Shown: positions 1-64,000 of the stretch, one piece after another
Layout of the letters: each line of letters begins with the position of its first letter
How positions within the stretch are numbered: the stretch's first letter is position 1
DNA from: Halorussus sp. MSC15.2
GTDB taxonomy: Archaea; Halobacteriota; Halobacteria; Halobacteriales; Haladaptataceae
Assembly: GCF_010747475.1 (NCBI RefSeq)
Contig: NZ_VSLZ01000003.1
Span: forward strand, 434,001-498,000
Direction: 5' to 3'
DNA: 64,000 nt
The notes under the pieces: model-generated
Databases searched by the model: none
Told to the model about the DNA's origin: nothing
The model's input: the letters and a program-made list of their open reading frames with translations, nothing else
Translations under genes and position numbers: made by a program

Positions 1-571
1 AGACGAACAGGAGCGCGACGGCCGCGAGGAGCGCGACGCCCAGACCCGCCATCAGGAGGAACGAGGGGTCGGTGAACGTCGTCCCGTTGGCACCGCCGGG
101 TGCACCGCTCCCGCCCGCAGGCGCGAGGGAGACGTTCCCGCCTTCGAACAGCGCGCTCCGTGCGTTCGGCACGGGGTCCGTGCAGAGGGTCAGGAGCGCG
201 TGGCCGAACAGGATGGGGACGCCCACCGGCCCGGCGTACGCCACGACGCCGAATCCCCCGAGGCGACGGTACGCGGCGTACGCGCCGAGCGAGAACACCC
301 CGAGGATGAGGGCGATGGCCCACCACGTGTCGAGGAACGCGTAGCAGGGGACGTCCATCGGCGTCCCGCCGGTCGTGTCGGACGATACGTTCCCGAACTC
401 CAGACTTGGCTGACTGCCGTTCTGTACGCCCGCGTCCGAACTCGGCGCGCCGAACCCGAACCCGCCGGACGATTCGGCGAGGACCGCCGAGTCCAGCGTC
501 GCGGCGGCGAAGCCGATAGCGACGACTGCTAACAGCGCGAGGACGACAGGGCGTGCGGTATCACGGTCCAC
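1..571 (-). CDS. Membrane protein, probable DUF4129 family, N-terminal part (cut by left edge)
   Basis: The reading frame is open on the minus strand from a GTG at 571 to the window edge, so only the first 190 codons are visible. The product starts with a hydrophobic signal-anchor (residues about 8-27, rich in Ala, Val, Leu), then a Ser/Gly-rich linker with N-glycosylation sequons, then two membrane segments (about residues 78-97 and 101-123), a short extracytoplasmic loop with more Asn-Gly-Thr sites, and a last hydrophobic segment running off the edge. This layout resembles haloarchaeal DUF4129 proteins, which usually sit with MoxR-type ATPase, DUF58 and transglutaminase genes, but the domain that would prove it lies outside the window. 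It is divergent in no obvious way from its neighbour: hyuB also reads on the minus strand, ending 127 nt upstream. Confident as a gene, less so as a family. Confidence 0.6.
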   Translation of the reverse strand, partial: MDRDTARPVVLALLAVVAIGFAAATLDSAVLAESSGGFGFGAPSSDAGVQNGSQPSLEFGNVSSDTTGGTPMDVPCYAFLDTWWAIALILGVFSLGAYAAYRRLGGFGVVAYAGPVGVPILFGHALLTLCTDPVPNARSALFEGGNVSLAPAGGSGAPGGANGTTFTDPSFLLMAGLGVALLAAVALLFV

Positions 572-697
572 AGAGGTAGGTTGCGGGATTGATAACTTAG
601 AGGTTCTGCCTCGTCGGCGGAGCGCGGCGTTTCTTACCTGCTCTTCGCGGTAGAAGTAGGGTCGAGCGGCCCAGTTCGGTGCAAGCGCCGAGAGAAC

Positions 698-2323
698 TCA
701 CGCCCGGTCAGAGGCGGACTCGTCCACGCGGTCGGACTCGCGGGATTCGTCGGTCCGTTCGCTCGGGTCGCCGTACCCGCCGCCTCCGGGGGTCAGTACC
801 GTGACCGTCGTCCCGGTCTCGACCTCGACGGTGGTCTTCGTGCCGACGCGCTCGCCGTCGATGCGGTTCTCGCCGAGCGCGCCCGACTCCCCGCCGTCGA
901 GTCCCTTCGGCGCGTGTCTGCGGCGCTCGGTCAGCAGCGAGACCGTCGCGTCGGTCTCGACAGTCATCGAGCGTTCGAGTCCGAGACCGCCGCGGTGTCG
1001 CCCCGCGCCGCCGCTGTCCTGCCGGAGGGCGTAGCGCTCGACGCGAAGGGGGTACTCGGTCTCCAGCGCCTCGACCGGGGTGTTGAGCGTGTTGGTCATC
1101 CCGACCTGCACGCCGTCCATGCCGTCCTTCGTCGGACGCGCGCCGAACCCGCCACCGATTGTCTCGTAGTAGGTGAAGCCGCCGTCCCTGCTCCCGATTA
1201 TCAGGTTGTTCATCGTGCCCTGTCCCTCCGCGGGCACGCGGTCGGGCACCGCCTCGGCCAGCGCGCGGACGACCACGTCGGTCACGCGCTGGCTCGTCTC
1301 GACGTTGCCCCCGACCACGGCCGCGGGCGGCGTCGGGTTCAGCAGACTCCCCTCCGGCGCGCTGACCGAGACCGGCGCGTAGCACCCGTGGTTCGGGGGA
1401 ATTTCCGGGTCGGTCAGACACCGGACGACGAAGTAGACCGCGCTCTTGGCGACCGCCAGCGGCGCGTTGAGGTTACCCGGAACCTGCTCGGCGGTCCCCG
1501 AGAAATCGACGGCGAGCGAAGCGCCGTCGATTTCGACCGTCGCTTGGACCGGCACGTCGTCGTCACTAACGCCGTCGCCTTCGAGGAAGTCGGTGGCCGC
1601 GTACTCGCCGTCCGGTAGGTCGGCCAGTTCGCTCTCGACGCGCTCGCGAGAGTACGCTATCACCGCGTCGAACGCCGCCAGTAGGCGGTCGCCGTGGTCG
1701 GCCAGCAGGTCGCCGAGGCGCTCCTCGGCCCTCTCGTTGGCGGCCATCTGCGCCCGGAGGTCGGCCCGGCGCTCGTCGGGCGTCCGGACGTTCGCCAGCA
1801 GGAGGTCGCGCACGTCCTCGTTCACCTCGCCGCCCGTGACGAGGCGGACCGGCGGGAGGCGCAGGCCCTCCTGATAGATTTCTCGCGCGCCCGCGGGCAT
1901 GCTCCCCGGCGTCATCCCGCCCACGTCGGCGTGGTGGGCGCGGGAGACCGCGTAGCCCACGATTTCCTCGCCCGCCCCGCCGTCCGCCTCCGGGGGCGCG
2001 AGCGGCGAGACCAGCGTCACGTCCGGCAGGTGGGTGCCGCCCGCGAAGGGGTCGTTGACGACGAAGGTGTCGCCGGGGTCGGGGTCCCGTTCCAGCACCG
2101 CCGCCACCGCCTCGGGCATCGCGCCGAGGTGGACCGGGATGTGCTCGGCCTGCGCGACCATCCGACCGTCGGCGTCGAACAGCGCGGTCGAGCAGTCCCG
2201 TCGCTCCTTGATGTTGGGCGAGTACGCGCCCCGAATCAGCACCTGCCCCATCTCCTCGGCCACGCTCTCCAGTTGGTTCCGCAGGATTTCGAGTTCGACG
2301 GGGTCGAGGTCAGCGTCGGTCAT
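698..2323 (-). CDS. hyuB: Hydantoinase B / 5-oxoprolinase subunit beta
   Basis: Large-subunit partner of an ATP-dependent hydantoinase, N-methylhydantoinase or 5-oxoprolinase, cytoplasmic, acting with HyuA on a cyclic amide such as 5-oxoproline or a hydantoin. The 541-residue length fits the family (about 520-580). Seen in the protein: N-terminal DPVELEILRNQLESVAEEMG, the SPNIKERRDCS stretch, the DPFAGGTHLPD motif, a Gly-rich GNVETSQRV region, and the C-terminal LTPGGGGYGDP that closes this family. The ATG at 2323 overlaps the hyuA stop by 4 nt (ATGA), so the two are translated as a coupled pair; the frame stays open well upstream of 2323 but that part is a shadow of hyuA. The real substrate cannot be told from sequence. 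Confidence 0.93.
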   Translation of the reverse strand: MTDADLDPVELEILRNQLESVAEEMGQVLIRGAYSPNIKERRDCSTALFDADGRMVAQAEHIPVHLGAMPEAVAAVLERDPDPGDTFVVNDPFAGGTHLPDVTLVSPLAPPEADGGAGEEIVGYAVSRAHHADVGGMTPGSMPAGAREIYQEGLRLPPVRLVTGGEVNEDVRDLLLANVRTPDERRADLRAQMAANERAEERLGDLLADHGDRLLAAFDAVIAYSRERVESELADLPDGEYAATDFLEGDGVSDDDVPVQATVEIDGASLAVDFSGTAEQVPGNLNAPLAVAKSAVYFVVRCLTDPEIPPNHGCYAPVSVSAPEGSLLNPTPPAAVVGGNVETSQRVTDVVVRALAEAVPDRVPAEGQGTMNNLIIGSRDGGFTYYETIGGGFGARPTKDGMDGVQVGMTNTLNTPVEALETEYPLRVERYALRQDSGGAGRHRGGLGLERSMTVETDATVSLLTERRRHAPKGLDGGESGALGENRIDGERVGTKTTVEVETGTTVTVLTPGGGGYGDPSERTDESRESDRVDESASDRA

Positions 2324-4410
2324 GCTCGACCCTCCGCGTCGGTCGCTTCGCCTCCGCGCTCGGTCAGTACCAGCGTCCCGTCCTCGCGCACCGCGGCCCG
2401 CCAGTTCGGCGGGACGACCACGGTGCTGTCGGCCTGCTCGCAGACGGCCGGACCCGCGAACGTCTCGCCCGCCGGCAGCGCCTCCCGGCGGTAGACGGGC
2501 ACCTCGCGGAACTCGCCGCCGAAGTCGGCCTCGCGCTCGCCGATTCTGGCCTCGCCCGCGCTCTCGTAGGCGACGCGCGGCGTCTCGCGCGCGACGGTCG
2601 CGCGCACCCGCAGGCCGACGAGTTCCACCGCCTCGTCCATCCGGTAGCCGTACGCCGTCTCGTGGGCCTCGTGGAAGCGACGTTCGACCGCCTCGGGGTC
2701 GAACGACTCGCCGACCTCGACGGGCAACTCGAAGCTCTGGCCCGCGTACCGGAGGTCGGCGCGCCGGACGATTTCGGCCGCCTCGGGGTCCCGGAGGTCC
2801 GCCCGCGCCTCGTCGGCGAGGTCCGCGAGGACCCCAGACACCCCCTCGGGGTCGGCCGCATCGAGCGCGGTGCGGTAGGTCCGGACAGCGTCGCGGGTCT
2901 CGTCGGCCGCGAGCAGGCCGAACGCCGACAGGACGCCGCAGGCCCGCGGGACGACGACGCGGGTCACGTCGAGTCGGTCGGCCAGCGCCGCGGCGTGCAT
3001 CGGTCCCGCGCCGCCGAACGCCGCCAGCGCGAACGTCCGGGGGTCGTGGCCGCGCTCGACCGTGACTTCCCGGACCGCCCGAGTCATGTCGGCGTTCGCC
3101 ACGCGGTAGACGCCGCGGGCGGCCTCGACGGGTCCCGACAGGTCCGCTTCGTCGGCGAGGGCCGCGAGCGCGTCGCGCGCGGCCGCCACGTCCAGCGAGA
3201 GTTCGCCCCCGAGCGCGGTGTCGTCCCCGAGGTAGCCGAGGACGACGTTGGCGTCGGTGACGGTCGGTCGCTCGCCGCCCTTCCCGTAGCACGCCGGGCC
3301 GGGGTCCGCGCCCGCCGACTCGGGACCGACCCGGAGCGCGCCCCCGGCGTCCACCCACGCGATGCTTCCGCCGCCCGCGCCCACTGTCGTCACGTCCACC
3401 ATCGGGACGCCCACGGGTCGCCCGCCGATTTCGGTCTCGGTGGTGCGCTCGACGTCGCCCTCCCTGACGAGACTCACGTCGCTGGAGGTGCCGCCCATGT
3501 CGAACGTGACGAGACCGGGTGCCTCGGTGGCGCTCTCGGCGGTCGCGGCCGCGCCGTCGGTTTCCGCGGTCGCTCGCTCCGCGGCCGCTCTCTCAGCGGT
3601 CGCGGCCGCGCCCACGACCCCCGCAGCCGGGCCAGACAGACACGTCGTTACGGCGTGTTCGCGGACCGTCTCGGCGTCGGCGATGCCGCCGTTCGACTGC
3701 ATGACCAGCGGGGCCGGAATCCCGGCGGACTCGGCGCGCTCGACGAGTCGCCCGAGGTAGGCGTCGATTTTGGGCGTCACGTAGGCGTCCACGACGGTCG
3801 TGGCGGTGCGCTCGTACTCCCGGAACGCCGCGAGCACCTCGTGGGACGCCGAGACCGGCGCGTCGAGTTCCTCGCGCAGGACCTCGGCGACCGCTCGCTC
3901 GTTCCGGGGGTCGGCGTAGGCGTGGAGCAGCGAGACCGCGACGCTCTCGGCGTCGGTTTCGCGGATTCGGTCCGCGAGGTCCCGGACCTCGCTCAGTTCC
4001 ACTTCGCGTTCGACGCCCTCGGGGGTGGCGCGCTCGGCGACCTCGAACCGCCTGCGCCGGGGGACGAGCGGGTCGGGTTTCTCGGCGTTCAAATCGTAGA
4101 GCGCGGGCCGGTCCTGTCTCCCGATTTCCAGCACGTCGCGGAACCCCTCTGTCGTGACGAGCGCGGTCTCCGCGCCGTCGCCCTCCAGCAGCGCGTTGGT
4201 CGAGACCGTCATCGCGTGCGAGAAGGCGTCCACGTCTTCGGGGTCGAGGTCGGCCTTCTCGCAGGCCTTCCGGATTCCGGCCAGCACGCCCTCGCTCTGG
4301 TCGTCGGTGGTCGGGACCTTCGCGGTGACGAGTTCGTCGCCGGGCGTCAGCAGCGCTACGTCGGTGAAGGTGCCGCCCACGTCCGCGCCGACGCGGATGC
4401 CGTCGGTCAC
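2320..4410 (-). CDS. hyuA: Hydantoinase A / 5-oxoprolinase subunit alpha
   Basis: ATP-binding subunit of the HyuAB pair, acetate/sugar kinase-like fold, which activates the cyclic amide with ATP before ring opening. The protein of 696 residues opens with the phosphate-binding motif GADVGGTFTDV (residues 8-18), has NALLEGDG and SNGGIA stretches in the first half, the second phosphate loop FDMGGTSSDVSLV near the middle, TTVGAGGGSIAWVD after it, and GGAGPMHA in the last third, all typical of hydantoinase A. The GTG at 4410 is chosen because the family starts right before the first phosphate loop and a GGAGGA ribosome site lies about 10 nt upstream. The frame stays open to 4596, but that extension reads through the 76-bp repeat and permease remnant and is not credible. 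An Ala/Thr-rich insert (around residues 290-312) with AAATAE-like repeats is unusual. Confidence 0.93.
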   Translation of the reverse strand: MTDGIRVGADVGGTFTDVALLTPGDELVTAKVPTTDDQSEGVLAGIRKACEKADLDPEDVDAFSHAMTVSTNALLEGDGAETALVTTEGFRDVLEIGRQDRPALYDLNAEKPDPLVPRRRRFEVAERATPEGVEREVELSEVRDLADRIRETDAESVAVSLLHAYADPRNERAVAEVLREELDAPVSASHEVLAAFREYERTATTVVDAYVTPKIDAYLGRLVERAESAGIPAPLVMQSNGGIADAETVREHAVTTCLSGPAAGVVGAAATAERAAAERATAETDGAAATAESATEAPGLVTFDMGGTSSDVSLVREGDVERTTETEIGGRPVGVPMVDVTTVGAGGGSIAWVDAGGALRVGPESAGADPGPACYGKGGERPTVTDANVVLGYLGDDTALGGELSLDVAAARDALAALADEADLSGPVEAARGVYRVANADMTRAVREVTVERGHDPRTFALAAFGGAGPMHAAALADRLDVTRVVVPRACGVLSAFGLLAADETRDAVRTYRTALDAADPEGVSGVLADLADEARADLRDPEAAEIVRRADLRYAGQSFELPVEVGESFDPEAVERRFHEAHETAYGYRMDEAVELVGLRVRATVARETPRVAYESAGEARIGEREADFGGEFREVPVYRREALPAGETFAGPAVCEQADSTVVVPPNWRAAVREDGTLVLTERGGEATDAEGRA

Positions 4411-4433
4411 GGGCGGGTCCCTCCTCCGGGTCG

Positions 4434-4509
4434 GTCGTCCCTGTGACGGTGGCTCATGCGGTTTGGGTGTCGCTACAGGACGTAATAGTTGGTGCTTGCG
4501 GAACTCCGG
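4434..4509. repeat. 76-bp direct repeat, copy A
   Basis: This stretch matches 5698-5773 at 73 of 76 positions, in the same orientation. In copy B it is the sequence just downstream of the intact ABC-2 permease gene plus the last bases of a pilB remnant. Here it lies between the permease remnant and hyuA. It is far better conserved than the coding sequence beside it, which argues for recent gene conversion, recombination, or a constrained function. No clear stem-loop or coding frame was found in it. Confidence 0.85.
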
Positions 4510-4790
4510 CGGCGCTGACGACTCGACCAGCGTCCGCGGGACGTACTCGCTGTCGAGGACGTCGAGACCACCGACGTCGAGGCTGCGTCGGTCCACGAGG
4601 ACCGCCAGTATCCGAGTGCCATCGCCACGACTAGTTAGACCATCAGATTACGGGGCCGAACCGGTTCCGGACGTGGAACGGTACCGCCGACCCGACCAGA
4701 CCCTCGACCGTGGCAAGCGGCTACCCCCGGAGAACGCGAGGTCGGCCGCCTGCGTGCGGGGACCACTCGGTCAGACCGTCCAGTAATCGC
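4510..4790 (-). pseudogene. Decayed 3' end of an ABC-2 permease gene
   Basis: Reading the minus strand, fragments match the end of the intact permease at 5795-6634 in the same order: QAADLAFSGG (intact copy QAADLVFSGAG), then VPFHVRNRFGPV (intact VPFYVQNWFGLV), then ALGYWR (intact LLGYWR). Frames shift between fragments, and TGA and TAG stops fall inside the copy of the last membrane helix, so it cannot make a product. The part upstream of about 4790 is no longer recognisable. Together with repeat copy A it is a duplicated permease tail plus its 3' flank. The fragments show it was once a paralogue or partial duplication of the neighbouring exporter gene; which came first is not clear. Confidence 0.75.
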
Positions 4791-4938
4791 TGACCGCGTT
4801 CGCCTGCCACCACGTGGTACTGTGCCACAGGCAGAGAATACGAAATACTGACCGTCGAACGGGTGAAGCGAGAGACGAGTTGATTACGAGTCTGCTCGGG
4901 AGGACGACCGTTCGCGCTGTGCGTCTCCCGTCGGGCGG

Positions 4939-5462
4939 TCAACAGGAGTCGTCGTGAACCTCGAAGGAGTTGACGACGTTTCCGTCGGGAGACTCGTACT
5001 CGACTCGCATCGTCTCGGGGACTGTTCGGTCAAATACTAACTCTGTCTGATACTTGTAGGTCACGCCACCACAGTTGACTTCACTCTGCGGCCGCTCGGA
5101 CGCCCATCGACTCGTGAGACGTATCGTCGCCTCGTTCGTGTCGGGGTTAGTCTCGAAAGACTCGAAGACGAGTCGTGACAGCCGCTCGGGGGGCGAAACC
5201 ACCCGGTAAGGACGACGGTCGATTTCTCACAGTCGAAGACTCCATCGACCGATTCGTCCGGGGCTGGCACCTCTCCATCGAGGACCCGGAACGTAACTCG
5301 CGTATCACCGGAGCGCGTCTCGAACGGGGTTCGTGTTTGGGTCGTGCGGTCGCCCTCAGAACTCGTTCGTGGAGTGGTTCCGGGGTCCGCGACCCGTCCG
5401 AGACAGCCACTCGCCAAAGTGGCGTTAGCTAGCAGACCTGCGAGGAGTGTTCGACGTCTCAC
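4939..5462 (-). CDS. Small haloarchaeal lipoprotein, unknown function, frame-broken
   Basis: GTG start at 5462. The N-terminus has a short signal with Arg-Arg-Arg, a hydrophobic stretch and a lipobox LASGC, so it would be lipid-anchored at the outer face. The frame then runs to DCEKSTVVLTGWFRPP and breaks; the next frame continues with ERLSRLVFESFETN and ends with EVHDDSC at 4939. Adding one base to the run of six G at 5188-5193 (seven C on the coding strand) gives one smooth protein of about 174 residues. It is therefore either a sequencing error or a recent one-base deletion. Two Cys in the second half (CEKSTVV and NCGGVTY) could pair. No enzyme motif is visible. It sits among gene remnants, so loss of function is plausible. 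Confidence 0.6.
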
Positions 5463-5544
5463 GGCGGCTTTTGTTCGTAATCGGAAATAAACCTATGTAA
5501 GTAATGTATATTTCCATAACTACATCCGGGATAAGTGTCATAGT

Positions 5545-5716
5545 ATGGGGGTGAGCGCCGTGGACCGACCCTCGACCGAGGCCGAGCGCGGCGTCGGCGA
5601 CTCTTCGACCGGACTCGTGCCGCCCCCGAAACCGCCCGACGACCCCGACGCGTGGTACGCGCCGGACGTCCGGGCGCAGTACGAACCTCATCCGGGCGTC
5701 GTCCCTGTGACGGTGG
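5545..5716 (+). pseudogene. 5' remnant of a pilB-type secretion ATPase gene
   Basis: The ATG at 5545 opens a frame whose residues about 22-53 read VPPPKPPDDPDAWYAPDVRA and QYEPHPGVV, nearly the same as residues 23-51 of the intact pilB at 9882 (VPPPKPPDDPEAWYASDVRA, QYELHPDVV). Homology stops around 5716, where the sequence enters the 76-bp repeat and the antisense of the permease. Only the first tenth of the gene is left. The match is close at DNA level too, so it is either a recent partial duplication of the local pilB or the stump of a second pilus ATPase gene. Confidence 0.75.
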
Positions 5717-5773
5717 TTCGTGCGGTTTGGGTGTCGCTACAGGACGTAATAGTTGGTGCTTGCGGAAGTCCGG
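5698..5773. repeat. 76-bp direct repeat, copy B
   Basis: Matches copy A at 4434-4509 with three mismatches. It spans the end of the pilB remnant and the 3' flank of the permease gene. The two copies bracket about 1.19 kb containing the permease remnant, the lipoprotein and the pilB stump, so homologous recombination between them could delete that segment. Confidence 0.85.
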
Positions 5774-5794
5774 AACGTCCGAGAGAAGAGTCCG

Positions 5795-6634
5795 CTATCC
5801 GAGGTCCGCGCGCTCGAACCGCCAGTAGCCGAGCAGTACGGGGACGACCAGCCAGCCGACCAGAACGACCAGTCCGAACCAGTTCTGCACGTAGAACGGC
5901 ACCGACGACCCGGCCAGCGCCTCCGCGGGGACGATAGGTCCGGCACCCGAGAAGACGAGGTCGGCGGCCTGCGAGTAGGCGTTGTTGGGGTTGAGTACCT
6001 GAAGCAGATAGTACCACGCCGGAGTCGCACTCGCTCCGGTGGGCAGACCGCCCTCGACGAGGTAGTAGACGCCCAACGGGACGAGGTTCCAGAGCACTTG
6101 GAAGAGGAAGAACGCCCCGACGGCCAGCGCCATGGCCCGCGACCGAGTCGCCGCGAACGACGACGCGCCGATAGCGATGCCCACGTACGTGAGTCCGAAG
6201 AGGACGGTAAGCAGCGTCAACAGCAGGAAGTCCACGACCGCGAGTTCGCCGAACAGCGCGAGCAGCGTGATGGCGGCACCGGCGAACGCCACGAAGATGC
6301 CGACAGTGACCACCAGCGTCCGGCCGACCAACTTGCCGAGCACCACGTCGGCGCGTGTGTGGGGGAGACCGAGCAGAATCTTGATGCTTCCGGACTCGCG
6401 CTCGCCCGCGATGGCGAGGTACGCCACCACCAGCGCCGTGAGCGGGATGATGAGGCTCGCCGGTGAGGTCAGGAACTGCGTGGCGTCCGGGAGTCCCGGC
6501 GCGTCGCCGAGAATCGCCTTCCGGACGTAGACCGCGCCGACGGAGAACAGCAGGAACACCGCGGTGATGACCCAGAGCATCCGCGAGCGCACCGCGTCCT
6601 CGAAGTCCTTGCGCGCGACGACCAGCCAACTCAT
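5795..6634 (-). CDS. ABC-2 type exporter permease
   Basis: Membrane subunit of an ABC-2 (NatB/ABC2_membrane_2-like) exporter, 279 residues with about six transmembrane helices. The N-terminus MSWLVVARKDFEDAVRSRM is the usual cytoplasmic ARKDF start of these permeases, followed by a first helix, a long extracellular loop with GLPDATQF, and a cytoplasmic GERESGSIKILLGLP coupling segment that contacts the ATPase, then four more helices and the end GYWRFERADLG. The ATG at 6634 overlaps the ATPase stop by 4 nt, so the pair is co-translated. Substrate unknown; relatives include Na+ and multidrug/copper-type exporters. A decayed copy of its 3' end lies at 4510-4790. Confidence 0.9.
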   Translation of the reverse strand: MSWLVVARKDFEDAVRSRMLWVITAVFLLFSVGAVYVRKAILGDAPGLPDATQFLTSPASLIIPLTALVVAYLAIAGERESGSIKILLGLPHTRADVVLGKLVGRTLVVTVGIFVAFAGAAITLLALFGELAVVDFLLLTLLTVLFGLTYVGIAIGASSFAATRSRAMALAVGAFFLFQVLWNLVPLGVYYLVEGGLPTGASATPAWYYLLQVLNPNNAYSQAADLVFSGAGPIVPAEALAGSSVPFYVQNWFGLVVLVGWLVVPVLLGYWRFERADLG

Positions 6635-7548
6635 GCCGTCACCTCCTCGGTGGTGTAGGCGGCGAAGAGGTCCTCCAGCGACGCCTGCTCGGTGGATATG
6701 TCGGTGACGGTCGCGCCCTGCGCCTCGACTCGGTTTATCACTTCGGACTTGACGCCCGAGTCGTTCACGGCGATTCGGAGGACGTTCCCATCCGCGGTCA
6801 GGTCGGTCACCGCGTCGATGTCGTCGAGACTGAGGTCGTCGGGCACGCGGTCCACCGTGAGTTCGAGGGTCGAACTGGTGCCGACCGACTCGCGCAGTCC
6901 CTCGATGGTGTCCTCGGCGACGAGTCGGCCGCCGTTCATGATTCCGACGCGGTCGCACACCGCCTCGACCTGCCCGAGGATGTGACTGGAGAAGAAGACG
7001 GTCGTCCCGCGACTCGCCTCTTCGCGGACGAGTTCGCGCATCTGGCGCGCGCCGTTGGGGTCGAGACCCGACGACGGTTCGTCCAGAATCAGGAGGTCGG
7101 GGTCACCCACCAGCGCCATCCCGAGCGCGAGGCGCTGGCCCATGCCGGTCGAGTAACCACCGGCCTTCCGTCCGGCCGCCTCCGGGCCGAGACCCACGCG
7201 GTCAAGAATCTCGTCGGGGTCGTCGTCGCTCCCTTTCGAGTCCACCGCGAACTCGACATGCTTCCGACCCGTGAGTCGGTCGTAGAGGTCGAAGCCCTCG
7301 GGGAGGATACCGATTCGCTCGTGAATCTCTTGGGTCTCGTCCTGTGCGTCGTAGCCGAGGACCGTCGCGGTGCCCTCGGTCGGCCGGAGGTAGTCGAGCA
7401 ACACGTTGATGGTCGTGGACTTGCCCGCGCCGTTCGGACCGAGGTAGCCGAACACCTCGCCCTCCTCGACGACGAGGTCGAGGTCCTCGACCGCAACGAC
7501 GCCCGCGCCGAAGCGCTTCGTGAGTCCGTCGGTTCGGATAGCTGGCAT
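6631..7548 (-). CDS. ABC-2 type exporter ATPase
   Basis: Cytoplasmic ATPase of 305 residues driving the permease encoded just downstream. Motifs in order: Walker A GPNGAGKST, Q-loop region ERIGILPEGFDLYDRLT, signature YSTGMGQRLALGMAL, Walker B LLILDEPSSGLDPNG, and switch His in TTVFFSSHIL. After the ATPase domain comes a C-terminal domain of about 90 residues typical of DrrA/CcmA-like subunits. The ATG at 7548 is chosen because MPAIRTDGLTKRFG is the family start; the longer open frame upstream is antisense to the ferritin-like gene. The drug/lantibiotic-like subfamily is suggested but the cargo is not known. Confidence 0.93.
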   Translation of the reverse strand: MPAIRTDGLTKRFGAGVVAVEDLDLVVEEGEVFGYLGPNGAGKSTTINVLLDYLRPTEGTATVLGYDAQDETQEIHERIGILPEGFDLYDRLTGRKHVEFAVDSKGSDDDPDEILDRVGLGPEAAGRKAGGYSTGMGQRLALGMALVGDPDLLILDEPSSGLDPNGARQMRELVREEASRGTTVFFSSHILGQVEAVCDRVGIMNGGRLVAEDTIEGLRESVGTSSTLELTVDRVPDDLSLDDIDAVTDLTADGNVLRIAVNDSGVKSEVINRVEAQGATVTDISTEQASLEDLFAAYTTEEVTA

Positions 7549-7716
7549 GAATGTACGGTCAATCCCGGACGGCATTAGTGTTGTTAATTCAATACCTCTC
7601 CCGCGACCCGGAACTCGGGACGAAATTGGGGGAGAGTTCCGCGGGAACTCGGCGGAAATAGTGTCAAACCTCCGAAAATCTTCATGGGTGACCGAGGAGT
7701 CGGTGCGAGTGAAGCA

Positions 7717-9054
7717 ATGACCCGGAACGACTCGACCCCAACCGACGCCTCGTCCGACCCGAACTCGACTCGCTCGCGCCGTGCGTTCCTCGGGAGCGCC
7801 TCCGCGCTGGGCGCAATCGCGCTCGCTGGCTGTAGCGGGAGCGGAAGTGAGACGACCACGACGACCGAAGAGACGATGACAGAAGCGACGATGACGACCA
7901 CGGAAACGACGGCTGAAGAGACTACCACTGCGGTCCCGACCAATCCGGACGTCCCGATTCTCAACTACGCGCTGACGCTCGAACACCTCGAAAACGCCTT
8001 CTATCGCGAGGGCCTGAAGGAGTTCGGCGACGACGAGTTGATGCAGGCCGACGCGCTCTCGAAATTCGGCGAAGAAGTCCGGATGGACGTGCCCGGCCAC
8101 CTGCAGACGGTCGCCGGCCACGAGGCCGCCCACGTCGATGCCCTCTCGGCCACCGTCGAGAAGTTAGGCGGTACGCCAGTCGAAGAAGGGGAGTACGACT
8201 TCGGCTACCAGACGCCCTCGGAGTTCCTCGGCGTCGCCAAGGCGCTGGAGAACACCGGCGTCGCCGCCTACGCGGGCGCGGCCCCGAAGGTCGTCAGCAA
8301 CGACGTGCTGGCGGCGGCGGCGGGCATCCACAGCGTGGAGGCTCGCCACGCCAGTTTCCTGAATCTAGTCAGTTCCGAGTCGCCGTTCCCGAACGCGGTC
8401 GATTCGGCGAAGTCGGTGGACGAGGTGCTGGAAATCGCGGGGCAGTTCGTCACCTCGGAGGTCGACCCGAGCGTCTACGAGACCGAACCGGCCGAGGAAC
8501 GGGCGACGCCCGACAGGAAGACCGACGACGACAAGAGCGACGTCAACGTCCTGAACTACGCGTTGACGCTCGAACACCTCGAAAACGCCTTCTACCGCGA
8601 GGGACTGAAGACGTTCAGCGACGAGGAGTTGATGCAGGCCGACGCGCTCTCGACGTTCGGCGAGAAGGTTCGGATGGACGTGCCCGGCCACCTGCAGACG
8701 GTCGGCGACCACGAGGCCGCCCACGTCGATGCCCTCTCGGCTACCGTCGAGAAGCTAGGCGGCACGCCCGTCGAGGAGGCGAAGTACGACTTCGGTTACG
8801 AGACGCCCTCGGAGTTCCTCGGCGTCGCCAAGGCGCTGGAGAACACCGGCGTCGCGGCGTACAAGGGTGCCGCGCCGACCGTCTCCAACGACGACGTGTT
8901 CGCGGCCGCAATCGGGATTCACAGCGTCGAAGCCCGTCACGCCAGCTTCCTGAACGAACTGAACCTCGCGTCGCCGTTCCCGAAGGCCGTGGACGAACCG
9001 AAGACGATGTCCGAGGTGAAAGAAATCGCGGGGCAGTTCATCGTGGCGGAGTGA
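7717..9054 (+). CDS. Tat-exported lipoprotein with two tandem ferritin-like domains
   Basis: The 445-residue product starts with a twin-Arg motif (TRSRRAFLGSASALGAI) and lipobox LAGC, then a Thr/Glu-rich linker, so it is exported folded and lipid-anchored. Two ferritin-like four-helix domains follow (about residues 76-250 and 275-445) that are near copies of each other: both have LNYALTLEHLENAFYREGLK, MQADALS, VRMDVPGHLQTV, HEAAHVDALSATVEKLGGTP, SEFLGVAKALENTGVAAY and GIHSVEARHASFLN. The Glu and His residues in EHLENAFY, HEAAHV and HSVEARH are those expected for a di-iron site in the DUF4439/desiccation-related ferritin-like group. ATG 7717 is preferred; an in-frame ATG at 7684 would put extra residues ahead of the signal. 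A role in oxidative or desiccation stress is only inferred. Confidence 0.88.
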   Translation: MTRNDSTPTDASSDPNSTRSRRAFLGSASALGAIALAGCSGSGSETTTTTEETMTEATMTTTETTAEETTTAVPTNPDVPILNYALTLEHLENAFYREGLKEFGDDELMQADALSKFGEEVRMDVPGHLQTVAGHEAAHVDALSATVEKLGGTPVEEGEYDFGYQTPSEFLGVAKALENTGVAAYAGAAPKVVSNDVLAAAAGIHSVEARHASFLNLVSSESPFPNAVDSAKSVDEVLEIAGQFVTSEVDPSVYETEPAEERATPDRKTDDDKSDVNVLNYALTLEHLENAFYREGLKTFSDEELMQADALSTFGEKVRMDVPGHLQTVGDHEAAHVDALSATVEKLGGTPVEEAKYDFGYETPSEFLGVAKALENTGVAAYKGAAPTVSNDDVFAAAIGIHSVEARHASFLNELNLASPFPKAVDEPKTMSEVKEIAGQFIVAE

Positions 9055-9128
9055 ACCAGCCGTCGAATCAGGTTTCCCTCGGTTCTGCTTCGGTGGCCTT
9101 ACGTACCGGGTTTGAGTTGTGAGCGGTG

Positions 9129-9404
9129 ATGGAGAAGGTCCTCTGGTACGTGCTGGCGGGGACGCGCGGGGGCATCAACCGCGCGCGCCTCCTCCGGGAG
9201 ATAGACGAGCGTCCCCGGAACCCCAACCAGCTCGCAGAGGAACTCGACCTCAACTACGACACAGTTCGACACCACCTCGACGTGCTCGTCGAGAACGACG
9301 TCGTCACTTCCAGCGGTGACGACTACGGCGCAGTGTACCTCCCCTCCGACGCCACCCGCGACCACTGGGACGTCGTCGAGGAAATCATCACCCAAATCGA
9401 ATGA
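9129..9404 (+). CDS. Small winged helix-turn-helix regulator
   Basis: A 91-residue ArsR/MarR-like DNA-binding protein. It has a helix with GGINRARLLREI, the recognition region RPRNPNQLAEELDLNYDTVRHHLDVLVENDVV, and a wing SGDDYGAVYLPS, which is the whole of a winged-helix domain with no extra sensor domain. GTG at 9126 is an alternative start, giving one more residue. It lies 61 nt before a small membrane protein gene in the same direction, a pairing that suggests the two work together. Confidence 0.82.
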   Translation: MEKVLWYVLAGTRGGINRARLLREIDERPRNPNQLAEELDLNYDTVRHHLDVLVENDVVTSSGDDYGAVYLPSDATRDHWDVVEEIITQIE

Positions 9405-9465
9405 CCATGAGCCGACACCCGAGCGAACACGACCGTCTCGACCGACCGACGCGGAGGCCGAACCG

Positions 9466-9771
9466 ATGAGCATCTGGATTGACCTCGCGCGGGTCGCCAC
9501 GGGACTCAACCTGCTGTTGCTCGCCGCGCTGGCCAGCGTCTGGGCGCGCAACTACCGCCGGGTTCGGTCGAAGCACACGCTCGGGATGCTCGTGTTCGCC
9601 GCGCTCCTGTTCGCCGAGAACGGGTTCGCGCTCTACTTCTATCAGGTTGACCCCCTGCTGTCGGTGTGGTTCAGCACGCAAGTCCCCGACCCCGCGTGGC
9701 AAGCGATGTTGTCGTTCCACGTGTTGGAGACGCTGGCCATCGGCTTTCTGGCGTGGGTGACGATGGACTGA
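9466..9771 (+). CDS. Small membrane protein, three predicted helices
   Basis: A 101-residue hydrophobic protein with about three transmembrane segments: residues 5-24 (DLARVATGLNLLLLAALASV), 36-56 (KHTLGMLVFAALLFAENGFA) and 78-98. The charged RNYRRVRSKH loop between the first two is probably cytoplasmic. No catalytic motif is visible. It follows the winged-helix gene closely and probably shares its transcript; function unknown. Confidence 0.7.
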   Translation: MSIWIDLARVATGLNLLLLAALASVWARNYRRVRSKHTLGMLVFAALLFAENGFALYFYQVDPLLSVWFSTQVPDPAWQAMLSFHVLETLAIGFLAWVTMD

Positions 9772-9850
9772 GGCGAGCGGGGACCGTGAACCGGAACCGG
9801 TGAGGACGGTTCGAGATGGAAGCGGTGTATTTTCGGACACTATCTCAAAC

Positions 9851-9859
9851 TTTAAATAC
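9851..9859 (+). promoter_or_regulatory. TATA box of the pilB transcript
   Basis: TTTAAATAC at 9851-9859, centred about 27 nt before the ATG at 9882. That spacing is typical for haloarchaeal leaderless mRNA, and no ribosome site precedes the ATG. Confidence 0.7.
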
Positions 9860-9881
9860 CGATACAGTGCGAAATTTACGC

Positions 9882-10787
9882 ATGACCGATACGTTGCGGG
9901 CGAGCGGCGGCCGGGGAGACGGCGGGGCGAGCGAAACCCCACCGGAGGTCCCGCCACCGAAACCCCCCGACGACCCCGAGGCGTGGTACGCGTCGGACGT
10001 GCGGGCACAGTACGAACTCCACCCCGACGTCGTCGCCACCATCACGGAGACCGACGACGGGTTCGACTACCGGATTCGGGAACCGGCCCTCTCGCCCGGG
10101 GCCGAAGACGCCCTCGCGACGGTCGAGGACCACTTCGCCGACGCGAACCTCGCCCGGCCGCTCACCCGCGAGGGTGCGAGCGAGCGCGCGGCCGCCGGGT
10201 TCGACCCGAAGTACCGTCGCATCGTAGACCGCCTGACCGACCTGCCGCCCGAGACCAGACGTGGCGTGGAGTACTACGCGCTCCGGGACCTGCGGTGTCT
10301 CGGCCAACTGACGCCGCTCGCGCTCGACGACGGCATCGAGGTGGCCGACACCGCGGGCGAGCGACTGGTCGTCCACACCGACGACTATGCGCCCGCCGAC
10401 ACCGACCTCCCGGCCGACGCCGACTTTCTGGAGCGGTTCGCCAGCGAACGCGTCGAGACCCACACCGTGGATTTCCGGGAGTTTCAGGTGCCGGTGGTCG
10501 TCTACCGCGAACACCTGCTGGCCAACGACTCGTTCACCACCAAGTACGCGGTGCTGGAACCCGACCTGCTGCCCGGCGACGAGGAGTTGATTCAGGAGTG
10601 TAAGGACAGAATCTGGGAGACCAACGTGGACGGCGTGGTCGAGGACCGGGCCGGGTTCGTCCGCGAGCGCGCTCAGACGTTCCTCTCGCGGCGACTCACC
10701 GCGCGAAACACCCGGGCGTGGCTCGACGCCGCCGCCTACCGGGTCCGGACCGCGCTCGCGGAGTACGACCTCGCGGTCCGCCCGTGA
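9882..10787 (+). CDS. pilB: Type IV pilus/type II secretion ATPase, N-terminal part
   Basis: First 301 residues of the PilB/GspE-type ATPase that powers assembly of a haloarchaeal type IV pilus-like structure. It begins with the motif VPPPKPPDDPEAWYASDVRA seen also in the remnant at 5545, followed by the N-domain that docks on PilC. The frame stops at 10787, just where the ATPase core should begin, and the next frame continues at a GTG overlapping this stop by 4 nt. In relatives the protein is usually one chain of roughly 740 residues. One extra C in the CCC at 10781-10783 would fuse both parts. A real split into two coupled subunits is possible but less likely given the same type of break in five other genes here. 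Confidence 0.85.
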   Translation: MTDTLRASGGRGDGGASETPPEVPPPKPPDDPEAWYASDVRAQYELHPDVVATITETDDGFDYRIREPALSPGAEDALATVEDHFADANLARPLTREGASERAAAGFDPKYRRIVDRLTDLPPETRRGVEYYALRDLRCLGQLTPLALDDGIEVADTAGERLVVHTDDYAPADTDLPADADFLERFASERVETHTVDFREFQVPVVVYREHLLANDSFTTKYAVLEPDLLPGDEELIQECKDRIWETNVDGVVEDRAGFVRERAQTFLSRRLTARNTRAWLDAAAYRVRTALAEYDLAVRP

Positions 10788-12103
10788 ATCACCGATTCTC
10801 GACCGACAGACTCTCGGACTTAGTCTACTACGTGATGCGGGACTTCGTGGGCCACGGGAAACTCACGGTTCCCATCCGGGACGACCTACTGGAGGACATC
10901 GAGGCCAACCGGGTCGGCGAGCGCATCAAAGTCGTCCCGCGGGGCCGAGAAATCGGCCACGGCGAGCGCGCGCCGACCAACCTCGTCTTCGAGGACGAGA
11001 CCGAGTTCGCCAACGTCGTGACCCAGATGGCAGCCAGCGACGGCACGGAACTCAACGCCTCGAACCCGAGCGCGAAGGTAAACCTCCAACCCGAAGGCGT
11101 ACCCGAGGAGGTGACCATCCGGGCGGCGGTCGCGCTCGGCGTCATCAGCGAGGACGGTCCGCACATCTCCATCCGGAAGCAGGCACCCGAGGCGATGACG
11201 CCGGTGGACCTGCTGGAGTCGGGAAGCCTCTCGACGGAGATTGTGACGTTACTCTGGCAGGTCTACGAACACCACGGCGTCGTCCTCTTCTCGGGACCGA
11301 CCGGCACGGGCAAGACGACGCTGATGAACTCCCACATGCCGTTCATTCCCTACCGCGACCGACCCATCTCCATCGACGAAGGCTCGCGGGAGGTCCGACT
11401 CCCCCACGAGACTGGCGTGTCGCTGACGACGCGCGACCACGAGAGCGACTACAAGCGCGTGACGATGGCCGACCTGATGACCGAGTGCAACTACCTCAAC
11501 CCGGACGTGGAGGTCATCGCCGAAATCAACACGCCCGCCAGTTTCCGAACCTTCGCCGAGAGTCTGAACACGGGCCACGGCATCATCGGGACCACTCACG
11601 CCGAGGACGTGGAGAAACTGGTGAACCGGGTCGTCGAACAGGGGCTACCCCCGTACCTGCTCCGGGAGTTGGACCTCGTCGTGTTCCCGCGGCGCGTGGA
11701 CGGCCAGCGCTACGTCGGCGAGGTCGTGGAACTCCTCACCGAGTTGGAGTTCGCGGACCTCGGCGCCGAGCGAGCGCGCTGTGGCGCGATAGAGAAGGAC
11801 GGCACGACAGTCTACTGGAACACGGTCGCGTGGCGCGACACCGACGGCGAGTTCCATCTAGCGTACGACCATCCCGAGTCGGGCGACGGGGAGCGAGAGC
11901 GTCGGCTTCGGTTCTTCGACCGCCTCGCCGAGTGGACAGACCGGACCGTCGAGGAGGTCGAGACCGAGTTCCAGCGCAAGCACCGGTACGTCCAGTATCT
12001 GGAGCGTGAGGGCGTCGACGACTTCGACGAGTTGTTCGCGTTCCTCGCAGACCTCCGGAACGACGAGGCCGCGACGGTCGAACGGGTGACGCGGCAGACC
12101 TGA
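10784..12103 (+). CDS. pilB: Type IV pilus/type II secretion ATPase, C-terminal catalytic part
   Basis: Continuation of the pilB chain, 439 residues from a GTG at 10784. It starts with STDRLSDLVYYVMRDFVGHG (the YYxxRDFxGxG motif of archaeal secretion ATPases), then LEDIEANRVGERIKV, HISIRKQ, Walker A SGPTGTGKTT (about residues 169-178), the Asp box ISIDEGSREVRLPH, Walker B VEVIAEINTP, and the His box GIIGTTHAEDVEKLVNR. The C-terminal tail is probably for partner contact. The catalytic half looks fully intact, so the fused protein should work if the break at 10781-10783 is an error. Its usual partner pilC lies 6.3 kb downstream rather than adjacent. Confidence 0.9.
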   Translation: MNHRFSTDRLSDLVYYVMRDFVGHGKLTVPIRDDLLEDIEANRVGERIKVVPRGREIGHGERAPTNLVFEDETEFANVVTQMAASDGTELNASNPSAKVNLQPEGVPEEVTIRAAVALGVISEDGPHISIRKQAPEAMTPVDLLESGSLSTEIVTLLWQVYEHHGVVLFSGPTGTGKTTLMNSHMPFIPYRDRPISIDEGSREVRLPHETGVSLTTRDHESDYKRVTMADLMTECNYLNPDVEVIAEINTPASFRTFAESLNTGHGIIGTTHAEDVEKLVNRVVEQGLPPYLLRELDLVVFPRRVDGQRYVGEVVELLTELEFADLGAERARCGAIEKDGTTVYWNTVAWRDTDGEFHLAYDHPESGDGERERRLRFFDRLAEWTDRTVEEVETEFQRKHRYVQYLEREGVDDFDELFAFLADLRNDEAATVERVTRQT

Positions 12104-12428
12104 CTACGGGGGACCGTCGATTCGTGTCAAACTCGGCGTACTGGCTCATCTCTGCTTGCAGAGAAATAGAATGCCTGTTAGTTATCAACTTGTTCTCGGG
12201 TTAGGGTCGCCCGTTAGAAAGGGCACCACGTGTTCGGCATACAGAGAGATAATTACGTTTTATTAACCCCCAGGATGGTATTTAGTATACCTATTGGGAT
12301 TTTTATCAGAGGTCTTCTGGTACGTGTTCTTCGAGTACTGCGTTTATCCGTACTTCTCCAGACGGACCACGAAGCAGTATCGACTGCGAGTCCTTCGACT
12401 TCAGATTCGTTCCCGTTCGGACCCAGAC
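12104..12428. other. Intergenic stretch, lower G+C, with a doubtful small ORF
   Basis: This 325-bp gap between pilB and the CPBP gene is richer in A+T than its surroundings. A TTG-started frame at 12294-12476 would give 60 residues beginning GFLSEVFWYVFFEYC, which looks a little like the N-terminus of small haloarchaeal membrane proteins, but it overlaps the end of the CPBP gene antisense and has a poor start. Otherwise nothing was recognised. It marks the left border of the segment that separates pilB from pilC. Confidence 0.4.
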
Positions 12429-13163
12429 TTAGCTGTATTCGAGCCACATATGAAAGAACACGATAGCGTCGAATAGCCCGTGAGCGAGAGCTGGGACGAG
12501 GATGTTGTTCGTCTTTACGTATGCGTATCCGAGTATCAACGAGAGGAGAAAGACGCTTAGAAGCGACATGGCGGTCTGAGCGTTCGTAGCGCTCTGATAC
12601 TGGAGGAGGTGGTGGGCGGTGAAAATACCGCTGGCGAGTAACACTGCAGACCAATCGGAGAACGTCGCCGACAGGTGTTCCTGAATTACGTTTCTATAGA
12701 GCAGTTCCTCGCCCGGCCCGATGAACAGTACTGAGATGGGGACGAACGCAAGCAGAAACGACGGATTGCCCGTTCGTGCAATCTGTTCGATGGAACTCGG
12801 CGACGTAGGGATACCGACGTAGCTGGTGAACTCCGCAACGAGAAACGACACGACGAGGAGTCCACCGGTTGCCAGTCCGAGGATGGCTAACTCACGTCGA
12901 CTGGGAGTTCGGACTGTAGGCCGGTTGACTGCGACGAACCCACTTCGCAGAATCAGCAGAGAGTACACGACGAGCAGTACGCCGAACAGCACCGATAGTA
13001 TCGCGCTCGGGGGGAAGACGCTTGGACCGAACGCCAAAAGGAAAATCTGTTGGAGCGCGGACGCCCCGGCGGCCGTGAAGAGAAATCCGATAGTGCCGAT
13101 ATAGAGCGCCCGTAATACGGCTTCGACCTGTTTCCGTCGGTCGGTCCGTTGTAAATACCTCAT
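12429..13163 (-). CDS. CPBP family intramembrane metalloprotease
   Basis: A 244-residue membrane protein with about seven helices, of the CAAX-prenyl-protease/bacteriocin-processing (Rce1/CPBP, Abi) family. The three family motifs are present: GPGEELLYRNVIQE (Glu-Glu and Arg, motif 1, about residue 153), FTAHHLLQY (His, motif 2) and PALAHGLFDAIVFF (His and Asn/Asp position, motif 3). The Glu and His residues bind the catalytic metal within the membrane. Lower G+C and more common Ile/Phe/Ser than its neighbours hint at transfer. Start is the ATG at 13163. The natural substrate is unknown; haloarchaea carry many such genes. Confidence 0.88.
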   Translation of the reverse strand: MRYLQRTDRRKQVEAVLRALYIGTIGFLFTAAGASALQQIFLLAFGPSVFPPSAILSVLFGVLLVVYSLLILRSGFVAVNRPTVRTPSRRELAILGLATGGLLVVSFLVAEFTSYVGIPTSPSSIEQIARTGNPSFLLAFVPISVLFIGPGEELLYRNVIQEHLSATFSDWSAVLLASGIFTAHHLLQYQSATNAQTAMSLLSVFLLSLILGYAYVKTNNILVPALAHGLFDAIVFFHMWLEYS

Positions 13164-13181
13164 CTTAATGTCCTCCTATTA

Positions 13182-13367
13182 ATGTTTATGCTACTTTATT
13201 GTTGGCGGCTCCGGGTCTTCCTGCTCAGGTCGGCGCTTGCCATCGATGCCTTCGGCGATGGGCAAATTGTCGTCTCCCTCGCCGCACACTTCTTCCAGTT
13301 AGTGGGAATTCTGGTAGATTTGTACGCCAGCGCGAGTGTATACGAACTACGGAAGCGACGGTGGTGA
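13182..13367 (+). CDS. Possible small hydrophobic protein
   Basis: A 61-residue frame with a hydrophobic centre (IVVSLAAHFFQLVGILVDLY) and a basic tail (YELRKRRW). It starts only 19 nt from the divergent CPBP start, so it has little room for a promoter of its own. It could be a real single-helix protein, or the last piece of a lost membrane protein. No family recognised. Confidence 0.3.
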   Translation: MFMLLYCWRLRVFLLRSALAIDAFGDGQIVVSLAAHFFQLVGILVDLYASASVYELRKRRW

Positions 13368-13812
13368 CGGAAGTGTGTCGTAAGTAACGTCGTAGGGTCG
13401 TCAGTATACTCATTTATTTATCACTGACACTACGATTCGATATCATCGGTTTTGTCTCGGCGAGTGGTACAACAAGGGCAGCGCTGGCGGTCGAAGGGGC
13501 CGTACTCTCGGTTGTCTTCTGCTTCGTATCGAGGTTATTGAAGAATTAGCCATTAACCGGATAGCTGGCGTACTTTGACAGTTTGATTCGGATATATTCG
13601 TCCGGATATCTGCTCGAAATCCACCAATGTCGGTGCCAGTGAACGAAGACGTCGCGGCTACTGCCAACCGTAACACTTCGAGATAAATAATAACTCTGTC
13701 TAGAATTAAAACTAAGTCGTCGTGGTTAAATTATTATTTGCATCGGCGCCTAAGTCGGCGTTCCTCGCCGTCGCGGACGGACGCCGGTGGCGGCCGATGC
13801 AGTGTGAAATCC
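13368..13812. other. Intergenic stretch before the glucanase genes, with TATA
   Basis: About 445 bp with no supportable gene. A+T-rich blocks occur at 13400-13440 and 13680-13740. A TATA-like TTAAATTATTATTT at about 13723-13736 is the likely promoter of the GH16 gene, giving a leader of around 50 nt. No repeat or stem-loop of note was seen. Confidence 0.45.
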
Positions 13813-14745
13813 ATGACCGACGACAGTTCGCTCAAACCGACTGAAGGCGAATCGGCCAGCAAACGACTCCGCCGTCGAGGCTTTCTGAGTACCGCGGCGG
13901 CGACGCTCGGCGGGACGTTCGCCGCCTCGACGCCGAGCGCCGCGTCCGAAAGCGGCGGGCGGTCGGACCTCGGTGGCGTTCCCACGGCGGCGTTCGACGG
14001 CAACCAGTGGTCGCTGAGTTGGAGCGACGAGTTCAATCAGGGGTACGTCGACGAGTCCGTCTGGAGTTTCGAGACCGGCAACGGTCACGCCCAAGGCATC
14101 CCCGGATGGGGCAACAACGAACTCCAGTACTACCAGCGAGAGAACGCGTGGGTCGAGAACGACCACCTCGTCATCGAGGCCCGCGAGGAGCAGGTGTCCG
14201 ACCAGTACGGGTCCTACGACTACACCTCGGCCCGGATGAAGACTCAAGGCGGGTACAACAAGCAGTACGGCCGCGTCGACGTGCGCGCTCGCCTGCCCGA
14301 GGGTCAGGGACTCTGGCCCGCGATATGGGCGCTCGGTTCGGACATCGACTCGGCCGGGTGGCCCGACTGCGGCGAGATAGACATCATGGAACTCACCGGA
14401 GACGACACCGACACCGTCCACGGCACCGTCCACGGACCCGGTTACTCCGGCGGAAACAGCATCGGTGGCACTTACAACAACGGGTCGTTCGCCGACGCCT
14501 ACCACACGTTCCAACTCACGTGGTACCCCGACGCTATCAAGTTCTTCGTGGACGGGAACCACTACTTCACCGTCACGCTCTACGGTGTGGAGGACGCCGG
14601 GAACGAGTGGGTCTTCGACGACGGGCCGTTCTTCTTCCTCCTCAACGTCGCGGTCGGCGGGAACCTCCCCGGTGCCCCCGACGCCACCACGCAGTTCCCT
14701 CAGCGCATGGAGGTCGATTACGTCCGCGTCTACGACTGGGTGTAG
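13813..14745 (+). CDS. Secreted GH16 endo-beta-1,3-glucanase (laminarinase-like)
   Basis: Extracellular glycoside hydrolase family 16 enzyme of 310 residues that should cut beta-1,3-glucans such as laminarin. A Tat signal comes first (LRRRGFLSTAAATLGGTFAA ending near SAA). The catalytic motif is GEIDIME: E188 as nucleophile, D190 as helper and E193 as acid/base. Also seen are WSDEFN at the start of the fold, WGNNELQYY, RMKTQGGYNKQYGRVDVRARLPEG, GLWPAIWALG, and the final MEVDYVRVYDWV, all standard for bacterial-type laminarinases. The frame is intact. It sits 200 nt before a GH81 glucanase in the same direction, so the two probably act on the same polymer. Confidence 0.93.
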   Translation: MTDDSSLKPTEGESASKRLRRRGFLSTAAATLGGTFAASTPSAASESGGRSDLGGVPTAAFDGNQWSLSWSDEFNQGYVDESVWSFETGNGHAQGIPGWGNNELQYYQRENAWVENDHLVIEAREEQVSDQYGSYDYTSARMKTQGGYNKQYGRVDVRARLPEGQGLWPAIWALGSDIDSAGWPDCGEIDIMELTGDDTDTVHGTVHGPGYSGGNSIGGTYNNGSFADAYHTFQLTWYPDAIKFFVDGNHYFTVTLYGVEDAGNEWVFDDGPFFFLLNVAVGGNLPGAPDATTQFPQRMEVDYVRVYDWV

Positions 14746-14945
14746 CGGTCCGACCTCGACACCCGTACCGCGCTGAGAGTATTTTCCCGGACGGCAGGTT
14801 GGGTCCTCGAACCGGGAATCTGGCGCCACGACGTTCCGTGTCCGTCACGGCGAACAGCGCGACTCACACGGAGTCGATAAAAATTCACTAATTATAGAAT
14901 AAATTTATGAGGCTGCGTTCAGTATTATTTTCGGGGCTCGTAACC

Positions 14946-17900
14946 ATGGACGAAAACCCGGACGAAGCCGATAGCGACCAACGGAGTCGAACGCGCGAAC
15001 CAGACGAATCGGACGAATCGAACGATACGCTGTCGCTGTCACGGCGCACGTACTTCGAGACGCTCGGAGTCGCCGGACTGGGGAGTCTCGCGTCGGTTCC
15101 AACACCGGCCGCGGCGGCGAGCGGAATCCACAGCGTCGGCAACGGCAGTTACACTCACGAGAAGCCCTCGGGCGAGGGCGAACCGCCAGCGACTCGATAC
15201 ACGACCGGGAACGTCGGCGCGCCGCTCCCGTCCAACGATTGGTGGTCGTCGGCGCTCGCGACCCAGTACTCGGAGAACCTCTTCTTCCACCCCGGGTTCG
15301 CGCTGGCCAACGACACCGGTCTCAAAGTCGGCCACCTGACGACGTGGAACTACCCCAACGAGGACGCGAAGATGAACGTCCAGCGCGACTTCACGCTTGG
15401 CCACACCGAGACCACGTTCGCGGACACGCGAGTAGACGGGCACAGCGACTGGTCCGTCACGCTGAAGTGGGGTGCCGGAACGGCGACGACCCTCACCGCG
15501 TCGCTCACGAAAGGGTCGCCGTACGTCTTCTGCGAGTTCGAGGGCGGCGGTGCAGAACTCGACTTCCAGACGGTACCGACGGTCTGGGCGGACCGCGGGA
15601 ACGCCCTCGGACTGACCCACGAGGGCAACCACTACGGACTGTTCGCCCCGTCGGGCGAGGACTGGTCGGGCCTCGGGTCGGCCACGCTGACCAACGGTCT
15701 CTCCGGCGGATACCTGACGATTGCAGTCCTCCCAGACGACACGTCGTCCACGCTCGACACGTTCGAGAAGTACGCGTACAACTTCATCACCGACACCGGC
15801 GCGGGCGACGCGACCCGAGTCAGTCCGACCTACGACCGGGGCGCCGGCGAGGTTCGAACCACCTACTCGTTCAACACGACCAACAAACCGGAGAGTCAGG
15901 TCGGCGGCGACGCGACGATTACGGGGTTGTACCCCCATCAGCACAAGTACACCGACACGTCCCTGCTCGGTTACACGTACGAATGTCCGCGGGGGACGAT
16001 GAAGACGGTGAGCGGGTCGTCGTTCACGACGACCCATCCCTTCCGCGGCGTGCTTCCGTTCCTGCCCGACCGAGGGAGCTACGACCGGTCGGAACTGGCG
16101 AGTTACGTCGGCGGCGTGTCGGCGGGCTACGACAACGGACAAGGAAGCGGCACCTACTGGACCGGCAAGGACTTCGGCCGGATGTCGGAGGCGGCACCCA
16201 TCGCCGACCAAGTCGGAAACGCCGGGAAGCGCGACGCCCTGCACGACGCCATCCGGTCGGAGTTGGAGAACTGGCTGACCGCCGACGGCGGCGAGAGCCA
16301 GAACCTCTTCTACTACAACGACCAGTGGGGGACGCTCATCGGCTACCCCGACTCGTACGGCGCGGCGGGCGACCTCAACGACCACCACTTCCACTACGGC
16401 TACTTCGTCCGGGCCGCCGCCGAACTCGCGCGCACCGACGAGTCGTGGGGCGACGACGGCAACTGGGGCGGGATGGTGGACCTGCTCGTCCGCGACTACG
16501 CGAACTGGGAGCGACCCAACAGGGCCAACGCGCAGGAACCCGCCGACAACCCCGCCGACTCGTTCCCCTTCCTGCGGAACTTCAGTCCGTACACCGGTCA
16601 CTCGTGGGCCGCCGGGACCGCGGAGTTCGCGGGCGGGAACAATCAGGAGTCATCCTCGGAGGCCATCCACGCCTACGCGGCGATGCTGCAGTGGGCGGTC
16701 TTCACGGGCAACGACGAGATGCTGAACTGGGCGGCGTACCTCTACACCCACGAGGTCTGCTCGGCCATGGAGTACTGGTTCGACGTGGACGACCAGAACC
16801 ACCCCGACGAGTGGAGCCACGACACCGCGGGTATCGTGTGGGGCATCAAGTACTCGTACTCGACGTGGTTCTCGGCGGACGCCGAGGCGATTCACGGCAT
16901 CAACTACCTGCCCTTCGGCGGGCACTCGCTGTACCTCGGCTGGGACTCCCAACTGGCCGAACGCAACTACAGCGAAGCGGTGACCAACGACGACAACGGC
17001 GGCGACTGGGACTACTGGCAGGACGTCATGTGGAACTACCGGGCGTTCTCGGACGTGAGCGACGCCAAGAGCATGTTCCAGTCCGCGAAGGGCAGTTACA
17101 CCCCGGAAGCCGGTGAGACGAAGGCCCATACCTACCACTGGATACACAACATCGACGCGATGGGGAACCCCGACCCCTCGGTGACCGCGGACTACCCGCT
17201 GGCCTACACTTTCGACGACGGGTCGGAAACGACCTACGTCGCCTACAACGGCGAGAACTCCTCGATTACGGTGACCTTCTCCGACGGAACCGCACTCAGC
17301 GTCCCGGCCGACTCGATGAAGTCGAGTACGGGCGGCGACGGTGGCGGTTCGCCCGACACGACGCCGCCGACTGTCCGTCGAACCTGCGGTCGCCGGGACA
17401 CACCGACTCGTCGGTGGACCTCGCGTGGGACGCCGCGAGCGACAGCGGCGGGTCGGGCTTAGACCACTACGCCGTGTACGTGGACGGGACGCGGAGCCAA
17501 CAGGTTCCGGCGGGCACCACCTCGACCACCGTCTCGGGTCTCGCCAGCGGGACGACCTACGAGTTCTCCGCGACGGCCGTGGACGGCGCGGGCAACGAAT
17601 CGAGCGCGTCGAACGCGGTCAGCGTCACCACAGACGCGTCGGGCGGCGGCGACTTCAGCCAGCGCGTCACCCGAATCGACGGGTTCGACGGCGACACCGC
17701 CACCGACGAACTGTCGTTCGAGTTCGTCTCGAACGTCGGTTCGGACTGGGTGGACGTCCATTACACCGTCAACGGCGGTACCCAGTACAACTACCGGATG
17801 AACAACCCGAGCGGCGATACCCACACGCTCGAAACGAGTCCGGACTACGTCGTCGGCGACTTCTCCTCGGGCGACACCATCGAGTACTACTTCACCTACC

Positions 17901-17950
17901 AACACGACGGCACCGCGAGCGATACGAGGTGGTTCAGCATCACGTACTGA
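14946..17950 (+). CDS. Secreted GH81 endo-beta-1,3-glucanase with FN3 and probable CBM56, frame-broken
   Basis: About 1,001 residues once restored. The order is: Tat signal (LSRRTYFETLGVAGLGSLAS), GH81 catalytic domain to about residue 790, a Gly/Asp-Ser linker, a fibronectin type III domain (TTPPTV... GLDHYAVYVDG ... GTTYEFSATAVDGAGNES), and a last domain of about 100 residues (WVDVHYTVNGGTQYNYRM ... EYYFTYQHDG) resembling the beta-1,3-glucan-binding module CBM56. GH81 marks are DLNDHHFHYGYFV (Asp and His, near residue 478) and NQESSSE (E568 and E572, catalytic Glu pair). The frame breaks at 17375-17376: one more C after TTPPTV gives PSNLRSPGHTDSSVDLAW and joins both halves. ATG 14907 upstream is an alternative start. 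Pairs with the GH16 gene for laminarin breakdown. Confidence 0.9.
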
Positions 17951-18017
17951 CTCTCGTCGCGCGACTCGTCGCCGCGTCTTCCGACGTTTTCGCGAATATC
18001 TACGGCCCCATCACGAC

Positions 18018-18209
18018 TTATTTGTCGTTAACGTCGTTCGGATATACAGCGATTAGAAATATCCATGCTAAAAGCAACGGGATAATCACGTCTGACTGAT
18101 AATACATTTCGAGCCGCAGAGGACCAGATGTCAGAAGCGGAATCCCCACTAAAAAGGAGATGAGAAGCCCTACAGCCGCGATTATCGCAAATCTCAATAT
18201 TTCGTCCAT
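18018..18209 (-). CDS. Small two-helix membrane protein, unknown
   Basis: A 63-residue frame with two hydrophobic stretches (FAIIAAVGLLISFLVGIPLL and VIIPLLLAWIFLIAVY) joined by a short loop, and a polar end VNDK. Lower G+C than the flanks, near the right border of the segment between pilB and pilC. No family recognised; the pattern of hydrophobic residues favours a real gene. Confidence 0.45.
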   Translation of the reverse strand: MDEILRFAIIAAVGLLISFLVGIPLLTSGPLRLEMYYQSDVIIPLLLAWIFLIAVYPNDVNDK

Positions 18210-18377
18210 CGATATCTAGTACTGTAACTGCTAGCGATTCGTGTCAGTAAATTGTTGTCGGTACTGTTCGAGTTGAGTCTCGAGATTACCTTCTGGCTGT
18301 GTGGATGCCGTCACTATCTCCTTGAACAGTTCTGCTTTCCTCTGCCGAACACATCACCTCGGGCATATGTTACCATA

Positions 18378-18385
18378 TTTTAAAT
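18378..18385 (+). promoter_or_regulatory. TATA box upstream of pilC
   Basis: TTTAAATA at 18378-18385. An ATG at 18410 sits at leaderless distance but opens only a 14-codon frame. The GTG at 18438 has a GAGGAGG ribosome site before it and opens pilC, so this transcript probably has a leader of about 30 nt. It shows that pilC has its own promoter, apart from pilB. Confidence 0.6.
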
Positions 18386-18437
18386 ACCAAAGAGAATAGA
18401 GGAAGGGGCATGAACGCGATTCGAGGAGGCCCACGCG

Positions 18438-20393
18438 GTGAACACCACCACTGAGACGGGTGAGACCGGCGCGACCATCGACGCCGACGAAGTGAGGACG
18501 ACCGGCGAGACCCGGGCCGCGAACGCCACGCTCTCGGTGCTCGACCGTGCCCTCTACGCGCTGTTCTCCAGACACGCCGACCGCTCGCGCCACGACGCCG
18601 ACCGCAAGCAGTACCGAGCGACCGACGTGACGACGAGTTTCGAGGTGTATCTCTCGCGAGTCTACGGCCTGTCGTGGCTCGCGTTCGCGCTGGTGACGGG
18701 GTGGACGTTCGTCGTCGTGGTCGCGCTCCCCGACGCCGCGCTCGCGGTGGTTGCGGACTTCCTCCGGCGGGGAGTCCCCGGTCTCGAAACCGTCGCGTTC
18801 CCGGGCGTCTCTCGGCCCGTCGCGGCCGCCGCGGTCGGAACCAGCGTCGGTCTCGTGGGGAAACGAGCGACCGTCGCGCTCGGGGGGCGCTACCTCTCGT
18901 GGACCGCGAGCGCACGCGGGTCGAACATCGAGACCACGCTGCCCGGCGCGGTCCGGTACCTCCACGCGCTCTCGTCGGGCAGCGACGACGGGGCGGCCAT
19001 GTTCCGGAAGGTCGCCGACCGCGAGGAAGCCTACGGCGAGACCGCGGTGGCCTTCCGGAAGGCGCTCAACAGGGCGACCCTGACCGGGAGTCTCGGTGAG
19101 GGCCTCCGCGTGGTGGCGCGCGACACTCCCTCACGGGACGGCCTCGCGCCGTTCCTCGTGAAGTTCCGCGAACACGCCCAGCAGGGACCCGACGCGCTCG
19201 CCCAGTACCTCCAGATGGAGAGTCGGATGCTCTCGAACCGGCAGGCCAGAAGTCGTGAACAGGCGGGCGACTTCCTCGAACTGCTCGCGGAGATGTTCGT
19301 CGTCCTGCTCGTCCTGCCCGCGCTACTCGTCATCGTGGTGACCGTGATGAGCGTCCTCGCGCCCGGCCTGAGTGCGACCACCACGACCCCCGTCGGTCCG
19401 GTCTCGATGCGAGCGCTGCTCGTCTACGGGAGCGCCGGGTTCATCCTCGTCGTCGGTCTCGTTGCGACCGCAGCGGTGGGTTCGCTGCGCCCGCCCGACC
19501 AGTCGGGCAGGGATTACGAGCGCCCGGACGGGGTACTCCCTACGCTCGGCAGCGTCTTCCGGAATCCCGCGAGCGCAGTCGTCGGGTTCGCGCCGGTCGC
19601 GCTCCTCCTCGGGGTCGCGCTCTGGTCGCTCGACTACTGGTCGGTCAACGTCGTCCTCCTCGGATACGTCGCCGTGGCCCTCCCTGCGGGCCTCGTCGCG
19701 CTAAGACGTGCGAATCTGGACGACGCCAAGGACCGCGAAATCAAGGACTTCGTCCACGCCGTCTCGGGTCACGTCAGCCTCGGTCGCCCGTTCTCGGCGG
19801 CGGTGGAACGCGTCGCCAGCGACGTGGACCTCGGCGCGCTGAACGACGACGTGGCCGACCTCGCGTTCAACGCGAACCTGACGACGCGCGACGGCGACCG
19901 TCAGGCCGCCGCTCTCTCGCAGTTCGTGGACCGAGTCGGCACGCCGCTGGCCGACCAGACCATCGGACTCGTCACGGGCGCGCTCGACGCGGGCGGAGAC
20001 GCGGAGACCGTTTTCGAGACGCTACAGGTCGAAATCGGGCGGCTCTACCACGAGCGGAAGGCGCTACGGTCGAACATGCTGGTCTACGTCGCGGTCGCGT
20101 GGACCACGGCCCTGCTCGTCGTGGGCATCATGGTCGCGGTCAACGTCCACGTCCTCGACAGTTTCGCGCAACTGTCGGCGGTTTCGACCGCCGACGCCGG
20201 TCTCGCGCTCGACGCCGACGCGGTGAAACCGGCCCGCGACCGGCGTCGGTTCTACGTCGTCACGCAGGCGACGATGCTGGCCTGCGGGTGGTTCGCCGGG
20301 TACGCGAGTCGCGGGCGCTACGAGGCGCTGCTCCACTCGGGGGCGCTGGTCGTCGTCGCGTACTTCGTGTTCGCGGGGGTCGGGATGGTGTGA
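18438..20393 (+). CDS. pilC: Type IV pilus membrane core protein (type II secretion system F family)
   Basis: A 651-residue polytopic membrane platform on which PilB acts to assemble pilins. Two GspF-type domains are visible: the first around residues 170-290 (LPGAVRYLHALSSGSDDGAA ... FRKALNRATLTGSLGEGL) and the second around 430-560 (KDFVHAVSGHVSLGRPFSAA ... LVTGALDAGGDAETVFETLQ), each followed by hydrophobic helices, with about nine helices in all. The C-terminus VFAGVGMV overlaps the next gene by 4 nt (GTGA). In most haloarchaea pilC directly follows pilB; here 6.3 kb of glucanase and protease genes lies between. Confidence 0.9.
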   Translation: MNTTTETGETGATIDADEVRTTGETRAANATLSVLDRALYALFSRHADRSRHDADRKQYRATDVTTSFEVYLSRVYGLSWLAFALVTGWTFVVVVALPDAALAVVADFLRRGVPGLETVAFPGVSRPVAAAAVGTSVGLVGKRATVALGGRYLSWTASARGSNIETTLPGAVRYLHALSSGSDDGAAMFRKVADREEAYGETAVAFRKALNRATLTGSLGEGLRVVARDTPSRDGLAPFLVKFREHAQQGPDALAQYLQMESRMLSNRQARSREQAGDFLELLAEMFVVLLVLPALLVIVVTVMSVLAPGLSATTTTPVGPVSMRALLVYGSAGFILVVGLVATAAVGSLRPPDQSGRDYERPDGVLPTLGSVFRNPASAVVGFAPVALLLGVALWSLDYWSVNVVLLGYVAVALPAGLVALRRANLDDAKDREIKDFVHAVSGHVSLGRPFSAAVERVASDVDLGALNDDVADLAFNANLTTRDGDRQAAALSQFVDRVGTPLADQTIGLVTGALDAGGDAETVFETLQVEIGRLYHERKALRSNMLVYVAVAWTTALLVVGIMVAVNVHVLDSFAQLSAVSTADAGLALDADAVKPARDRRRFYVVTQATMLACGWFAGYASRGRYEALLHSGALVVVAYFVFAGVGMV

Positions 20394-21193
20394 GTCGGGA
20401 TTGTCGCACTGACGCCGACGGGCGTCAGACTCGCCAATTCCGACTCAGTCGCCCCGACCGCGCCCAGTCCAACGTCGTCGGCATCGCCATACTGCTCGGC
20501 GTCGTCGTACTCGCGCTCGCGTCGCTGACCGCGGGTATCGGTGCGGTCGTCGAGCAGAACGCCGCGGCGGCCGACTCGGCCCGCGTGGCCGCCGACTTCG
20601 ACTCGGCGCTGGAACCCGTGGTCGCGACCGGAGTCCACCGCGGCCGGGTCTCGTTCACCGACGGCGAGTTGCGGACCGTCGAGCGCGAACTCCGACTGCT
20701 GAACGAGTCGGGGGTAGTCGGGTCGCCCGTCGAAACCGACGCGCTGGTCTTCACCGCGGGCCAACGCCGGGTGGCGTTCCTCGCCGGAGCGGTCGTACGA
20801 GGTCCGCCCGGTAACGCAGAGGTTCGGACCGCGCCGCCGATTACGGCGTCCCGCAGTGGCGGCGCTGACGGTGATGACGCACCCGGCGTCCTCGTCGTAG
20901 GTGCGCCGACACTGAACGGGTCGGTCGCGGTCTCGGCGACCGGCGGCGGGTCGGTCGTCCTCCGCACGACCGTCACTCACGACCGGACCGCGCTCGCCAA
21001 CGGTACCTACCGGGTCGCGGTCGAGACGGCGACCCCGGACGCGCTGGGCCGGTACTTCGAGCGCCAGAACGCGACCGTGACGACCCGCGACTTCGACGGC
21101 GACGGCGTGAGGAGCGTCGTGGCCGCCTACCCCGGTGAGCGCGTGGCGTACCTCGTGGTCCACGACATGCGTCTGGAGGTGCGTCATGGGTAG
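20390..21193 (+). CDS. Pilin-like surface protein of the pil operon (DUF7289-like)
   Basis: A 267-residue protein from a GTG overlapping the pilC stop. A short charged leader ends in RAQSNVVGIAILLGVVVLAL, a class III signal-like site followed by the hydrophobic helix typical of haloarchaeal pilins and pseudopilins (V-x-G-x-A-I pattern). The rest is a large beta-rich ectodomain with many Asp and Gly residues and DFDGDGVRSVVAAYPGERVAYLV at the end. The position fits the family found next to PilC in haloarchaea, thought to be pilus subunits or tip proteins. The DUF number is from memory and should be checked. Confidence 0.78.
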   Translation: MSRDCRTDADGRQTRQFRLSRPDRAQSNVVGIAILLGVVVLALASLTAGIGAVVEQNAAAADSARVAADFDSALEPVVATGVHRGRVSFTDGELRTVERELRLLNESGVVGSPVETDALVFTAGQRRVAFLAGAVVRGPPGNAEVRTAPPITASRSGGADGDDAPGVLVVGAPTLNGSVAVSATGGGSVVLRTTVTHDRTALANGTYRVAVETATPDALGRYFERQNATVTTRDFDGDGVRSVVAAYPGERVAYLVVHDMRLEVRHG

Positions 21194-21680
21194 CGACCTC
21201 CGGACACCCGGCGGTCGCCGCGACCGCGCCGTCTCGCCGGTCGTCGGGAAGGCGATGGAGGCGAGCATCGTCGTCCTCTACGTCGGACTCCTCTCGGCGA
21301 CGCTCTACGGCGGGGTCGTCCCCGAGTACCGGACCGCGGCGGGCGCGGAGGTCGGCGAGCGCGCGCTGGCCCAGTCCGCGGAACGCGTCCAGCAAGCGGT
21401 ACCGACCGACGCCGCGGCGGTCCGCGCCCGGACCGAGGTGTCGATTCCCCGGACCATCCGCGGCCGGGCGTACGAGATACGGGTCGAGACCCGGACGCTG
21501 GTTCTCGACCATCCCCGGGACGGAGTCGGCGGACGAGTCACGCTCGCGCTTCCCGAGACCGTCTCGTCGGTGAGAGGCAATTGGTCGAGTCGAGACCCGG
21601 CGTACGTCGCGGTTCGGAGCGACGGGGCTGGCGGACTGGCGGTCAGACTCGAATCCGGCGACCCCGGGGGTGAGGACTGA
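21186..21680 (+). CDS. Pilin-like protein of the pil operon (DUF7266-like)
   Basis: A 164-residue protein that overlaps the preceding gene by 8 nt. The leader RDRAVSPVVGKAMEASIVVLYVGLLSATLYGG has the RAVSPVVG processing motif known from haloarchaeal pilins (cut before or at the S/P-V-V region), then a hydrophobic helix and a soluble ectodomain. It is probably a minor pilin or structural subunit made with the other members of this operon. Confidence 0.78.
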   Translation: MGSDLRTPGGRRDRAVSPVVGKAMEASIVVLYVGLLSATLYGGVVPEYRTAAGAEVGERALAQSAERVQQAVPTDAAAVRARTEVSIPRTIRGRAYEIRVETRTLVLDHPRDGVGGRVTLALPETVSSVRGNWSSRDPAYVAVRSDGAGGLAVRLESGDPGGED

Positions 21681-22366
21681 TGAGACGACCGAGGCGCGCC
21701 CAGATGAACCTGCCCGCGCTGGCGGTCGCGCTCCTCGTCGTGACCGCGGTGGCGGTCGTGAGTTTCGGGATGGCCGACCGGGCGTATCTGAGCGCGGAGC
21801 GCGACGCCGACCAGCGGCGGGTCGCGGTCGCGCTCTCGGAGCGACTCGTGGCGTCCGAGTCGCGGGTCACGGCCCGTCCGAACGTCCTCGACGCCGACGC
21901 AGTTTCGGGCCTGAACGCGTCTCGCCTCGGGACGCTGTTCCCCGTGACCGACGGTTACGACGTCGCGGTTCGCCTCGGCGACCGGACGCTCGCATCCACC
22001 GGTGACCCGACCGGCGGGACGACGATTCGCCGCATCGTGCTGGTCGAGAACCGGAGTTCGGTGTCGACCACGCCCGACCTCTCGGCGACCGACCCTGCGG
22101 TGACGCTCCCCCGTCGGTCCCCGCGGGTCGAACTCGCGCTCACACCGCCCGCCGGGACGGACGTCCGGGTCGTCCGGGCGAACGACAGGGTGGTCCTCCG
22201 GAACGCCTCCGGACTGACGGGGACGTTCGAAGTCGAACTCTCGCGGTTCGAGACCACGACGCTCACGTTCGAGTCGGACGGACCGCTTCCCACCGGGAGC
22301 GTCGAACTGACGTACTCGCCCGCAGAGACCGGAAAGACAGTGTTGGCGGTGACTGTCGATGGCTGA
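21680..22366 (+). CDS. Pilus operon membrane-anchored protein (DUF7263-like)
   Basis: A 228-residue protein, its ATG overlapping the previous stop (TGATG). An N-terminal RAQMNLPALAVALLVVTAVAVVSF helix anchors it, followed by an extracytoplasmic domain with N-glycosylation sites (NAS, NRS) and repeated ExxVxL strands. It has no enzyme motif. Gene order and size match the third of five small genes that follow pilC in haloarchaea. Confidence 0.75.
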   Translation: MRRPRRAQMNLPALAVALLVVTAVAVVSFGMADRAYLSAERDADQRRVAVALSERLVASESRVTARPNVLDADAVSGLNASRLGTLFPVTDGYDVAVRLGDRTLASTGDPTGGTTIRRIVLVENRSSVSTTPDLSATDPAVTLPRRSPRVELALTPPAGTDVRVVRANDRVVLRNASGLTGTFEVELSRFETTTLTFESDGPLPTGSVELTYSPAETGKTVLAVTVDG

Positions 22367-22799
22367 GGAGCGCCACCGCAGCGTCCGCTCGCTGACCCTG
22401 CGCGGACAGCTTTCGCTGTCGGTCGTGGAGGCCGGTGTCGGGGCCGTGCTCATCCTCGCGGTCGCGATGGGGTTCGCGCTCGGGGTCGCGCCGACCGACG
22501 ACGGGACGGCCCAGTTGGACCTCTACGCCGAGGACGCCGCGACCGTCCTCGCGGGCGAACCGCCGCGCCACGCGGGTGCGACCCGACTTTCCGAGGTCGT
22601 GCGCTCGCCCGACGCCTTCGACCGAGAGCGCGACGCTCTGCGGCGTCGAGTCGCGCGCATCCTACCGGACAACCTGCTGTTCCGCGTCCGGACGCCCCGG
22701 GGCGCGGTCGGCTTCCGGAAACCCGCGGGCGTGGCGGTCGGGTCGGCCACGGTGACGACCGCCGCCGGTGACGTGACGATATGGGTGTGGTACGCGTGA
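22359..22799 (+). CDS. Pilus operon small membrane protein (DUF7262-like)
   Basis: A 146-residue protein overlapping the previous gene by 8 nt. LRGQLSLSVVEAGVGAVLILAVAMGFALG is a pilin-like hydrophobic segment preceded by QLSLS-V-V-E, with a Glu at the +5-like position that pilins use in assembly. The remaining domain ends in VTIWVWYA. Probably a minor pilin. Confidence 0.75.
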   Translation: MAEERHRSVRSLTLRGQLSLSVVEAGVGAVLILAVAMGFALGVAPTDDGTAQLDLYAEDAATVLAGEPPRHAGATRLSEVVRSPDAFDRERDALRRRVARILPDNLLFRVRTPRGAVGFRKPAGVAVGSATVTTAAGDVTIWVWYA

Positions 22800-23353
22800 G
22801 CGGAAGGGGTTCGGAAGCCGACGAACCACCGGTCCGCGAGCGCGCCCAACTCGTCCTCGCGGCGGCCGCGCTGGTCGCCATCGCGCTCGCGCCGGTCGTG
22901 GTTGCCTACCTCCAGTTGGGCTACCACGCTGACGTCACTGCCAGCGAGGAGTACGACGCGCCGGGTCGGAACGCCGAGCGCCTGCTCTCGCGGGCGGTCC
23001 ACGACGCCGCGGCCGACGTGCCAGACGACTTCGCGTGGGACGAGCGAACCGCGGCCGTGAACGCGGTTCGCGCCGACCTCCGGCCCAGAGTGGACGCGCT
23101 CAGGGCCTCGCGAGTCGAATCCGGGACCGTCTATCAGGTCGAGTACAACCAGTCTGCGGCCGAGTCGTGGAGCGATGCGAACTGTCCTGGCGGTCCCGAT
23201 ACCGACCGTCAGTTCGGTGACTGCGAAACTCTACGAGGCGTCGTCGTGCAGGAGCGCGCTGGCGAGACGCACGTCCTCGCGGTCGCGTTCGACGTGCGAG
23301 TGACGACGGCGAACTCGGAGATGGACGTGCTGCTTCTCGTCCGTGCGAGATAG
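22796..23353 (+). CDS. Pilus operon small membrane protein (DUF7261-like)
   Basis: A 185-residue protein from a GTG overlapping the previous stop by 4 nt (GTGA); an in-frame ATG at 22781 is less likely. RERAQLVLAAAALVAIALAPVVVAYLQLGYH is again a pilin-like segment, followed by a soluble domain with one Cys pair (NCPGGPD and DCETLRG), which may form a disulfide. It closes the operon; the next gene has its own promoter. Confidence 0.76.
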   Translation: MSGRGSEADEPPVRERAQLVLAAAALVAIALAPVVVAYLQLGYHADVTASEEYDAPGRNAERLLSRAVHDAAADVPDDFAWDERTAAVNAVRADLRPRVDALRASRVESGTVYQVEYNQSAAESWSDANCPGGPDTDRQFGDCETLRGVVVQERAGETHVLAVAFDVRVTTANSEMDVLLLVRAR

Positions 23354-23490
23354 TCCCACGTTCTCGAGGGCGACGACCAAATTACCAGTATTCGTAGCAT
23401 GCTCGATTTACTATAGTCAGTCGTTGGCTCGCGTCGGTTGACCTCCTCGTATCTCGGCTTAATCCATCCCTTACGTTCTAAGAGCCCGTT

Positions 23491-23524
23491 TTACTCGTAC
23501 GAATTACGAGTAACTTTACTCGTA
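23491..23524 (+). promoter_or_regulatory. Three-copy operator: inverted repeat plus a third half-site
   Basis: TTACTCGTA at 23491-23499 and its exact reverse complement TACGAGTAA at 23505-23513, separated by CGAAT, form a 9-bp perfect inverted repeat. A third copy, TTACTCGTA, follows at 23516-23524 in direct orientation. All three lie directly upstream of the TATA box at 23526-23536, so a dimeric regulator bound here could control the operon 23557-27737. The helix-turn-helix protein at 25176 is a natural but untested candidate. Confidence 0.75.
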
Positions 23525-23525
23525 A

Positions 23526-23536
23526 AGATATATATG
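23526..23536 (+). promoter_or_regulatory. TATA box of the 23557-27737 operon
   Basis: AGATATATATG at 23526-23536, about 26 nt before the ATG at 23557, which fits leaderless transcription. It directly abuts the operator repeats. Confidence 0.7.
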
Positions 23537-23556
23537 TATGGAGTTATACATCGGAA

Positions 23557-24329
23557 ATGAGAGAGATGAACGACACGAACTTTCAGCGTACGTTCGTCGC
23601 GATGACGGCGCTCCTCGTCCTCGCGTCGGGAGTCGCCGCGCCGGCGGCCGCACAGCTACAGAACGACGTCGCAGCCGCGAACACCACCCAAACCACGACG
23701 GAGACCGTAACGACCGCGGAGTCGGCGGCCACCACGCAGGGCGAGTGCGAGAAGCCGTCCTCGCCGCCGAGCATGTCGCAGGCCCGACTGTACGCCTCCC
23801 AGAAGACCATCAACAAGTCCCAGCCGGGAAGATTTCGGGCGGCTTCCAAGTGGACCCCACGGCGACCTGTCCCGTCGTCGTCCATATCACGATGAGCGTC
23901 CCCAGCGGCATGACCATCCAAGGCTCGTCCGACCTCTTCTCGGGCGGTGCCGGGATGGTGTCGGGGACCTTCGACGTCCGACCGCAGGGCGGCATCAAGG
24001 ACATCCGCGCGAACGTGTACAGCACCAACACCGGCAAGCGCACGGTGACTGCGGACATCCAGTACTGGCCCAAGGGCCACAAGGACATGGCTCAGGAGAT
24101 AGACGGCATGTCGTTCACGTTCGACGTGACGGAACCGGTCGAAGCGACCGGCGACTCGGGAAGTAACGCGGAGAGCGACACGACGGCCGTGGCCTCCGGA
24201 ACCAGTTCGGGCCTGCCCGTCTCCCAGAACTTGCTGATAATCGGCGGTCTCATGTTCGTCCTGCTCGTGGCGGTGCTGGCGATGACCAAGATGAGTCCGC
24301 GCGACATCAACATCGGAGTCAAGAAGTGA
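23557..24329 (+). CDS. Secreted, C-terminally membrane-anchored protein, unknown, frame-broken
   Basis: About 257 residues when restored. It starts with a Sec signal (FVAMTALLVLASGVAAPAAA), then a Thr-rich linker, a Cys-containing segment (GECEKPSS), and a beta-rich domain (GGFQVDPTATCPVVVHITMS ... GTFDVRPQGGIKDIRANVYS), then a Ser/Asn-rich stalk and a single helix LLIIGGLMFVLLVAVLAMTKMS with a basic end. The two Cys may pair. The frame breaks at GGG 23826-23828; one more G joins SQPG to KISGGFQVD. First gene of a five- or six-gene unit with a JAMM protease; the pairing of a surface protein with cytosolic metalloenzymes is unusual. No known family recognised. Confidence 0.72.
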
Positions 24330-24364
24330 CGCTCCACGCCGGAACGCCACCGAGGTGACCACCC

Positions 24365-25186
24365 ATGTTCGACCGCTTCTTCGGCGACGAAGACGACTCC
24401 GGTGACGACGACCCGGAGGCGGACGTGGAGGTACGCACCAACGCCGGCGCGTGGGGAACCGACGTGAACGTCGGGTCGGGCGACCCGTCGGGCGTGCTGG
24501 ACGGAGACTCGTGGTTCACGACGCACACGTTCGACGTGGACTCCGAGGAGAGTTCGGCCGGAGCGCGAGGCGGGACCGAACCGTCGCCGGACGTGTCGCC
24601 GCGGGAGTCCCCCGTCGGGACCACGTACCCCCGCGGGACGTTCGCGTTCCCCGCTTCGAAGCCGTTCATGCAAGCGCTCGAAACGCGCGGCAAGAACGGT
24701 GCGCACGAGCGCGTAGAGACTGTGTACGTTCTGACGGGCCAGTCGGCGACCACCCCGACCGAACTGTTCGGTCTCGACGACCCCGAGTACTACGAGTCGG
24801 CGACCCCCAGCAGCGTGACGACGCTCGAAAGCAAGGTGGCGCGGCGCGTGGCGGCGTCGTATCCCGACGGCGAGACGCCCGGCGTCGTGGCTCGGTTCCA
24901 CACCCATCCCGGCGGGACGACGACGCCGAGCGACACCGACGTCGGGAGCGCCGAGAGCATCGAAGAGTGCTACGAGGACGCCTTCGGCACCGACGACTTC
25001 GAGTTCTTCCACGGCATCCACGCCTACGTAGAGCAGTCGGGCGTCCCGTCCGTCGAGGAGCGACACGACCCCGCGGCGCTTAACGGCGGCGTCTCGTGGC
25101 GCGGCGAGCAGTACCGTCACGAACTCGCGCTGTACGGCCCGCGGTTCAGGAACCCGCAGGACGTGGTGATAGCCGATGGGCAGTGA
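24365..25186 (+). CDS. JAMM/MPN+ zinc metalloprotease-like protein
   Basis: A 273-residue cytosolic protein. Residues 179-192 form a full JAMM motif, H179-T-H181-P-x6-S189-x2-D192 (HxH-x7-SxxD), the zinc site of the Mov34/MPN/PAD-1 group that cleaves isopeptide bonds or trims Ub-like proteins. An acidic start (FFGDEDDSGDDDPEADVEV) and a long stretch before the motif separate it from the short archaeal desampylase HvJAMM1, so it seems a different subfamily. A Glu in the region around residues 105-120 would have to serve as the catalytic base. The stop overlaps the next start by 11 nt, so it is made with the helix-turn-helix protein. Its target is unknown; a SAMP conjugate or a partner in this operon is possible. 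Confidence 0.82.
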   Translation: MFDRFFGDEDDSGDDDPEADVEVRTNAGAWGTDVNVGSGDPSGVLDGDSWFTTHTFDVDSEESSAGARGGTEPSPDVSPRESPVGTTYPRGTFAFPASKPFMQALETRGKNGAHERVETVYVLTGQSATTPTELFGLDDPEYYESATPSSVTTLESKVARRVAASYPDGETPGVVARFHTHPGGTTTPSDTDVGSAESIEECYEDAFGTDDFEFFHGIHAYVEQSGVPSVEERHDPAALNGGVSWRGEQYRHELALYGPRFRNPQDVVIADGQ

Positions 25187-25736
25187 CGAGACGACCCGCT
25201 CGGACCGCGATACGGGGTTCGAGACGCTCGATTCGGAGACCAGAGACGCCCTGCGACGACTCGCGGCGAACGACCCGACGCTGTTGCGCGAGACGCTCGC
25301 GGACCTCGGGTACCTCGACCCCGGGTCGGAGTCGGTCGAGACCGTCGAGAATCGAGAGGCCCGCGAACTCTCGCCCGCACAGGAACGCCTCGGCGACCTC
25401 CTCTCGTCGATGGGGAGTCCCCGAAGCACGACCCAGATAATCGAGTTGCTCGGCGAACAACACCCGTCGTTCGTCGAGGAGTACGGGTCGGCGAAACACC
25501 GGCCGTGGATGTCGAACCAACTGAACGCGCTGGTTGACGCGGGCGAACTCGGCCGGTACCGCGACGGGCGGACCGTCCTCTACACGCCGAGCATCGCCGA
25601 CGCGATTCGCCACTGGGCGCTCAAGAACGACTACTTCGCCGAGGACCTGACCGCCCGGCACGTCGGCCGAATCGCCTCCGACACCGAGATGCCGCGGTCG
25701 GCGGTGCGCGAGGGGTTGGCGGAGTTGCGCGAGTAG
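25176..25736 (+). CDS. Helix-turn-helix regulator linked to the JAMM gene
   Basis: A 186-residue protein with a winged-helix domain in its middle: TTQIIELLGEQHPSFVEEYG, RPWMSNQLNALVDAGELGRY and the wing RDGRTVLYTPSIADAIRHWA, followed by a C-terminal helical part (DLTARHVGRIASDTEMPRSA) that looks like a second helix-turn-helix. It overlaps the JAMM gene by 11 nt and precedes the TIM-barrel gene by 11 nt. It could bind the operator at 23491, but its ligand and targets are unknown. Confidence 0.72.
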   Translation: MGSDETTRSDRDTGFETLDSETRDALRRLAANDPTLLRETLADLGYLDPGSESVETVENREARELSPAQERLGDLLSSMGSPRSTTQIIELLGEQHPSFVEEYGSAKHRPWMSNQLNALVDAGELGRYRDGRTVLYTPSIADAIRHWALKNDYFAEDLTARHVGRIASDTEMPRSAVREGLAELRE

Positions 25737-25747
25737 CGCGTGAGACC

Positions 25748-26674
25748 GTGACGGACCTTCGTTTCAGTGTGACCCAAGAGGACCTCTCGCGAGGCGCTCG
25801 CGGTGACCAGCCACGTCTCGGATTTCTCGCGGAAATCGCGGAGCGGGGTCTCCCGGTCGAACTGTTCGTCGAGGTCAACGCGATGTCCTACCTCAGGGCC
25901 GACGTTTCGCAGGCCGAATCGCTCGACCTCGACGTGCGGACCGTCCACCTCCCGCCGCTGGCTCGCGGCGCGGACGAGGACGGCGACGTGGAACTCAACA
26001 CTCACCTCAAGGAGAGCCAGATGGTCTACGAGCACGACGACGGTTCGGTCGAACGACGGCGGAACCTCGCTCCTGAACTCACCACGCTCCACCCGCCGCG
26101 GTTCGCGTCCGACGACGCGGACCGCGAAACGCGACGCGAGCGACTCGTTCGGACCCTCGCGGCGTCGAAGGACCACCGTCGGGCCGAGCGGAAGTACCGC
26201 GGTCCGGTCGCACTGGAGAACGTCTGCCCGCGGGGGTCGTTCGACTATCTCCTGACGACGGCCGACGACGTGACGGCGCTACGGACGACTGCGGACCGAC
26301 TCGGACGGCGCGACGTGCTCGCGTTCACCTGCGACCTCGGTCACGCTCGGCGGCCCTTCGAACTCCTCGACGCGGTCGGGTCACCCGCGAGCGTCCACCT
26401 CCACGGCACGCTCCCGGAGCGCGCGACCCGAGAACTCGCCGCGGTCTGCGGGACGTTCGGCGTCGAGTCGCCCGCGGAGCTCGCCGTCGAGGAGTCGGTC
26501 GGCGAGTACCACCATCTACCGCCGACCGTCGGGACGCCGTCGTTCGAGCGCGTGGTGGCGGCGCTCGACGAGCGCGACATCGACTGCCCGCTGGTGGTCG
26601 AACTCCAACCGGCGTTCAGGACGGCCGAGACCGTGACGCGAATCGCCGACGCGTTTCGGGAGGTGCGGTCGTGA
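25748..26674 (+). CDS. TIM-barrel metalloenzyme (xylose isomerase/endonuclease IV-like)
   Basis: A 308-residue protein of the AP-endonuclease-2-like superfamily from GTG 25748. Metal ligands of that fold appear in order: His in TVHLPP, Glu in VALENVCPRG, Asp and His in FTCDLGHARR, His in VHLHGTLPE, His in EYHHLPP and a final Glu in PLVVELQP. These are the positions used by both sugar isomerases/epimerases and by endonuclease IV. Sequence alone does not tell sugar from DNA. The neighbours (JAMM protease, regulator and phosphoesterase) make a nucleic-acid or repair role as likely as a sugar one. Confidence 0.72.
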   Translation: MTDLRFSVTQEDLSRGARGDQPRLGFLAEIAERGLPVELFVEVNAMSYLRADVSQAESLDLDVRTVHLPPLARGADEDGDVELNTHLKESQMVYEHDDGSVERRRNLAPELTTLHPPRFASDDADRETRRERLVRTLAASKDHRRAERKYRGPVALENVCPRGSFDYLLTTADDVTALRTTADRLGRRDVLAFTCDLGHARRPFELLDAVGSPASVHLHGTLPERATRELAAVCGTFGVESPAELAVEESVGEYHHLPPTVGTPSFERVVAALDERDIDCPLVVELQPAFRTAETVTRIADAFREVRS

Positions 26675-26904
26675 CCGACCCGGCGATTCCGGTCTCGCTT
26701 CCGCCGGACGAATTCCCGGTCGCCGCCCGCGTGCCGGGCGACGTCGAACTCGCGTTCAGTTGGGACCACCGAGACACGACACACCGAACTACACGACACA
26801 CATGCGACTCCTGCTACTCAACGACTTACACCTCGGCCCGAGTGACGACCGACCGGCGTACGCCCGACCCGAAATCAACGAGGCGAAGTTCGACGCCATC
26901 GTGA
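26671..26904 (+). CDS. Doubtful small ORF before the phosphoesterase
   Basis: GTG at 26671 overlaps the TIM-barrel stop by 4 nt, as real operon genes here do. The first 34 residues (MTDPAIPVSLPPDEFPVAAR then VPGDVELAFSWDHR) look like a real protein start, but the rest overlaps the phosphoesterase in another frame and reads as low-complexity Thr/Arg. It may be a gene stump, a very short protein or another frame-broken gene. Confidence 0.3.
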   Translation: MTDPAIPVSLPPDEFPVAARVPGDVELAFSWDHRDTTHRTTRHTCDSCYSTTYTSARVTTDRRTPDPKSTRRSSTPS

Positions 26905-27737
26905 CCGCCGGGGACGTCGTGGACGAGAACCGCGACCACGCCAAATCGGCGGCGGGTGAGCGCTACGAGCGAGTCGGCCGAGCGTTCTACGAGTTCCTCC
27001 ACGAGGAGTACGACCTTCCAATCGTCGTCGTCCCCGGCAACCACGACCCGCTCGACTGCGTCGAGCGCCTGACCGAGGGACTGGACCGGGCTATCGTCGC
27101 CCACGAGCGTGTCCTCCGCGAGGCGGACTTCCCGGACGCCGACTTCGAGGGGTTCGCGCTCGCCGGATGGGGGTGCGAACAGTTCGACCAGCGCCCCGAG
27201 ATTCGGTACACCGAGTTCCCCGGGACGGACCCGCTCGAAGACGCGACGGCGGCGACCATCGACCACGTCGCGGCCGAGCGCGCCGTCGAAATCGAGACGC
27301 TCGCGGGCCGGTACCTCGACGGCGACGCGGACGCCGGCGCGGTGGCGGACGCCCTCGGTATCGCGGACGACGACCGAGCGCGTCTGGCCGACCAGTTAGC
27401 GGCGCTCGAACGACGGTACGAGGCGCTCTACTCGCTTGTCACCGCCGAGGAACGAGTCCTGTTCTTCACGCACGTCCCTCCGTTCGACGTGGCGTTCGAC
27501 CACCACCACTCGGGGTCCGGACTCCGGGGACGCATCCGGCGCGGGTCGATAGCGCTCAAGCACGCCGTCCGCCGGGGGAGTCCGCACGCGGTGTGTAGCG
27601 GCCACACCCACGAGTACGGCATCGACACCGTCGCGACCGTCCGCGGCGACCGCTACGCGTTCAACGCGGGGTCACCGGGCGTCGCGGTCGTCGAAGTAAC
27701 GACCGACCCCGCAGTGCTGAACGTTCGGACGACGTGA
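26802..27737 (+). CDS. Calcineurin-like metallophosphoesterase
   Basis: A 311-residue cytosolic enzyme with all metal-binding motifs of the MPE/calcineurin fold: D8-x-H10 in NDLHLG, GDVVDEN near residue 37, GNHD near residue 80, FTHVPPFD (His) and GHTHEYG near the end. These coordinate two metal ions to hydrolyse phosphomono- or diesters. ATG 26802 matches the family start (LLLLNDLHLG). Last gene of the JAMM-containing operon. It could act on nucleotides, DNA or small phosphoesters; the conserved motifs do not decide. Confidence 0.9.
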   Translation: MRLLLLNDLHLGPSDDRPAYARPEINEAKFDAIVTAGDVVDENRDHAKSAAGERYERVGRAFYEFLHEEYDLPIVVVPGNHDPLDCVERLTEGLDRAIVAHERVLREADFPDADFEGFALAGWGCEQFDQRPEIRYTEFPGTDPLEDATAATIDHVAAERAVEIETLAGRYLDGDADAGAVADALGIADDDRARLADQLAALERRYEALYSLVTAEERVLFFTHVPPFDVAFDHHHSGSGLRGRIRRGSIALKHAVRRGSPHAVCSGHTHEYGIDTVATVRGDRYAFNAGSPGVAVVEVTTDPAVLNVRTT

Positions 27738-28073
27738 GAACTGCGTCGGCCGGAGGAGTTTCCCTTCCGTACTGTCGAAAGGATGAAAAAATATCGGACG
27801 GGACAAAATTGGTCTAGGGACCATCAGTTCGTCCATCAACACATTTATCTATATTTGATATATCCATTCAGACATGACCGGTGGGCGCGAGGTCCGCGGC
27901 CGGTCGGCGTTCTTCTCCGTCAGTCCGGTGGGAAGCGTCGCGCCTCCGTCGGGACGAGACGGACCCGCTGATGCGGAGGACACCGGGACCGTTCAGCGAT
28001 TGGATGCCCGGGGTCGCTCACCGCGGGAGGAGCGTCGGCACGCTGCAACCGCCGTCCACCGAGGGAATTCACA
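27738..28073. other. Leader region with promoter before the PKD surface protein
   Basis: A 336-bp gap. A+T-rich ACATTTATCTAT at 27841-27852 is the likely TATA; the ATG at 27874 lies at leaderless distance and opens a 67-codon frame ending at 28077, where its stop overlaps the ATG at 28074 by 4 nt (ATGA). The frame is Arg/Ser/Gly-rich and unlike a real protein, so it may be a long 5' leader (about 200 nt) or a coupled leader peptide. Confidence 0.45.
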
Positions 28074-30635
28074 ATGATGGGGAATCGACCGAGAACGGGA
28101 CTCGCGACGATAACCGCGGTACTACTCGTGACGACCGCCGTCGCGGGTGCGACAGCAGTCGGTAGCACCTCGCTGGTACAGTCCGCCGAGGCCTCAGCGG
28201 TGCAGTCCGCCGAGAGCATCGACGCACGCATACTGAACTTCAACCAACAGACGGGGTCGTTCGAGGAGGGCGAGACCGTCAGAGCGGAAGTGGAGGTACG
28301 CAACACCGGCGATAGCAGGCACACCTTCTTCGTCGGGTACGGCGTCCGTGGTCCCGACGGGAACTGGTACAACAACGACGACCAGACCGGGACGACGGTG
28401 ACGCTCGACCCGAACGAGCGCGAGTGGGTGACGCTCAGTTGGACCGTCGAGTCGGACGCTCCCTACGGGTGGTACGACGCGAGAACGTCGGTCTGGGCCG
28501 AGAGCGACCGTAACGACCTCCACACTCGACTCGCCGACGAGAGTCGGGGCAGCGCCTTCGAGGTGGTCGAACCCACGAACCAACCCCCGGACGCCGAAAT
28601 ACAGTGTACGGACACCGAGGTGGCGGTCGGCGACACGGTGACCTGCACGGCGGACCGTTCGAGCGACACCGACGGGTCGGTCACGTCCTACCAGTGGGAG
28701 TTCGGAGGACAGGACACCGACTACGGTGAGACCGCGTCCCACGCCTTCGACCGGAGCGGTCTCTACTCGGTCGAACTGACGGTGACCGACGACGATGGCG
28801 CGACCGACAGGACCTCCGTGACGGTCAGCGTCGAAGACACGACCGACCCGCCGTCGGCGTCGCTGAGTTGTACTCCCACCGAAGTGACGGTAGGCGAGCG
28901 CGTCGAGTGCACCGCGTCGGGGTCGAGCGACCCCAACGGCGACATCTCGACGTTCGACTGGACCTTCGGCGACGGAACGAGCGAATCCGGCGAGTACGTC
29001 GGTCACACCTTCGACGAGGCGGGGACCTACACCGTCGAACTCGACGTGACGGACGAGACCGGCGCGACCGACACTGCCACGGGGACGATACGCGTCGAGA
29101 GCGCCGCCGAACCGCCGTCGGCGTCGCTGAGTTGTACTCCCACCCGAGTGACCGCGGGTGAGACCGTCGAGTGCACCGCGTCGGGGTCGAGCGACCCCAA
29201 CGGCGACATCTCGACGTTCGACTGGACCTTCGGCGACGGAACCGGCGACTCCGGGACGTACGCCAGTCACGCCTTCGACGAGGCGGGGACCTACACCGTC
29301 GAACTCGACGTAGCAGACGAGACGGGCGCGACCGATACCGTCTCCGAGACGATTCGCGTCGAAGCGGCGGCCGAGCCGCCGTCGGCCCGAATCTCGTGCA
29401 GTCCCACCGAGGTGACGGTGGGCGAGACCGTCGAGTGCACCGCGTCTGGGTCGAGCGACCCCAACGGCGACATCTCGACGTTCGAATGGCGTTTCGAGGA
29501 CGGGACCACCGGTTACGGCGAGCGCGTCACCCACAGTTTCGACGAACCGGGAACGTACAGCGTCGAACTAGACCTCACCGACGAGACCGACCGCACGGCC
29601 AGCGCGACCGCCGAGATTTCCGTGACGGAGAAGAACGAGAAGCCGAACGCGCAGATTTCCTACTCACCGGCGCACCTCGAACGCGGCGACACGGTGACGT
29701 TCGACGCGAGCGACTCGACGGACCCCGACGGGAGCGTCAGCGAGTACAAGTGGGTGTTCGACGGCACCGTGAAACGCGGGGAGACGGTCCAGTACAGCGT
29801 CGAGAACACCGGCGACTACACCGTCGAGCTCGTGGTGATGGACGGAGACGGCGGGTCGGACACCGCGGCCCAGTCGCTCTCGGTCCGGCGTCGGCCCACC
29901 GCCGACTTCGATTTCACGCCGAAACAGCCCAGTTCGGGACAGAGCGTCTCATTCACAGCGGAGCAGGACGCGCGCGTCGAGCGGTACGAGTGGGACTTCG
30001 ACGGCGACGGTGAGTACGACGCTCGCGGTCGGAAGGTGACCCACGACTTCGACTCGCCCGGCAAGTACTCGGTGCAACTCCACGTCGTCGGGAAGGGCGA
30101 CATGGAGAACACGGCGACGAAGATAGTCACCGTCCAGCAGAACGCCTACTTCCAATTGACCGCCGACCGCGCGACGGTCGAGACCGGGAACGGGACCGCG
30201 GTCGTGATGTTCAGCGTCTCGAACCACGTCAACGACCGTCCACTACAAGTCAAACTCGAACTCGACCTGCCCGACGAGGGCGTCTCGATACAGAGCGTCG
30301 CGGGCGAGTCGCCGGTGAGTCGGAAGGCTACCGACTTCTTCACGGTCGAGGCGGGCGCGGACGAGAGCTTCAGGGTCCGCCTGCAGGTGAACGAACCCGG
30401 GACGTACGACATCGGCGGAAAGGCGGTCTACTACTTCGGCGAGCAGGAGGACCGCAGGAGTCGCAGCGTCGGTCCCATCACCGTGCGGACGAAAGGCGCG
30501 GTACAGGACGCCGGCAACAGCGAGGCGAAGGCCGACGACCTCGGCGGGCAAGGGAGCACGCCCGGATTCGGTCCGGGCGTCACGGTCGCCGGACTGGTCG
30601 TCGCGGTCTGGGTCGCGGCGAAGCGACGTTCGTAG
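28074..30635 (+). CDS. Surface protein with PKD repeats and PGF-CTERM anchor
   Basis: An 853-residue secreted protein. Sec signal (TITAVLLVTTAVAGATAVGS), then a CARDB-like domain to about residue 165, then six PKD domains (immunoglobulin-like) from about 170 to 690, of which three carry the same CTPTEV-type start and GDISTFDWTFGDGT core, a further beta domain (DRATVETGNGTAVVMFSVSN), and a C-terminal PGF-CTERM tail: PGFGPGVTVAGLVVAVWVAA with basic end KRRS. The tail is cut and replaced by a lipid by archaeosortase A, so the protein is exposed on the cell surface. No catalytic site; the PKD repeats probably act as spacers or adhesion modules. Start ATG 28074 (a second ATG follows at once). Confidence 0.9.
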   Translation: MMGNRPRTGLATITAVLLVTTAVAGATAVGSTSLVQSAEASAVQSAESIDARILNFNQQTGSFEEGETVRAEVEVRNTGDSRHTFFVGYGVRGPDGNWYNNDDQTGTTVTLDPNEREWVTLSWTVESDAPYGWYDARTSVWAESDRNDLHTRLADESRGSAFEVVEPTNQPPDAEIQCTDTEVAVGDTVTCTADRSSDTDGSVTSYQWEFGGQDTDYGETASHAFDRSGLYSVELTVTDDDGATDRTSVTVSVEDTTDPPSASLSCTPTEVTVGERVECTASGSSDPNGDISTFDWTFGDGTSESGEYVGHTFDEAGTYTVELDVTDETGATDTATGTIRVESAAEPPSASLSCTPTRVTAGETVECTASGSSDPNGDISTFDWTFGDGTGDSGTYASHAFDEAGTYTVELDVADETGATDTVSETIRVEAAAEPPSARISCSPTEVTVGETVECTASGSSDPNGDISTFEWRFEDGTTGYGERVTHSFDEPGTYSVELDLTDETDRTASATAEISVTEKNEKPNAQISYSPAHLERGDTVTFDASDSTDPDGSVSEYKWVFDGTVKRGETVQYSVENTGDYTVELVVMDGDGGSDTAAQSLSVRRRPTADFDFTPKQPSSGQSVSFTAEQDARVERYEWDFDGDGEYDARGRKVTHDFDSPGKYSVQLHVVGKGDMENTATKIVTVQQNAYFQLTADRATVETGNGTAVVMFSVSNHVNDRPLQVKLELDLPDEGVSIQSVAGESPVSRKATDFFTVEAGADESFRVRLQVNEPGTYDIGGKAVYYFGEQEDRRSRSVGPITVRTKGAVQDAGNSEAKADDLGGQGSTPGFGPGVTVAGLVVAVWVAAKRRS
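28861..29652 (+). repeat. 264-bp tandem PKD repeats
   Basis: Three units of 264 bp (88 codons) begin at 28861, 29125 and 29389. The first two are almost identical over long stretches (for example CGCTGAGTTGTACTCCCACC is common to both); the third has drifted (CTCGTGCAGTCCCACC). They code for PKD domains of the surface protein. Recent tandem duplication or gene conversion explains this. Confidence 0.8.
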
Positions 30636-30764
30636 CCGCCTCCGCACGGAGAATTCGAGACTTTCGGAATCACAGAGAAAACGATGGTCGGCGGAACCCG
30701 CCTCGTGGAAACTATCCGATGTATTCGAAACCCATTTCACGCCGTGAGCGGAGGCAAGCATCGA

Positions 30765-32009
30765 ATGCAGAATCTCAGGAAGGCAGTCGTCTGTTCGCTC
30801 GTGGCCGTCCTCGTCGCCAGTGTTTCGGTTGCCCCGGTAACCGGGGCGGCGTCGGCCGCGTCCGGTTCCGGCGGCGTTACGGTACACGCGTCGCCCGACG
30901 CGACGGACGTCGCGACGGGGGAGACGACGACCACCGCAGTCGTGGCGTCGAACGTCACCGCAGGGGTCGGCGCGTACAACCTCACGGTCGCGCTCTCGAA
31001 CGCCTCCGTCGCTCGAATCGCGGACTACTCGCTGGTCGGCGGCCCGGAGGGGGCCAGCGTAGAGACGAACGCGGACAACTCGTCGCTCCGTGTCACGGCA
31101 TACGGCGTCGATACGGACCAGAACGGGACCGTGGAACTCGTGCGACTCGAACTGGCCGGCGAGACCGTCGGGGAGTCTGACGTGGACATCGACGTTCGCG
31201 TTATCGGTGACGAGGCGGGCAACGAGTACGAACCCGTCTCGGTCTCCGCAGGCACCCTCTCGGTGTCGGAGCGACCGCGGACCACCACCACGACGAGCGA
31301 CGGCGGTAGCGGCCGCGGTGGGGGCGGCGGCGCGAACGTGCCACCACCGCCGGTCCAACTCTCGACCGAACGGACCGACGGCGGCGTCCGACTCGACGTC
31401 CGGAACGCGCGACCCGGCGAGAGCGCGGGTGCTTCGGTCGCCGGTCTCGCCGCGGGCGACGCGACACTCGAACGCGTGGACCTCGAGTTCGTGGGCGAGA
31501 CCGCCCACGTGGTGTTCGAACTCACGGGCGCCGACGGGACTCCCGACGGAATCACCCGCCCGCCGGGCGACGCAGTCCTCGGCCACGTCGCGGTCGCGAC
31601 TCGGTACGCCTCGGCGTCGGTCGTCGGTCGGGCGACGTACCGATTCGGCGTCTCGGCGGACGCGTTGCCGGGAGGCGCGACGCTCGACGACGTGACCGTC
31701 TATCGCTACGCGGACGGGTCGTGGACCGAGGTCCGCGTGGTGCGCGATTCGAACGCGTTCACCGCGACGACCGACCGACTCTCGCAGTTCGCCGTCGTGG
31801 TCGACCGGAGTAGCGACAACCCGGTGACGAGTACCGCGGCGACGGAGACGACCGGCGAGGGGTCGGCCGCGACCGGGACGACCGGCGAGGAGGCGGGCAA
31901 GACCGCGAACACCGGCGGAGACGCCGAAGGTGGGGTCCCCGGGTTCGGGGGCGGCGTCACGCTCGGAGCGCTGGTCGGCGGCGTCCTGTTCGCACTAGGT
32001 CGGAGGTAG
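30765..32009 (+). CDS. PGF-CTERM surface protein with N-terminal cohesin-like domain
   Basis: A 414-residue surface protein. Sec signal (VVCSLVAVLVASVSVAPVTG), then a domain at about residues 38-165 with the cohesin pattern: HASPDATDVATGETTTTAVV, VGAYNLTVALSNASVARI and a final strand EYEPVSVSAGTLSV. After it comes a Thr/Ser/Gly/Pro linker (TTTTTSDGGSGRGGGGG then PPPPVQ), a PGF-pre-PGF domain (YRYADGSWTEV, RLSQFAVVV), a Thr/Gly stalk and PGF-CTERM tail (VPGFGGGVTLGALVGGVLFA, RR end) for archaeosortase A anchoring. Cohesin binds dockerin, and the next gene ends in a dockerin. ATG 30765 is chosen as start of the signal; 30684 is an upstream alternative. The cohesin call is by pattern only. Confidence 0.85.
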   Translation: MQNLRKAVVCSLVAVLVASVSVAPVTGAASAASGSGGVTVHASPDATDVATGETTTTAVVASNVTAGVGAYNLTVALSNASVARIADYSLVGGPEGASVETNADNSSLRVTAYGVDTDQNGTVELVRLELAGETVGESDVDIDVRVIGDEAGNEYEPVSVSAGTLSVSERPRTTTTTSDGGSGRGGGGGANVPPPPVQLSTERTDGGVRLDVRNARPGESAGASVAGLAAGDATLERVDLEFVGETAHVVFELTGADGTPDGITRPPGDAVLGHVAVATRYASASVVGRATYRFGVSADALPGGATLDDVTVYRYADGSWTEVRVVRDSNAFTATTDRLSQFAVVVDRSSDNPVTSTAATETTGEGSAATGTTGEEAGKTANTGGDAEGGVPGFGGGVTLGALVGGVLFALGRR

Positions 32010-32151
32010 CGGTTCCGCGTTCTCGGGAGACGGGGTGAATCGCTTCGAGCCGGGGTAACGATGCATTTAATACCCCTTGTTGAAACAAATCTATACCGAC
32101 AGGTCAGAAGTATATCCTATATTCTGGTGACGTATTCAGGTAAATACCGGA

Positions 32152-32159
32152 CATATACT
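32152..32159 (+). promoter_or_regulatory. TATA box of the giant beta-helix gene
   Basis: CATATACT at 32152-32159, about 27 nt before the ATG at 32183, in an A+T-rich gap. Leaderless transcription is likely. Confidence 0.6.
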
Positions 32160-32182
32160 GACAAATAAGAACAACGTAGAAC

Positions 32183-35100
32183 ATGGTCTCGAAATCACGA
32201 AGACGGAAGAGCGTACTTCTTATCGGAATCGTCCTCGTCTCGGTAGCCTCGGCATCGACGCCCACCGCGGCGCTTCCGCAGTCGAGCGGACTCGACGCGC
32301 CGAGCGTAGACGTCCCCGAGGTCCTCGAAGGGGTCTCGTTCTCGCTGACGACGGCCACCATCGTCGTCGATTCCGACGGGTCGGGGGACTATCGAACGAT
32401 TCAGGCCGCCGTCGATAACGCGAGCGCCGGCGACACGGTCCGGATAGAACCGGGGGTGTACGCCGAATCGGTGCGAATCTCGAAGCCCCTCGACGTCCGC
32501 GCACCGAACGGCGCGACGCTCGACGGGTCGTCGCTGAGCAGTTCCGCGGACGGGGTTCGCCTCTACAACGACGCCAAGGTCTCTATCTCGGGAATCACGG
32601 TTACGGGGTACGACAACGCGATACTCGCGAACGGCGTCGGCCGGAACGTCTCTCTCTCCGACGTCACGCTGAAACAGAATCGTCGGGGTCTCTACGTGGA
32701 CGACACGTACAGTCGCTGGGAAATCCACGACAGTGTCGTCAAGAACAACAGTCTCGTCGCTATCCAGACCAGCAGTTCCTCGCTGGGAAACGCGACGGCT
32801 AACTACTGGGGCCGGTCCGACGGCCCGACGAAGGGGCAATGCCGGGGCGACGTGGACTGCGGCTACTTCCTCTCCAGTCCGTCCGATTCGGTGTCCGTGC
32901 CCGCGGACCGAACCGGGACCTACGTCGTGGCCAACGACGGGTCGAAACCCTACGCCACGATACAGGACGCGATTCAGGCCGCTCCGTCCCGCGCGACCGT
33001 GGAAGTTCGACCCGGCACCTACACCGAATCGGTGCAGGTCAGGCAACCGCTCTCGCTCGTCGCACCCGACGGCGCGACCCTCAACGGGTCGGCTCGGAGG
33101 TCGAGCGCCGACGGGGTCCGCCTCTACAACGACGCCAACGTCACCGTCTCCGGGTTCACCGTCGAAGGATGGGACGAGGGCGTCCGCGCCGACAACGTCG
33201 ATAGCGAGTTCCTGATAGAGAACGTCGTCCTCCGGCAGAATCAGGACGGTCTCTACGTCGAAGAGACGTACAACAGGTGGGACATCCAGCATAGCGAGAT
33301 TTACAATAACTCCCACACCGGCGTCCGTAGCGCCGACCACCTCGGCGACGCCACCGAGAACTACTGGGGCCGGGCCGACGGTCCCACGAGAGCGCAGTGC
33401 CGCGGCGACGTGGACTGCGGCTACTTCCTGTCGTCGCCCACCGACTCCGTCTCGGTCCCGTCGAACCGAACGGGGACCTACGTCGTGGCGAACGACGGCT
33501 CGAAGCCCTACGCCACGATGCAGGACGCGATTCAGGCCGCCCCGTCCCACGCCACCGTCGAAGTCCGGCCCGGTACTTACACCGAGTCGGTGCAGGTCAA
33601 ACAACCGCTCTCGCTCGTGGCACCCGACGGCGCGACCCTCAACGGGTCGGCTCGGAGGTCGAGCGCCGACGGGGTTCGCCTTTACAACGACGCCAACGTC
33701 ACCGTCTCCGGATTCACCGTCGAACGCTGGGACGACGGCATCCGTGCCGACAACGTGAACACTCGATTCCTCGTCGAGAACGTCGTCCTCCGGCAGAATC
33801 AGGACGGTCTCTACGTCGAAGAGACGTACAATCGCTGGGACATCCAGCACAGCGAGATTTACAACAACTCCAACGCCGGCGTCCGTAGCGCCGACCACCT
33901 CGGCGACGCCACCCAAAATTACTGGGGTCAGTCCGACGGCCCGACCCGCGGGCAGTGCCGCGGCGAGGCGGACTGCGGCTACTTCCTGTCGTCGCCCACC
34001 GACTCCGTCTCGGTCCCGTCGAACCGAACGGGGACCTACGTCGTGGCGAACGACGGCTCGAAGCCCTACGCCACGGTACAGGACGCCATCCGGGCCGCAC
34101 CCGCTCGTGCGACTGTCGAAGTTCGACCCGGCACGTATTCGGAATCCGTTCGACTGAGCAAACCGCTCTCGCTCGTCGCGCCCGACGGCGCGACCCTGAA
34201 CGGGTCCACCCGGAACTCCGGTGTTGACGGAATCAGGCTCTACAACGACGCAAACGTCACCGTCTCCGGGTTCACGGTCGAAGGATGGGACCACGGCATC
34301 GACGCCTACAACGTCGATAGTGGGTTCCTGATAGAGAACGTCGTCCTCCGGCAGAACCGAGACGGTCTCTACGTGGACGACACGTACAACGGGTGGGATA
34401 TCCAACACAGCGAGATTTACAACAACTCCAACGCCGGCGTCCGCGGCGTCTCCTCACAACTCGGTGACGTCACGAGAACTACTGGGGCCAGTCCGACGGG
34501 CCGCTCCGAGCACAGTGCCGCGGCGACGTGGACTGCGGCTACTTCCTGTCCAGTCCAACCGATTCGGTCACAGTTCCGTCCGACCGGACGGGAACCTACG
34601 TCGTGGCGAACGACGGAACCGAACCGTACGCCACGATTCAGGACGCGATTCGGGCCGCCCCGAGCGGTGAGACGGTCACCGTTCGCGGCGGCACGTACTT
34701 GGAGTCGATTCGAATCAGCAAGCCGCTCACGCTGACCGCTCCGCAAGGGGCGACGTTGGATGGCTCGTCCCGCAACTCGGGGGCAGATGGGATTCGCCTC
34801 TACAACGACGCAAACGTCACCGTCTCCGGGTTCACCGTCGAAGGATGGGACCACGGCATCGACGCCTACAACGTCGATACCCCGTTCGTCGTCGAGGACG
34901 TCGTCCTCCGGCAGAATCGAGACGGTCTCTACGTGGACGACACGTACAACGGGTGGACGTCCAGCACAGCGAGATTTACAACAACTCCAACGCCGGCGTC
35001 CGCGGCGTCTCCTCACAACTCGGTGACGCCACCGAGAACTACTGGGGTCAGTCCGACGGTCCGACCCGCGGGCAGTGCCGCGGCGACGTGGACTGCGGCT

Positions 35101-38100
35101 ACTTCCTGTCGTCGCCCACCGACTCCGTCTCGGTTCCGGCCAATCGCTCCGGGACGTACGTCGTGGCGAACGACGGCTCGAAGCCCTACGCCACGATTCA
35201 GGACGCGGTTCGAGCCGCGCCCGCTCGCGCGACCGTCGAGGTCCGGCCCGGCACGTATTCGGAGTCGGTCCGACTGAGCAAACCCCTCTCGTTCGTCGCG
35301 CCCGACGGCGCGACCCTGAACGGGTCCACCCGCAACTCCGGCGCTGACGGAATCAGACTGTACAACGACGCCAACGTCACCGTCTCCGGGTTCACCGTCG
35401 AAGGGTGGGACCACGGCATCGACGCCTACAACGTCGATACCCCGTTCGTCGTCGAGAACGTCGTCCTCCGACAGAACCGAGATGGACTCTACGTGGACGA
35501 CAACTACAATCGCTGGGACATCCAACACAGCGAGATTTACAACAACTCCAACGCCGGCGTCCGCGGCGTCTCCTCGCAGGTCGGCGACGCCACCGAGAAC
35601 TACTGGGGCCGGGCCGACGGTCCCACGGGAGCGCAGTGCCGCGGCGACGCGGACTGCGGCTACTTCCGCTCGACGCCGACAGAAACGGTCTCCGTTCCGG
35701 CCAATCGCTCCGGAACGTACGTCGTGGCCAACGACGGGACCCAACCGTACGCCACGATACAGGACGCCATCCGGGCCGCACCCGCTCGCGCGACCGTGGA
35801 AGTTCGACCCGGCACGTACTCCGAGTCGGTCCGACTGAGCAAACCGCTCTCGCTCGTCGCGCCCGACGGCGCGACCCTGAACGGGTCCACCCGCAACTCG
35901 GGTGCAGATGGGATTCGACTCTACAACGACGCGAACGTCACCGTCTCCGGATTCACCGTGGAATCGTGGGACCACGGCATCGACGCCTACAACGTCGATA
36001 GCGAGTTCCTGATAGAGAACGTCGTCCTCCGGCAGAACCGCGACGGTCTCTACGTGAACGACAACTACAATCGCTGGGACATCCAGCACAGCGAGATTTA
36101 CGACAACTCCAACGCCGGCGTCCGCAGCGTCTCCTCGCAGGTCGGCGACGCCACCGAGAACTACTGGGGGCAGTCCGACGGCCCGCTCCGAGCACAGTGC
36201 CGCGGCGACGTGGACTGCGGCTACTTCCTGTCGAGTCCCGACGGGTCGGTCGACGTTCCGCTAGTCCGGTCTCACGTCCTCGTCGTGGCGAACGACGGGT
36301 CGGCACCGTACGCCACGATACAGGACGCGGTCCGTGCCGCGAAGGCGGGCGACACCGTCGAGGTTCGGCCCGGCGTCTACCGGGAACGCGTCAGGATTCA
36401 GAAGGACATCAACCTGACCGCGCCGCGAGGGGCGCAGCTCAACGGTTCGACGCTCAACGACGGAGCAGACGGGATACACCTCTCGAACGGCGGGGGCGCG
36501 TCCATCTCCGGATTCGTCGTCAGGGAGTTCGACGTGGGCGTTCGCGCCTCCAGCACCGACCGAGCGGTGGCCATCGGCAACTCCCACCTCGTGAACAACA
36601 GCGAGGCCCTTCGGGTGCGCTACGCGAACGCCCCGGTGGAGATTCACGACAGTATGGTCGCGAACAACCGCAACTCGGGAATCTACGCCTATCGGTCCCC
36701 GACGGTCGATGCGACCCGGAACTACTGGGGCCAAATCGGCGGGCCGGTCTCCGGCCAGTGCGACTCGGCGGCCGACTGTTCGAATCCCCTCTCCGGCGTT
36801 CCGGAGGTCCGCGGCGACGAGATATCCTACACGTCGCCCAGCGAGTTGGAGTTCAACGTCGGGATGCGAACGCCGGTCGCCAACCGGAGCCTGCGACTCA
36901 GGAGCGCCGGCGTCACGACGACCGGCGTCGAAATCGCGAAGGCCGAGTGGAGCTTCGGCGACGGGGCGACCGCCAGAGGACTCGAAGTCGCCCACGCCTA
37001 CGACTCGCCCGGCGTCTACACCGTCACCCACTCGGTCGTGACCGAGGACGGCCGGGGCTACTCCGTCACCCGACAGATAAAGGTCGGCGAGGAACCCGAG
37101 GAGTTCGACGTCGTCTCGGTCACGCCCCACCTGTCGGGCCACCCCCGGAAAGACGTCGTCGTCATCGAGGGCCTGCCGCTGGACCTGAGCTATCGCGCCA
37201 CGGTCAGCCAACCGTCGAACACCGCAGAAGTCCGGTTCAGACTGAACAACTCGACGTACGTCGATTCGGACGGGAGCGACGGGTACACCTTCCCCGTGAA
37301 CACCAGCAACGTCACGTCCGACGAGACGCTGGTCGCCACCGCAGTCCACACCAACGGCACGACCGCGAGTCGGGCGCTTCGCGTCGGCCACGTCTCGACG
37401 CCGGGGTGGTTCGAGGCGATGACCGTCTCGGTGACGCGCCCGACCCACGGCTACCTGATACTGTCGTCCTCGAAGCCAGCCAGCCTCTCGAACAAGATAC
37501 CGAACAAGTTCCCGTTCAAGGACGAGGTGAAGATGCCGGGCGCGGGCGAGAACCAGCAGACCAGCGCCGCGGTGACCGTCACCATCAAAGTAGACCTGAC
37601 GACGACCGAGGCGGAGGCGTCGGTCGGCGGGGGAGCGTCGTACGACCTCAAGGTCGTCAACGTCACCGGGAACGCCACCGGCAAGGCGTTCGTCGACCTC
37701 GAAGAGGGCAACCTCACGAAGGGCGAACTCGAACTCAAGGCGACCGCGACGGCGGAGTATCCCCCGCCGCCGACGGGCGTCCCGAGTCCGCCGATAGGTC
37801 CGGTTCCGCCGGGAGCGGTGAGCCTCTACCCCATCTTCAGCGCGGAACTGAAGGTGACGACGACCTTCGACGAGAAGGACACCGCGGGGTCGGGCGACAA
37901 CGTCTCGTTCGAGTTCGAGAAGGGCGAGGTCTCACCCAAACTCGGGGCGAAACAGGAACTCGGGAAGAAGTGGAACGAGTTCGCGCTCGTCCTCGGTCTC
38001 GAAGAGGAGATAGTGACGAAAGCCCCGTTACCCGGACTGAGTCCGATAGACGGCACGGTGGCCGGGCAGTTGTACGCCCGCGCGCAGGCCTACATGTTCA

Positions 38101-40940
38101 CGCAGGAGGCCTACTACCCGTCCGGGAAGAAAGAGAAGTTCACCTACGACTTCGAACTGCTACAGGAGGAGACGACCTTGAGCGCCGACGGAACGACCTC
38201 GGACGGCGGTTCGGCCGACGCCACGGAGACGCGGAGTTCCGGCGATACGTCGTGGAGCGTCCGGGAGCGAACCGGCGACCGGCCCCCGAAGCCGACGGTC
38301 ACCGCTGGCGACGGGAGTGAACAGACCCTGACCCACCGGATGGGGTTCGTCGGGAGCAGTTTCAACTCGGCGGGAGCGACGCCCACGAGAATCGCCGAGA
38401 CCGGCGTCGTCACCAACAACACCGTCGCCGACGAGTCGCCCGCCGTCGCTCGAATCGGAGACGCCCACACCGTCGCGTGGGGCCACCAGTCGGCCGAGAA
38501 GTCCGCGCTCAACGGTCGCGACATACGGGTGTCACGGATGGACGACAGTGGGATTACGTCGCCGTCCCCGGTCACCGACGACTCGTGGAGCGACCACGAC
38601 CCCGCGCTCACCGGGTCGGCCCGAAACGGGTCGCTCGTCGCGTTCACTACCTTCGACCGGACGTTCGAGAACGTCAGCGGGCCGTCCGACGTGTACGCCC
38701 ACGGCGAAATCCGAATCGCGACGTCCGACGGGTCCGGGTGGGACGCGCCGCAGTTCGTGACCGACGATGCCGACTTCGACTTCGCGCCCGCTGTCGCCCA
38801 GCGCGGTGACGAGTGGGTCGTCGCGTGGACCGAGGACGCCGACGAGAACCTGACGACGTGGCGCGACCAGTCGGTCCAGTACGCGCGGTACAACGGGACG
38901 CTGGGACCGGTCCAGACCGTCGAGACGGCGCGCGCGCCCGACGTGTCCGCGACCGCCGACGGGTTCCGCGTCGGCTACCTGTCGATGAACGACAGTTCCG
39001 TCGAGGGGTCGGTGACGGTCCGAACCGTGAGCGCTCGGGACGGACTCCCCGAGCAGTCCGAGCGCGCGATTTCCGTCGGTCAGTTCGGCGGCATGGACGT
39101 CAGCGCGACCCACGTCGGCGTCGTCGATACCGGAGCGAACGACACGCACCTGCGAATCGCCAACAGCACAGACGTTCGGTCGGTCGGGCTGAAGTCGAAC
39201 GTATCGACCCCGCAGACGGTCGAACTAACCGAGCGGGACGGCGACCTGCTCGTGGACTTCCGGGCGTACCCCGCCGCGAGCGACGTCGCGGCCGCGTACT
39301 ACAAGCCGCGAATCGGCGGGCGGTGGCTCCCGGCGCGCAAGTACGCCGACGGGTCCCACCGGAACCTCACGTTCTGGCAGGGAGACGCGGCCCCCAGCAG
39401 TGACGGCTTCGTGTCGGTGTTCGCCGGGCAGGACCTCACTTCCGACCAGCAACCCGACGTCTACGCGTTCAAGCACCGGTTCCACCCCGACCTGACGGTG
39501 AACGCGTCGGTCGCCGCCGAGAACGTCAGCGCCGGAACGCAGGTGGACGTCCGGTACGCGGTGCGCAACACCGGCGACGCTCCGGCCGACGCGTCCGACC
39601 TGCTCGTGAAGTCCGGCGACGGACACCTGAAGTCGGTCTCGCTCGGGTCGATACCGGCGGGCGAGACCGCCTCGGGCACGGCGACCGTGACGGTCGATAG
39701 CACCGGGACGCTGTCGGTCGTCGCCGACGCCGGGAGCGCGGTTCCCGAACTCGACGAGCGGAACAACGACGACCGGGCGCTCGCGCTGGACCCCGACCTG
39801 AACGTCACGGGGATGACGGCCGCACGGGCGAACGACACGATAACCGTCTCCGCCACCGTGACCAACCCGTCCGGCGTCCGGGCGACCGACGTGGCGTATC
39901 GGTTGGGCAACGGGCCGGACGTCCAGCGATACGGGACGGTGTCGCTGCTCGAACCGAACGCGACCCGGACGGTCAACGTCTCGCTGCCGGTCGCCGAGAC
40001 CGACCCCGCGTACACGACCCGGTTCGAGGTCACCCCGAACGAGACGGGCGTCGAGGGCGACGCCTCCGACGACGCGGCGTCGCGGTACCTGTTCCGACCC
40101 GACCTCGCGCTCAGCGACGGCCAGATAGGCTACTACCGGACGGACGGCGTCGTCCGCGCGTCGATGCTCGTCTCCAACGAGGGACTGGCGAACGCGACCG
40201 CGGAAATCGAGGTCCGGAACGCGTCCACCGGTAGTCTCGTGGCCTCGCGGAACGTCACCGTCGCGGGCAGCGACTCCTCCCAGACGACGGCGTTCACGGA
40301 GGCGACCGTCGGCCTGCCCGGCGTCTCGTCCGGTTCCGGTGTCGAAATTCTAATCACCGCGCCCGGAGAGACCGCACTCTCGGACAACGTCGTCGTGGAC
40401 GAAGTCGAACTGAACACCACACTCGTCCCGCCGAGCGGGGAAATCAGCGCGAGTCGGTCGTCCGTGACCGTCAACGAGTCCGTCCAGTTCACGATTGCCA
40501 ACGTGACCGACGCCGACGGTCGGGCGGTTCACACGCAGTGGCGGGTCGCGAACACCTCCGCCGCGGACACCGGTTCGCTCGACTGGACCGGCCGGAGTCC
40601 GGGGAACCACACCGTCGAACTCGTGGTGGTGGACGACGACGGCGTCACCACGATAGTCACCCGGACCGTGCTCGTCCGTCCGGAGCGCCCCGACGTGGTC
40701 CTCGGTTCGCAGGCCCCGCGCGACCTCGACCGCGACGGGCGCTTCCGCGACGTTGACGGCGACGGGACGCTCGCCCGGAGCGACGTGCGAACGTTCTTCG
40801 AGTCCTACCGGAACAGTTCGGTTCGGGACAACCAGTTCGCGTTCGACTTCAACCGGGACGACGAGCGCATCGACATCCTCGACGTGCAGGCGCTCCACGC
40901 CGACAACGAGGAGTCGAGCGACGGGTCGGACGAGCAGTAA
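32183..40940 (+). CDS. Giant secreted beta-helix/dockerin protein, frame-broken twice
   Basis: About 2,919 residues when two one-base gaps are restored. Order: Sec signal (VLLIGIVLVSVASASTPTAA), eight repeats of 186-187 residues with the parallel beta-helix/NosD pattern (YATIQDAI, VRPGTY, VAPDGATLNGS, VTVSGFTVEGWD, NYWG-SDGP, CRGDVDCGYFLSSP), a PKD domain (EWSFGDGATARGLEVAHAYD), a long beta-rich region with coiled stretches, a propeller-like set of repeats (PAVARIGDAHTVAWG, PALTGSARNGSLVAF, PAVAQRGDEWVVAW), several CARDB domains, and a C-terminal dockerin. Frame breaks: loss of one C near 34473 and one G near 34956. The 561-bp period is 560 in just those two units, which supports single-base loss. 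Likely extracellular, binding glycans or surfaces and docked through the dockerin to the cohesin protein encoded upstream. Confidence 0.85.
32360..36802 (+). repeat. Eight tandem repeats of about 561 bp
   Basis: The codons for YVVANDGS (or IVVDSDGS in the first) start at 32360, 32921, 33479, 34037, 34597, 35157, 35718 and 36279. Steps are 561, 558, 558, 560, 560, 561 and 561 bp. Units two to seven are nearly identical at DNA level; the first and last are older. The 558-bp units have SADHLGDA where the others have GVSSQ-GDA (one codon fewer). Such homogeneous repeats imply recent unequal recombination or gene conversion, and they are also prone to assembly error. Confidence 0.9.
40722..40913 (+). 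other. Dockerin-type domain at the end of the giant protein
   Basis: The last 65 or so codons hold two EF-hand-like calcium loops: DLDRDGRFRDVDGDGTLARS followed by DVRTFFESYR, and FDFNRDDERIDILDVQALHA. The second loop ends with the DVQAL helix of type I dockerins. In bacterial cellulosomes such domains dock enzymes onto cohesins; here a cohesin-like domain is encoded by the neighbour at 30765. Confidence 0.75.
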
Positions 40941-41025
40941 CCGCCTCGCTTCTCGCGTATCGGTTCGAGAATCGAAGCGCGGGTTCGCGGAGTTTCTCGG
41001 AGGAAGAGACCGTACCAGCGGTCGC

Positions 41026-44000
41026 TCAGTCGTACAACTGTCGCGTGACCGCCCACAGGAGGACGACGAGCGCGACCCAGAGGACGCCACCGGCGGCACC
41101 GACCGCGAGCAGGCCGTCGGTGCCCAGTAGCCCGAATCCGACCCAGACGGCGACGCCCGCCGCCGCGAAGCCGTTGATGGTCCTCCCGCTGACGGGCACG
41201 CCCGCGCTCCGGAACGTGAGGACCGTCCCGTACGCGCCGAGGACCAGCGCGACGCCGTAGAGCGCGAGACCGAGCAGTCCACCGAACGTCGAGAAGACGG
41301 TCGCCGAGGGGAGGAGACCCCCGTCTGCGTCCCCGGTGGCGTTCGGCGTCGCGGTCCCGTTCGCTCCTCCGACGCCGCTCGGCGCGTCGGACGTGCCGCG
41401 GGTCTCGTTCGTCGCCGCGGCCATCTTGCGCGGTCGGACGACGACCGTCGCGGTCGCGGGGTCTGCGTTCTCCACGCCCGCGTCGTCCGTCACGTTCACC
41501 GAGACCGTGTAGTTGCCCGGGGTCTCGAACGAGAGGGTGACGTTCGGCGACGACGAGACGGTGAGGTTCGGCGACGTGACGTTCTCGCGCCGGTCCGCGA
41601 CCGAGAACCGGTAGGACGCGACGCGACCGTCGCGGTCGCCGGACTCCGCGGCGGAGACGCGGACGCGCTCGCCGACCCTCGCGGGGTTCGGCGAGACGCT
41701 GACGTTCGCCGCCGGGCGGTACCGGGGCGAGCGGAGCGCAGCGTCGGCGACCGGGAGGAAGTCCACCCAGCCGCGTCGGGTGACGATGCGGTCGCCGGTT
41801 CCCTCCGGGTGAATCGAGGAGTGTGTGGGACCGTCGGGCGCGCCCCAGTAGTTGCGCTCGGCGACGACAGTCCGGGTCGTGTTGACGAGCAGTCGCGTGG
41901 TCGTGTTCACGTCCACGAGCGTGCTGACGTTCACCATCATACCGTGAGGGTGGCCGTACACGTCGTTCTCTCGGACGACGACCCGCGAACGGCGGTCGGC
42001 GTCCTTGGGGAGCGTGATGCCTGTGGGGAGGTCCTCGGAGAGCGACCGGACCGTGAGCGCCGTGTCGTCGCTCTCCCAGACGTCGCCCGCAGCGCCCGGC
42101 CGGAGGACGACCGTGTAACTATCGCCGACTCTCCCCCGGAGTTCACCCTCGACCTGCGGGTCGTCGAGCAGTACCGCGAGTTTCTCGTCCACGTCACCGG
42201 TCCTGAAAATCGCGCCCGCGTCGCCGCCCTCCACGACGATGCCCGTTCCCGGTCGGTAGCCGGAGAGTTCGACCGGCGCACCGACGCCGTACGTGTTGTG
42301 GGCTATCGTGTTGTGGTGGACGCGCGCGCCCAGCGAACCGGCGATGCGAACTCCGTACGCGTTCGCGGTCACGACGTTGCGGGTCAGGTCGATTCGCCCG
42401 GCGTGGGTCAACTCGTTGGCCACGTTCAGGCCGACGCCCGCGTTGTCGAAGACGCGGTTCGCCGCGACCGTGAGGTTGTGAGCCACGACACTCGTCCGGA
42501 CCGAGAAGCCGTGGCCGCGGTTCTCCGCGAAGCGATTGTCCGCGACTCGACCGTGACGGACCTGCCGTCCGACGAGTTCGAATCCCGTTCCGTCGTTGTT
42601 CGAGACGGTGTTGTTCGCGACTGTCGTGCGGGCGAGGCGTCTCGCTTCGAGTCGGACGCCGCCGTCTCCGTTTCGGGTGACGTCGTTCCCGCGAACGGTG
42701 ACTCTCGTCAGTCGCGTGGACGGGGCCACGACCGAGATACCGTGGCCGTCGTTCCGCGAGAGTTCGTTGTCGGCCAGCGCGAGCGAGACGTGTTGGACGT
42801 AGTAGGCCGCGACGTGTCGGACGCGAACGCCGGTCTCGCTCTCGGTGACGGAGTTGTTCGCCACCCGAACCCCGTCGACGTTCCGATGGCGTGCGAACAG
42901 GGCGATGCCAGCGTCGGCGTCGGTAATTCGGTTTCCGCGAAGCTTCGAGTCGGCGGCGCGCTGTGCGGCGATGCGAACGCCGTCCGCGCCGCGGCCGACC
43001 GAAGCGACGTGGTTCCCGCCGACGGCGACCGACTCGACTCGTCGCCCGCGGAGGCTGACGGCCGACCCGCCGACGTTCGTGACGGAGTTGTTCGCCACAC
43101 GGAAGTCGTGTGCCGCGTCGGCGGCGACGAACACGGCCTGTTCGCCGAGAGAGTCGAAGGTCGAACCGGTTATCGAGAACCGACTCGCGCGACTCGTCTC
43201 GGCGTTCCCGCGGTCGGCGCGCCGGTGCCGGTCGCCGGAGGAACTGAGGTCGAGGGGCAGCGTCGTCTCCGCCGTCTGCTCGACGCCGTTCCGCAGGAGG
43301 CTGACTTCGACGGGGTAGGTTCCGTACGTTCGCGGGTTGACCGCGTCGTCGTAGACAGCGACCACCGTGGCGTCGGCCGGAATCGTGACCGAGCGGTTCA
43401 GTCGTATCTCGTAGGCGTTGCCCGTCCCGTTGCCGAGACCGGCCATCAGCGGTTTGAGCGACCGGTCCACCGTTCCGTTGCCGTTGAGGTCGAGACCGAA
43501 CGTCGAGAACGAATCCGCCTCGACCTCGCGGACCCCGCCGTGACCGCGGTACGCGACCCGGAGAGCGTCCACGGTCGTGTCCGCACCGAGCGTGAACGTC
43601 GCCCGGTGGGTGGCCCGCTTCCCGGTCGCACTCCAGTTCGAGACGACGGCGGCGTCGCTGACCGTTCCCATGCCGGGCGTGACGGCGACGCCGCGCCGAC
43701 CGACGTCGGTGAACGTCGAGCGTTCGACCGACAGCCTCGGCGTGCGCGGGGTGTCCTCGACCAGAATCCCGTTTCGACTCACGTTCCGGACGGTGACGTC
43801 GGCGACCGAGACGCGGCCCGCCGCGCTGCTCACGGTGAGTCCGTTCTCGGCCCTCTCGACGGTCGCGTGGGAGAGCGAGAGGTGCGAGTCCGAGCGCCCC
43901 TCGTACCGAATCGACGCCCACCGAACGCGGTCGGGGGCCTCGGACGCGGTCGTGAACGCGATGGGTTCGGCCCGCGTACCGTCGGCGCTGAGATTCCCTT

Positions 44001-44283
44001 CGACCCGAATCGTGATTGCCTCCGCGAGTTGGACGGTCGTTCCGGGTTCGATGCGGAGCGTCGCCCCCTCCTCGACGGTCACGTCCGCCGCGACTCGGTA
44101 CGGGCCGTCCTCGGCGGACCACGTCGTGTCGTCGGTCACGTCGCGTTCGACGTACGTCACGTCGTCCGTTCCGCCCGCCGAGACGACGCCTGCCGGAGCG
44201 CCGACAGAAGCGAGACCGGCCGCGGTAACTCCGAGACCGAACACGAGGACGACGGCGAGTATCCGAGTCCGAGCGCGGTTCAC
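41026..44283 (-). CDS. Secreted beta-helix protein with PKD domain and multi-helix membrane end
   Basis: A 1,085-residue protein from GTG 44283. Sec signal (ILAVVLVFGLGVTAAGLASV), then NosD-like right-handed parallel beta-helix from about residue 60 to 790, with many N-x-(S/T) sites and NxxVTN/NDVTRNG-type coils, one NYWGAPDGPTH motif, a PKD-like domain (PNPARVGERVRVSAAESGDR ... FETPGNYTVSVNVTDD), and three to four transmembrane helices at the end (ATVFSTFGGLLGLALYGVAL, GFAAAGVAVWVGFGLLG, GGVLWVALVVLLWAV). It thus is membrane-held, unlike the neighbours with PGF-CTERM tails. It converges on the giant gene with 85 bp between them. Role unknown; beta-helices of this kind bind or cut polysaccharide, but no catalytic residues stand out. 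Confidence 0.88.
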   Translation of the reverse strand: MNRARTRILAVVLVFGLGVTAAGLASVGAPAGVVSAGGTDDVTYVERDVTDDTTWSAEDGPYRVAADVTVEEGATLRIEPGTTVQLAEAITIRVEGNLSADGTRAEPIAFTTASEAPDRVRWASIRYEGRSDSHLSLSHATVERAENGLTVSSAAGRVSVADVTVRNVSRNGILVEDTPRTPRLSVERSTFTDVGRRGVAVTPGMGTVSDAAVVSNWSATGKRATHRATFTLGADTTVDALRVAYRGHGGVREVEADSFSTFGLDLNGNGTVDRSLKPLMAGLGNGTGNAYEIRLNRSVTIPADATVVAVYDDAVNPRTYGTYPVEVSLLRNGVEQTAETTLPLDLSSSGDRHRRADRGNAETSRASRFSITGSTFDSLGEQAVFVAADAAHDFRVANNSVTNVGGSAVSLRGRRVESVAVGGNHVASVGRGADGVRIAAQRAADSKLRGNRITDADAGIALFARHRNVDGVRVANNSVTESETGVRVRHVAAYYVQHVSLALADNELSRNDGHGISVVAPSTRLTRVTVRGNDVTRNGDGGVRLEARRLARTTVANNTVSNNDGTGFELVGRQVRHGRVADNRFAENRGHGFSVRTSVVAHNLTVAANRVFDNAGVGLNVANELTHAGRIDLTRNVVTANAYGVRIAGSLGARVHHNTIAHNTYGVGAPVELSGYRPGTGIVVEGGDAGAIFRTGDVDEKLAVLLDDPQVEGELRGRVGDSYTVVLRPGAAGDVWESDDTALTVRSLSEDLPTGITLPKDADRRSRVVVRENDVYGHPHGMMVNVSTLVDVNTTTRLLVNTTRTVVAERNYWGAPDGPTHSSIHPEGTGDRIVTRRGWVDFLPVADAALRSPRYRPAANVSVSPNPARVGERVRVSAAESGDRDGRVASYRFSVADRRENVTSPNLTVSSSPNVTLSFETPGNYTVSVNVTDDAGVENADPATATVVVRPRKMAAATNETRGTSDAPSGVGGANGTATPNATGDADGGLLPSATVFSTFGGLLGLALYGVALVLGAYGTVLTFRSAGVPVSGRTINGFAAAGVAVWVGFGLLGTDGLLAVGAAGGVLWVALVVLLWAVTRQLYD

Positions 44284-44304
44284 AGTGTTGGTTCAAAGAT
44301 ACGA

Positions 44305-44314
44305 GACATAAATC
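44305..44314 (-). promoter_or_regulatory. TATA box of the beta-helix gene at 44283
   Basis: On the minus strand GATTTATGTC at 44314-44305, about 27 nt before the GTG at 44283. Leaderless transcription is likely. Confidence 0.65.
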
Positions 44315-44400
44315 ATGCCCTTCGTGACGTTTCGCCGGGCGCGACGCCGCTCTCGGCGTCGCTGATAGTCACCGCCGCGGAACGGGTCCGGTCGCGGGCG

Positions 44401-44583
44401 TCAGCTAGTGTGTGGCGTTTCGCGCTCGTTCCTATCACCGGATTCCGCAAGGAGCCACAACAGGAGAACCAACGGGAGAACCGGCAGAAGTACGATTGCG
44501 ACCCCCGCCGCGACGATGTACCCGACCGTCCCCATCTGACTGTTGGTCGTCTGTCCCTGCATGCGGGATACTTGTCCGGTCAT
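44401..44583 (-). CDS. Small single-helix membrane protein
   Basis: A 60-residue protein with a polar N-terminus (MTGQVSRMQGQTTNSQMGTV), one hydrophobic helix (VAAGVAIVLLPVLPLVLLLWLLAE) and a charged tail. The LLPxLPLVLLLWLL core is common in small haloarchaeal membrane proteins of unknown role. It ends 34 nt from the MinD-partner gene and reads the same way. Confidence 0.6.
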   Translation of the reverse strand: MTGQVSRMQGQTTNSQMGTVGYIVAAGVAIVLLPVLPLVLLLWLLAESGDRNERETPHTS

Positions 44584-44617
44584 AACATTGGACCTACGTG
44601 TTCGACGGGGAAAGGGG

Positions 44618-45241
44618 TTATTGCAGTTCTCCGTCGAGTCCCCACTCCGCGGCGCGCTCGCGGGCCTCCTCGCGGGCGCGGTCTCGAATCGCGGCTATCT
44701 TCTCCTCGTCGTCCAAGAACGCCTCGACCGCGTCCAACGATTCGTCGGCGTCGTCGCCCGGCCGCTCGTCGCCGCCGTCCCGCCACTCCGGCGGGGCCGC
44801 CTCGCGCGTGCGCTCGGCGAGGTCCGGGTCGCCTGCGAGACGGTCGGCGACCAGTCCGGGCGGGACGCGCAGGTCGGGCGAGTCGTCGGCCGCGAGGGCG
44901 TCGGCCGGGAGCGACCGGAGCGTCACGTCGTACGGTCCCGGCGCGGCGAGGTCGGCCAGCGCCGCCGACCCGCCGCGGTCGGTGCCGGTGTGGTACGCGG
45001 ACCGTGGGACGCCCGACTCGAAGGCGACCACGCCTGCGCCGTCGGCGTCGAGCAACAGCGCGTCCTGCGGTTCGAGGACGGCGTAGCCCGTCAGTTCGCG
45101 GTCGAGTGCGGCGGCGAACGGGACCGACAGGTCCGATTCGACGCGCGAGCGGAGCAGAGTCCCGTCGGCGAGCGACCGCTCGGGAAGAGTCGGCGCGTCT
45201 CGTTCGGGCGGTCCTCGGGCGTCCGAGTCGGGACTGGTCAT
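44618..45241 (-). CDS. Protein coupled to MinD-like ATPase, unknown function
   Basis: A 207-residue cytosolic, acidic protein whose ATG overlaps the MinD stop by 4 nt. It has a beta-rich N-terminal part (DRELTGYAVLEPQDALLLDA and VVAFESGVPRSAYHTGTDRG), a middle GPYDVTLRSLP stretch, and a C-terminal helical end (EEKIAAIRDRAREEARERAA) that looks able to form a coiled coil. No known catalytic motif. Close coupling suggests that it is a partner, target or regulator of the MinD-like protein, as in other haloarchaeal MinD loci. Confidence 0.7.
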   Translation of the reverse strand: MTSPDSDARGPPERDAPTLPERSLADGTLLRSRVESDLSVPFAAALDRELTGYAVLEPQDALLLDADGAGVVAFESGVPRSAYHTGTDRGGSAALADLAAPGPYDVTLRSLPADALAADDSPDLRVPPGLVADRLAGDPDLAERTREAAPPEWRDGGDERPGDDADESLDAVEAFLDDEEKIAAIRDRAREEARERAAEWGLDGELQ

Positions 45242-46011
45242 GGGGAGTCGGGAACAACGGCGCTCCGGAAGCGGTCGGCCACGTCGTCCGATGCACCGGG
45301 TCGCACGTCGAGTGCCGCCGCGGCCCCTCGGTAGGCGCGCGCGGCGTCGCTGTCAGGGGCGTGAGCGAGCAGCGGTTCGCCCGCGCGGCGGGCCGACCGG
45401 GCGGCGTCGGAGTCTGGGACCGTCGCCAGCGTCCGACCGTCGAAGTAGCGTTCGGCCATCTCGGTGACCCCCGACGCGCCCTCGGGGTCGTGGACCTTGT
45501 TGAACACGACGCCCGCGGTGTCGGTGCCGTAGGAGTGGGCGTACTCCTGCACCTTCAGACCGTCGCTGAGCGCCGGAATCGTCGGTTGGAGGACGACCAC
45601 CACGCGGTCGGCGAGGACGACCGGGAGGACCGCGCTCTTCGACCCGAGCGCGGCGGGCGAGTCCAGCAGGAGAACGTCCGTGTCGGCCGCGAGTTCGGCG
45701 ACGACCGCGCGGAGGCGCTCTGGGTCGGCCTCTTCGAACGCGGCGAGACTGGTTCCGCAGGGGACCACCGACATCCCGAATCGGTCGTAGACCGCGTCGG
45801 CGACGTCGGCGTCGGCGTCCGCGACCAGCAGGTCGTGGAGGGTCGCGTCGGCGTCGGTCAGGCCGGTGTGGAACAGCAGGTTCGCCATCCCGGTGTCGGC
45901 ATCGACTATCGTCACGTCGTACTCCTCGGCCAGCGCCATGCCGAGCGCCACCGTCGTCGTGGTCTTGCCGGTGCCGCCCTTCCCGCTGGCTACCGCGAAC
46001 GCCTCGACCAT
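45238..46011 (-). CDS. MinD/ParA-family ATPase
   Basis: A 257-residue ATPase of the SIMIBI group. Deviant Walker A KGGTGKTTTT (residues 10-19), switch I VDADTGMANL, switch II LLLDSPAALGSKSAV, and FNKVHDPEGASGV. The amphipathic C-terminal tail is short or absent, so membrane binding is uncertain. Haloarchaeal MinD homologues place surface machines such as archaella and chemosensory arrays; here the neighbours are a small membrane protein and a partner gene. Start ATG 46011, with a TATA box 27 nt upstream. No replication or plasmid partition gene lies nearby, so a chromosomal positioning role is favoured. Confidence 0.88.
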   Translation of the reverse strand: MVEAFAVASGKGGTGKTTTTVALGMALAEEYDVTIVDADTGMANLLFHTGLTDADATLHDLLVADADADVADAVYDRFGMSVVPCGTSLAAFEEADPERLRAVVAELAADTDVLLLDSPAALGSKSAVLPVVLADRVVVVLQPTIPALSDGLKVQEYAHSYGTDTAGVVFNKVHDPEGASGVTEMAERYFDGRTLATVPDSDAARSARRAGEPLLAHAPDSDAARAYRGAAAALDVRPGASDDVADRFRSAVVPDSP

Positions 46012-46032
46012 TACCCCCGAGTTACGCCCGAT

Positions 46033-46044
46033 ATGTTAAAAACC
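46033..46044 (-). promoter_or_regulatory. TATA box of the MinD gene
   Basis: Minus-strand GGTTTTTAACAT at 46044-46033, centred about 27 nt before the ATG at 46011. Leaderless transcription is likely. Confidence 0.6.
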
Positions 46045-46162
46045 TACGCACGTGAAACGAACGGGGTCGAGAACTGCGTTGCGTGACGACCGTCTCCGAC
46101 GGCGGTCGTGACAGGTAATCGAAACTCGTCGATAACCTACACCCATGATACCACCCCACACA

Positions 46163-46170
46163 TTTATATG
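46163..46170 (+). promoter_or_regulatory. TATA box of the Liv-type operon
   Basis: TTTATATG at 46163-46170, about 33 nt before the ATG at 46200. It drives the importer operon in the opposite direction to MinD, leaving 188 bp as a shared divergent promoter region. Confidence 0.65.
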
Positions 46171-46199
46171 GGTAGTTATGGAAACTTCCATCCGGAACG

Positions 46200-47570
46200 A
46201 TGGTTAACGATGGTAACGATTACCCTCGTAATCGGGTAAATGGAAAGCAGGCGCGGAGTACAGAAAACAATGATAAGAGGTCGCCGGTTAGCTCCGTCGT
46301 CGACCGTCGTCGGTTCCTCCGTGTCGCCGGGACCGGCGTCGCGGCCACGTCGCTGGCGGGGTGTACCGGCGGGAGCCAGTCCAGCGACTCGAAGACCCAG
46401 CAGCTACAGGGACCGATAAAAGTCGGCGTCCTCGCGCCCGAACCGGGGAACAACCCCATCGGCGCGTCGATAGCCAACTCGGCGAAACTCGCGGCGAGCC
46501 AACTCAACGAGAACGGCGGCGTCCTCGGTGCGGACGTCGAAGTCGTCGTGAAGGACACGAAAGAGGACCCCGCGACCGGGAAGCGCAAATATCAGGAACT
46601 CACCGTCGGCCAGAAGGTGGACCTGACCACCGGCGTGTTCACGAGCGAGGTGCTGCTCAACCTGATGTCGAGCATCGCCCAACAGCAGACGCTCCACATG
46701 AGCACCGGGGCGGCGACGCCCGAGGCGACTCGGAAGGTCGCGGAGAACTACGACCGATTCAAGTACTTCTTCCGCACCGGACCGGTCAACTCTCACTTCC
46801 TCGGCCAGAACATGGTGGACTTCGCCAAGGCCAACTTCGAGTCGATGGGGTGGGACTCGGTGGCCATCCTCGCCGAGGACTACAAGTGGACCGAGCCGAT
46901 TTCGAAGGCGCTCAACGGGTCGCTCAGCGAAGCGGGAATCGACGTGCCCGTCAACAAGCGCTACGCCGGCGGGACGGAGAACTTCTCGCCCATCTACGAC
47001 GAGGTCCAGAGTGCGGGCGTCGACGCGGCGTACGTCGTCATGGCCCACACCGGAACGTCGGCGGTTGTCCAGTGGGCGAAACAGCAGCGGCCGTTCGAGT
47101 TCGGCGGCATCCACGTGCCGATGCAGTTCCCGTCCTACTACAAGGCGACGAACGGGGCGTGCCGGTACGCGGTGACCCAGAACTCCGCGACGCCGACGAG
47201 CGAGATAACCGATAAGACCGTGCCGTACGCCAACTCCTATAAGGAGGAGTACGGCAAGTACCCGGTCTACACCGGATACATCACCTTCGACGCGGTCAAA
47301 CAGTACGCCTCCGCGGTGAAGGAGGCGGGGAGCAAGGAGTCGGAGAAAGTCATCCCCGCGCTGGAGAACTCGTCGTTCACGGGGACCACGTCCCCGGCGC
47401 TCGAATACTACGGGAAGGACTCGAAGTACCCCCACGACGTGAAGTACGGGAAGAAGCACGCGTGGCCGGTCTGGCTGCAGTGGCAGAAGACCGACGGGAC
47501 GGGGAGCCAAGAGGTCATCTGGCCAGACAACCTCTCGACGACCGAGTACAAGTCCCCGCCGTGGGTCTGA
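46200..47570 (+). CDS. livJ: ABC transporter solute-binding protein (Leu/Ile/Val-type)
   Basis: A 456-residue Tat lipoprotein that captures substrate outside the cell for the LivHMGF importer. Signal: RRRFLRVAGTGVAATSLAGC (twin Arg and lipobox). The binding fold of type I periplasmic proteins follows, with VGVLAPEPGNNPIGASIANS, YVVMAHTGTSAV and GYITFDAVKQYA. It is in the amino-acid/amide binding family, but members also bind urea, amides, aromatic or short-chain acids. The gene cluster downstream is acyl-CoA metabolism, so an organic acid is the better guess than an amino acid. Intergenic gap to livH is only 24 nt. Confidence 0.9.
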   Translation: MVNDGNDYPRNRVNGKQARSTENNDKRSPVSSVVDRRRFLRVAGTGVAATSLAGCTGGSQSSDSKTQQLQGPIKVGVLAPEPGNNPIGASIANSAKLAASQLNENGGVLGADVEVVVKDTKEDPATGKRKYQELTVGQKVDLTTGVFTSEVLLNLMSSIAQQQTLHMSTGAATPEATRKVAENYDRFKYFFRTGPVNSHFLGQNMVDFAKANFESMGWDSVAILAEDYKWTEPISKALNGSLSEAGIDVPVNKRYAGGTENFSPIYDEVQSAGVDAAYVVMAHTGTSAVVQWAKQQRPFEFGGIHVPMQFPSYYKATNGACRYAVTQNSATPTSEITDKTVPYANSYKEEYGKYPVYTGYITFDAVKQYASAVKEAGSKESEKVIPALENSSFTGTTSPALEYYGKDSKYPHDVKYGKKHAWPVWLQWQKTDGTGSQEVIWPDNLSTTEYKSPPWV

Positions 47571-47594
47571 CCGACACCGACTTACTCCCCAATT

Positions 47595-48461
47595 ATGGTT
47601 GACGTTCTCACCACGGTCATCAACGCCGTCACGATTAGCGCGTTGTACGCACTCGTCGCCATCGGATTCACGCTGATATTCGGCGTCGGCGGCGTGCTGA
47701 ACCTCGCCCACGGGGCGATTCTCACCATCGGCGCGTTCACGGCGTACTACGCCACGAGCGCGATGGGACTCGGTATCTGGACCGGCGCGCTGGCCGCGCT
47801 GGTCGTCGCGGGACTGTTCAGCGCGGTGTTGTACCTCGGGATGATTCGCTGGATTCAGGACGAGCCGATACTCGTGATGATACTCACGCTCGTCTCCAGC
47901 ATCGCCATCGAGCAGTTCTTCCTCGTCGCCGTCGGGACCCAACCGAAGGCGGTCCCGTCGCTGTTGCAGGGCCAACTGAGTATCGCGGGCAGCACCGTCC
48001 AGACGAATCAGGCGCTGACGTTCGTCCTCTCGTGGCTGCTCATCGGGGCGCTGATAGTGGCGGTCAACTACACCCAGACCGGGAAGGCCATCCTCGCTAC
48101 CAGCATGAGTACCAAGGGGGCCGCGCTCGTCGGCATCGAGAGCGACCGGATGTACCTGTACACGTGGTTGCTCGCTGGCGCGCTCGCGGGCGTCGCCGGG
48201 GTGTTCCTCGCCTCTGTCAGGACTGCTAGCTGGACGATGGGACGCGGCCCGCTGATACTGTCGTTCTCCATCGTCGTCATCGGCGGCATCGGCTCCATCC
48301 GCGGGAGCGTCGTCGGCGCGTACCTCATCGGGTTCCTCGAAGTGTTCACTGTCACGTACGTCGATTCGAGTCTGAGCGGTCTCGCGTCGCTGGTGGTACT
48401 CGTGGTCGTGCTGCTCGTCAGACCCGAAGGACTGTTCGGCCGAGAACTCGCGGAGGCCTGA
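47595..48461 (+). CDS. livH: Liv-type ABC permease LivH
   Basis: A 288-residue membrane subunit with about eight helices. The start YALVAIGFTLIFGVGGVLNL and AHGAILTIGAFTAYYAT are the LivH signature; the coupling region GKAILATSMSTKGAALVGIE and TWLLAGALAGVAGVFLASV follow. It forms the channel with LivM. Two nt separate it from livM. Confidence 0.93.
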   Translation: MVDVLTTVINAVTISALYALVAIGFTLIFGVGGVLNLAHGAILTIGAFTAYYATSAMGLGIWTGALAALVVAGLFSAVLYLGMIRWIQDEPILVMILTLVSSIAIEQFFLVAVGTQPKAVPSLLQGQLSIAGSTVQTNQALTFVLSWLLIGALIVAVNYTQTGKAILATSMSTKGAALVGIESDRMYLYTWLLAGALAGVAGVFLASVRTASWTMGRGPLILSFSIVVIGGIGSIRGSVVGAYLIGFLEVFTVTYVDSSLSGLASLVVLVVVLLVRPEGLFGRELAEA

Positions 48462-48463
48462 CC

Positions 48464-49636
48464 ATGTCGGAGAAAGTCACCACCGACGGTGAGTCCTACC
48501 GCGACCTGCTCGACCCGACCTCGCTGGCGTTGCGCCACCAGTTGGGCGTCCTCGGACTACTGGTGCTGGGCCTGCTCCCGTTTGGGGTCGGTCCCCTGAT
48601 GGCGCTGAAGCTCACGGGCGCGCTGTACTTCGCGGTGTTCGCCATGAGTTGGGACGCCGTCTCGGGCTACACCGGCCAGATTAGCTTCGGTCACGGACTG
48701 TTCTTCGCGGTCGGCGGCTACACGTCGGCGCTGCTCAACCTGAACTGGGGCGTCGAACCCGCCCTAGCGGTCGTAGTCGGAATGGCGATGGCGGCGGTCG
48801 CGGGCGTCGTCGTCGGCGTGCCCGCGCTTCGGTTGGAGGGACCGTACCTCTCGCTGGTCACGCTGGTCGCGCCGCTCATCCTGCTCCAGATATTCATCGT
48901 GTTCAGCGACACGTTCGGCGGCGAACTCGGACTGTCGAGTCCCGAGAATCTGGTCACGTTCGAGAGCTTCGAGACCGCCATCACCGCGAACTACTATCTG
49001 GCGTTCGGTCTGTTCCTGTTCGTCCTCGTGCTGCTGCTGGCGGTGACGCGCTCGGACGCCGGGTCGGTGTTCACCGCCATCCGCGAGGACGAGGACGCGG
49101 TCGCCGCGGCGGGTCTCAACCCGGCGAAGTTCAAGGTGTTCGCGTTCGTGCTGAGCGCCGCGGTCGGCGGTCTCGCCGGGGCGATGTTCGTCCACACGCC
49201 GGTCGGCAACCCCCAACCGAGTCAACTGCTGTTGCTCACCGTCAGCATCGAAGTGATAATCGCCAGCGTGCTGGGCGGGATGGGGACCATCGTCGGTCCG
49301 GCGGTCGGCGGCCTGTTCTACTACATGTTCCGGGACTACCTCGGCAGCATCACGTGGACGGTGCCGCTGACCGACGTGCCGGTGTCGGAACTCGACCTGC
49401 TGCTGTTCTCGCTGGTCACGCTCGCGCTCCTGTTCTTCCTGCCCGGCGGCTTCGTCCGCTGGACCATCAGGAACGGGCGGCGAGCGTTGCGGGGCGGCGG
49501 TCCGGACGGTGGACGCGCCGTCCCGGACGGCGGCGTCGAATCGGACGCCGGGACGACCCCGGTCGAGCGGACGCTGGCCTCGTTTCGGGAGGCACTCGGC
49601 GACGACGCTTCGACGGAGGACGACAATGAGCACTGA
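48464..49636 (+). CDS. livM: Liv-type ABC permease LivM
   Basis: A 390-residue membrane subunit with about nine helices. WDAVSGYTGQISFGHGLFFA is the LivM start motif, GVPALRLEGPYLSLVTLVAP follows, and FTAIREDEDAVAAAGLNPAK is the coupling loop that touches the ATPases. The C-terminus carries a long acidic, Gly-rich tail of about 60 residues (GGGPDGGRAVPDGG) that most LivM proteins lack. It overlaps livG by 11 nt. Confidence 0.93.
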   Translation: MSEKVTTDGESYRDLLDPTSLALRHQLGVLGLLVLGLLPFGVGPLMALKLTGALYFAVFAMSWDAVSGYTGQISFGHGLFFAVGGYTSALLNLNWGVEPALAVVVGMAMAAVAGVVVGVPALRLEGPYLSLVTLVAPLILLQIFIVFSDTFGGELGLSSPENLVTFESFETAITANYYLAFGLFLFVLVLLLAVTRSDAGSVFTAIREDEDAVAAAGLNPAKFKVFAFVLSAAVGGLAGAMFVHTPVGNPQPSQLLLLTVSIEVIIASVLGGMGTIVGPAVGGLFYYMFRDYLGSITWTVPLTDVPVSELDLLLFSLVTLALLFFLPGGFVRWTIRNGRRALRGGGPDGGRAVPDGGVESDAGTTPVERTLASFREALGDDASTEDDNEH

Positions 49637-50444
49637 AACACCGACGGACGACGACAGCGCGGCGACCCTCGCGGCGGACGAATCGGCGGCCGACTCGTAC
49701 GGCCCGGACGACGGCGTCCTCGTTCTGGACGGTCTCACGAAACGATTCGGCGGACTGACCGCGGTTGACGACCTCTCGTTCGCGGTCGAGGAGGGCGAGA
49801 TTCTTGGCTTCATCGGGCCGAACGGCGCGGGCAAGTCCACCACGTTCAACTGCGTGACGGGGACGTACCCGCCGACCGAGGGCACGGTCTGGTACCGCGG
49901 CGAGGACGTCACCGGCGAACCCGCACACGAGATGGTCAAGCGCGGGATGGCCCGGACGTTCCAGTCGTTCCGACCCCTCGACGACCGGTCCATCGTCCGG
50001 AACGTGGCGCTCGCGCTCGTCCCCGACCGAATCGCGTCGCTCTCGGGGCTTCGGGGCGAGACGCGGCGGCGCGCGACCGAAATCTGCGAGCGCGTCGGGT
50101 TGGGCGACCGACTCGACCAACTGCCCGACGAGTTACCGCACGCCGGGCTGTTGCGACTGGAACTCGCCCGGGCGCTCGCCACCGACCCGGACCTGCTGCT
50201 GGTGGACGAACCGTTCGCCGGACTCTCGAATCAGGAGGTCGGCGAGATTTCCGACCTGCTGGAGTCGCTCCGGGACGACGGCATCACGTTAGTCGTCGTG
50301 GACCACAACATGCGGGGCCTGCTCTCGCTCATCGACCGGGCCATCGTCATCCAGTTCGGGTCCAAAATCGCCGAGGGCGACCCCGAGGAGATAAAGCGCG
50401 ACCCCGCGGTGCAGGAGGCGTATCTGGGAGGTGATACGCTATGA
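49626..50444 (+). CDS. livG: Liv-type ABC ATPase LivG, with altered signature motif
   Basis: A 272-residue ATPase. Walker A GPNGAGKSTTFNC, Walker B LLLVDEPFAGLSNQE and the switch His region LVVVDHNMRGL are normal, with the LivG-type end QEAYLGGDTL. The signature motif, usually LSGGQ or LSYGQ, is LPHAGLLRLELARAL here, with Pro and His in place of Ser and Gly. In a LivG/LivF heterodimer only one composite site needs a good signature, so the complex may still work. A 34-residue acidic extension precedes the domain. It overlaps livF by 4 nt. Confidence 0.9.
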   Translation: MSTETPTDDDSAATLAADESAADSYGPDDGVLVLDGLTKRFGGLTAVDDLSFAVEEGEILGFIGPNGAGKSTTFNCVTGTYPPTEGTVWYRGEDVTGEPAHEMVKRGMARTFQSFRPLDDRSIVRNVALALVPDRIASLSGLRGETRRRATEICERVGLGDRLDQLPDELPHAGLLRLELARALATDPDLLLVDEPFAGLSNQEVGEISDLLESLRDDGITLVVVDHNMRGLLSLIDRAIVIQFGSKIAEGDPEEIKRDPAVQEAYLGGDTL

Positions 50445-51295
50445 GTACCGACTCCGGTTCCGGGAGCGACGACGCCTCGACGCAGGACGGCAACGCGGTG
50501 TCGTCCCGTGACGGTGCGGCGGCCTCCGGGGACGCGCCCAGTTCGTCCCCAGACGCGACCACAGAGCGCGACGAGGCGACTCCCGACCGCGGCGACGCGA
50601 TTCTGCGCGCCGAGGGCCTACAGGTCTCGTACGGCGAGGTGGCCGCGCTCCGGGGACTCGACTTCCACGTCGAGGACGGCGAAATCGTCGCCATCATCGG
50701 CCCGAACGGCGCGGGGAAGTCGACGCTCGCCGACGCGGTGTCGGGCCACGTCGCCTACGAGGGACGGGTCAGCTATCGCGGCCGAGAGGTCGCCGACAGG
50801 AGCGCGAGCGACCTCGTCTCGGAGGGGTTGATTCACTGCACCGAGACCCGCGACCTGTTCGGCTACATGTCCGTGGCCGACAACCTCGACCTCGGGGCGT
50901 ACCGCCACCGCGACGACGTGGACGAGCGCCGCGAGTTCGTCTACGACCTGTTCCCGACCCTCGAAGACCGGGCCGACCAGAACGCCCGGACCATGAGCGG
51001 CGGCGAACAGCAGATGCTCGCCATCGGCCGCGCGCTGATGAGCGACCCGGACCTCCTGTTGCTGGACGAACCGACGCTGGGTCTCGCGCCGGTGATTCTG
51101 GACGACATCAGCGACGGCATCGAGCAGATTCGGGACGCCGGGGTCACCGTGGTGCTGTGCGAGCAGAACGTGACGTTCGCCATGGACCACGCCGACCGGG
51201 TGTACCTCCTCGAAAACGGCCGGTTCGAGCGCGAGGGGGCACCCGAGACGCTCCGCGGAGACGAGTACATCCGCGACGCCTACCTCGGCGGGTGA
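50441..51295 (+). CDS. livF: Liv-type ABC ATPase LivF
   Basis: A 284-residue ATPase, partner of LivG. An acidic, low-complexity N-terminal tail of about 50 residues (Ser/Asp/Ala-rich) comes before the domain. Walker A GPNGAGKSTLAD, signature TMSGGEQQMLAIGRALM, Walker B LLLLDEPTLGLAP and the end IRDAYLGG are all standard LivF. Last gene of the importer operon. Confidence 0.93.
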   Translation: MSTDSGSGSDDASTQDGNAVSSRDGAAASGDAPSSSPDATTERDEATPDRGDAILRAEGLQVSYGEVAALRGLDFHVEDGEIVAIIGPNGAGKSTLADAVSGHVAYEGRVSYRGREVADRSASDLVSEGLIHCTETRDLFGYMSVADNLDLGAYRHRDDVDERREFVYDLFPTLEDRADQNARTMSGGEQQMLAIGRALMSDPDLLLLDEPTLGLAPVILDDISDGIEQIRDAGVTVVLCEQNVTFAMDHADRVYLLENGRFEREGAPETLRGDEYIRDAYLGG

Positions 51296-51422
51296 CGTTC
51301 GTTTCCACCGTAAGTTTTCAATCGCCTAAACACTACAACTGTTAGGGTGACCGGGGAACTGACGCAAAATTGGTTCTGCGCGGGGCAAATCTTTAGGGGA
51401 TGTGATGCGATACCTATCCTGT

Positions 51423-53027
51423 ATGGCAAATCTTGTCACTAACGTGCAGGCGGTGGCTCAGGAGCATCCCGAGGAAGTAGCGGTCTCCTTCCGGGGCCGG
51501 GAGACGACCTACGAGGAGTTCTGGGCGCGGACCGGGCAGTTCGCGGCCGGACTGGACGACCGGGGCGTCGGCGAGGGCGACCGAGTCGCCGTCTACCTCC
51601 CGAACCTGCCCCAGTTCGTGACCGCGTTCCACGGGACCCTGCGGGCGGGCGGCGTCGTCGTGCCGATGAATCCACAGTACAAGTCCCGGGAGATTCGCCA
51701 CCTGCTGTCCGACAGCGAGGCGCAGGTGGTCGTGACCCTCTCGGACCTCGTCCCGTTCGTCGAGGAGGTCCGCGACGACACCGACGTGGAACACGTCGTT
51801 ACGGTGGGCGAGGAGGCCGACGCCGGGACGGACTTCGAGGCGTTCCTCGGCGAGGACCACGAGTTCGAAGTCGCGGACCGCGCCGACGAATCCGCGGTCG
51901 TTGACCGCGCCGACGACGACGTGGCAGTCCAACCGTACACCAGCGGAACGACGGGCCAACCCAAAGGCGTGCAGTTGACCCACAACAACCTCGCGTCGAA
52001 CGCCGACACCGCGGCGGGTCTCGTCCCCGACGGTATCCGGCCGGACGACAAGCAACTCGGCGTCCTGCCGCTGTTCCACATCTACGGCATGACGGTCGTG
52101 ATGAACGCGACGCTGTTCAACGGCGGCGCGTACTACCCGCTCCCCGAGTGGGACGCCCAAGAGGCCGTCTCGCTCATCGAGGACGAGCGACTCACGCTGA
52201 TGCACGGCGTGCCGGCGATGTACAACGACATCATCAACCAACCGGACGCCGAGGAGTTCGACCTCTCGTCGCTCCGCCTCGCGGGCGTCGGCGGGTCGGG
52301 CATCCCCATCGAAGTGCTGCGGCGGTTCGAGGAACTGTACGACGTGACGGTGTACGAGGGATACGGACTCACCGAGACGAGTCCCGTGACCCACTTCAAC
52401 TCCCCCGAGCAGGGCCGCCGGGTCGGGAGCATCGGGAAGTCGCTCCCCGGCGTGGACGCCAAAATCGTGGACGAGGACTTCGAGGAGCGACCCCGAGTCG
52501 AGGAAGGCCCGGTGGACGAAGAGGAAGTCGACTTGGACGAGATAACCGGCGAACTCGTCGTCTCCGGACCGAACGTGATGAAGGGGTACTCCGGACTGCC
52601 GGATGCCAACGAGGAGGCGTTCACCGAGGTGGACGGGACGCGCTGGTTCCACACCGGCGACATCGGCTACTGGGACGAGGACGACTTCTTCTACGTGGTG
52701 GACCGCGAGAAGCACATGATAAACACGGCGGGGTACAACGTCTACCCGCGCGAAATCGAGGAACTGCTCTTCGAGCACGAGGGGGTGGCCGACGCCGCCG
52801 TGGTCGGAGTTCCGGACGAGCGCCGGGGTGAGACGGTCAAGGCGTTTATCGTCCCGGTTCCCGACGCCGACGTGACGCCCGAGGAACTCAAGCAGTTCTG
52901 TCTGGACAACCTCGCGGAGTACAAGCATCCCCGCGAGGTCGAGTTCGTCGAGGAACTCCCGCGGACGACCACGGGCAAGGTCCAGAAGTTCGAACTCCGG
53001 GACAGGGAGACGGAGGCCGCGGAGTGA
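51423..53027 (+). CDS. AMP-forming acyl-CoA ligase
   Basis: A 534-residue adenylating enzyme that joins a carboxylic acid to CoA with ATP. Motif A10-like YTSGTTGQPKGVQLTH, the A5 motif YEGYGLTETSP, WFHTGDIGYWDEDDFFYVVD, and the catalytic Lys in TTTGKVQKFELR near the end. ATG 51423 gives the usual MANLVTNV start; a TATA-like AAATCTTTAG lies about 30 nt upstream. With hydratase, thioesterase and acyl-CoA dehydrogenase nearby, it probably activates a fatty or other organic acid taken up by the Liv-type importer. Exact substrate unknown. Confidence 0.92.
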   Translation: MANLVTNVQAVAQEHPEEVAVSFRGRETTYEEFWARTGQFAAGLDDRGVGEGDRVAVYLPNLPQFVTAFHGTLRAGGVVVPMNPQYKSREIRHLLSDSEAQVVVTLSDLVPFVEEVRDDTDVEHVVTVGEEADAGTDFEAFLGEDHEFEVADRADESAVVDRADDDVAVQPYTSGTTGQPKGVQLTHNNLASNADTAAGLVPDGIRPDDKQLGVLPLFHIYGMTVVMNATLFNGGAYYPLPEWDAQEAVSLIEDERLTLMHGVPAMYNDIINQPDAEEFDLSSLRLAGVGGSGIPIEVLRRFEELYDVTVYEGYGLTETSPVTHFNSPEQGRRVGSIGKSLPGVDAKIVDEDFEERPRVEEGPVDEEEVDLDEITGELVVSGPNVMKGYSGLPDANEEAFTEVDGTRWFHTGDIGYWDEDDFFYVVDREKHMINTAGYNVYPREIEELLFEHEGVADAAVVGVPDERRGETVKAFIVPVPDADVTPEELKQFCLDNLAEYKHPREVEFVEELPRTTTGKVQKFELRDRETEAAE

Positions 53028-53042
53028 GTCGGAGAGTCACAC

Positions 53043-53837
53043 ATGTCTGACTCACCGACGAAACTGACGCTGGAGGACGGCGTCGCCACGATAACGCTGA
53101 ATCGGCCCGACAGGCGCAACGCTCTCTCCGAAGAGATTTCGGCGGGTATCCGCGACGCGCTCGCGGACATCGCCGACGCTGACGCCCGATGCGTCGTCGT
53201 CGAGGGCGCGGGCGGGGCGTTCTCGGCGGGCGGGGACATCGACGCGATGCGCGAGCGGTTCGAGTCCGACGAATCCATCGACGAGCAGGTCCGGCGACTC
53301 GAACGGACCACCAGCGAGACCGTCGCCCGACTCGCGACGTTCCCGCTGCCCACGATAGCCAAGATAGACGGCGCGGCGTTCGGGGCGGGCGCGAACCTCG
53401 CCATCGCCTGTGACGTGCAACTCGCCAGCGACGACGCGACGGTCGGGTTCGGGTTCCGGCAGGTCGGTCTCAGCATCGACGCCGGGACCTCCTACCTGCT
53501 CCCGCGACTCGTCGGCGAGAACGTCGCCAAGGAACTCGTGTTCACGGGCGAACTCCTCGACGCCGAGCGAGCGCTCGACCTCGGACTGGTGAACCACGTC
53601 TATCCGTCCGAGGAGTTCGAGGAGCGCGCCGACGCGTTCGTCGAGCGAGTCGCCACCGGGCCGACGGTGGCGCTGCGCCACGCCAAGCGCCTCCTCGGCG
53701 AGGGACTCGACAAGTCCATCGACCGGGCGATGAGCGACGAGGCCACCGCGCAGGGCATCGTCTTCGGCACCGACGACCACGAGGAGGGCGTCCGCGCCTT
53801 CCTCGAAGACCGCGAACCCGAGTTCGAGGGGCGCTGA
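53043..53837 (+). CDS. Enoyl-CoA hydratase/isomerase family protein
   Basis: A 264-residue crotonase-fold enzyme. NRPDRRNALS at the start, GAGGAFSAGGDIDAM forming the first oxyanion-hole part, IDGAAFGAGANLAIACDVQL the second, and LNxGLVNHVYP-like DLGLVNHVYPSEEF follow. The catalytic Glu positions of true enoyl-CoA hydratases (one after GAG and one near RLVG) are partly replaced: GAGANLAIACD has no Glu where expected, and the second region reads VGLSIDAGTSY. So it may be an isomerase, a hydrolase or another crotonase. Begins 15 nt after the ligase stop. Confidence 0.85.
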   Translation: MSDSPTKLTLEDGVATITLNRPDRRNALSEEISAGIRDALADIADADARCVVVEGAGGAFSAGGDIDAMRERFESDESIDEQVRRLERTTSETVARLATFPLPTIAKIDGAAFGAGANLAIACDVQLASDDATVGFGFRQVGLSIDAGTSYLLPRLVGENVAKELVFTGELLDAERALDLGLVNHVYPSEEFEERADAFVERVATGPTVALRHAKRLLGEGLDKSIDRAMSDEATAQGIVFGTDDHEEGVRAFLEDREPEFEGR

Positions 53838-53838
53838 C

Positions 53839-54216
53839 GTGACCGACGAGTCGCGGAGCGACGACCCGCTCTCGGCGGTCGCCGAGGGGTTCGCGTACGA
53901 ATCGACGTGGGAGGCCGGGCAGATGGAACCCCAGACGGTCGCCGACGGTATCGAGGTCGCGGCCACCCCGGAGCTAATCGGCTTCATGGAGCAGACCGTC
54001 TACGACGGGGTGGTTCCGCAACTTCCCGAGGGCCACCGCATCGTCGGCGTGCGCATCGAGTGCGACCACCGCGCTCCCACGCCCGCGGGCGAGGCGGTCT
54101 CGGTCTCGATAACGGTCGAGGAAGTAGACGCCGAGAGCGGCCAGATAACCTCCAGCGCGACGGTCGAGGACGAGGGCGGCGTGGCGGCCACCGGCCGGAT
54201 GCGCCACGCGTCGTGA
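53839..54216 (+). CDS. Hotdog-fold thioesterase
   Basis: A 125-residue protein, GTG at 53839, 1 nt after the hydratase stop. It has the hotdog-fold pattern with ATPELIGFMEQTVYDGVVPQ, HRIVGVRIECDHRAPTPAGE and VEEVDAESGQITSSATVEDE. This matches the fluoroacetyl-CoA-type thioesterase group that releases acids from CoA. It probably recycles CoA or clears stalled intermediates. Confidence 0.85.
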   Translation: MTDESRSDDPLSAVAEGFAYESTWEAGQMEPQTVADGIEVAATPELIGFMEQTVYDGVVPQLPEGHRIVGVRIECDHRAPTPAGEAVSVSITVEEVDAESGQITSSATVEDEGGVAATGRMRHAS

Positions 54217-54338
54217 ACCGGGCGGCGTTCGCCGAGCAGGTGAAGCGGCGGTTCGACGCGACGCGGAACGCCGACGCGGAGTGACCCGGCCTCTGATTCG
54301 TCTCGGAGTCGAGGGACGAGTTCACCGTCCACCGTCTT

Positions 54339-54563
54339 GTGGGCGGGAAAACGACTTACTGCGTTCGGCACCTCCGTTCGGACGTGACCGACGACTGCAC
54401 CTACTGCGGGAGCGACGTGTACGAACACGACGCGCTGTTCGTGGCGGAACAGCGAGGCGACGAGCGCGAACCGGCCGGGCAGTTCTGTAACTACGCTTGC
54501 CTGTCCGCGCACATCGACGAGGAAAATCTCGTCGAGGGGACGTGCTGCAGAATCGATATCTGA
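54339..54563 (+). CDS. Small zinc-ribbon-like protein, unknown
   Basis: A 74-residue protein with six or seven Cys: CVRHLRSD, CTYCGSDVYEHD, FCNYACLSAHID and TCCRID. CxxC and CxxxC pairs suggest a bound zinc. GTG start at 54339; a later start at the GTG before DDCTYC would remove one Cys. Many haloarchaea have small zinc proteins of this kind with no known role. It follows the thioesterase in the same direction by 122 nt and ends convergent to the alcohol dehydrogenase. Confidence 0.7.
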   Translation: MGGKTTYCVRHLRSDVTDDCTYCGSDVYEHDALFVAEQRGDEREPAGQFCNYACLSAHIDEENLVEGTCCRIDI

Positions 54564-54630
54564 GCGACGCGTCTCCCGGTGCGGGCGACGGAGTCGGTAC
54601 GTCTGTCCTCACCATCGCCGCCTCCGGCGC

Positions 54631-55693
54631 TCAGAACTCGTCCACGACCGGGATGCCCATCGTCTCGTAGTCGGTCATCGCGGCGAGGCGGTCGGGCACG
54701 TCATCCAGCGTCACCGTCTCGGAGACGACGGCGCTCGGGTCGAGCGTCCCGGCCTCGACCATCCGGAATATCTCGCCGTAGCGCGGCGGTTGCATCCCGA
54801 ACGACCCGATGAACTCGACTTCCTGCATCACCATCGCGTCGGTCGGGAGTTCGACGCTCCCCTGCTCCTCGCGCGAGGTGAGACCGATTTGAACGTGCTG
54901 GCCGCGCCGACGCAGACTGCCCACCGAGTTGCGACACGTCTCGGCGATGCCGAGCGCGTCCACCGAGACGTGCGCTCCGCCGTCGGTGAGTCCCTTCACG
55001 GCCCGCGCGACGTCGTCGGTCTCGGCGGCGTTGACGGTCGCGTCCGCGCCCAACTCCTCGGCCTTGGCCAGTTTCTCGTCGGTGAGGTCCACCGCGACGA
55101 CGTTCGCGCCGATGGCGTCGGCGATGTGGACTCCGGAGAGTCCCACGCCGCCACAGCCGTGGACCGCCACCCAGTCGCCCGCGTCCACGTCGGCCCGGTG
55201 GACGAGTCCGTGGAACGCGGTCACGAACCGACAGCCGAGTCCGGCCATCGCCACGGGGGGAGACGCCCTCGGGTAGGGTGACCGCGTTCTGGTCGGCGGC
55301 CGGGACGTGGACCTCCTCGGCGAACGCCCCCTGCGCGGCCTTGGCGAATCCGAGGGGCAGCAGGTTCTCGCAGACGTTCGAATGACCGGCGCGACACTCG
55401 GGGCAGGTGCCGTCGCTGAGGTTGAACGGGACGGCGACGCTGTCGCCCTCGCTGAGGCGCGTCACGTCCTCGCCGACTTCCACGACCCGACCGGCGGGTT
55501 CGTGGCCCAGAATCTGTCCTCTCGGCGGTTTCGCCCCTATCCAGTCCCAGTCGCCCTGCCACGCGTGCCAGTCGCTCCGGCAGATGCCGCAGGCGTCGGT
55601 CTCTATCACGACGCCGTCCGGGTCCGGTTCGGGTCGGTCCACGTCCTCGATTTCGAGGGGTTCGCCGTACTCGCGTAACACTGCGGCGCGCAT
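54631..55693 (-). CDS. Zinc-dependent alcohol dehydrogenase, frame-broken
   Basis: A medium-chain dehydrogenase of about 354 residues when restored. Zn motif GHEPAGRVVEVGED (His-Glu), CGICRSDWHAWQGD (catalytic Cys region), four structural Cys in CPECRAGHSNVCENLL, Rossmann motif VHGCGGVGLSGVH, and the end ETMGIPVVDEF. The ATG at 55693 fits the family start RAAVLREYGEPLEI. The frame breaks in the run of six G at 55255-55260; removing one gives LPEGVSPVAMAGLG and a continuous chain. It runs opposite to the acyl-CoA dehydrogenase gene with a shared promoter gap of 125 bp. Confidence 0.9.
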
Positions 55694-55790
55694 AGTCGGT
55701 ATCTTGCGACTCGGTACCACATAAATCTATGGCAGCGATGTAACCACCGCTCGGCGTTTTGGTTAACAGTATTCTAACTCTACCAAAAAT

Positions 55791-55800
55791 ACTTTTTATT
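55791..55800 (+). promoter_or_regulatory. TATA box of the acyl-CoA dehydrogenase operon
   Basis: ACTTTTTATT at 55791-55800, about 24 nt before the ATG at 55819, inside an A+T-rich block (55740-55800). Leaderless transcription is likely. Confidence 0.6.
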
Positions 55801-55818
55801 GGAAGGTGATGTACGGGT

Positions 55819-56958
55819 ATGGCATTTCGACTGTCAGACGAACAGCGGGCGATACGAGAGGCGGTCCGGACGTTCGGCGAGGAGGAGATAGAACCGGTCG
55901 CGCGGGAACACGACGAGGAGAAGAAGTACCCCGGGGACCTCGTCCGGAAGGCGGCGGAACTCGACTTCGTGGCCCCGTCCATCCCGGTCGAGTACGGCGG
56001 CGCGGGGATGGACACGCTGTCGGCCATCGTCGTCACCGAGGAACTCTGGCGGGCCGACCCCGGCATCGGGAGCGCTATCGGAAGCCGCGGGTTCGGGTCG
56101 AACATGATTCGGAAGTACGGCGACGAGTGGATGAAAGAGGAGTGGCTCACCCGCATCGCGTCCGGCGAGTCGGCGTGCTGTAGCTGTATCTCCGAACCCG
56201 CGCACGGTTCGAACGTCGCGGGTATCGAGACTCGCGCCGAGAAAGACGGCGACGAGTACGTCATCAACGGCAACAAGATGTGGATAACCAACGGTACCGT
56301 CGCCGACGTGGCCGTGGTGATGACCAAGACCACGCCCGACGAGGGCCACCGCGGCATCACCGCGTTCCTCGTCCCGACCGACACGGAGGGGTTCCAGACC
56401 GAGAAGATAGATAACAAACTCGGCATCCGGGCCTCCGACCTCGCGGAGGTCATCCTCGACGACGTGCGGGTCCCCGAGGAGAACGTCATCGGCGAGGTGG
56501 ACAAGGGGTTCTACCAACTGATGGACTTCTTCGCGTCGGGCCGCACCAGCGTGGCGGCGCAGGCGGTCGGGGCGGCGCAGGCCGCGCTCGACGCCGCGCT
56601 CGACTACGCCGAGGAGCGCGAACAGTTCGGCCAGAAAATCGGCGACTTCCAAGCTATCGAACACAAGCTCGCGGAGATGGCGACCAACGTCGAGGCGGCC
56701 CGGTCGCTCACCTACCGGGCGGCGTCCTACGTGGACGACGGCGACGACCAACTGGCGACGCAGTTCGCCAGCATGGCGAAACTGTTCGCCAGCGAACACG
56801 CGGTGGACGTGGCCGACGAGGCGATTCAGGTCCACGGCGGCGCTGGCTTCGTCACCGACCACCCCGTCGAACGCTACTACCGCGACGCCCGAATCACGAA
56901 GATATACGAGGGGACCAGCGAGATTCAGAAGAACATCATCTCGGACAACCTCCAGTGA
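55819..56958 (+). CDS. Acyl-CoA dehydrogenase
   Basis: A 379-residue flavoenzyme that makes the 2,3-double bond of acyl-CoA. N-terminal LSDEQRAIREAVRTF, flavin-binding CCSCISEPAHGSNVAGIETR and MWITNGTVADVAVV, EREQFGQKIGDFQAIEHKLA in the third domain, and at the end IQVHGGAGFVTDHPVERYYR with IYEGTSEIQKNII, where the Glu of YEGTS is the catalytic base. The next gene begins 2 nt after the stop. Together with the ligase and hydratase it forms a beta-oxidation-like set. Confidence 0.95.
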   Translation: MAFRLSDEQRAIREAVRTFGEEEIEPVAREHDEEKKYPGDLVRKAAELDFVAPSIPVEYGGAGMDTLSAIVVTEELWRADPGIGSAIGSRGFGSNMIRKYGDEWMKEEWLTRIASGESACCSCISEPAHGSNVAGIETRAEKDGDEYVINGNKMWITNGTVADVAVVMTKTTPDEGHRGITAFLVPTDTEGFQTEKIDNKLGIRASDLAEVILDDVRVPEENVIGEVDKGFYQLMDFFASGRTSVAAQAVGAAQAALDAALDYAEEREQFGQKIGDFQAIEHKLAEMATNVEAARSLTYRAASYVDDGDDQLATQFASMAKLFASEHAVDVADEAIQVHGGAGFVTDHPVERYYRDARITKIYEGTSEIQKNIISDNLQ

Positions 56959-56960
56959 CC

Positions 56961-57857
56961 ATGCCGGGACACGAGGAGTGGAGCGACCGGCAGGAGGCGA
57001 CGACCGTCTCGGTGGACGGTCACGAACTGGAGGTGGCGTACTACGATAGCGAATCCGGCGGCGCCTCGGAGAGTCCGAGCGGCGAACGCCGCGAGGACGA
57101 CCGACCGTCGGTCGTCTTCGTCCACGGCATCCCGACGTGGTCGTTCCTCTGGCGCGACGTGGTCCCCGCCGTCGCAGAGGACCGGCGGGTAATCGCGCCC
57201 GACCTGCTCGGTTACGGCAACTCCGCGATGCACGACGGGTTCGACCGGTCCATCCGCGCCCAAGAGGCGATGCTCGACGACCTGCTCGACCGACTCCGCG
57301 TCGAGACCGTCTCGCTGGTGGCCCACGACATCGGCGGCGGGGTCGCGCTCCGGTACGCGAGTCACAACCCGGACGCCGTGGAGCAGTTAGTGCTGTCGAA
57401 CGCGGTCTGCTACGACTCGTGGCCGGTCGAGTTCGTCAACGAACTCGGACTCCCGTCAGTCGCCGAGGAGACGACCGACGAGGAACTCGACGCCAAACTC
57501 GACTTCGCGTTCGCCGACGGTCTCTACGACGACGAGGGCCACGAGGAGTTCGTGACGGGCATGAAAGCGCCGTGGCAGTCCGAGGAGGGGAAGCTATCGC
57601 TCTCGCGGAACGCGGTGGCGACCAACACCAACCACACCACGGAACTCGACTACGGGGCCATCACCGCCGAGACGCTGCTGCTGTGGGGCGGCGACGACGT
57701 GCTCCAACCGGTCTCGTACGCCGAGCGCCTCGCGGACGACATACAGGACGCGGAACTGTCGGTACTGGACCGGGCCTACCACTGGGTCGTCGAGGACCGC
57801 CCGGACGCGTACCGCGAGCGACTCCGGTCGTTCCTGAGCGAAGGGGAAGCGTCATAA
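56961..57857 (+). CDS. Alpha/beta hydrolase with Asp nucleophile
   Basis: A 298-residue enzyme. VFVHGIPTWSFLWRDVVPAV is the oxyanion turn (HG), VAHDIGGGVALRYA holds an Asp nucleophile in place of Ser, as in haloalkane dehalogenases, haloacetate dehalogenases and epoxide hydrolases, and the end LDRAYHWVVEDRPDAY gives the catalytic His. The acid residue is probably in LLWGGDDVLQP. It follows the acyl-CoA dehydrogenase by 2 nt, so it is part of that operon. A role in a halogenated or epoxide intermediate is an inference. Confidence 0.88.
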   Translation: MPGHEEWSDRQEATTVSVDGHELEVAYYDSESGGASESPSGERREDDRPSVVFVHGIPTWSFLWRDVVPAVAEDRRVIAPDLLGYGNSAMHDGFDRSIRAQEAMLDDLLDRLRVETVSLVAHDIGGGVALRYASHNPDAVEQLVLSNAVCYDSWPVEFVNELGLPSVAEETTDEELDAKLDFAFADGLYDDEGHEEFVTGMKAPWQSEEGKLSLSRNAVATNTNHTTELDYGAITAETLLLWGGDDVLQPVSYAERLADDIQDAELSVLDRAYHWVVEDRPDAYRERLRSFLSEGEAS

Positions 57858-57882
57858 ACCGCTCGCGGGAAGCCAAGACCAT

Positions 57883-58410
57883 ATGACCGACGGAACGGAA
57901 TCACCGAACTGGAGTTTCAAGGACAGGGACATCGCCATCCTGCGGGAGTTGACGCGGGACCCGCAACTGTCCTCGCGAGAACTCACCACGATTCTCGCCG
58001 AGGAGTACGACATCGAGGTGTCCCACGTCACGGTCAGCGAGTCCATCCGGGAGATGCGCAACGAGGGCGTCTTCCGGGAGGCCATCATCCCCAACGAGGA
58101 GTACTACATCTTCGGCCTGTTCGAGTTCAAGTTCAACCCCGAGAACTTCGAGTCGGGGTGGCGCGACGCGATGGAGTACATCCGCGACGACCCCCACACC
58201 CTGTTCTACTTCCTCTCGGACGGCGAGTACCAGTGGAAGACCGTGATGATGTTCCCCACGCGGGAGGACGAGTCTCAGTGGATTCACGAGTGCTACAAGG
58301 AGCACGGCGACGTCATCGCCAACATCCGTAACTCGGTCATCCACAACGTCCTCAAGTTCGGCACCGACCCCGAGATATTCGACAGCCTGAACGGCGAACG
58401 CGCGGAGTAG
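57883..58410 (+). CDS. Winged-helix regulator of the acyl-CoA operon (Lrp-like)
   Basis: A 175-residue protein with an N-terminal helix-turn-helix (DRDIAILRELTRDPQLSSRE, then LTTILAEEYDIEVSHVTVSE) and a ligand-like C-terminal domain (YYIFGLFEFKFNPENF, PHTLFYFLSDGEYQWKTVMM, then NSVIHNVLKFGTDP). The DNA-binding part resembles Lrp/AsnC, while the C-terminal domain has its own style. The short gap after the hydrolase (25 nt) suggests that it belongs to the same transcript and senses an acyl-CoA or acid. Confidence 0.82.
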   Translation: MTDGTESPNWSFKDRDIAILRELTRDPQLSSRELTTILAEEYDIEVSHVTVSESIREMRNEGVFREAIIPNEEYYIFGLFEFKFNPENFESGWRDAMEYIRDDPHTLFYFLSDGEYQWKTVMMFPTREDESQWIHECYKEHGDVIANIRNSVIHNVLKFGTDPEIFDSLNGERAE

Positions 58411-58632
58411 CGGGCGTCGTCGAACAGCGTTCCGTCTTCGCTACTTGCACGACGCGAATCGCGCTACACCCGAACGTCGTCGTGACTCGCTCGAAACGAC
58501 GTCTTCCGGACGCCTCCGCTTTTCGCGTCCGACGAACCGATTCGGAGTACCGTGACCGCCGACGGCGGGCCGACAGCAGAGAAGGGAGAGACGAACGGTT
58601 GGTTCTGAGAGCCACACGTATTACGTCGTACT

Positions 58633-58642
58633 GATATATATC
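58633..58642 (+). promoter_or_regulatory. TATA box of the sugar importer operon
   Basis: GATATATATC at 58633-58642, about 50 nt before the ATG at 58688, so the mRNA should have a short leader of about 20 nt. The 277-bp gap before it (58411-58687) holds no other supported feature. Confidence 0.7.
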
Positions 58643-58687
58643 ACTCATAGATAGATTCAATGTTCGGACATAGGACCTACCTCGCGT

Positions 58688-60106
58688 ATGGAATCCACTC
58701 AGGACGGCGGGCGGTACGCAGGGAGTAATCGGCGCACGTTCATCTCGACTGCGGGGGCCACCGGTGCCGCGCTCTTGGCCGGATGTACCGGCGGGGGCGA
58801 CGGTGACGGAACCGACACGAGTAGCGGTGGCACGACCGTCGGGAGCAGTGGCGACGGGTCGGCCGCGACGACCATCAAGTTCTGGCACGCGATGGGCGGC
58901 GACCTCGGGAAGTTCATCGACACGCTCGTCTCAGACTTCGAGAGCCAGTCCGACGGAATCTCGGTCGAGGCCACCAAGAAGGGCAACTACCGCGAGACGC
59001 TCAACGCAACGACCTCGGCGGTGCAGGCGGGCAATCCGCCGGCCATCGCTCAGATATTCGAAATCGGCACGCAACTCGCATTAGACAGCGACGTGTTCAC
59101 GCCGGTCGAGGACATCATCCCCAGCGGTCGCATCAACTACGACAACTACCTCGACTCGGTACTGAACTACTACCGAATCGACGGGAAACTCCACTCGATG
59201 CCGCTGAACTCCAGCAACGCCATCTTCTACTACAACAAAGACGCCTTCGAGCAGGCCGGGTTGGACCCGGAGAACCCGCCCACCACGTACCGAGGCGTGT
59301 TGGACGCCGCCGAAACCCTGACCGGTGCCGGCGCGGTGGACAAGGGAGTCACGTGGCCGAACCACTCGTGGTTCGTCGAGCAGTGGTTCGCCGAGCAGGA
59401 CCAACTGCTCGTGAACGAGGAGAACGGCCGGTCGGGGCGCGCCACGAAGTCGTTCTTCGAGAGCGACGCCGCGAAGCGGACCTTCGACTGGTGGACGAAC
59501 CTCTACGAACAGGGGCAGTATCTCAACCCCGGAATCGAGGCGTGGAGCGAGGCCCAGCAGGCGTTCCTCACGCAGAAGACGGCCATGCTCGGCTACTCGA
59601 CGTCGAGCATCGCGCCGATGAAGAAGGGCGCGAAGAAGAACGGCTTCGAACTCGGGACGATGAAGCTTCCCGTTCCCGAGGGTCAGCGGAACGGCGTCGT
59701 CATCGGCGGTGCCTCCCTCTGGGTCCCGTCCGGACTCTCACAGGCCAAGCAGGAGGCGGCGGCCGAGTTCCTCCTCTGGCTGAACGAACCGGAACAACAG
59801 ACGCGATGGCACAAGAACACCGGGTACTTCCCGGTGCGAAAGGAGTCCATCAGTCAACTGGAGAGCGAGGGGTTCTACGAGGAGAACCCCAACTTCCGAA
59901 CCGCTATCGACCAGCTCCGCCAGACGAACGATTCGTCCGCAACCCGCGGTGCCCTCGTGGGGTCGTTCACGAAGGTCCGGACGTTGGTCGAGGAGGGCTA
60001 CGTGAACATGATTCAGTCCGACGACGTGACCGTCCAACAGGGTCTCCAGAACATCGACTCGAAGGTCGAGGACGCGCTGAAGGCCTACAACCAGAAGACG
60101 AACTGA
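58688..60106 (+). CDS. ABC transporter solute-binding protein (sugar/glycerol-3-phosphate type)
   Basis: A 472-residue Tat lipoprotein (NRRTFISTAGATGAALLAGC) with a Gly/Ser/Thr-rich linker, then a family-1 extracellular binding domain: IKFWHAMGGDLGKFIDTLVS, NAIFYYNKDAFEQAGLDPEN, GWPNH-like VTWPNHSWFVEQWFAEQD, and EFLLWLNEPEQQTRWHKNTG. The best match by pattern is UgpB/MalE-type proteins. The substrate cannot be told: glycerol-3-phosphate, oligosaccharides and laminarin breakdown products are all possible. Confidence 0.9.
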   Translation: MESTQDGGRYAGSNRRTFISTAGATGAALLAGCTGGGDGDGTDTSSGGTTVGSSGDGSAATTIKFWHAMGGDLGKFIDTLVSDFESQSDGISVEATKKGNYRETLNATTSAVQAGNPPAIAQIFEIGTQLALDSDVFTPVEDIIPSGRINYDNYLDSVLNYYRIDGKLHSMPLNSSNAIFYYNKDAFEQAGLDPENPPTTYRGVLDAAETLTGAGAVDKGVTWPNHSWFVEQWFAEQDQLLVNEENGRSGRATKSFFESDAAKRTFDWWTNLYEQGQYLNPGIEAWSEAQQAFLTQKTAMLGYSTSSIAPMKKGAKKNGFELGTMKLPVPEGQRNGVVIGGASLWVPSGLSQAKQEAAAEFLLWLNEPEQQTRWHKNTGYFPVRKESISQLESEGFYEENPNFRTAIDQLRQTNDSSATRGALVGSFTKVRTLVEEGYVNMIQSDDVTVQQGLQNIDSKVEDALKAYNQKTN

Positions 60107-60133
60107 CCGCACGGTCACCCAATCTACTTCCGC

Positions 60134-61027
60134 ATGACAGAGTTCACGAAGCCGTACGATTCGACGCTTCAGGCCGCACTGCTGTTGCTCCCGACGGTCG
60201 CGGTGCTGGTGCTGTTCCTGTACTACCCGGCGGTCCAGACGTTCCGGTTGAGCTTCTTCCAAACGCTGTTGCTGGGGACCAAACAGACGTTCGTGGGGCT
60301 AGAGAACTTCGTCGCGCTCGCGACCTCGCAGGAGTATCGAACGAGTTTCCTGATTTCGTTCCTGTTCGCGGGCGTGGTGGTCCTCGGCACGCTCTCGGTC
60401 TCGCTGTTCGTCGCGTACCTCCTGTTCGAGGTCGACGTCGGCAGTTCGAGCTATCTCGTCGCAGCCATCTGGCCGTACGCGCTCCCCACCGCCGTCGCGG
60501 CGACGGTGCTGATGTTCCTGATGCACCCCACGCTCGGCATCGTCAGCCACTACCTCGAAGCGCTCACGGGACTGAAACTCGACTGGTTCACGAGCGGGCC
60601 ACTCGCGTTCCTCGTGGTCGCGCTCGTCGCCATCTGGAAACAGCTCGGGTACAACATCATCTTCCTCGTCGCCGCGCTGAACAACATCCCGGAGACGCTG
60701 ACCGAGTCGGCCCAACTCGACGGGGTCGGTCGCCTCGAGATGCTGTACAGAGTGTACGTCCCGCTCGTCTCGCCGACGCTCGTGTTCCTCACCGTGATGA
60801 ACACGATATACGCGTTCTTCCAGACGTTCCCGCTCGTGGACCTCATGACGAGCGGCGGTCCCGACAACGCGACCAACCTGCTCATCTTCAAGCTCTACCG
60901 AGACGCGTTCGCGTTCAACAGTCTCGGCAAGGCGTCCGCCGAGTCGGTCGTCCTGTTCGCAATCGTGGCGATTCTGATGTACGTACAGCTGACCATCTCC
61001 GAGAACTACGCTCACTACGGAGCCTGA
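60134..61027 (+). CDS. Sugar-type ABC permease (UgpA/MalF-like)
   Basis: A 297-residue membrane subunit with six helices. The EAA-type loop that contacts the ATPase reads ESAQLDGVGRLEMLYRVYVP, close to the EAAxxDGAxxxxxFxxIxxP consensus. The start TEFTKPYDSTLQAALLLLPT is typical. It lies 28 nt after the binding protein and 2 nt before the second permease. Confidence 0.93.
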   Translation: MTEFTKPYDSTLQAALLLLPTVAVLVLFLYYPAVQTFRLSFFQTLLLGTKQTFVGLENFVALATSQEYRTSFLISFLFAGVVVLGTLSVSLFVAYLLFEVDVGSSSYLVAAIWPYALPTAVAATVLMFLMHPTLGIVSHYLEALTGLKLDWFTSGPLAFLVVALVAIWKQLGYNIIFLVAALNNIPETLTESAQLDGVGRLEMLYRVYVPLVSPTLVFLTVMNTIYAFFQTFPLVDLMTSGGPDNATNLLIFKLYRDAFAFNSLGKASAESVVLFAIVAILMYVQLTISENYAHYGA

Positions 61028-61028
61028 T

Positions 61029-61901
61029 ATGGCAACGGAAAACGAACACACGAGAACTCGGTTCGACCGGTCGCTCGTCGCGAAGGTGCTGGAGGACGGC
61101 GTAACCGTCCACGTCGCGCTCGCCGGGTCTATCCTCCTGATGGGACTCCCGCTACTGCTGGCGCTCGTGATGAGTACGCAGAGTACGACCGAAGTGTATC
61201 AAGTGACGAACCTCGGCGTCGGGAGCGAGGGACTCTCGAACTACGAGCGGGTTCTGACGGAGTACAACCTGCTACGGTACATGTGGAACTCGCTGGTCAT
61301 GGCGGTCCTCATCGTCGTCGGGAAGGTCACGCTGTCGCTACTGGCGGCACTGGCGCTCGTCTACTACCGACTCCCGTACGAACGCGCGGTGTTCGGGTTC
61401 ATCCTGTTGACCCTGCTGGTACCGGTCCCGGTACGAATCGTCCCGCTCTTCCAACTCGTGGCCGACCTCGGGTGGGCGAACACCGTCCTCTCAATCACCG
61501 GGCCGTACGTAGCGAGCGCGACCGCCGTCTTCCTGTTCCGCCAGCACTTCATGTCGATTCCCGCGTCGCTGGTCGAGAACGCGCGACTCGACGGAGTCGG
61601 GCCGCTCACCTTCCTCGTGAAAGTGTTGATACCGATGTCCAAGGGGATGATAGCGGGCGTGTCGGTGATAACGTTCATCTACGCGTGGAATCAGTACCTG
61701 TGGCCCCTAATCGTCATCAGCGACCAGAGCAAGCAGGTCGTGCAGGTCGGAATCAAGTTCCTGCAGGGTGCCAGCCAGTCCGGACTGACCCAGTGGGGTC
61801 TCATCATGGCGGGCGCGGTAATCGCGTTGCTCCCGCCGCTGGTCGTGCTCGTCGCGTTGCATCGACCGTTACTCGAAACGTTCGCGCTCCAACAGAAGTG
61901 A
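61029..61901 (+). CDS. Sugar-type ABC permease (UgpE/MalG-like)
   Basis: A 290-residue partner permease with six helices. The EAA-type loop is ENARLDGVGPLTFLVKVLIP. SLVMAVLIVVGKVTLSLLAA and the periplasmic-side VYQVTNLGVGSEGLSNY segment fit MalG/UgpE. It forms the channel with the preceding permease. Confidence 0.93.
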   Translation: MATENEHTRTRFDRSLVAKVLEDGVTVHVALAGSILLMGLPLLLALVMSTQSTTEVYQVTNLGVGSEGLSNYERVLTEYNLLRYMWNSLVMAVLIVVGKVTLSLLAALALVYYRLPYERAVFGFILLTLLVPVPVRIVPLFQLVADLGWANTVLSITGPYVASATAVFLFRQHFMSIPASLVENARLDGVGPLTFLVKVLIPMSKGMIAGVSVITFIYAWNQYLWPLIVISDQSKQVVQVGIKFLQGASQSGLTQWGLIMAGAVIALLPPLVVLVALHRPLLETFALQQK

Positions 61902-61907
61902 CCACCA

Positions 61908-63053
61908 ATGTCGCACATCACCCTCGACAATCTGACCAAGCACTTCGGCGGCGTCGAAGCCGTTCGTGGAATCGACCTCGAAGTCCGCGAAGGCGAGTTT
62001 CTGGTCCTCGTCGGGCCATCTGGCTGTGGGAAATCGACCACCTTACGGATGCTCGCCGGTCTCGAAGGCATTACCGACGGGACGCTCTCGATAGACGGAG
62101 ACATCGTCAACGACACCCCGCCGAAGGACCGGAGCATCGCGATGGTGTTCCAGAACTACGCGCTCTACCCACACATGACGGCGGCGGAAAACATGAAGTT
62201 CGGCCTGCAGTCCACCGGGTCGTACAGCGACGACGAGGTGCGACGTCGCCTCGATACCGCGGCCGAGACGCTCGGTATCACCGAACTGATGGACCGCAAG
62301 CCCAAGCACCTGTCTGGCGGGGAGCGCCAGCGCGTCGCCATCGGGCGAGCGCTCGTCAGGGAACCGGAAGTCTTCCTCCTCGACGAACCCCTCTCGAATC
62401 TGGACGCGAAACTGCGCGTTCAGATGCGGGCGGAGTTGCTCAAACTCCATCGGGAGTTGGACACCACCACCATCTACGTCACGCACGACCAGACGGAGGC
62501 GATGACGCTGGGCGATAGAGTGGCGGTGATGAACGACGGGCAAGTCGAACAGGTATCGACCCCACAGTCGCTGTACGACTTCCCGAACACGCGATTCGTC
62601 GCGGAGTTCGTCGGCGACCCCGCGATGAATCTGGTTCCGGCCACGGTGCAGGCTACCGGCGAGGACTACGTGGCCGTTCACAGCGGGTTCGAGGTTCGGT
62701 TACCGGAGCGCGACGGACTCGCCGCCGCCGCAGAGCGACAGGTACTGTTCGGGGTCCGGCCTGAGGACGTCGCTGTCGCACCGACGCTCGACCGCCAGAC
62801 AGCGGTGGGGACCTTCACGGGTGAGGTCGTCGTGCACGAACCGCTCGGCGAGTCGTTACTGCTACACGTCGATGTCGGCGGTGACGAACTACAGGTGAAA
62901 GCCGAACCGCGACTGGACGTACACCCGGGAGACGAGGTGGAACTCGGCGTCGACCCCGAGCGGCTACACCTGTTCGACGCGACGAGCGGCGAAGCGGTCT
63001 ACCACTCGACCGCCGGTAATCAGTCCGAACGACGACCGCCACTCGTGGAGTAA
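61908..63053 (+). CDS. Sugar-type ABC ATPase (UgpC/MalK-like)
   Basis: A 381-residue ATPase: Walker A GPSGCGKSTT, Q-loop VFQNYALYPHMTAAENMKFG, signature HLSGGERQRVAIGRALV, Walker B VFLLDEPLSNLDAKLRVQMR, switch His in TTTIYVTHDQTEAMTLGD, then a TOBE/OB regulatory domain (VRPEDVAVAPTLDRQTAVGT). The C-terminal domain marks it as the CUT1 group that serves carbohydrate or glycerol-3-phosphate importers. Confidence 0.94.
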   Translation: MSHITLDNLTKHFGGVEAVRGIDLEVREGEFLVLVGPSGCGKSTTLRMLAGLEGITDGTLSIDGDIVNDTPPKDRSIAMVFQNYALYPHMTAAENMKFGLQSTGSYSDDEVRRRLDTAAETLGITELMDRKPKHLSGGERQRVAIGRALVREPEVFLLDEPLSNLDAKLRVQMRAELLKLHRELDTTTIYVTHDQTEAMTLGDRVAVMNDGQVEQVSTPQSLYDFPNTRFVAEFVGDPAMNLVPATVQATGEDYVAVHSGFEVRLPERDGLAAAAERQVLFGVRPEDVAVAPTLDRQTAVGTFTGEVVVHEPLGESLLLHVDVGGDELQVKAEPRLDVHPGDEVELGVDPERLHLFDATSGEAVYHSTAGNQSERRPPLVE

Positions 63054-63187
63054 CGTATCGCGGAAACTCCTCGCCTCTGTCTGGTAGTTATTCGCCGAGT
63101 GTGAGCGGGTTAACTCGGCTGGTGCGGGACGGTCTCCCCCGAGACGAACTGTCCTTCGAATCCCCCAACGGACATCCTCGGCGTGTC

Positions 63188-63625
63188 CTACTTCACCAGC
63201 GAGAGCAGTTCGCACGACAGCACCGTCTCGTCGCGCTGGTTCAGCACCTCGGTCTCGTACCGGACCACGCCGCTCGCGGTCGGGTGGTCGCGTTCGTCCT
63301 TCTCGACCAGTTCCATCTCGACGCGAATCGTGTCGCCGAACTCGACCGGGGCCGTGAACCGGAGTCGGTCCACGCCGTAGAACGCCACCACGTCGGCGCG
63401 CCGGTCGCGGGCGCGGCGCGCGAGACCGGTCATCATCGAGAACACGAGCGCCCCGTGGGCCACGCGTTCGCCGAACGCCGACTCCGCCGCGACGGTTTCG
63501 CTGGTGTGGAGCGGGTTGAAGTCGCCGCTCACGCCCGCGAAGTTGGTCACGTCGGCCTCGGTGACGGTCCGCGACGGGGTGGTGATTCGGCGGCCCACGT
63601 CGAGTTCGTCGAACGAGAGGCTCAC
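63188..63625 (-). CDS. MaoC-like (R)-specific enoyl-CoA hydratase
   Basis: A 145-residue hotdog-fold protein. The hydratase motif is present: FAGVSGDFNPLHTSETVAAE (Asp and His in D-x4-H) followed by VAHGALVFSMMTGL. GTG at 63625 overlaps the PaaI-like gene stop by 4 nt, so the two are coupled. It adds water to 2-enoyl-CoA, giving the (R)-3-hydroxy product used in fatty acid or polyhydroxyalkanoate pathways. Confidence 0.92.
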   Translation of the reverse strand: MSLSFDELDVGRRITTPSRTVTEADVTNFAGVSGDFNPLHTSETVAAESAFGERVAHGALVFSMMTGLARRARDRRADVVAFYGVDRLRFTAPVEFGDTIRVEMELVEKDERDHPTASGVVRYETEVLNQRDETVLSCELLSLVK

Positions 63626-64000
63626 GTCGTCTCACCCCGGAACAGCCGATAGCTCGCGCGTCCGACCGCGACTTCGGTCGCCTCCTCGTCGCCGGGTCGC
63701 TCGCTGGTGACGGTGACCTCGGTCACGCCCATCGACCCGCCCGCCCGCACTACCTCGGCCTCGGCCCGGAGGTCGCCGGTCGCGGGCCGGAGGTACGAGA
63801 CGTTCAGGTCGGTGGTCGTGAGCGCGGCCTCGGCCGGGTCCTCGAACGTGGTCCGCAGGACGAACCCGCTGGCGGTGTCCACCAGCGTCGCGGCGATGCC
63901 GCCGTGGACGACCGCGGTACCGTCCGGGTCGGGGTTGACCAACTTCTCGTCGTACGGGACCGACATGACGAGTCGCCCGCGCTCGACCGCCTCGACCGTC
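63622..64000 (-). CDS. PaaI-type thioesterase (hotdog fold), cut by right edge
   Basis: The reading frame continues past 64000, so the N-terminus is missing. The visible 125 or so codons read TVEAVERGRLVMSVPYDEKL, then TAVVHGGIAATLVDTASGFV, the typical VHGGxxATLxDxAxG motif of PaaI-like thioesterases, then TTDLNVSYLRPATGDLRAEA. An internal ATG at 63966 would leave the fold incomplete, so the real start lies outside. It overlaps MaoC by 4 nt. It probably releases CoA from aromatic or medium-chain thioesters. Confidence 0.88.
   Translation of the reverse strand, partial: TVEAVERGRLVMSVPYDEKLVNPDPDGTAVVHGGIAATLVDTASGFVLRTTFEDPAEAALTTTDLNVSYLRPATGDLRAEAEVVRAGGSMGVTEVTVTSERPGDEEATEVAVGRASYRLFRGETT

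Follow-up and report, generated by a model that had tools for sequence, protein, structure and literature searches.

Two adjacent genes of the window (the whole 64-kb stretch of DNA analyzed here), one encoding a 414-aa cohesin protein and the other a giant beta-helix protein, probably form a two-gene surface display module, a reading to which we assign a probability of roughly 0.78. In this view, a PGF-CTERM-type tail would fix the secreted 414-aa protein in the membrane, where it would present a single cohesin domain. The giant, also secreted, has no anchor; docking of its C-terminal dockerin onto the cohesin would retain it on the cell and expose its chain of beta-helix, PKD, and CARDB domains to the exterior. 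Such binding and surface exposure we infer, and the giant would most likely serve as an adhesin or a glycan-binding fiber. Our computations provide the cohesin fold, the relationship of the dockerin, the pairing of the two domains across genomes and neighborhoods, the division into anchored and unanchored proteins, and the presence of archaeosortase A. The features concerned are the following.

28074..30635, forward strand: PKD-repeat protein with a PGF-CTERM tail, 853 aa (ORF)
30765..32009, forward strand: cohesin protein, 414 aa from the ATG at 30765 (gene call; ORF start 30684/30765)
30864..31271, forward strand: predicted cohesin domain (AlphaFold2 model; Foldseek and VIA-align matches are cohesins)
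31929..32006, forward strand: PGF-CTERM-like sorting tail of the cohesin protein (by eye)
32183..40940, forward strand: giant beta-helix/PKD/CARDB protein with a putative C-terminal dockerin (frame broken twice as assembled)
32345..36821, forward strand: eight tandem beta-helix units of 558–561 bp, two of them shortened by one base
34450..34490, forward strand: first single-base frameshift, in repeat copy 4
34940..34970, forward strand: second single-base frameshift, in repeat copy 5
40698..40913, forward strand: putative dockerin domain of the giant (alignment profile; PF00404 below its cut-off)
41026..44283, reverse strand: beta-helix/PKD protein with C-terminal hydrophobic helices (ORF)
44618..46011, reverse strand: MinD/ParA-type gene with a small partner, the right border of the inserted block in relatives

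An earlier note had described four large secreted proteins forming a single 16-kb cell-surface island, whose layout it read as that of an adhesion or biofilm module or of polysaccharide capture. The four genes, their secreted-type products (signal peptides called by eye), and the outer coordinates were confirmed, but the unity of the island was not, the genes being scattered in relatives. The PKD protein agrees with its description, with 6 stretches matching PKD_4 of Pfam and a TIGR04126 (PGF-CTERM) score of 25.0 bits, just above the cut-off of 24.5; the same holds for the reverse-strand protein, in which Pfam finds beta-helix and PKD domains and the C-terminus carries hydrophobic segments. 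Two window proteins are internally repetitive (264-bp PKD units; eight beta-helix units), as noted, although the repeats are not homogeneous throughout: the inner six beta-helix units are 79–89% mutually alike at the DNA level, but the first and last have clearly diverged.

The 414-aa protein consists of a signal peptide (by eye), the cohesin domain, a linker, a weak PGF-pre-PGF-like domain (TIGR04213, 16.6 bits, under the cut-off of 28), a threonine-rich stretch, and a PGF-CTERM-like tail. The AlphaFold2 model of its N-terminal domain (alignment A3; pLDDT 93.2) adopts the cohesin jelly-roll fold. Cohesins of the PDB are the top Foldseek matches of the model (best E 1.7e-9) and the best VIA-align match (Z 15.8, rmsd 2.0 over 127 residues), the cohesin of Archaeoglobus fulgidus (2xdh) being the third Foldseek match (E 3.2e-9; VIA Z 14.7; 18% sequence identity). 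Fold prediction was needed because sequence models and the PDB profile search missed this domain. Scans with Pfam and NCBIfam returned no cohesin in the window protein, and PF00963 gave no match on this protein, nor any at this gene in the genome-wide search, in which its three weak matches all lie at other places; within the haloarchaeal family, it matched 1 of 22 members, at E 0.018. In the profile search of PDB sequences, scaffoldins appeared only below the threshold, ranked under an unrelated protein. The cohesin named in the earlier note agrees with this fold; the PGF-CTERM tail that it named is visible by eye and ends the protein in a hydrophobic helix, but is missed by TIGR04126 at E 0.1. 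As candidate substrates of archaeosortase A, the sorting enzyme for PGF-CTERM tails (PGF motif, hydrophobic helix, and basic end), the PKD protein is indicated by score and the cohesin protein by eye only; the enzyme itself is encoded in the genome (TIGR04125, 322.8 bits).

The giant ends in a diverged dockerin, with two F-hand-like loops, the second bearing a one-residue insertion common to the dockerins of the window, of the sister genome G004, and of G008. Two calcium-loop segments in the spacing of type I dockerins were found, and the dockerin alignment (A1) has 17 invariant columns over 7 sequences. The profile of this alignment matches Clostridium thermocellum dockerins in the PDB at 2e-5 (2mte, 1daq, and 1ohz), and its matches to further EF-hand proteins that bind calcium are stronger (7e-10). 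The dockerin proposed in the earlier note is consistent with this profile relation, but PF00404 reaches only 14.0 bits (profile positions 3–53), below its cut-off of 22.9, and gives 0 matches over the whole genome of the window. Among relatives, PF00404 scores 30.5 bits on a subtilase neighbor in G008 and 26.8–38.9 bits in 6 of 7 other dockerin proteins; at E 0.001, it matches neither the dockerin protein of locus L079 nor the giant of G008.

In the genome of the window, the cohesin and dockerin profiles have one match each at E 0.001, in adjacent genes. Across 392 Halobacteriales genomes, 142 contain both domains, 19 dockerin only, 7 cohesin only, and 224 neither, so that a cohesin match accompanies the dockerin in 142 of 161 genomes; these counts rest on the best 15 dockerin and best 10 cohesin candidates per genome, with absences not being proof, and on genomes related to one another, a kinship that the Fisher test ignores. 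The 18 Halorussus genomes include 6 with both domains and 12 with neither (0 discordant). Adjacency was counted in 16 genomes, a set made up of genomes picked for cohesin matches together with G000 (the genome of the window) and G004. A dockerin lies within 10 kb, a limit of our choice that just takes in the window (9.4 kb), of 22 of the 25 cohesin loci in the 16 genomes (0.32 expected by uniform placement) and within 5 kb of 20, with none found within 10 kb at the remaining 3. In the window and G004, the distance of 7–9.4 kb is due to the giant gene separating the two domains. Conversely, a cohesin is found within 10 kb of 30 of 40 dockerins in the 16 genomes (23 of 24 outside G164). Many adjacency cases include one protein with both domains, and part of the co-occurrence therefore reflects a single two-domain protein. 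In G008, the same cohesin gene is flanked by the giant on one side and by an S8 subtilase with a dockerin on the other.

This pairing bears on a different role of the dockerin, namely, binding of a carbohydrate substrate instead of a cohesin. Substrate binding has been proposed for dockerin-bearing haloarchaeal enzymes (PMC10963439; PMC13260240), but neither text contains the word cohesin, and Pfam and NCBIfam fail to pick up the haloarchaeal cohesins. Set against the share of dockerin genomes that are cohesin-positive and the share of dockerins with a cohesin nearby, this explanation is most improbable.

The two kinds of protein also differ in their tails. A C-terminal hydrophobic helix is present in 21 of 25 cohesin-only ORFs (absent from 4) and in 0 of 34 dockerin ORFs (33 distinct, since the L028 fragment of the G008 subtilase was counted also from L106; two broken giants are represented by their dockerin half). 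These figures concern the tail property alone, in 26 stretches chosen for cohesin or dockerin, with gene starts outside named records being our own calls. Co-occurrence, adjacency, and the anchor split together suggest that anchored sockets display unanchored clients, in line with the earlier proposal that one of the four proteins is docked; the sorting enzyme for PGF-CTERM tails is likewise in place.

The cohesin and giant genes are the only two of the four that travel together. Comparison of Halorussus genomes revealed three separate histories instead of one island. The PKD gene is an older resident of the locus, outside the inserted block: its orthologs occupy the same neighborhood in G004, G005, G015, and G006, in the last three without the other three genes. 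The reverse-strand gene is a genus gene with a separate history that changes place between species: in both G005 and G008 it adjoins the same gene pair, which by eye is rhodanese-type, and in G016 it occupies yet another neighborhood; in G000 and G004, its single copy is at the window locus, and the rhodanese-type pair is found either on another contig or at a distance of about 415 kb. G008 carries its cohesin and giant genes as a pair on a different contig. That the four genes are a true adhesion or biofilm island, passed on and acting as a unit, could be argued from the presence of all four genes together in G000 and G004, the secreted appearance of all four products, and dN/dS below 0.4 for each gene. 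The residence of the PKD gene without the rest, the displaced reverse gene (which is also on the opposite strand), and the joint movement of the cohesin–giant pair make such an island very improbable, and the gene scatter, which the earlier note itself had named as grounds for rejecting it, largely refutes it. At the borders of the insertion, the segments 30400–30800 and 44200–44700 share no exact stretch of ≥10 bases in either orientation, and no tRNA was found within the 64-kb window. A contig scan with six short peptide patterns from the C-terminal part of the giant matched only Halorussus aquaticus, in a set that may omit the window's own genome.

Although the Pfam domains of the giant (beta-helix, PKD, and CARDB) and its putative dockerin are present as previously noted, they do not lie in one open frame: the ORFs 32183–34735, 34528–35277, and 34845–40940 occupy three different frames. 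The breaks come from the loss of one base each in repeat copies 4 and 5, because of which the signal-peptide half is not joined to the dockerin half, and the giant would not be displayed in this genome as assembled. Both genomes that have the giant at this locus (G000 and G004) carry frameshifts, that of G004 at a different site outside the repeats, whereas the G008 homolog is intact (2928 aa). The giant could accordingly be a decaying pseudogene in this lineage and the module a relic here, the more so as the other window genes that were compared align unbroken with G004, except for two cut off by the ends of the compared stretches. We consider this possible but rather unlikely. Both lesions in G000 remove one base within near-repeats, a setting in which an assembly error is likely, and dN/dS against G004 is 0.26–0.28 in three comparable parts of the giant on both sides of these lesions (units 4–7, absent from G004, are outside the comparison), close to the intact PKD gene (0.23) and below the cohesin gene (0.34), although a pairwise value averages over time and a recent loss would stay hidden. 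The comparable parts are under purifying selection.

The repeats might also serve to switch the giant on and off, with recombination between units exchanging broken for intact copies. The unit number differs between the sisters (8 in the window and 4 in G004, with 8 in G008), the inner units are similar within one genome, and the lesions in units 4 and 5 have intact neighbors; yet the sister's lesion lies outside the repeats, and two of the three lesions are more simply explained by sequencing error, which renders switching improbable. Programmed frameshifting was set aside, as it would require two separate shifts at unlike sites. A model of three beta-helix units, of middling quality (pLDDT 69.1, pTM 0.51), consists of recurring beta-helix cores with low-confidence stretches between them, and its Foldseek matches (alginate lyases/epimerases, pectin methylesterases, glucanases, and tailspikes; TM <0.4) support a predicted beta-helix fold and indicate no activity.

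Beyond this locus, we give slightly better than even odds to a joint reading in which Halobacteria possess a general modular surface display unseen by annotation. Anchored cohesins would capture varied unanchored dockerin proteins, including beta-helix giants, proteases, phosphatases, and nucleotidases; one branch would serve contact-dependent conflict by tethering polymorphic-toxin-like giants that have an N-terminal dockerin, exchangeable C-termini, and a small gene immediately following; and some loci would be multi-tiered, through proteins combining cohesins with a C-terminal dockerin. Dockerins were already known in haloarchaea; the cryptic cohesins found here escape Pfam and NCBIfam, and in five named plasmid records the cohesin proteins are labeled "hypothetical protein." If the cohesins bind the dockerins, genes now called hypothetical would acquire a role in a shared plug-and-socket mechanism by which cells carry enzymes, fibers, and perhaps toxins. 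The idea can be tested in every one of the 142 genomes with both domains, and a system working at very high salt would be an attractive display tool.

The proposed module resembles the anchoring scaffoldins of the cellulosomes of Clostridium and relatives in its cohesin fold and in combining a cell-bound cohesin with unanchored dockerin clients, and the likeness extends to multi-cohesin proteins with a C-terminal dockerin in G016, G164, G295, and JP-L23. Unlike in cellulosomes, a Pfam scan of nine dockerin proteins at C-terminal-dockerin loci found 0 cellulases; their domains are instead beta-helix, S8 protease, PhoX, 5'-nucleotidase, malectin, or PKD/CARDB; the haloarchaeal anchor is a PGF-CTERM tail or a plain C-terminal helix; and mostly one anchored cohesin gene has one or two client genes beside it. 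The non-cellulosomal cohesin of A. fulgidus is an archaeal structural match, albeit at the low sequence identity given above. Another parallel is provided by the archaeal, non-cellulosic dockerin and cohesin proteins of ANME archaea, some of them multi-cohesin, described in the accessible part of PMC9012536, which does not treat haloarchaea and in which the common dockerin proteins carry ABC-transporter binding components.

Within the haloarchaeal window genome (G000; 4.41 Mb, 25 contigs; window at 434001–498000 of contig C3), whose nearest relative is its sister G004 (proteins of the genes discussed here 91–95% identical), ORF and domain scans of the window recovered the four large secreted-type proteins described in the earlier note. 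Their gene starts were refined with a codon-usage gene call:

28074–30635, forward strand: PKD/PGF-CTERM protein
30765–32009, forward strand: cohesin protein, 414 aa, with a PGF-CTERM-like tail
32183–40940, forward strand: giant beta-helix/PKD/CARDB protein ending in a dockerin
41026–44283, reverse strand: beta-helix protein, here the reverse gene
Neighbouring feature: phosphoesterase gene, on whose other side the PKD gene stands in Halorussus genome G006

The single island into which the four genes had been grouped is not borne out by relatives, where the PKD gene stands alone, the reverse gene lies elsewhere, and the cohesin and giant genes form a pair. In 3 other Halorussus genomes (G005, G006, and G015), the PKD gene is found among several genes of window 21.2–27.7 kb together with the MinD pair of 44.6–46.0 kb, and none of the cohesin, giant, and reverse genes lies between the PKD neighbourhood and that pair. 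Also kept beside the PKD gene in G015 is a 651-aa protein followed by a row of short proteins that have hydrophobic N-terminal segments and look pilin-like by eye (window 18438–23353); a further conserved neighbour (24365–25186) resembles the JAB-type family PF14464, at 22.5 bits against a threshold of 25.

Orthologues of the reverse gene occur in 13 of the 18 Halorussus genomes, the window genome included. The gene adjoins one and the same gene pair (rhodanese-type by eye) in G005 and G008 and is set among other genes in G016. This pair resides on another contig (C5) in G000 and at 1.198 Mb of contig C1, approximately 415 kb from the window locus, in G004, and both genomes carry a single reverse gene, at the window locus, so the reverse gene shifts position among Halorussus genomes. 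Cohesin and giant are side by side in G000 and G004, and likewise on a different contig of G008, the only 3 of 40 genomes searched in which the C-terminal part of the giant is whole; the remainder match single domains.

The cohesin domain comprises 136 residues after the signal peptide, was aligned with 21 relatives, and was modelled with a mean pLDDT of 93.2. Among the first 43 Foldseek matches in the PDB, 42 are by title cohesin, cohesin–dockerin, or cellulosome scaffoldin entries (4 of these titles lack the word cohesin), the exception, at rank 39, being a “CLIPPER” adhesin domain. With VIA-align, a cohesin from Clostridium cellulolyticum scored Z 15.8 and the Archaeoglobus fulgidus cohesin Z 14.7. 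Neither Pfam nor NCBIfam detected a cohesin in the window protein, and a sequence profile search of the PDB reached scaffoldin chains only at E 0.3. In all 5 named plasmid records, cohesin relatives are labelled “hypothetical protein”; the neighbour is a “dockerin type I domain-containing protein” in 2 of the 3 records opened, and the third names nearly all genes hypothetical, yet the dockerin profile matches there.

The last 72 residues of the giant are alignable with haloarchaeal dockerins, and the resulting profile matched C. thermocellum dockerins (2e-5) and, more strongly, other calcium-binding proteins (7e-10) in the PDB. PF00404 scores the window dockerin at 14.0 bits, under its cut-off, which is exceeded by 6 of 7 dockerin neighbours in other genomes and by a G008 subtilase; in G000, G004, and G008 the second loop is longer by one residue.

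Both profiles were searched against 392 Halobacteriales genomes (E 1e-6; best 15 dockerin or 10 cohesin first-look candidates scored per genome). Dockerins were found in 161 and cohesins in 149 genomes: 142 have both, 224 neither, 19 only the dockerin, and 7 only the cohesin (Fisher p 3e-75, in a test that ignores the relatedness of genomes). Within Halorussus, 6 of 18 genomes have both, 12 neither, and none only one. Across 16 genomes picked for having cohesins, a dockerin lies within 10 kb of 22 of 25 cohesin loci (expected, 0.32) and within 5 kb of 20; conversely, a cohesin lies within 10 kb of 23 of 24 dockerins outside genome G164 and of 7 of 16 within it. The window genome and G004 have a single match per profile, in adjacent genes. 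At many loci, a two-domain protein (cohesin plus dockerin) precedes a separate cohesin gene, and pairing is therefore partly within one protein.

A hydrophobic C-terminal helix (mean Kyte–Doolittle >1.6 over a 17-residue window in the last 40 residues) was present in 21 of 25 cohesin-only ORFs of the fetched stretches, 5 with PGF, and in 0 of 34 dockerin ORFs (33 distinct) from those stretches; the window genome encodes archaeosortase A (ArtA). To the cohesin fold, sequence relationship, pairing, tails, and ArtA, all shown by computation, we would add a proposed mechanism in which the cohesin protein sits anchored and catches the giant through its dockerin. Dockerin-bearing clients in relatives include PhoX, 5'-nucleotidase, and malectin/PKD proteins. 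G008 also encodes an S8 subtilase with a C-terminal dockerin (stretch L106, 17–3940), the cohesin gene lying between subtilase and giant, so that one cohesin could possibly serve 2 clients.

As assembled, the giant gene falls into three frames, copies 4 and 5 of its repeat each having lost a base that the remaining copies retain. The G004 gene has a lesion at a different site, a two-base gain outside the repeats, and that of G008 is open (2,928 aa). Between G000 and G004, dN/dS is 0.28, 0.26, and 0.28 in the giant's three comparable parts (units 4–7, missing from G004, fall outside the comparison), against 0.23, 0.34, and 0.38 in the PKD, cohesin, and reverse genes and 0.11–0.20 in five neighbours; on these ratios, purifying selection has acted on the giant for most of its evolution, and the lesions may be sequencing errors, recent loss, or switching. 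Beta-helix units number 8 in G000, 4 in G004, and 8 in G008, and a three-unit model of middling confidence has apparently separate beads with loose links; we would guess at a fibre of variable reach.

Other giant secreted-type proteins have a dockerin near the N-terminus (stretches L088 [NZ_CP010532.1, 25344–41628], L074, L075, and L095–L100), with an anchored cohesin gene placed divergently. The copy on contig C1 of genome G217 has ~1,500 residues in common (57–60%) with those of G191, G285, and G372, after which the C-termini differ; the G386 giant matches it to the end, and those of CBA1115 and G300 are more distant. TSP3 repeats occur in both giants scanned. In 7 of 10 stretches examined, the giant has a plausible small gene no more than 200 bp behind it, that of L088 being Imm49-like (29.7 bits vs a cut-off of 30.1; the RefSeq name agrees). 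No C-terminal toxin domain exceeded a Pfam cut-off. The layout resembles that of polymorphic toxins, with a putative cohesin–dockerin tether. Such toxins may, reportedly, already be described by Makarova et al. in mBio in 2019; the literature searched on polymorphic toxins yielded none with a dockerin. In the part of PMC3482391 consulted, polymorphic toxins are called rare in archaea, haloarchaeal ones being delivered by PVC-type systems.

Among the papers listed by searches that joined cohesin or dockerin to archaea in general, to haloarchaea (also as Halobacteria or halophilic archaea), to Archaeoglobus or Halorussus, or to PGF-CTERM (25 of 131 papers in one search), none has haloarchaeal cohesins as its subject, judging by titles and abstract openings in a literature that excludes most subscription papers. 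The portions seen of PMC10963439 and PMC13260240 suggest substrate binding for dockerins of haloarchaeal enzymes, and those of PMC9012536 review archaeal cohesin–dockerin pairs, citing Peer et al., and report multi-cohesin proteins in ANME. G016, G164, G295, and Haloarcula sp. JP-L23 encode proteins that combine several cohesins with a dockerin at the C-terminus; the gene runs encoding them in L090 (the JP-L23 plasmid), L076 (G016), and L078 (G164) adjoin multi-cohesin or anchored cohesin proteins and resemble multi-tier scaffoldins.

Follow-up and report, generated by a model that had tools for sequence, protein, structure and literature searches.

Two neighbouring genes for surface proteins in the haloarchaeon Halorussus sp. 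MSC15.2 raise the question of whether an anchored protein could hold a giant, unanchored partner on the cell through a cohesin-dockerin interaction, as a preliminary description of this DNA had proposed. We analysed a window of 64,000 nucleotides (contig NZ_VSLZ01000003.1, positions 434,001 to 498,000); every feature discussed below lies on its forward (+) strand. Several genes for surface proteins stand side by side in the window.

The cohesin domain of CohA

The upstream gene, cohA (30765..32009), is a 414-residue ORF whose product is predicted to be secreted, probably membrane-anchored, and to carry a single cohesin. The signal peptide, the two stretches quoted in the preliminary description (GETTTTAVV and GAYNLTVALSN) and the Thr/Gly/Pro-rich linker (31278..31365) were all found in the sequence of this ORF. 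The linker is followed by a weak PGF-pre-PGF-like domain (31500..31799; TIGR04213, E 0.0054, 16.7 bits, short of the cut-off of 28) and by a PGF-CTERM-like anchor (31932..32006; PGF motif, hydrophobic stretch, Arg-Arg) in the tail GGVPGFGGGVTLGALVGGVLFALGRR. As for the PGF-CTERM anchoring claimed earlier, the tail is motif-like, the genome encodes the archaeosortase ArtA (TIGR04125, E 2.6e-96) and the ortholog in the related genome G015 scores 30.0 bits with the PGF-CTERM model TIGR04126 (cut-off 24.5); the window copy itself, at 13.3 bits, falls below that cut-off, and the ortholog in the closest relative, G002, scores 23.2. The G002 ortholog of CohA is 91% identical (dN/dS 0.35), and the G015 ortholog occupies the same position and is 63% identical in the cohesin region.

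The N-terminal domain (residues 35-171; 30867..31277) was modelled blind with AlphaFold2 (pLDDT 93.4, pTM 0.85) and the model was compared with the PDB using Foldseek. Ranks 1-34 were occupied by cohesins only, with a best E of 1.9e-9 and TM scores of up to 0.79, and the Archaeoglobus fulgidus cohesin 2xdh was at rank 6 (E 2.4e-8). The preliminary description had seen a cohesin-like pattern here and had named a different fold, i.e. a generic Ig-like domain, as one of the results that would speak against its proposal; the closest solved structures to the model are cohesins, and they outrank all other Ig-like folds. We conclude that the domain, as modelled, has a cohesin fold.

Sequence models gave a less direct picture. 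The Pfam cohesin model PF00963 matched neither this domain nor any of 30 relatives at its curated cut-off, and some of the relatives gave weak Ig-like matches (Big_2, best 1e-4). Together with the adjoining surface-protein genes, these results could be taken to mean that CohA has a beta-sandwich of a generic Ig-like or carbohydrate-binding kind with no more than a likeness to cohesins, that the EF-hand module of its neighbour is a calcium-stabilised cap, and that the two genes are neighbours through surface-gene clustering. Against this stand the Foldseek ranking and a profile comparison with hhalign, which ties the CohA cohesin family to haloarchaeal domains that PF00963 does recognise (over 107 columns, P 93%, E 3.4e-7) and not to the PKD control (P 1%, E 0.056); the PF00963-type haloarchaeal domains in turn match PDB cohesins at 1.2e-12. 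PDB profile searches with the alignment of CohA-type cohesins recovered no cohesin; the link between CohA and known cohesins is drawn from structure and profile-profile comparison only. The Foldseek ranking and the PKD control led us to reject a generic Ig-like domain at the CohA N-terminus, and the wider explanation, which would also leave the genome-wide co-occurrence of the two modules and the single copy of each in this genome (below) unexpected, is in our judgement very improbable.

The giant gene and its dockerin-type module

The giant had been described as a single gene of 8.8 kb, which does not hold for the window as assembled: the region 32183-40940 is not one open frame, having been split by two single-base losses, within near-identical repeats of ~560 bp, into ORFs 32183-34735, 34528-35277 and 34845-40940 (all +). 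The first ORF (32183..34735) contains a signal peptide and right-handed beta-helix repeats (PF13229, PF05048 and PF01095, 1e-25 to 1e-26) and follows the frame of the gene only to about 34473, where the first break (34471..34476; CACC to CAC, GTCAC-GAG versus GCCACCGAG) leaves the sequence one base short of the homologous repeat units. The middle ORF (34528..35277) covers one repeat unit in a different frame, and the second break (34951..34962, about 34956) changes TGGGAC to TGGAC (GGGTGG-ACGTCC versus GGGTGGGATATCC of the sister unit). The last ORF (34845..40940) contains beta-helix repeats, a PKD domain (36906..37064; PF18911), a CARDB domain (39486..39767; PF07705) and the C-terminal dockerin. 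Apart from the beta-helix repeats, which have pectinesterase-like similarity, no glycoside hydrolase was recognised in the giant. Its last ORF has no C-terminal hydrophobic stretch that could serve as an anchor, which agrees with the preliminary description.

As assembled, the dockerin-bearing ORF 34845-40940 lacks a signal peptide. If the frame breaks were true mutations, the dockerin-bearing product would fail to be made or to be secreted, and the pair, although real by descent, would be a decaying docking system that is dead in this strain. The two separate losses in the window copy fit such decay, as does the giant gene of G002, whose break is a different one, of 2 bases. However, the parts of the giant downstream of the breaks have dN/dS values of 0.25-0.28, as low as that of cohA, with a value of 0.28 in the last ORF on both sides of the G002 break site, and this downstream part is under purifying selection. 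In addition, no other stop interrupts the 8.8 kb, both breaks lie inside the near-identical repeats, where assembly errors are expected, and the G015 ortholog is one intact ORF of 2940 residues. We therefore regard decay as unlikely and infer that the two breaks either arose in the assembly or are of very recent origin.

The last 70 residues of the giant are, on profile evidence, a dockerin-type module (40695..40907; A2 profile, 108.5 bits), and the ORF ends at 40940 with FRDVDGDG...FDFNRDDERIDILDVQAL. Two EF-hand-like loops had been described. The first, DVDGDGTLARSD (40749..40784), follows the canonical 12-residue pattern of a calcium-binding loop in sequence and alignment; the second, DFNRDDERIDILD (40845..40883), is non-canonical because it has 13 residues, one of them inserted, and no Gly at position 6. 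The same insertion is found in the G015 ortholog. The Pfam dockerin model PF00404 gave 15.1 bits (E 0.028; cut-off 22.9) for the window copy and matched 7/7 members of the dockerin family (best 3.6e-12), and among PDB dockerins 1daq and 2mte were matched at about 6e-6. The AlphaFold2 model of the module (pLDDT 89.8) has a loop-helix, short helices and a second loop-helix; its top 9 Foldseek hits were dockerins, none of them significant (best E 2.1).

One cohesin, one dockerin: a putative docking pair

Neither direct Pfam/NCBIfam scans of the full-length proteins nor PF00963 and PF00404 searches of the whole genome identified the two modules, the latter giving nothing over the cut-offs. With the new profiles, the genome was found to contain one CohA-type cohesin (E 2.4e-35) and one dockerin of the giant's type (E 1.1e-25, with the next hit at 0.47), and these two are encoded by adjacent genes. 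The adjacency of a unique cohesin and a unique dockerin is more than chance.

Across 194 Halobacteria genomes, 81 had both modules, 104 had neither and 9 had only one (81/3/6/104; Fisher P 4e-43), and a cohesin and a dockerin lay no more than 10 kb apart in 53 of the 57 genomes with both listed (2.2 expected); since the dockerin profile was derived from dockerins found near cohesins, other kinds of dockerin are under-counted in these figures. In other genera, too, giant dockerin proteins are encoded next to short, anchored proteins with a single cohesin, and relatives also have multi-cohesin proteins and cohesin-plus-dockerin adaptors. The way in which the two modules co-occur and lie close together in Halobacteria, as judged from these sequence profiles, is consistent with a docking pair.

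Given the computed cohesin fold, dockerin-type sequence, one-to-one inventory, conserved haloarchaeal pairing and purifying selection, we think it probable that cohA and the giant gene encode a dedicated cell-surface cohesin-dockerin docking pair. CohA would be secreted, probably processed by the archaeosortase and fixed to the membrane via its PGF-CTERM tail, displaying its single cohesin on a flexible linker. The giant, with its beta-helix repeats, PKD and CARDB domains, would be secreted without an anchor, and its C-terminal dockerin would bind the CohA cohesin, very likely with calcium; the giant would thereby be held on the cell, where it may act in adhesion or polysaccharide contact. We infer the binding, its calcium dependence and the anchoring of this particular pair. 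The split giant with its dockerin-bearing ORF lacking a signal peptide, the different break in G002, the non-canonical second loop, the non-significant Foldseek hits of the dockerin model, the PF00963 miss and the sub-cut-off PGF-CTERM score count against the docking pair; overall the analysis supports the proposal of the preliminary description, with the frame breaks in the giant as a caveat.

The modules could also be functional with CohA mainly binding another partner, or with the dockerin of the giant binding the cohesin of a neighbouring cell, i.e. adhesion rather than tethering. The G015 cohesin gene lies between two dockerin genes, those for the giant ortholog and for a subtilase, which suggests that one cohesin may serve several partners. 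However, no second dockerin of this type was found in the Halorussus genome, which makes the giant the sole candidate partner within the cell, and we consider these alternatives improbable. The putative one-to-one pair is testable and belongs to a class of organisms amenable to genetics; if its binding is confirmed, haloarchaea would share a common means of retaining, at high salt, surface proteins that lack an anchor.

Relation to known cohesin-dockerin systems

The genome matching the cellulose-degrading Halococcoides cellulosivorans HArcel1 contains 70 such dockerins, which are largely borne by glycoside hydrolases (GH5, 9, 10, 11, 16, 26, 43 and 3). It also has 9 cohesins; one protein has three of them, and its neighbour is a cohesin protein that ends in a transmembrane anchor. 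We lean slightly towards seeing the window pair as the minimal form of a Pfam-invisible haloarchaeal cohesin system that reaches cellulosome scale in cellulose degraders, i.e. a candidate archaeal cellulosome. Among papers on haloarchaeal polysaccharide degraders, PMC10267330 leaves dockerins unmentioned, and PMC10963439 and PMC13260240 treat them as substrate-binding; our results suggest that they are scaffold plugs instead. The new profile reveals a cohesin clade overlooked by standard annotation, and cellulosome-like complexes may occur outside bacteria and fungi.

The window pair shares with bacterial type I cellulosomes the cohesin fold, a dockerin-type module with two loops, a probably anchored cohesin and an unanchored dockerin partner, and its relatives share the multi-cohesin and adaptor proteins. 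Unlike those systems it has one cohesin and one dockerin, a partner without a glycoside hydrolase, a cohesin unmatched by PF00963 and a non-canonical second dockerin loop; with one module of each type in the genome, membership of a cellulosome is ruled out for the pair itself.

In ANME archaea, surface proteins including multi-cohesin proteins with a dockerin have been described and links to the S-layer proposed (PMC9012536). These proteins are likewise archaeal and surface-located, although their modules were found with standard domain libraries, whereas the CohA-type cohesin is missed by Pfam's cohesin model. PF00963-type haloarchaeal cohesins (e.g. the G059 cluster) come from the same class of organisms and are profile-related to CohA, but lie mostly in different genes and loci, and the G059 proteins end in a different, canonical dockerin (PGDVDGDGxVTSLDATKTQQYIAG). 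Haloarchaea therefore seem to have two kinds of cohesin-dockerin system.

The closest parallel is the A. fulgidus pair (ORF2376 Coh76 and ORF2375 Doc75; PDB 2xdh), which is archaeal and non-cellulosomal and has a cohesin fold. Its genes are adjacent and the proteins bind strongly, according to the passage of PMC9705933 that cites Voronov-Goldman 2011. Archaeal cohesin-dockerin binding is thus already known, and the window pair is a variant of it: consecutively numbered ORFs there correspond to neighbouring genes here, and in both cases the cohesin and dockerin proteins are separate and without cellulases. The window pair differs in that PDB profile searches detected no direct sequence similarity, the first loop of haloarchaeal dockerins is preceded by a conserved D-D-DG-Y-E-D motif, and the partners, whose binding is predicted, are a PGF-CTERM-like anchored protein and a giant beta-helix protein.

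The cohesin-like domain and tail of CohA

The product of the cohA ORF (30765-32009, +) has 414 residues: a signal peptide is followed by a beta-rich domain (residues 35-171), a linker of Thr, Gly and Pro, a weak PGF-pre-PGF-like region and a C-terminal PGF-CTERM-like tail. Neither the beta-rich domain nor any of 30 relatives matched the Pfam cohesin model (PF00963); searching the PDB with a profile of the domain family returned no cohesin. We used AlphaFold2 to model the domain from the window copy and 29 relatives taken from named genomes (pLDDT 93.4, pTM 0.85); in a Foldseek search with this model, ranks 1 to 34 were all cohesins, including 2xdh from A. fulgidus (E 2.4e-8), and the first non-cohesin, after rank 34, was a CLIPPER adhesin domain. 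Haloarchaeal domains that do match PF00963 gave a profile hit to PDB cohesins (E 1.2e-12), and profile-profile comparison linked them to the CohA domain family with a probability of 93% (E 3.4e-7), against 1% for a PKD profile used as a control. The Foldseek ranking and this profile match together indicate that the domain is a divergent cohesin, in agreement with the preliminary description, which had called it cohesin-like and proposed an AlphaFold run as a check.

The same description gave CohA a PGF-CTERM anchor. The tail does resemble one, but scores only 13.3 bits against TIGR04126 (PGF-CTERM), under the cut-off of 24.5; the ortholog in another Halorussus genome (G015) scores 30.0 bits. 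PGF-CTERM processing by the archaeosortase ArtA is established, and ArtA is encoded in the window's genome. The flanking genes encode a multi-PKD surface protein with a PGF-CTERM above the cut-off (28074-30635, +) and a beta-helix/PKD surface protein with a C-terminal membrane region (41026-44283, -); cohesins or dockerins of the CohA/giant type are absent from both.

The giant gene and its dockerin

The neighboring giant gene (32183-40940) had been taken as one intact 8.8-kb frame, but it is not continuously open: when its beta-helix repeat units of ~560 bp are compared with one another, a single base is missing near 34473 and another near 34956. The G015 ortholog is a single intact ORF of 2940 aa. 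Against the closest relative (G002), dN/dS is 0.35 for CohA and 0.25-0.28 in the stretches that follow the breaks, which means that selection acted on the frame until very recently or continues to act. Assembly error within the repeats is a plausible cause of the breaks. The G002 ortholog has a frame break of its own, a 2-base insertion at a different site (L014, about 8470-8560).

The giant's C-terminal module belongs to a dockerin family with the consensus PxDPDGDGxYEDVNGDGxFDIxDVQALF...AFDFNGDGxVDVVDVQALF. All seven of the first family members matched Pfam's dockerin model PF00404 (best E 3.6e-12; window copy by itself, E 0.028). The model of the window copy (pLDDT 89.8) runs loop-helix, short linker helices, loop-helix, and its top nine Foldseek hits, and 18 of 22 overall, were dockerins or dockerin-bearing chains rather than calmodulins, with E-values that are non-significant for so small a domain. 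Of the two EF-hand-like loops in the dockerin proposed earlier, the second carries one inserted residue, common to the G015 ortholog, which makes calcium binding there uncertain.

Pairing and architectures across Halobacteria

Of these two kinds of module, the window's genome has a single cohesin and a single dockerin, and they are neighbors. Of 194 Halobacteria genomes, 84 were matched by the cohesin profile and 87 by the dockerin profile (both in 81, neither in 104), giving a Fisher P of 4e-43. This value overstates the association because the genomes are related and so not independent, but the matches span 35 of 65 genera for the cohesin and 36 for the dockerin. Among the best 150 matches listed per profile, 112 of 139 cohesins had a dockerin no more than 2 kb away. 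A cohesin and a dockerin at most 10 kb apart were present in 53 of 57 genomes, where random placement would give 2.2. Because the dockerin profile was trained on dockerins beside cohesins, dockerins of other kinds may be missed in these counts; its origin does not dictate that matches at other places in a genome lie beside a cohesin.

The simple arrangement of the window recurs in other genomes, where a giant dockerin protein neighbors a short protein with one cohesin and a transmembrane segment at its C-terminus. Loci from Halogranum, Haloarcula, Halobellus, Halorubrum and Halorussus marinus show cassettes in which a large malectin/PKD protein, carrying a dockerin in several cases, is accompanied by one or two cohesin+dockerin proteins and a protein with multiple cohesins, or a short single-cohesin protein anchored at its C-terminus. 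In G015 the cohA ortholog has a dockerin gene on either side: one is the giant's ortholog, and the other codes for a subtilase whose dockerin is C-terminal (L015:11317-15240, -), possibly a second client of the same anchor.

At four loci (L069:7000-13604, L070:7353-17071, L072:6988-13115 and L073:4835-11409) a short TM-anchored single-cohesin gene is divergent from a giant of 1736-2901 aa with its dockerin near the N-terminus; the N-terminal parts of these giants are similar, their C-termini unlike, and small ORFs lie downstream, an arrangement like that of a polymorphic exoprotein system. What seems to be a second haloarchaeal cohesin-dockerin kind is present in L092 (G059:C1:469000-488000). 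The ORFs clustered there encode PF00963-type cohesins, one 1260-aa frame having at least five of them, and several of these ORFs end in a canonical dockerin.

The probable Halococcoides cellulosivorans genome (G019) has 70 dockerins of the window kind and nine cohesins; a three-cohesin protein there adjoins another cohesin protein that has a transmembrane segment at its C-terminus. The majority of its scanned dockerin proteins are plant-polysaccharide enzymes (GH5, GH9 with CBM3, GH10, GH11, GH16, GH26, GH43, GH3 and a carbohydrate esterase), and the set is a candidate archaeal cellulosome. Another haloarchaeal genome (G120) has 47 dockerins and nine cohesins, at least five of the latter in one ORF. 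At L066:1-8218 (G120:C23) this scaffoldin-like ORF extends past the contig end, next to dockerin genes and the gene for a 209-aa protein that bears a cohesin and a TM tail. The phrases archaeal cellulosome and haloarchaeal cellulosome are absent from the literature searched, and neither 'dockerin' nor 'cohesin' occurs in a 2023 paper that compares cellulose degradation among haloarchaea (PMC10267330).

Proposed attachment and known systems

The best-supported reading is that CohA would be a socket fixed to the membrane and the giant the partner plugged into it. Fold, family, inventory, pairing and selection were computed here; binding, its calcium dependence and anchoring would follow the precedents of established PGF-CTERM/ArtA biology and of the A. 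fulgidus pair Coh76 and Doc75, for which strong binding is reported (PMC9705933).

The kind of system is already known: cohesins and dockerins have been described in archaea from A. fulgidus onward, and ANME have many of them (PMC9012536, PMC5244752). As far as the literature searched shows, the new elements are a haloarchaeal cohesin clade unseen by Pfam's cohesin model, the systematic pairing of that clade with a single type of dockerin, and the scaffold-like cassettes in which it occurs.
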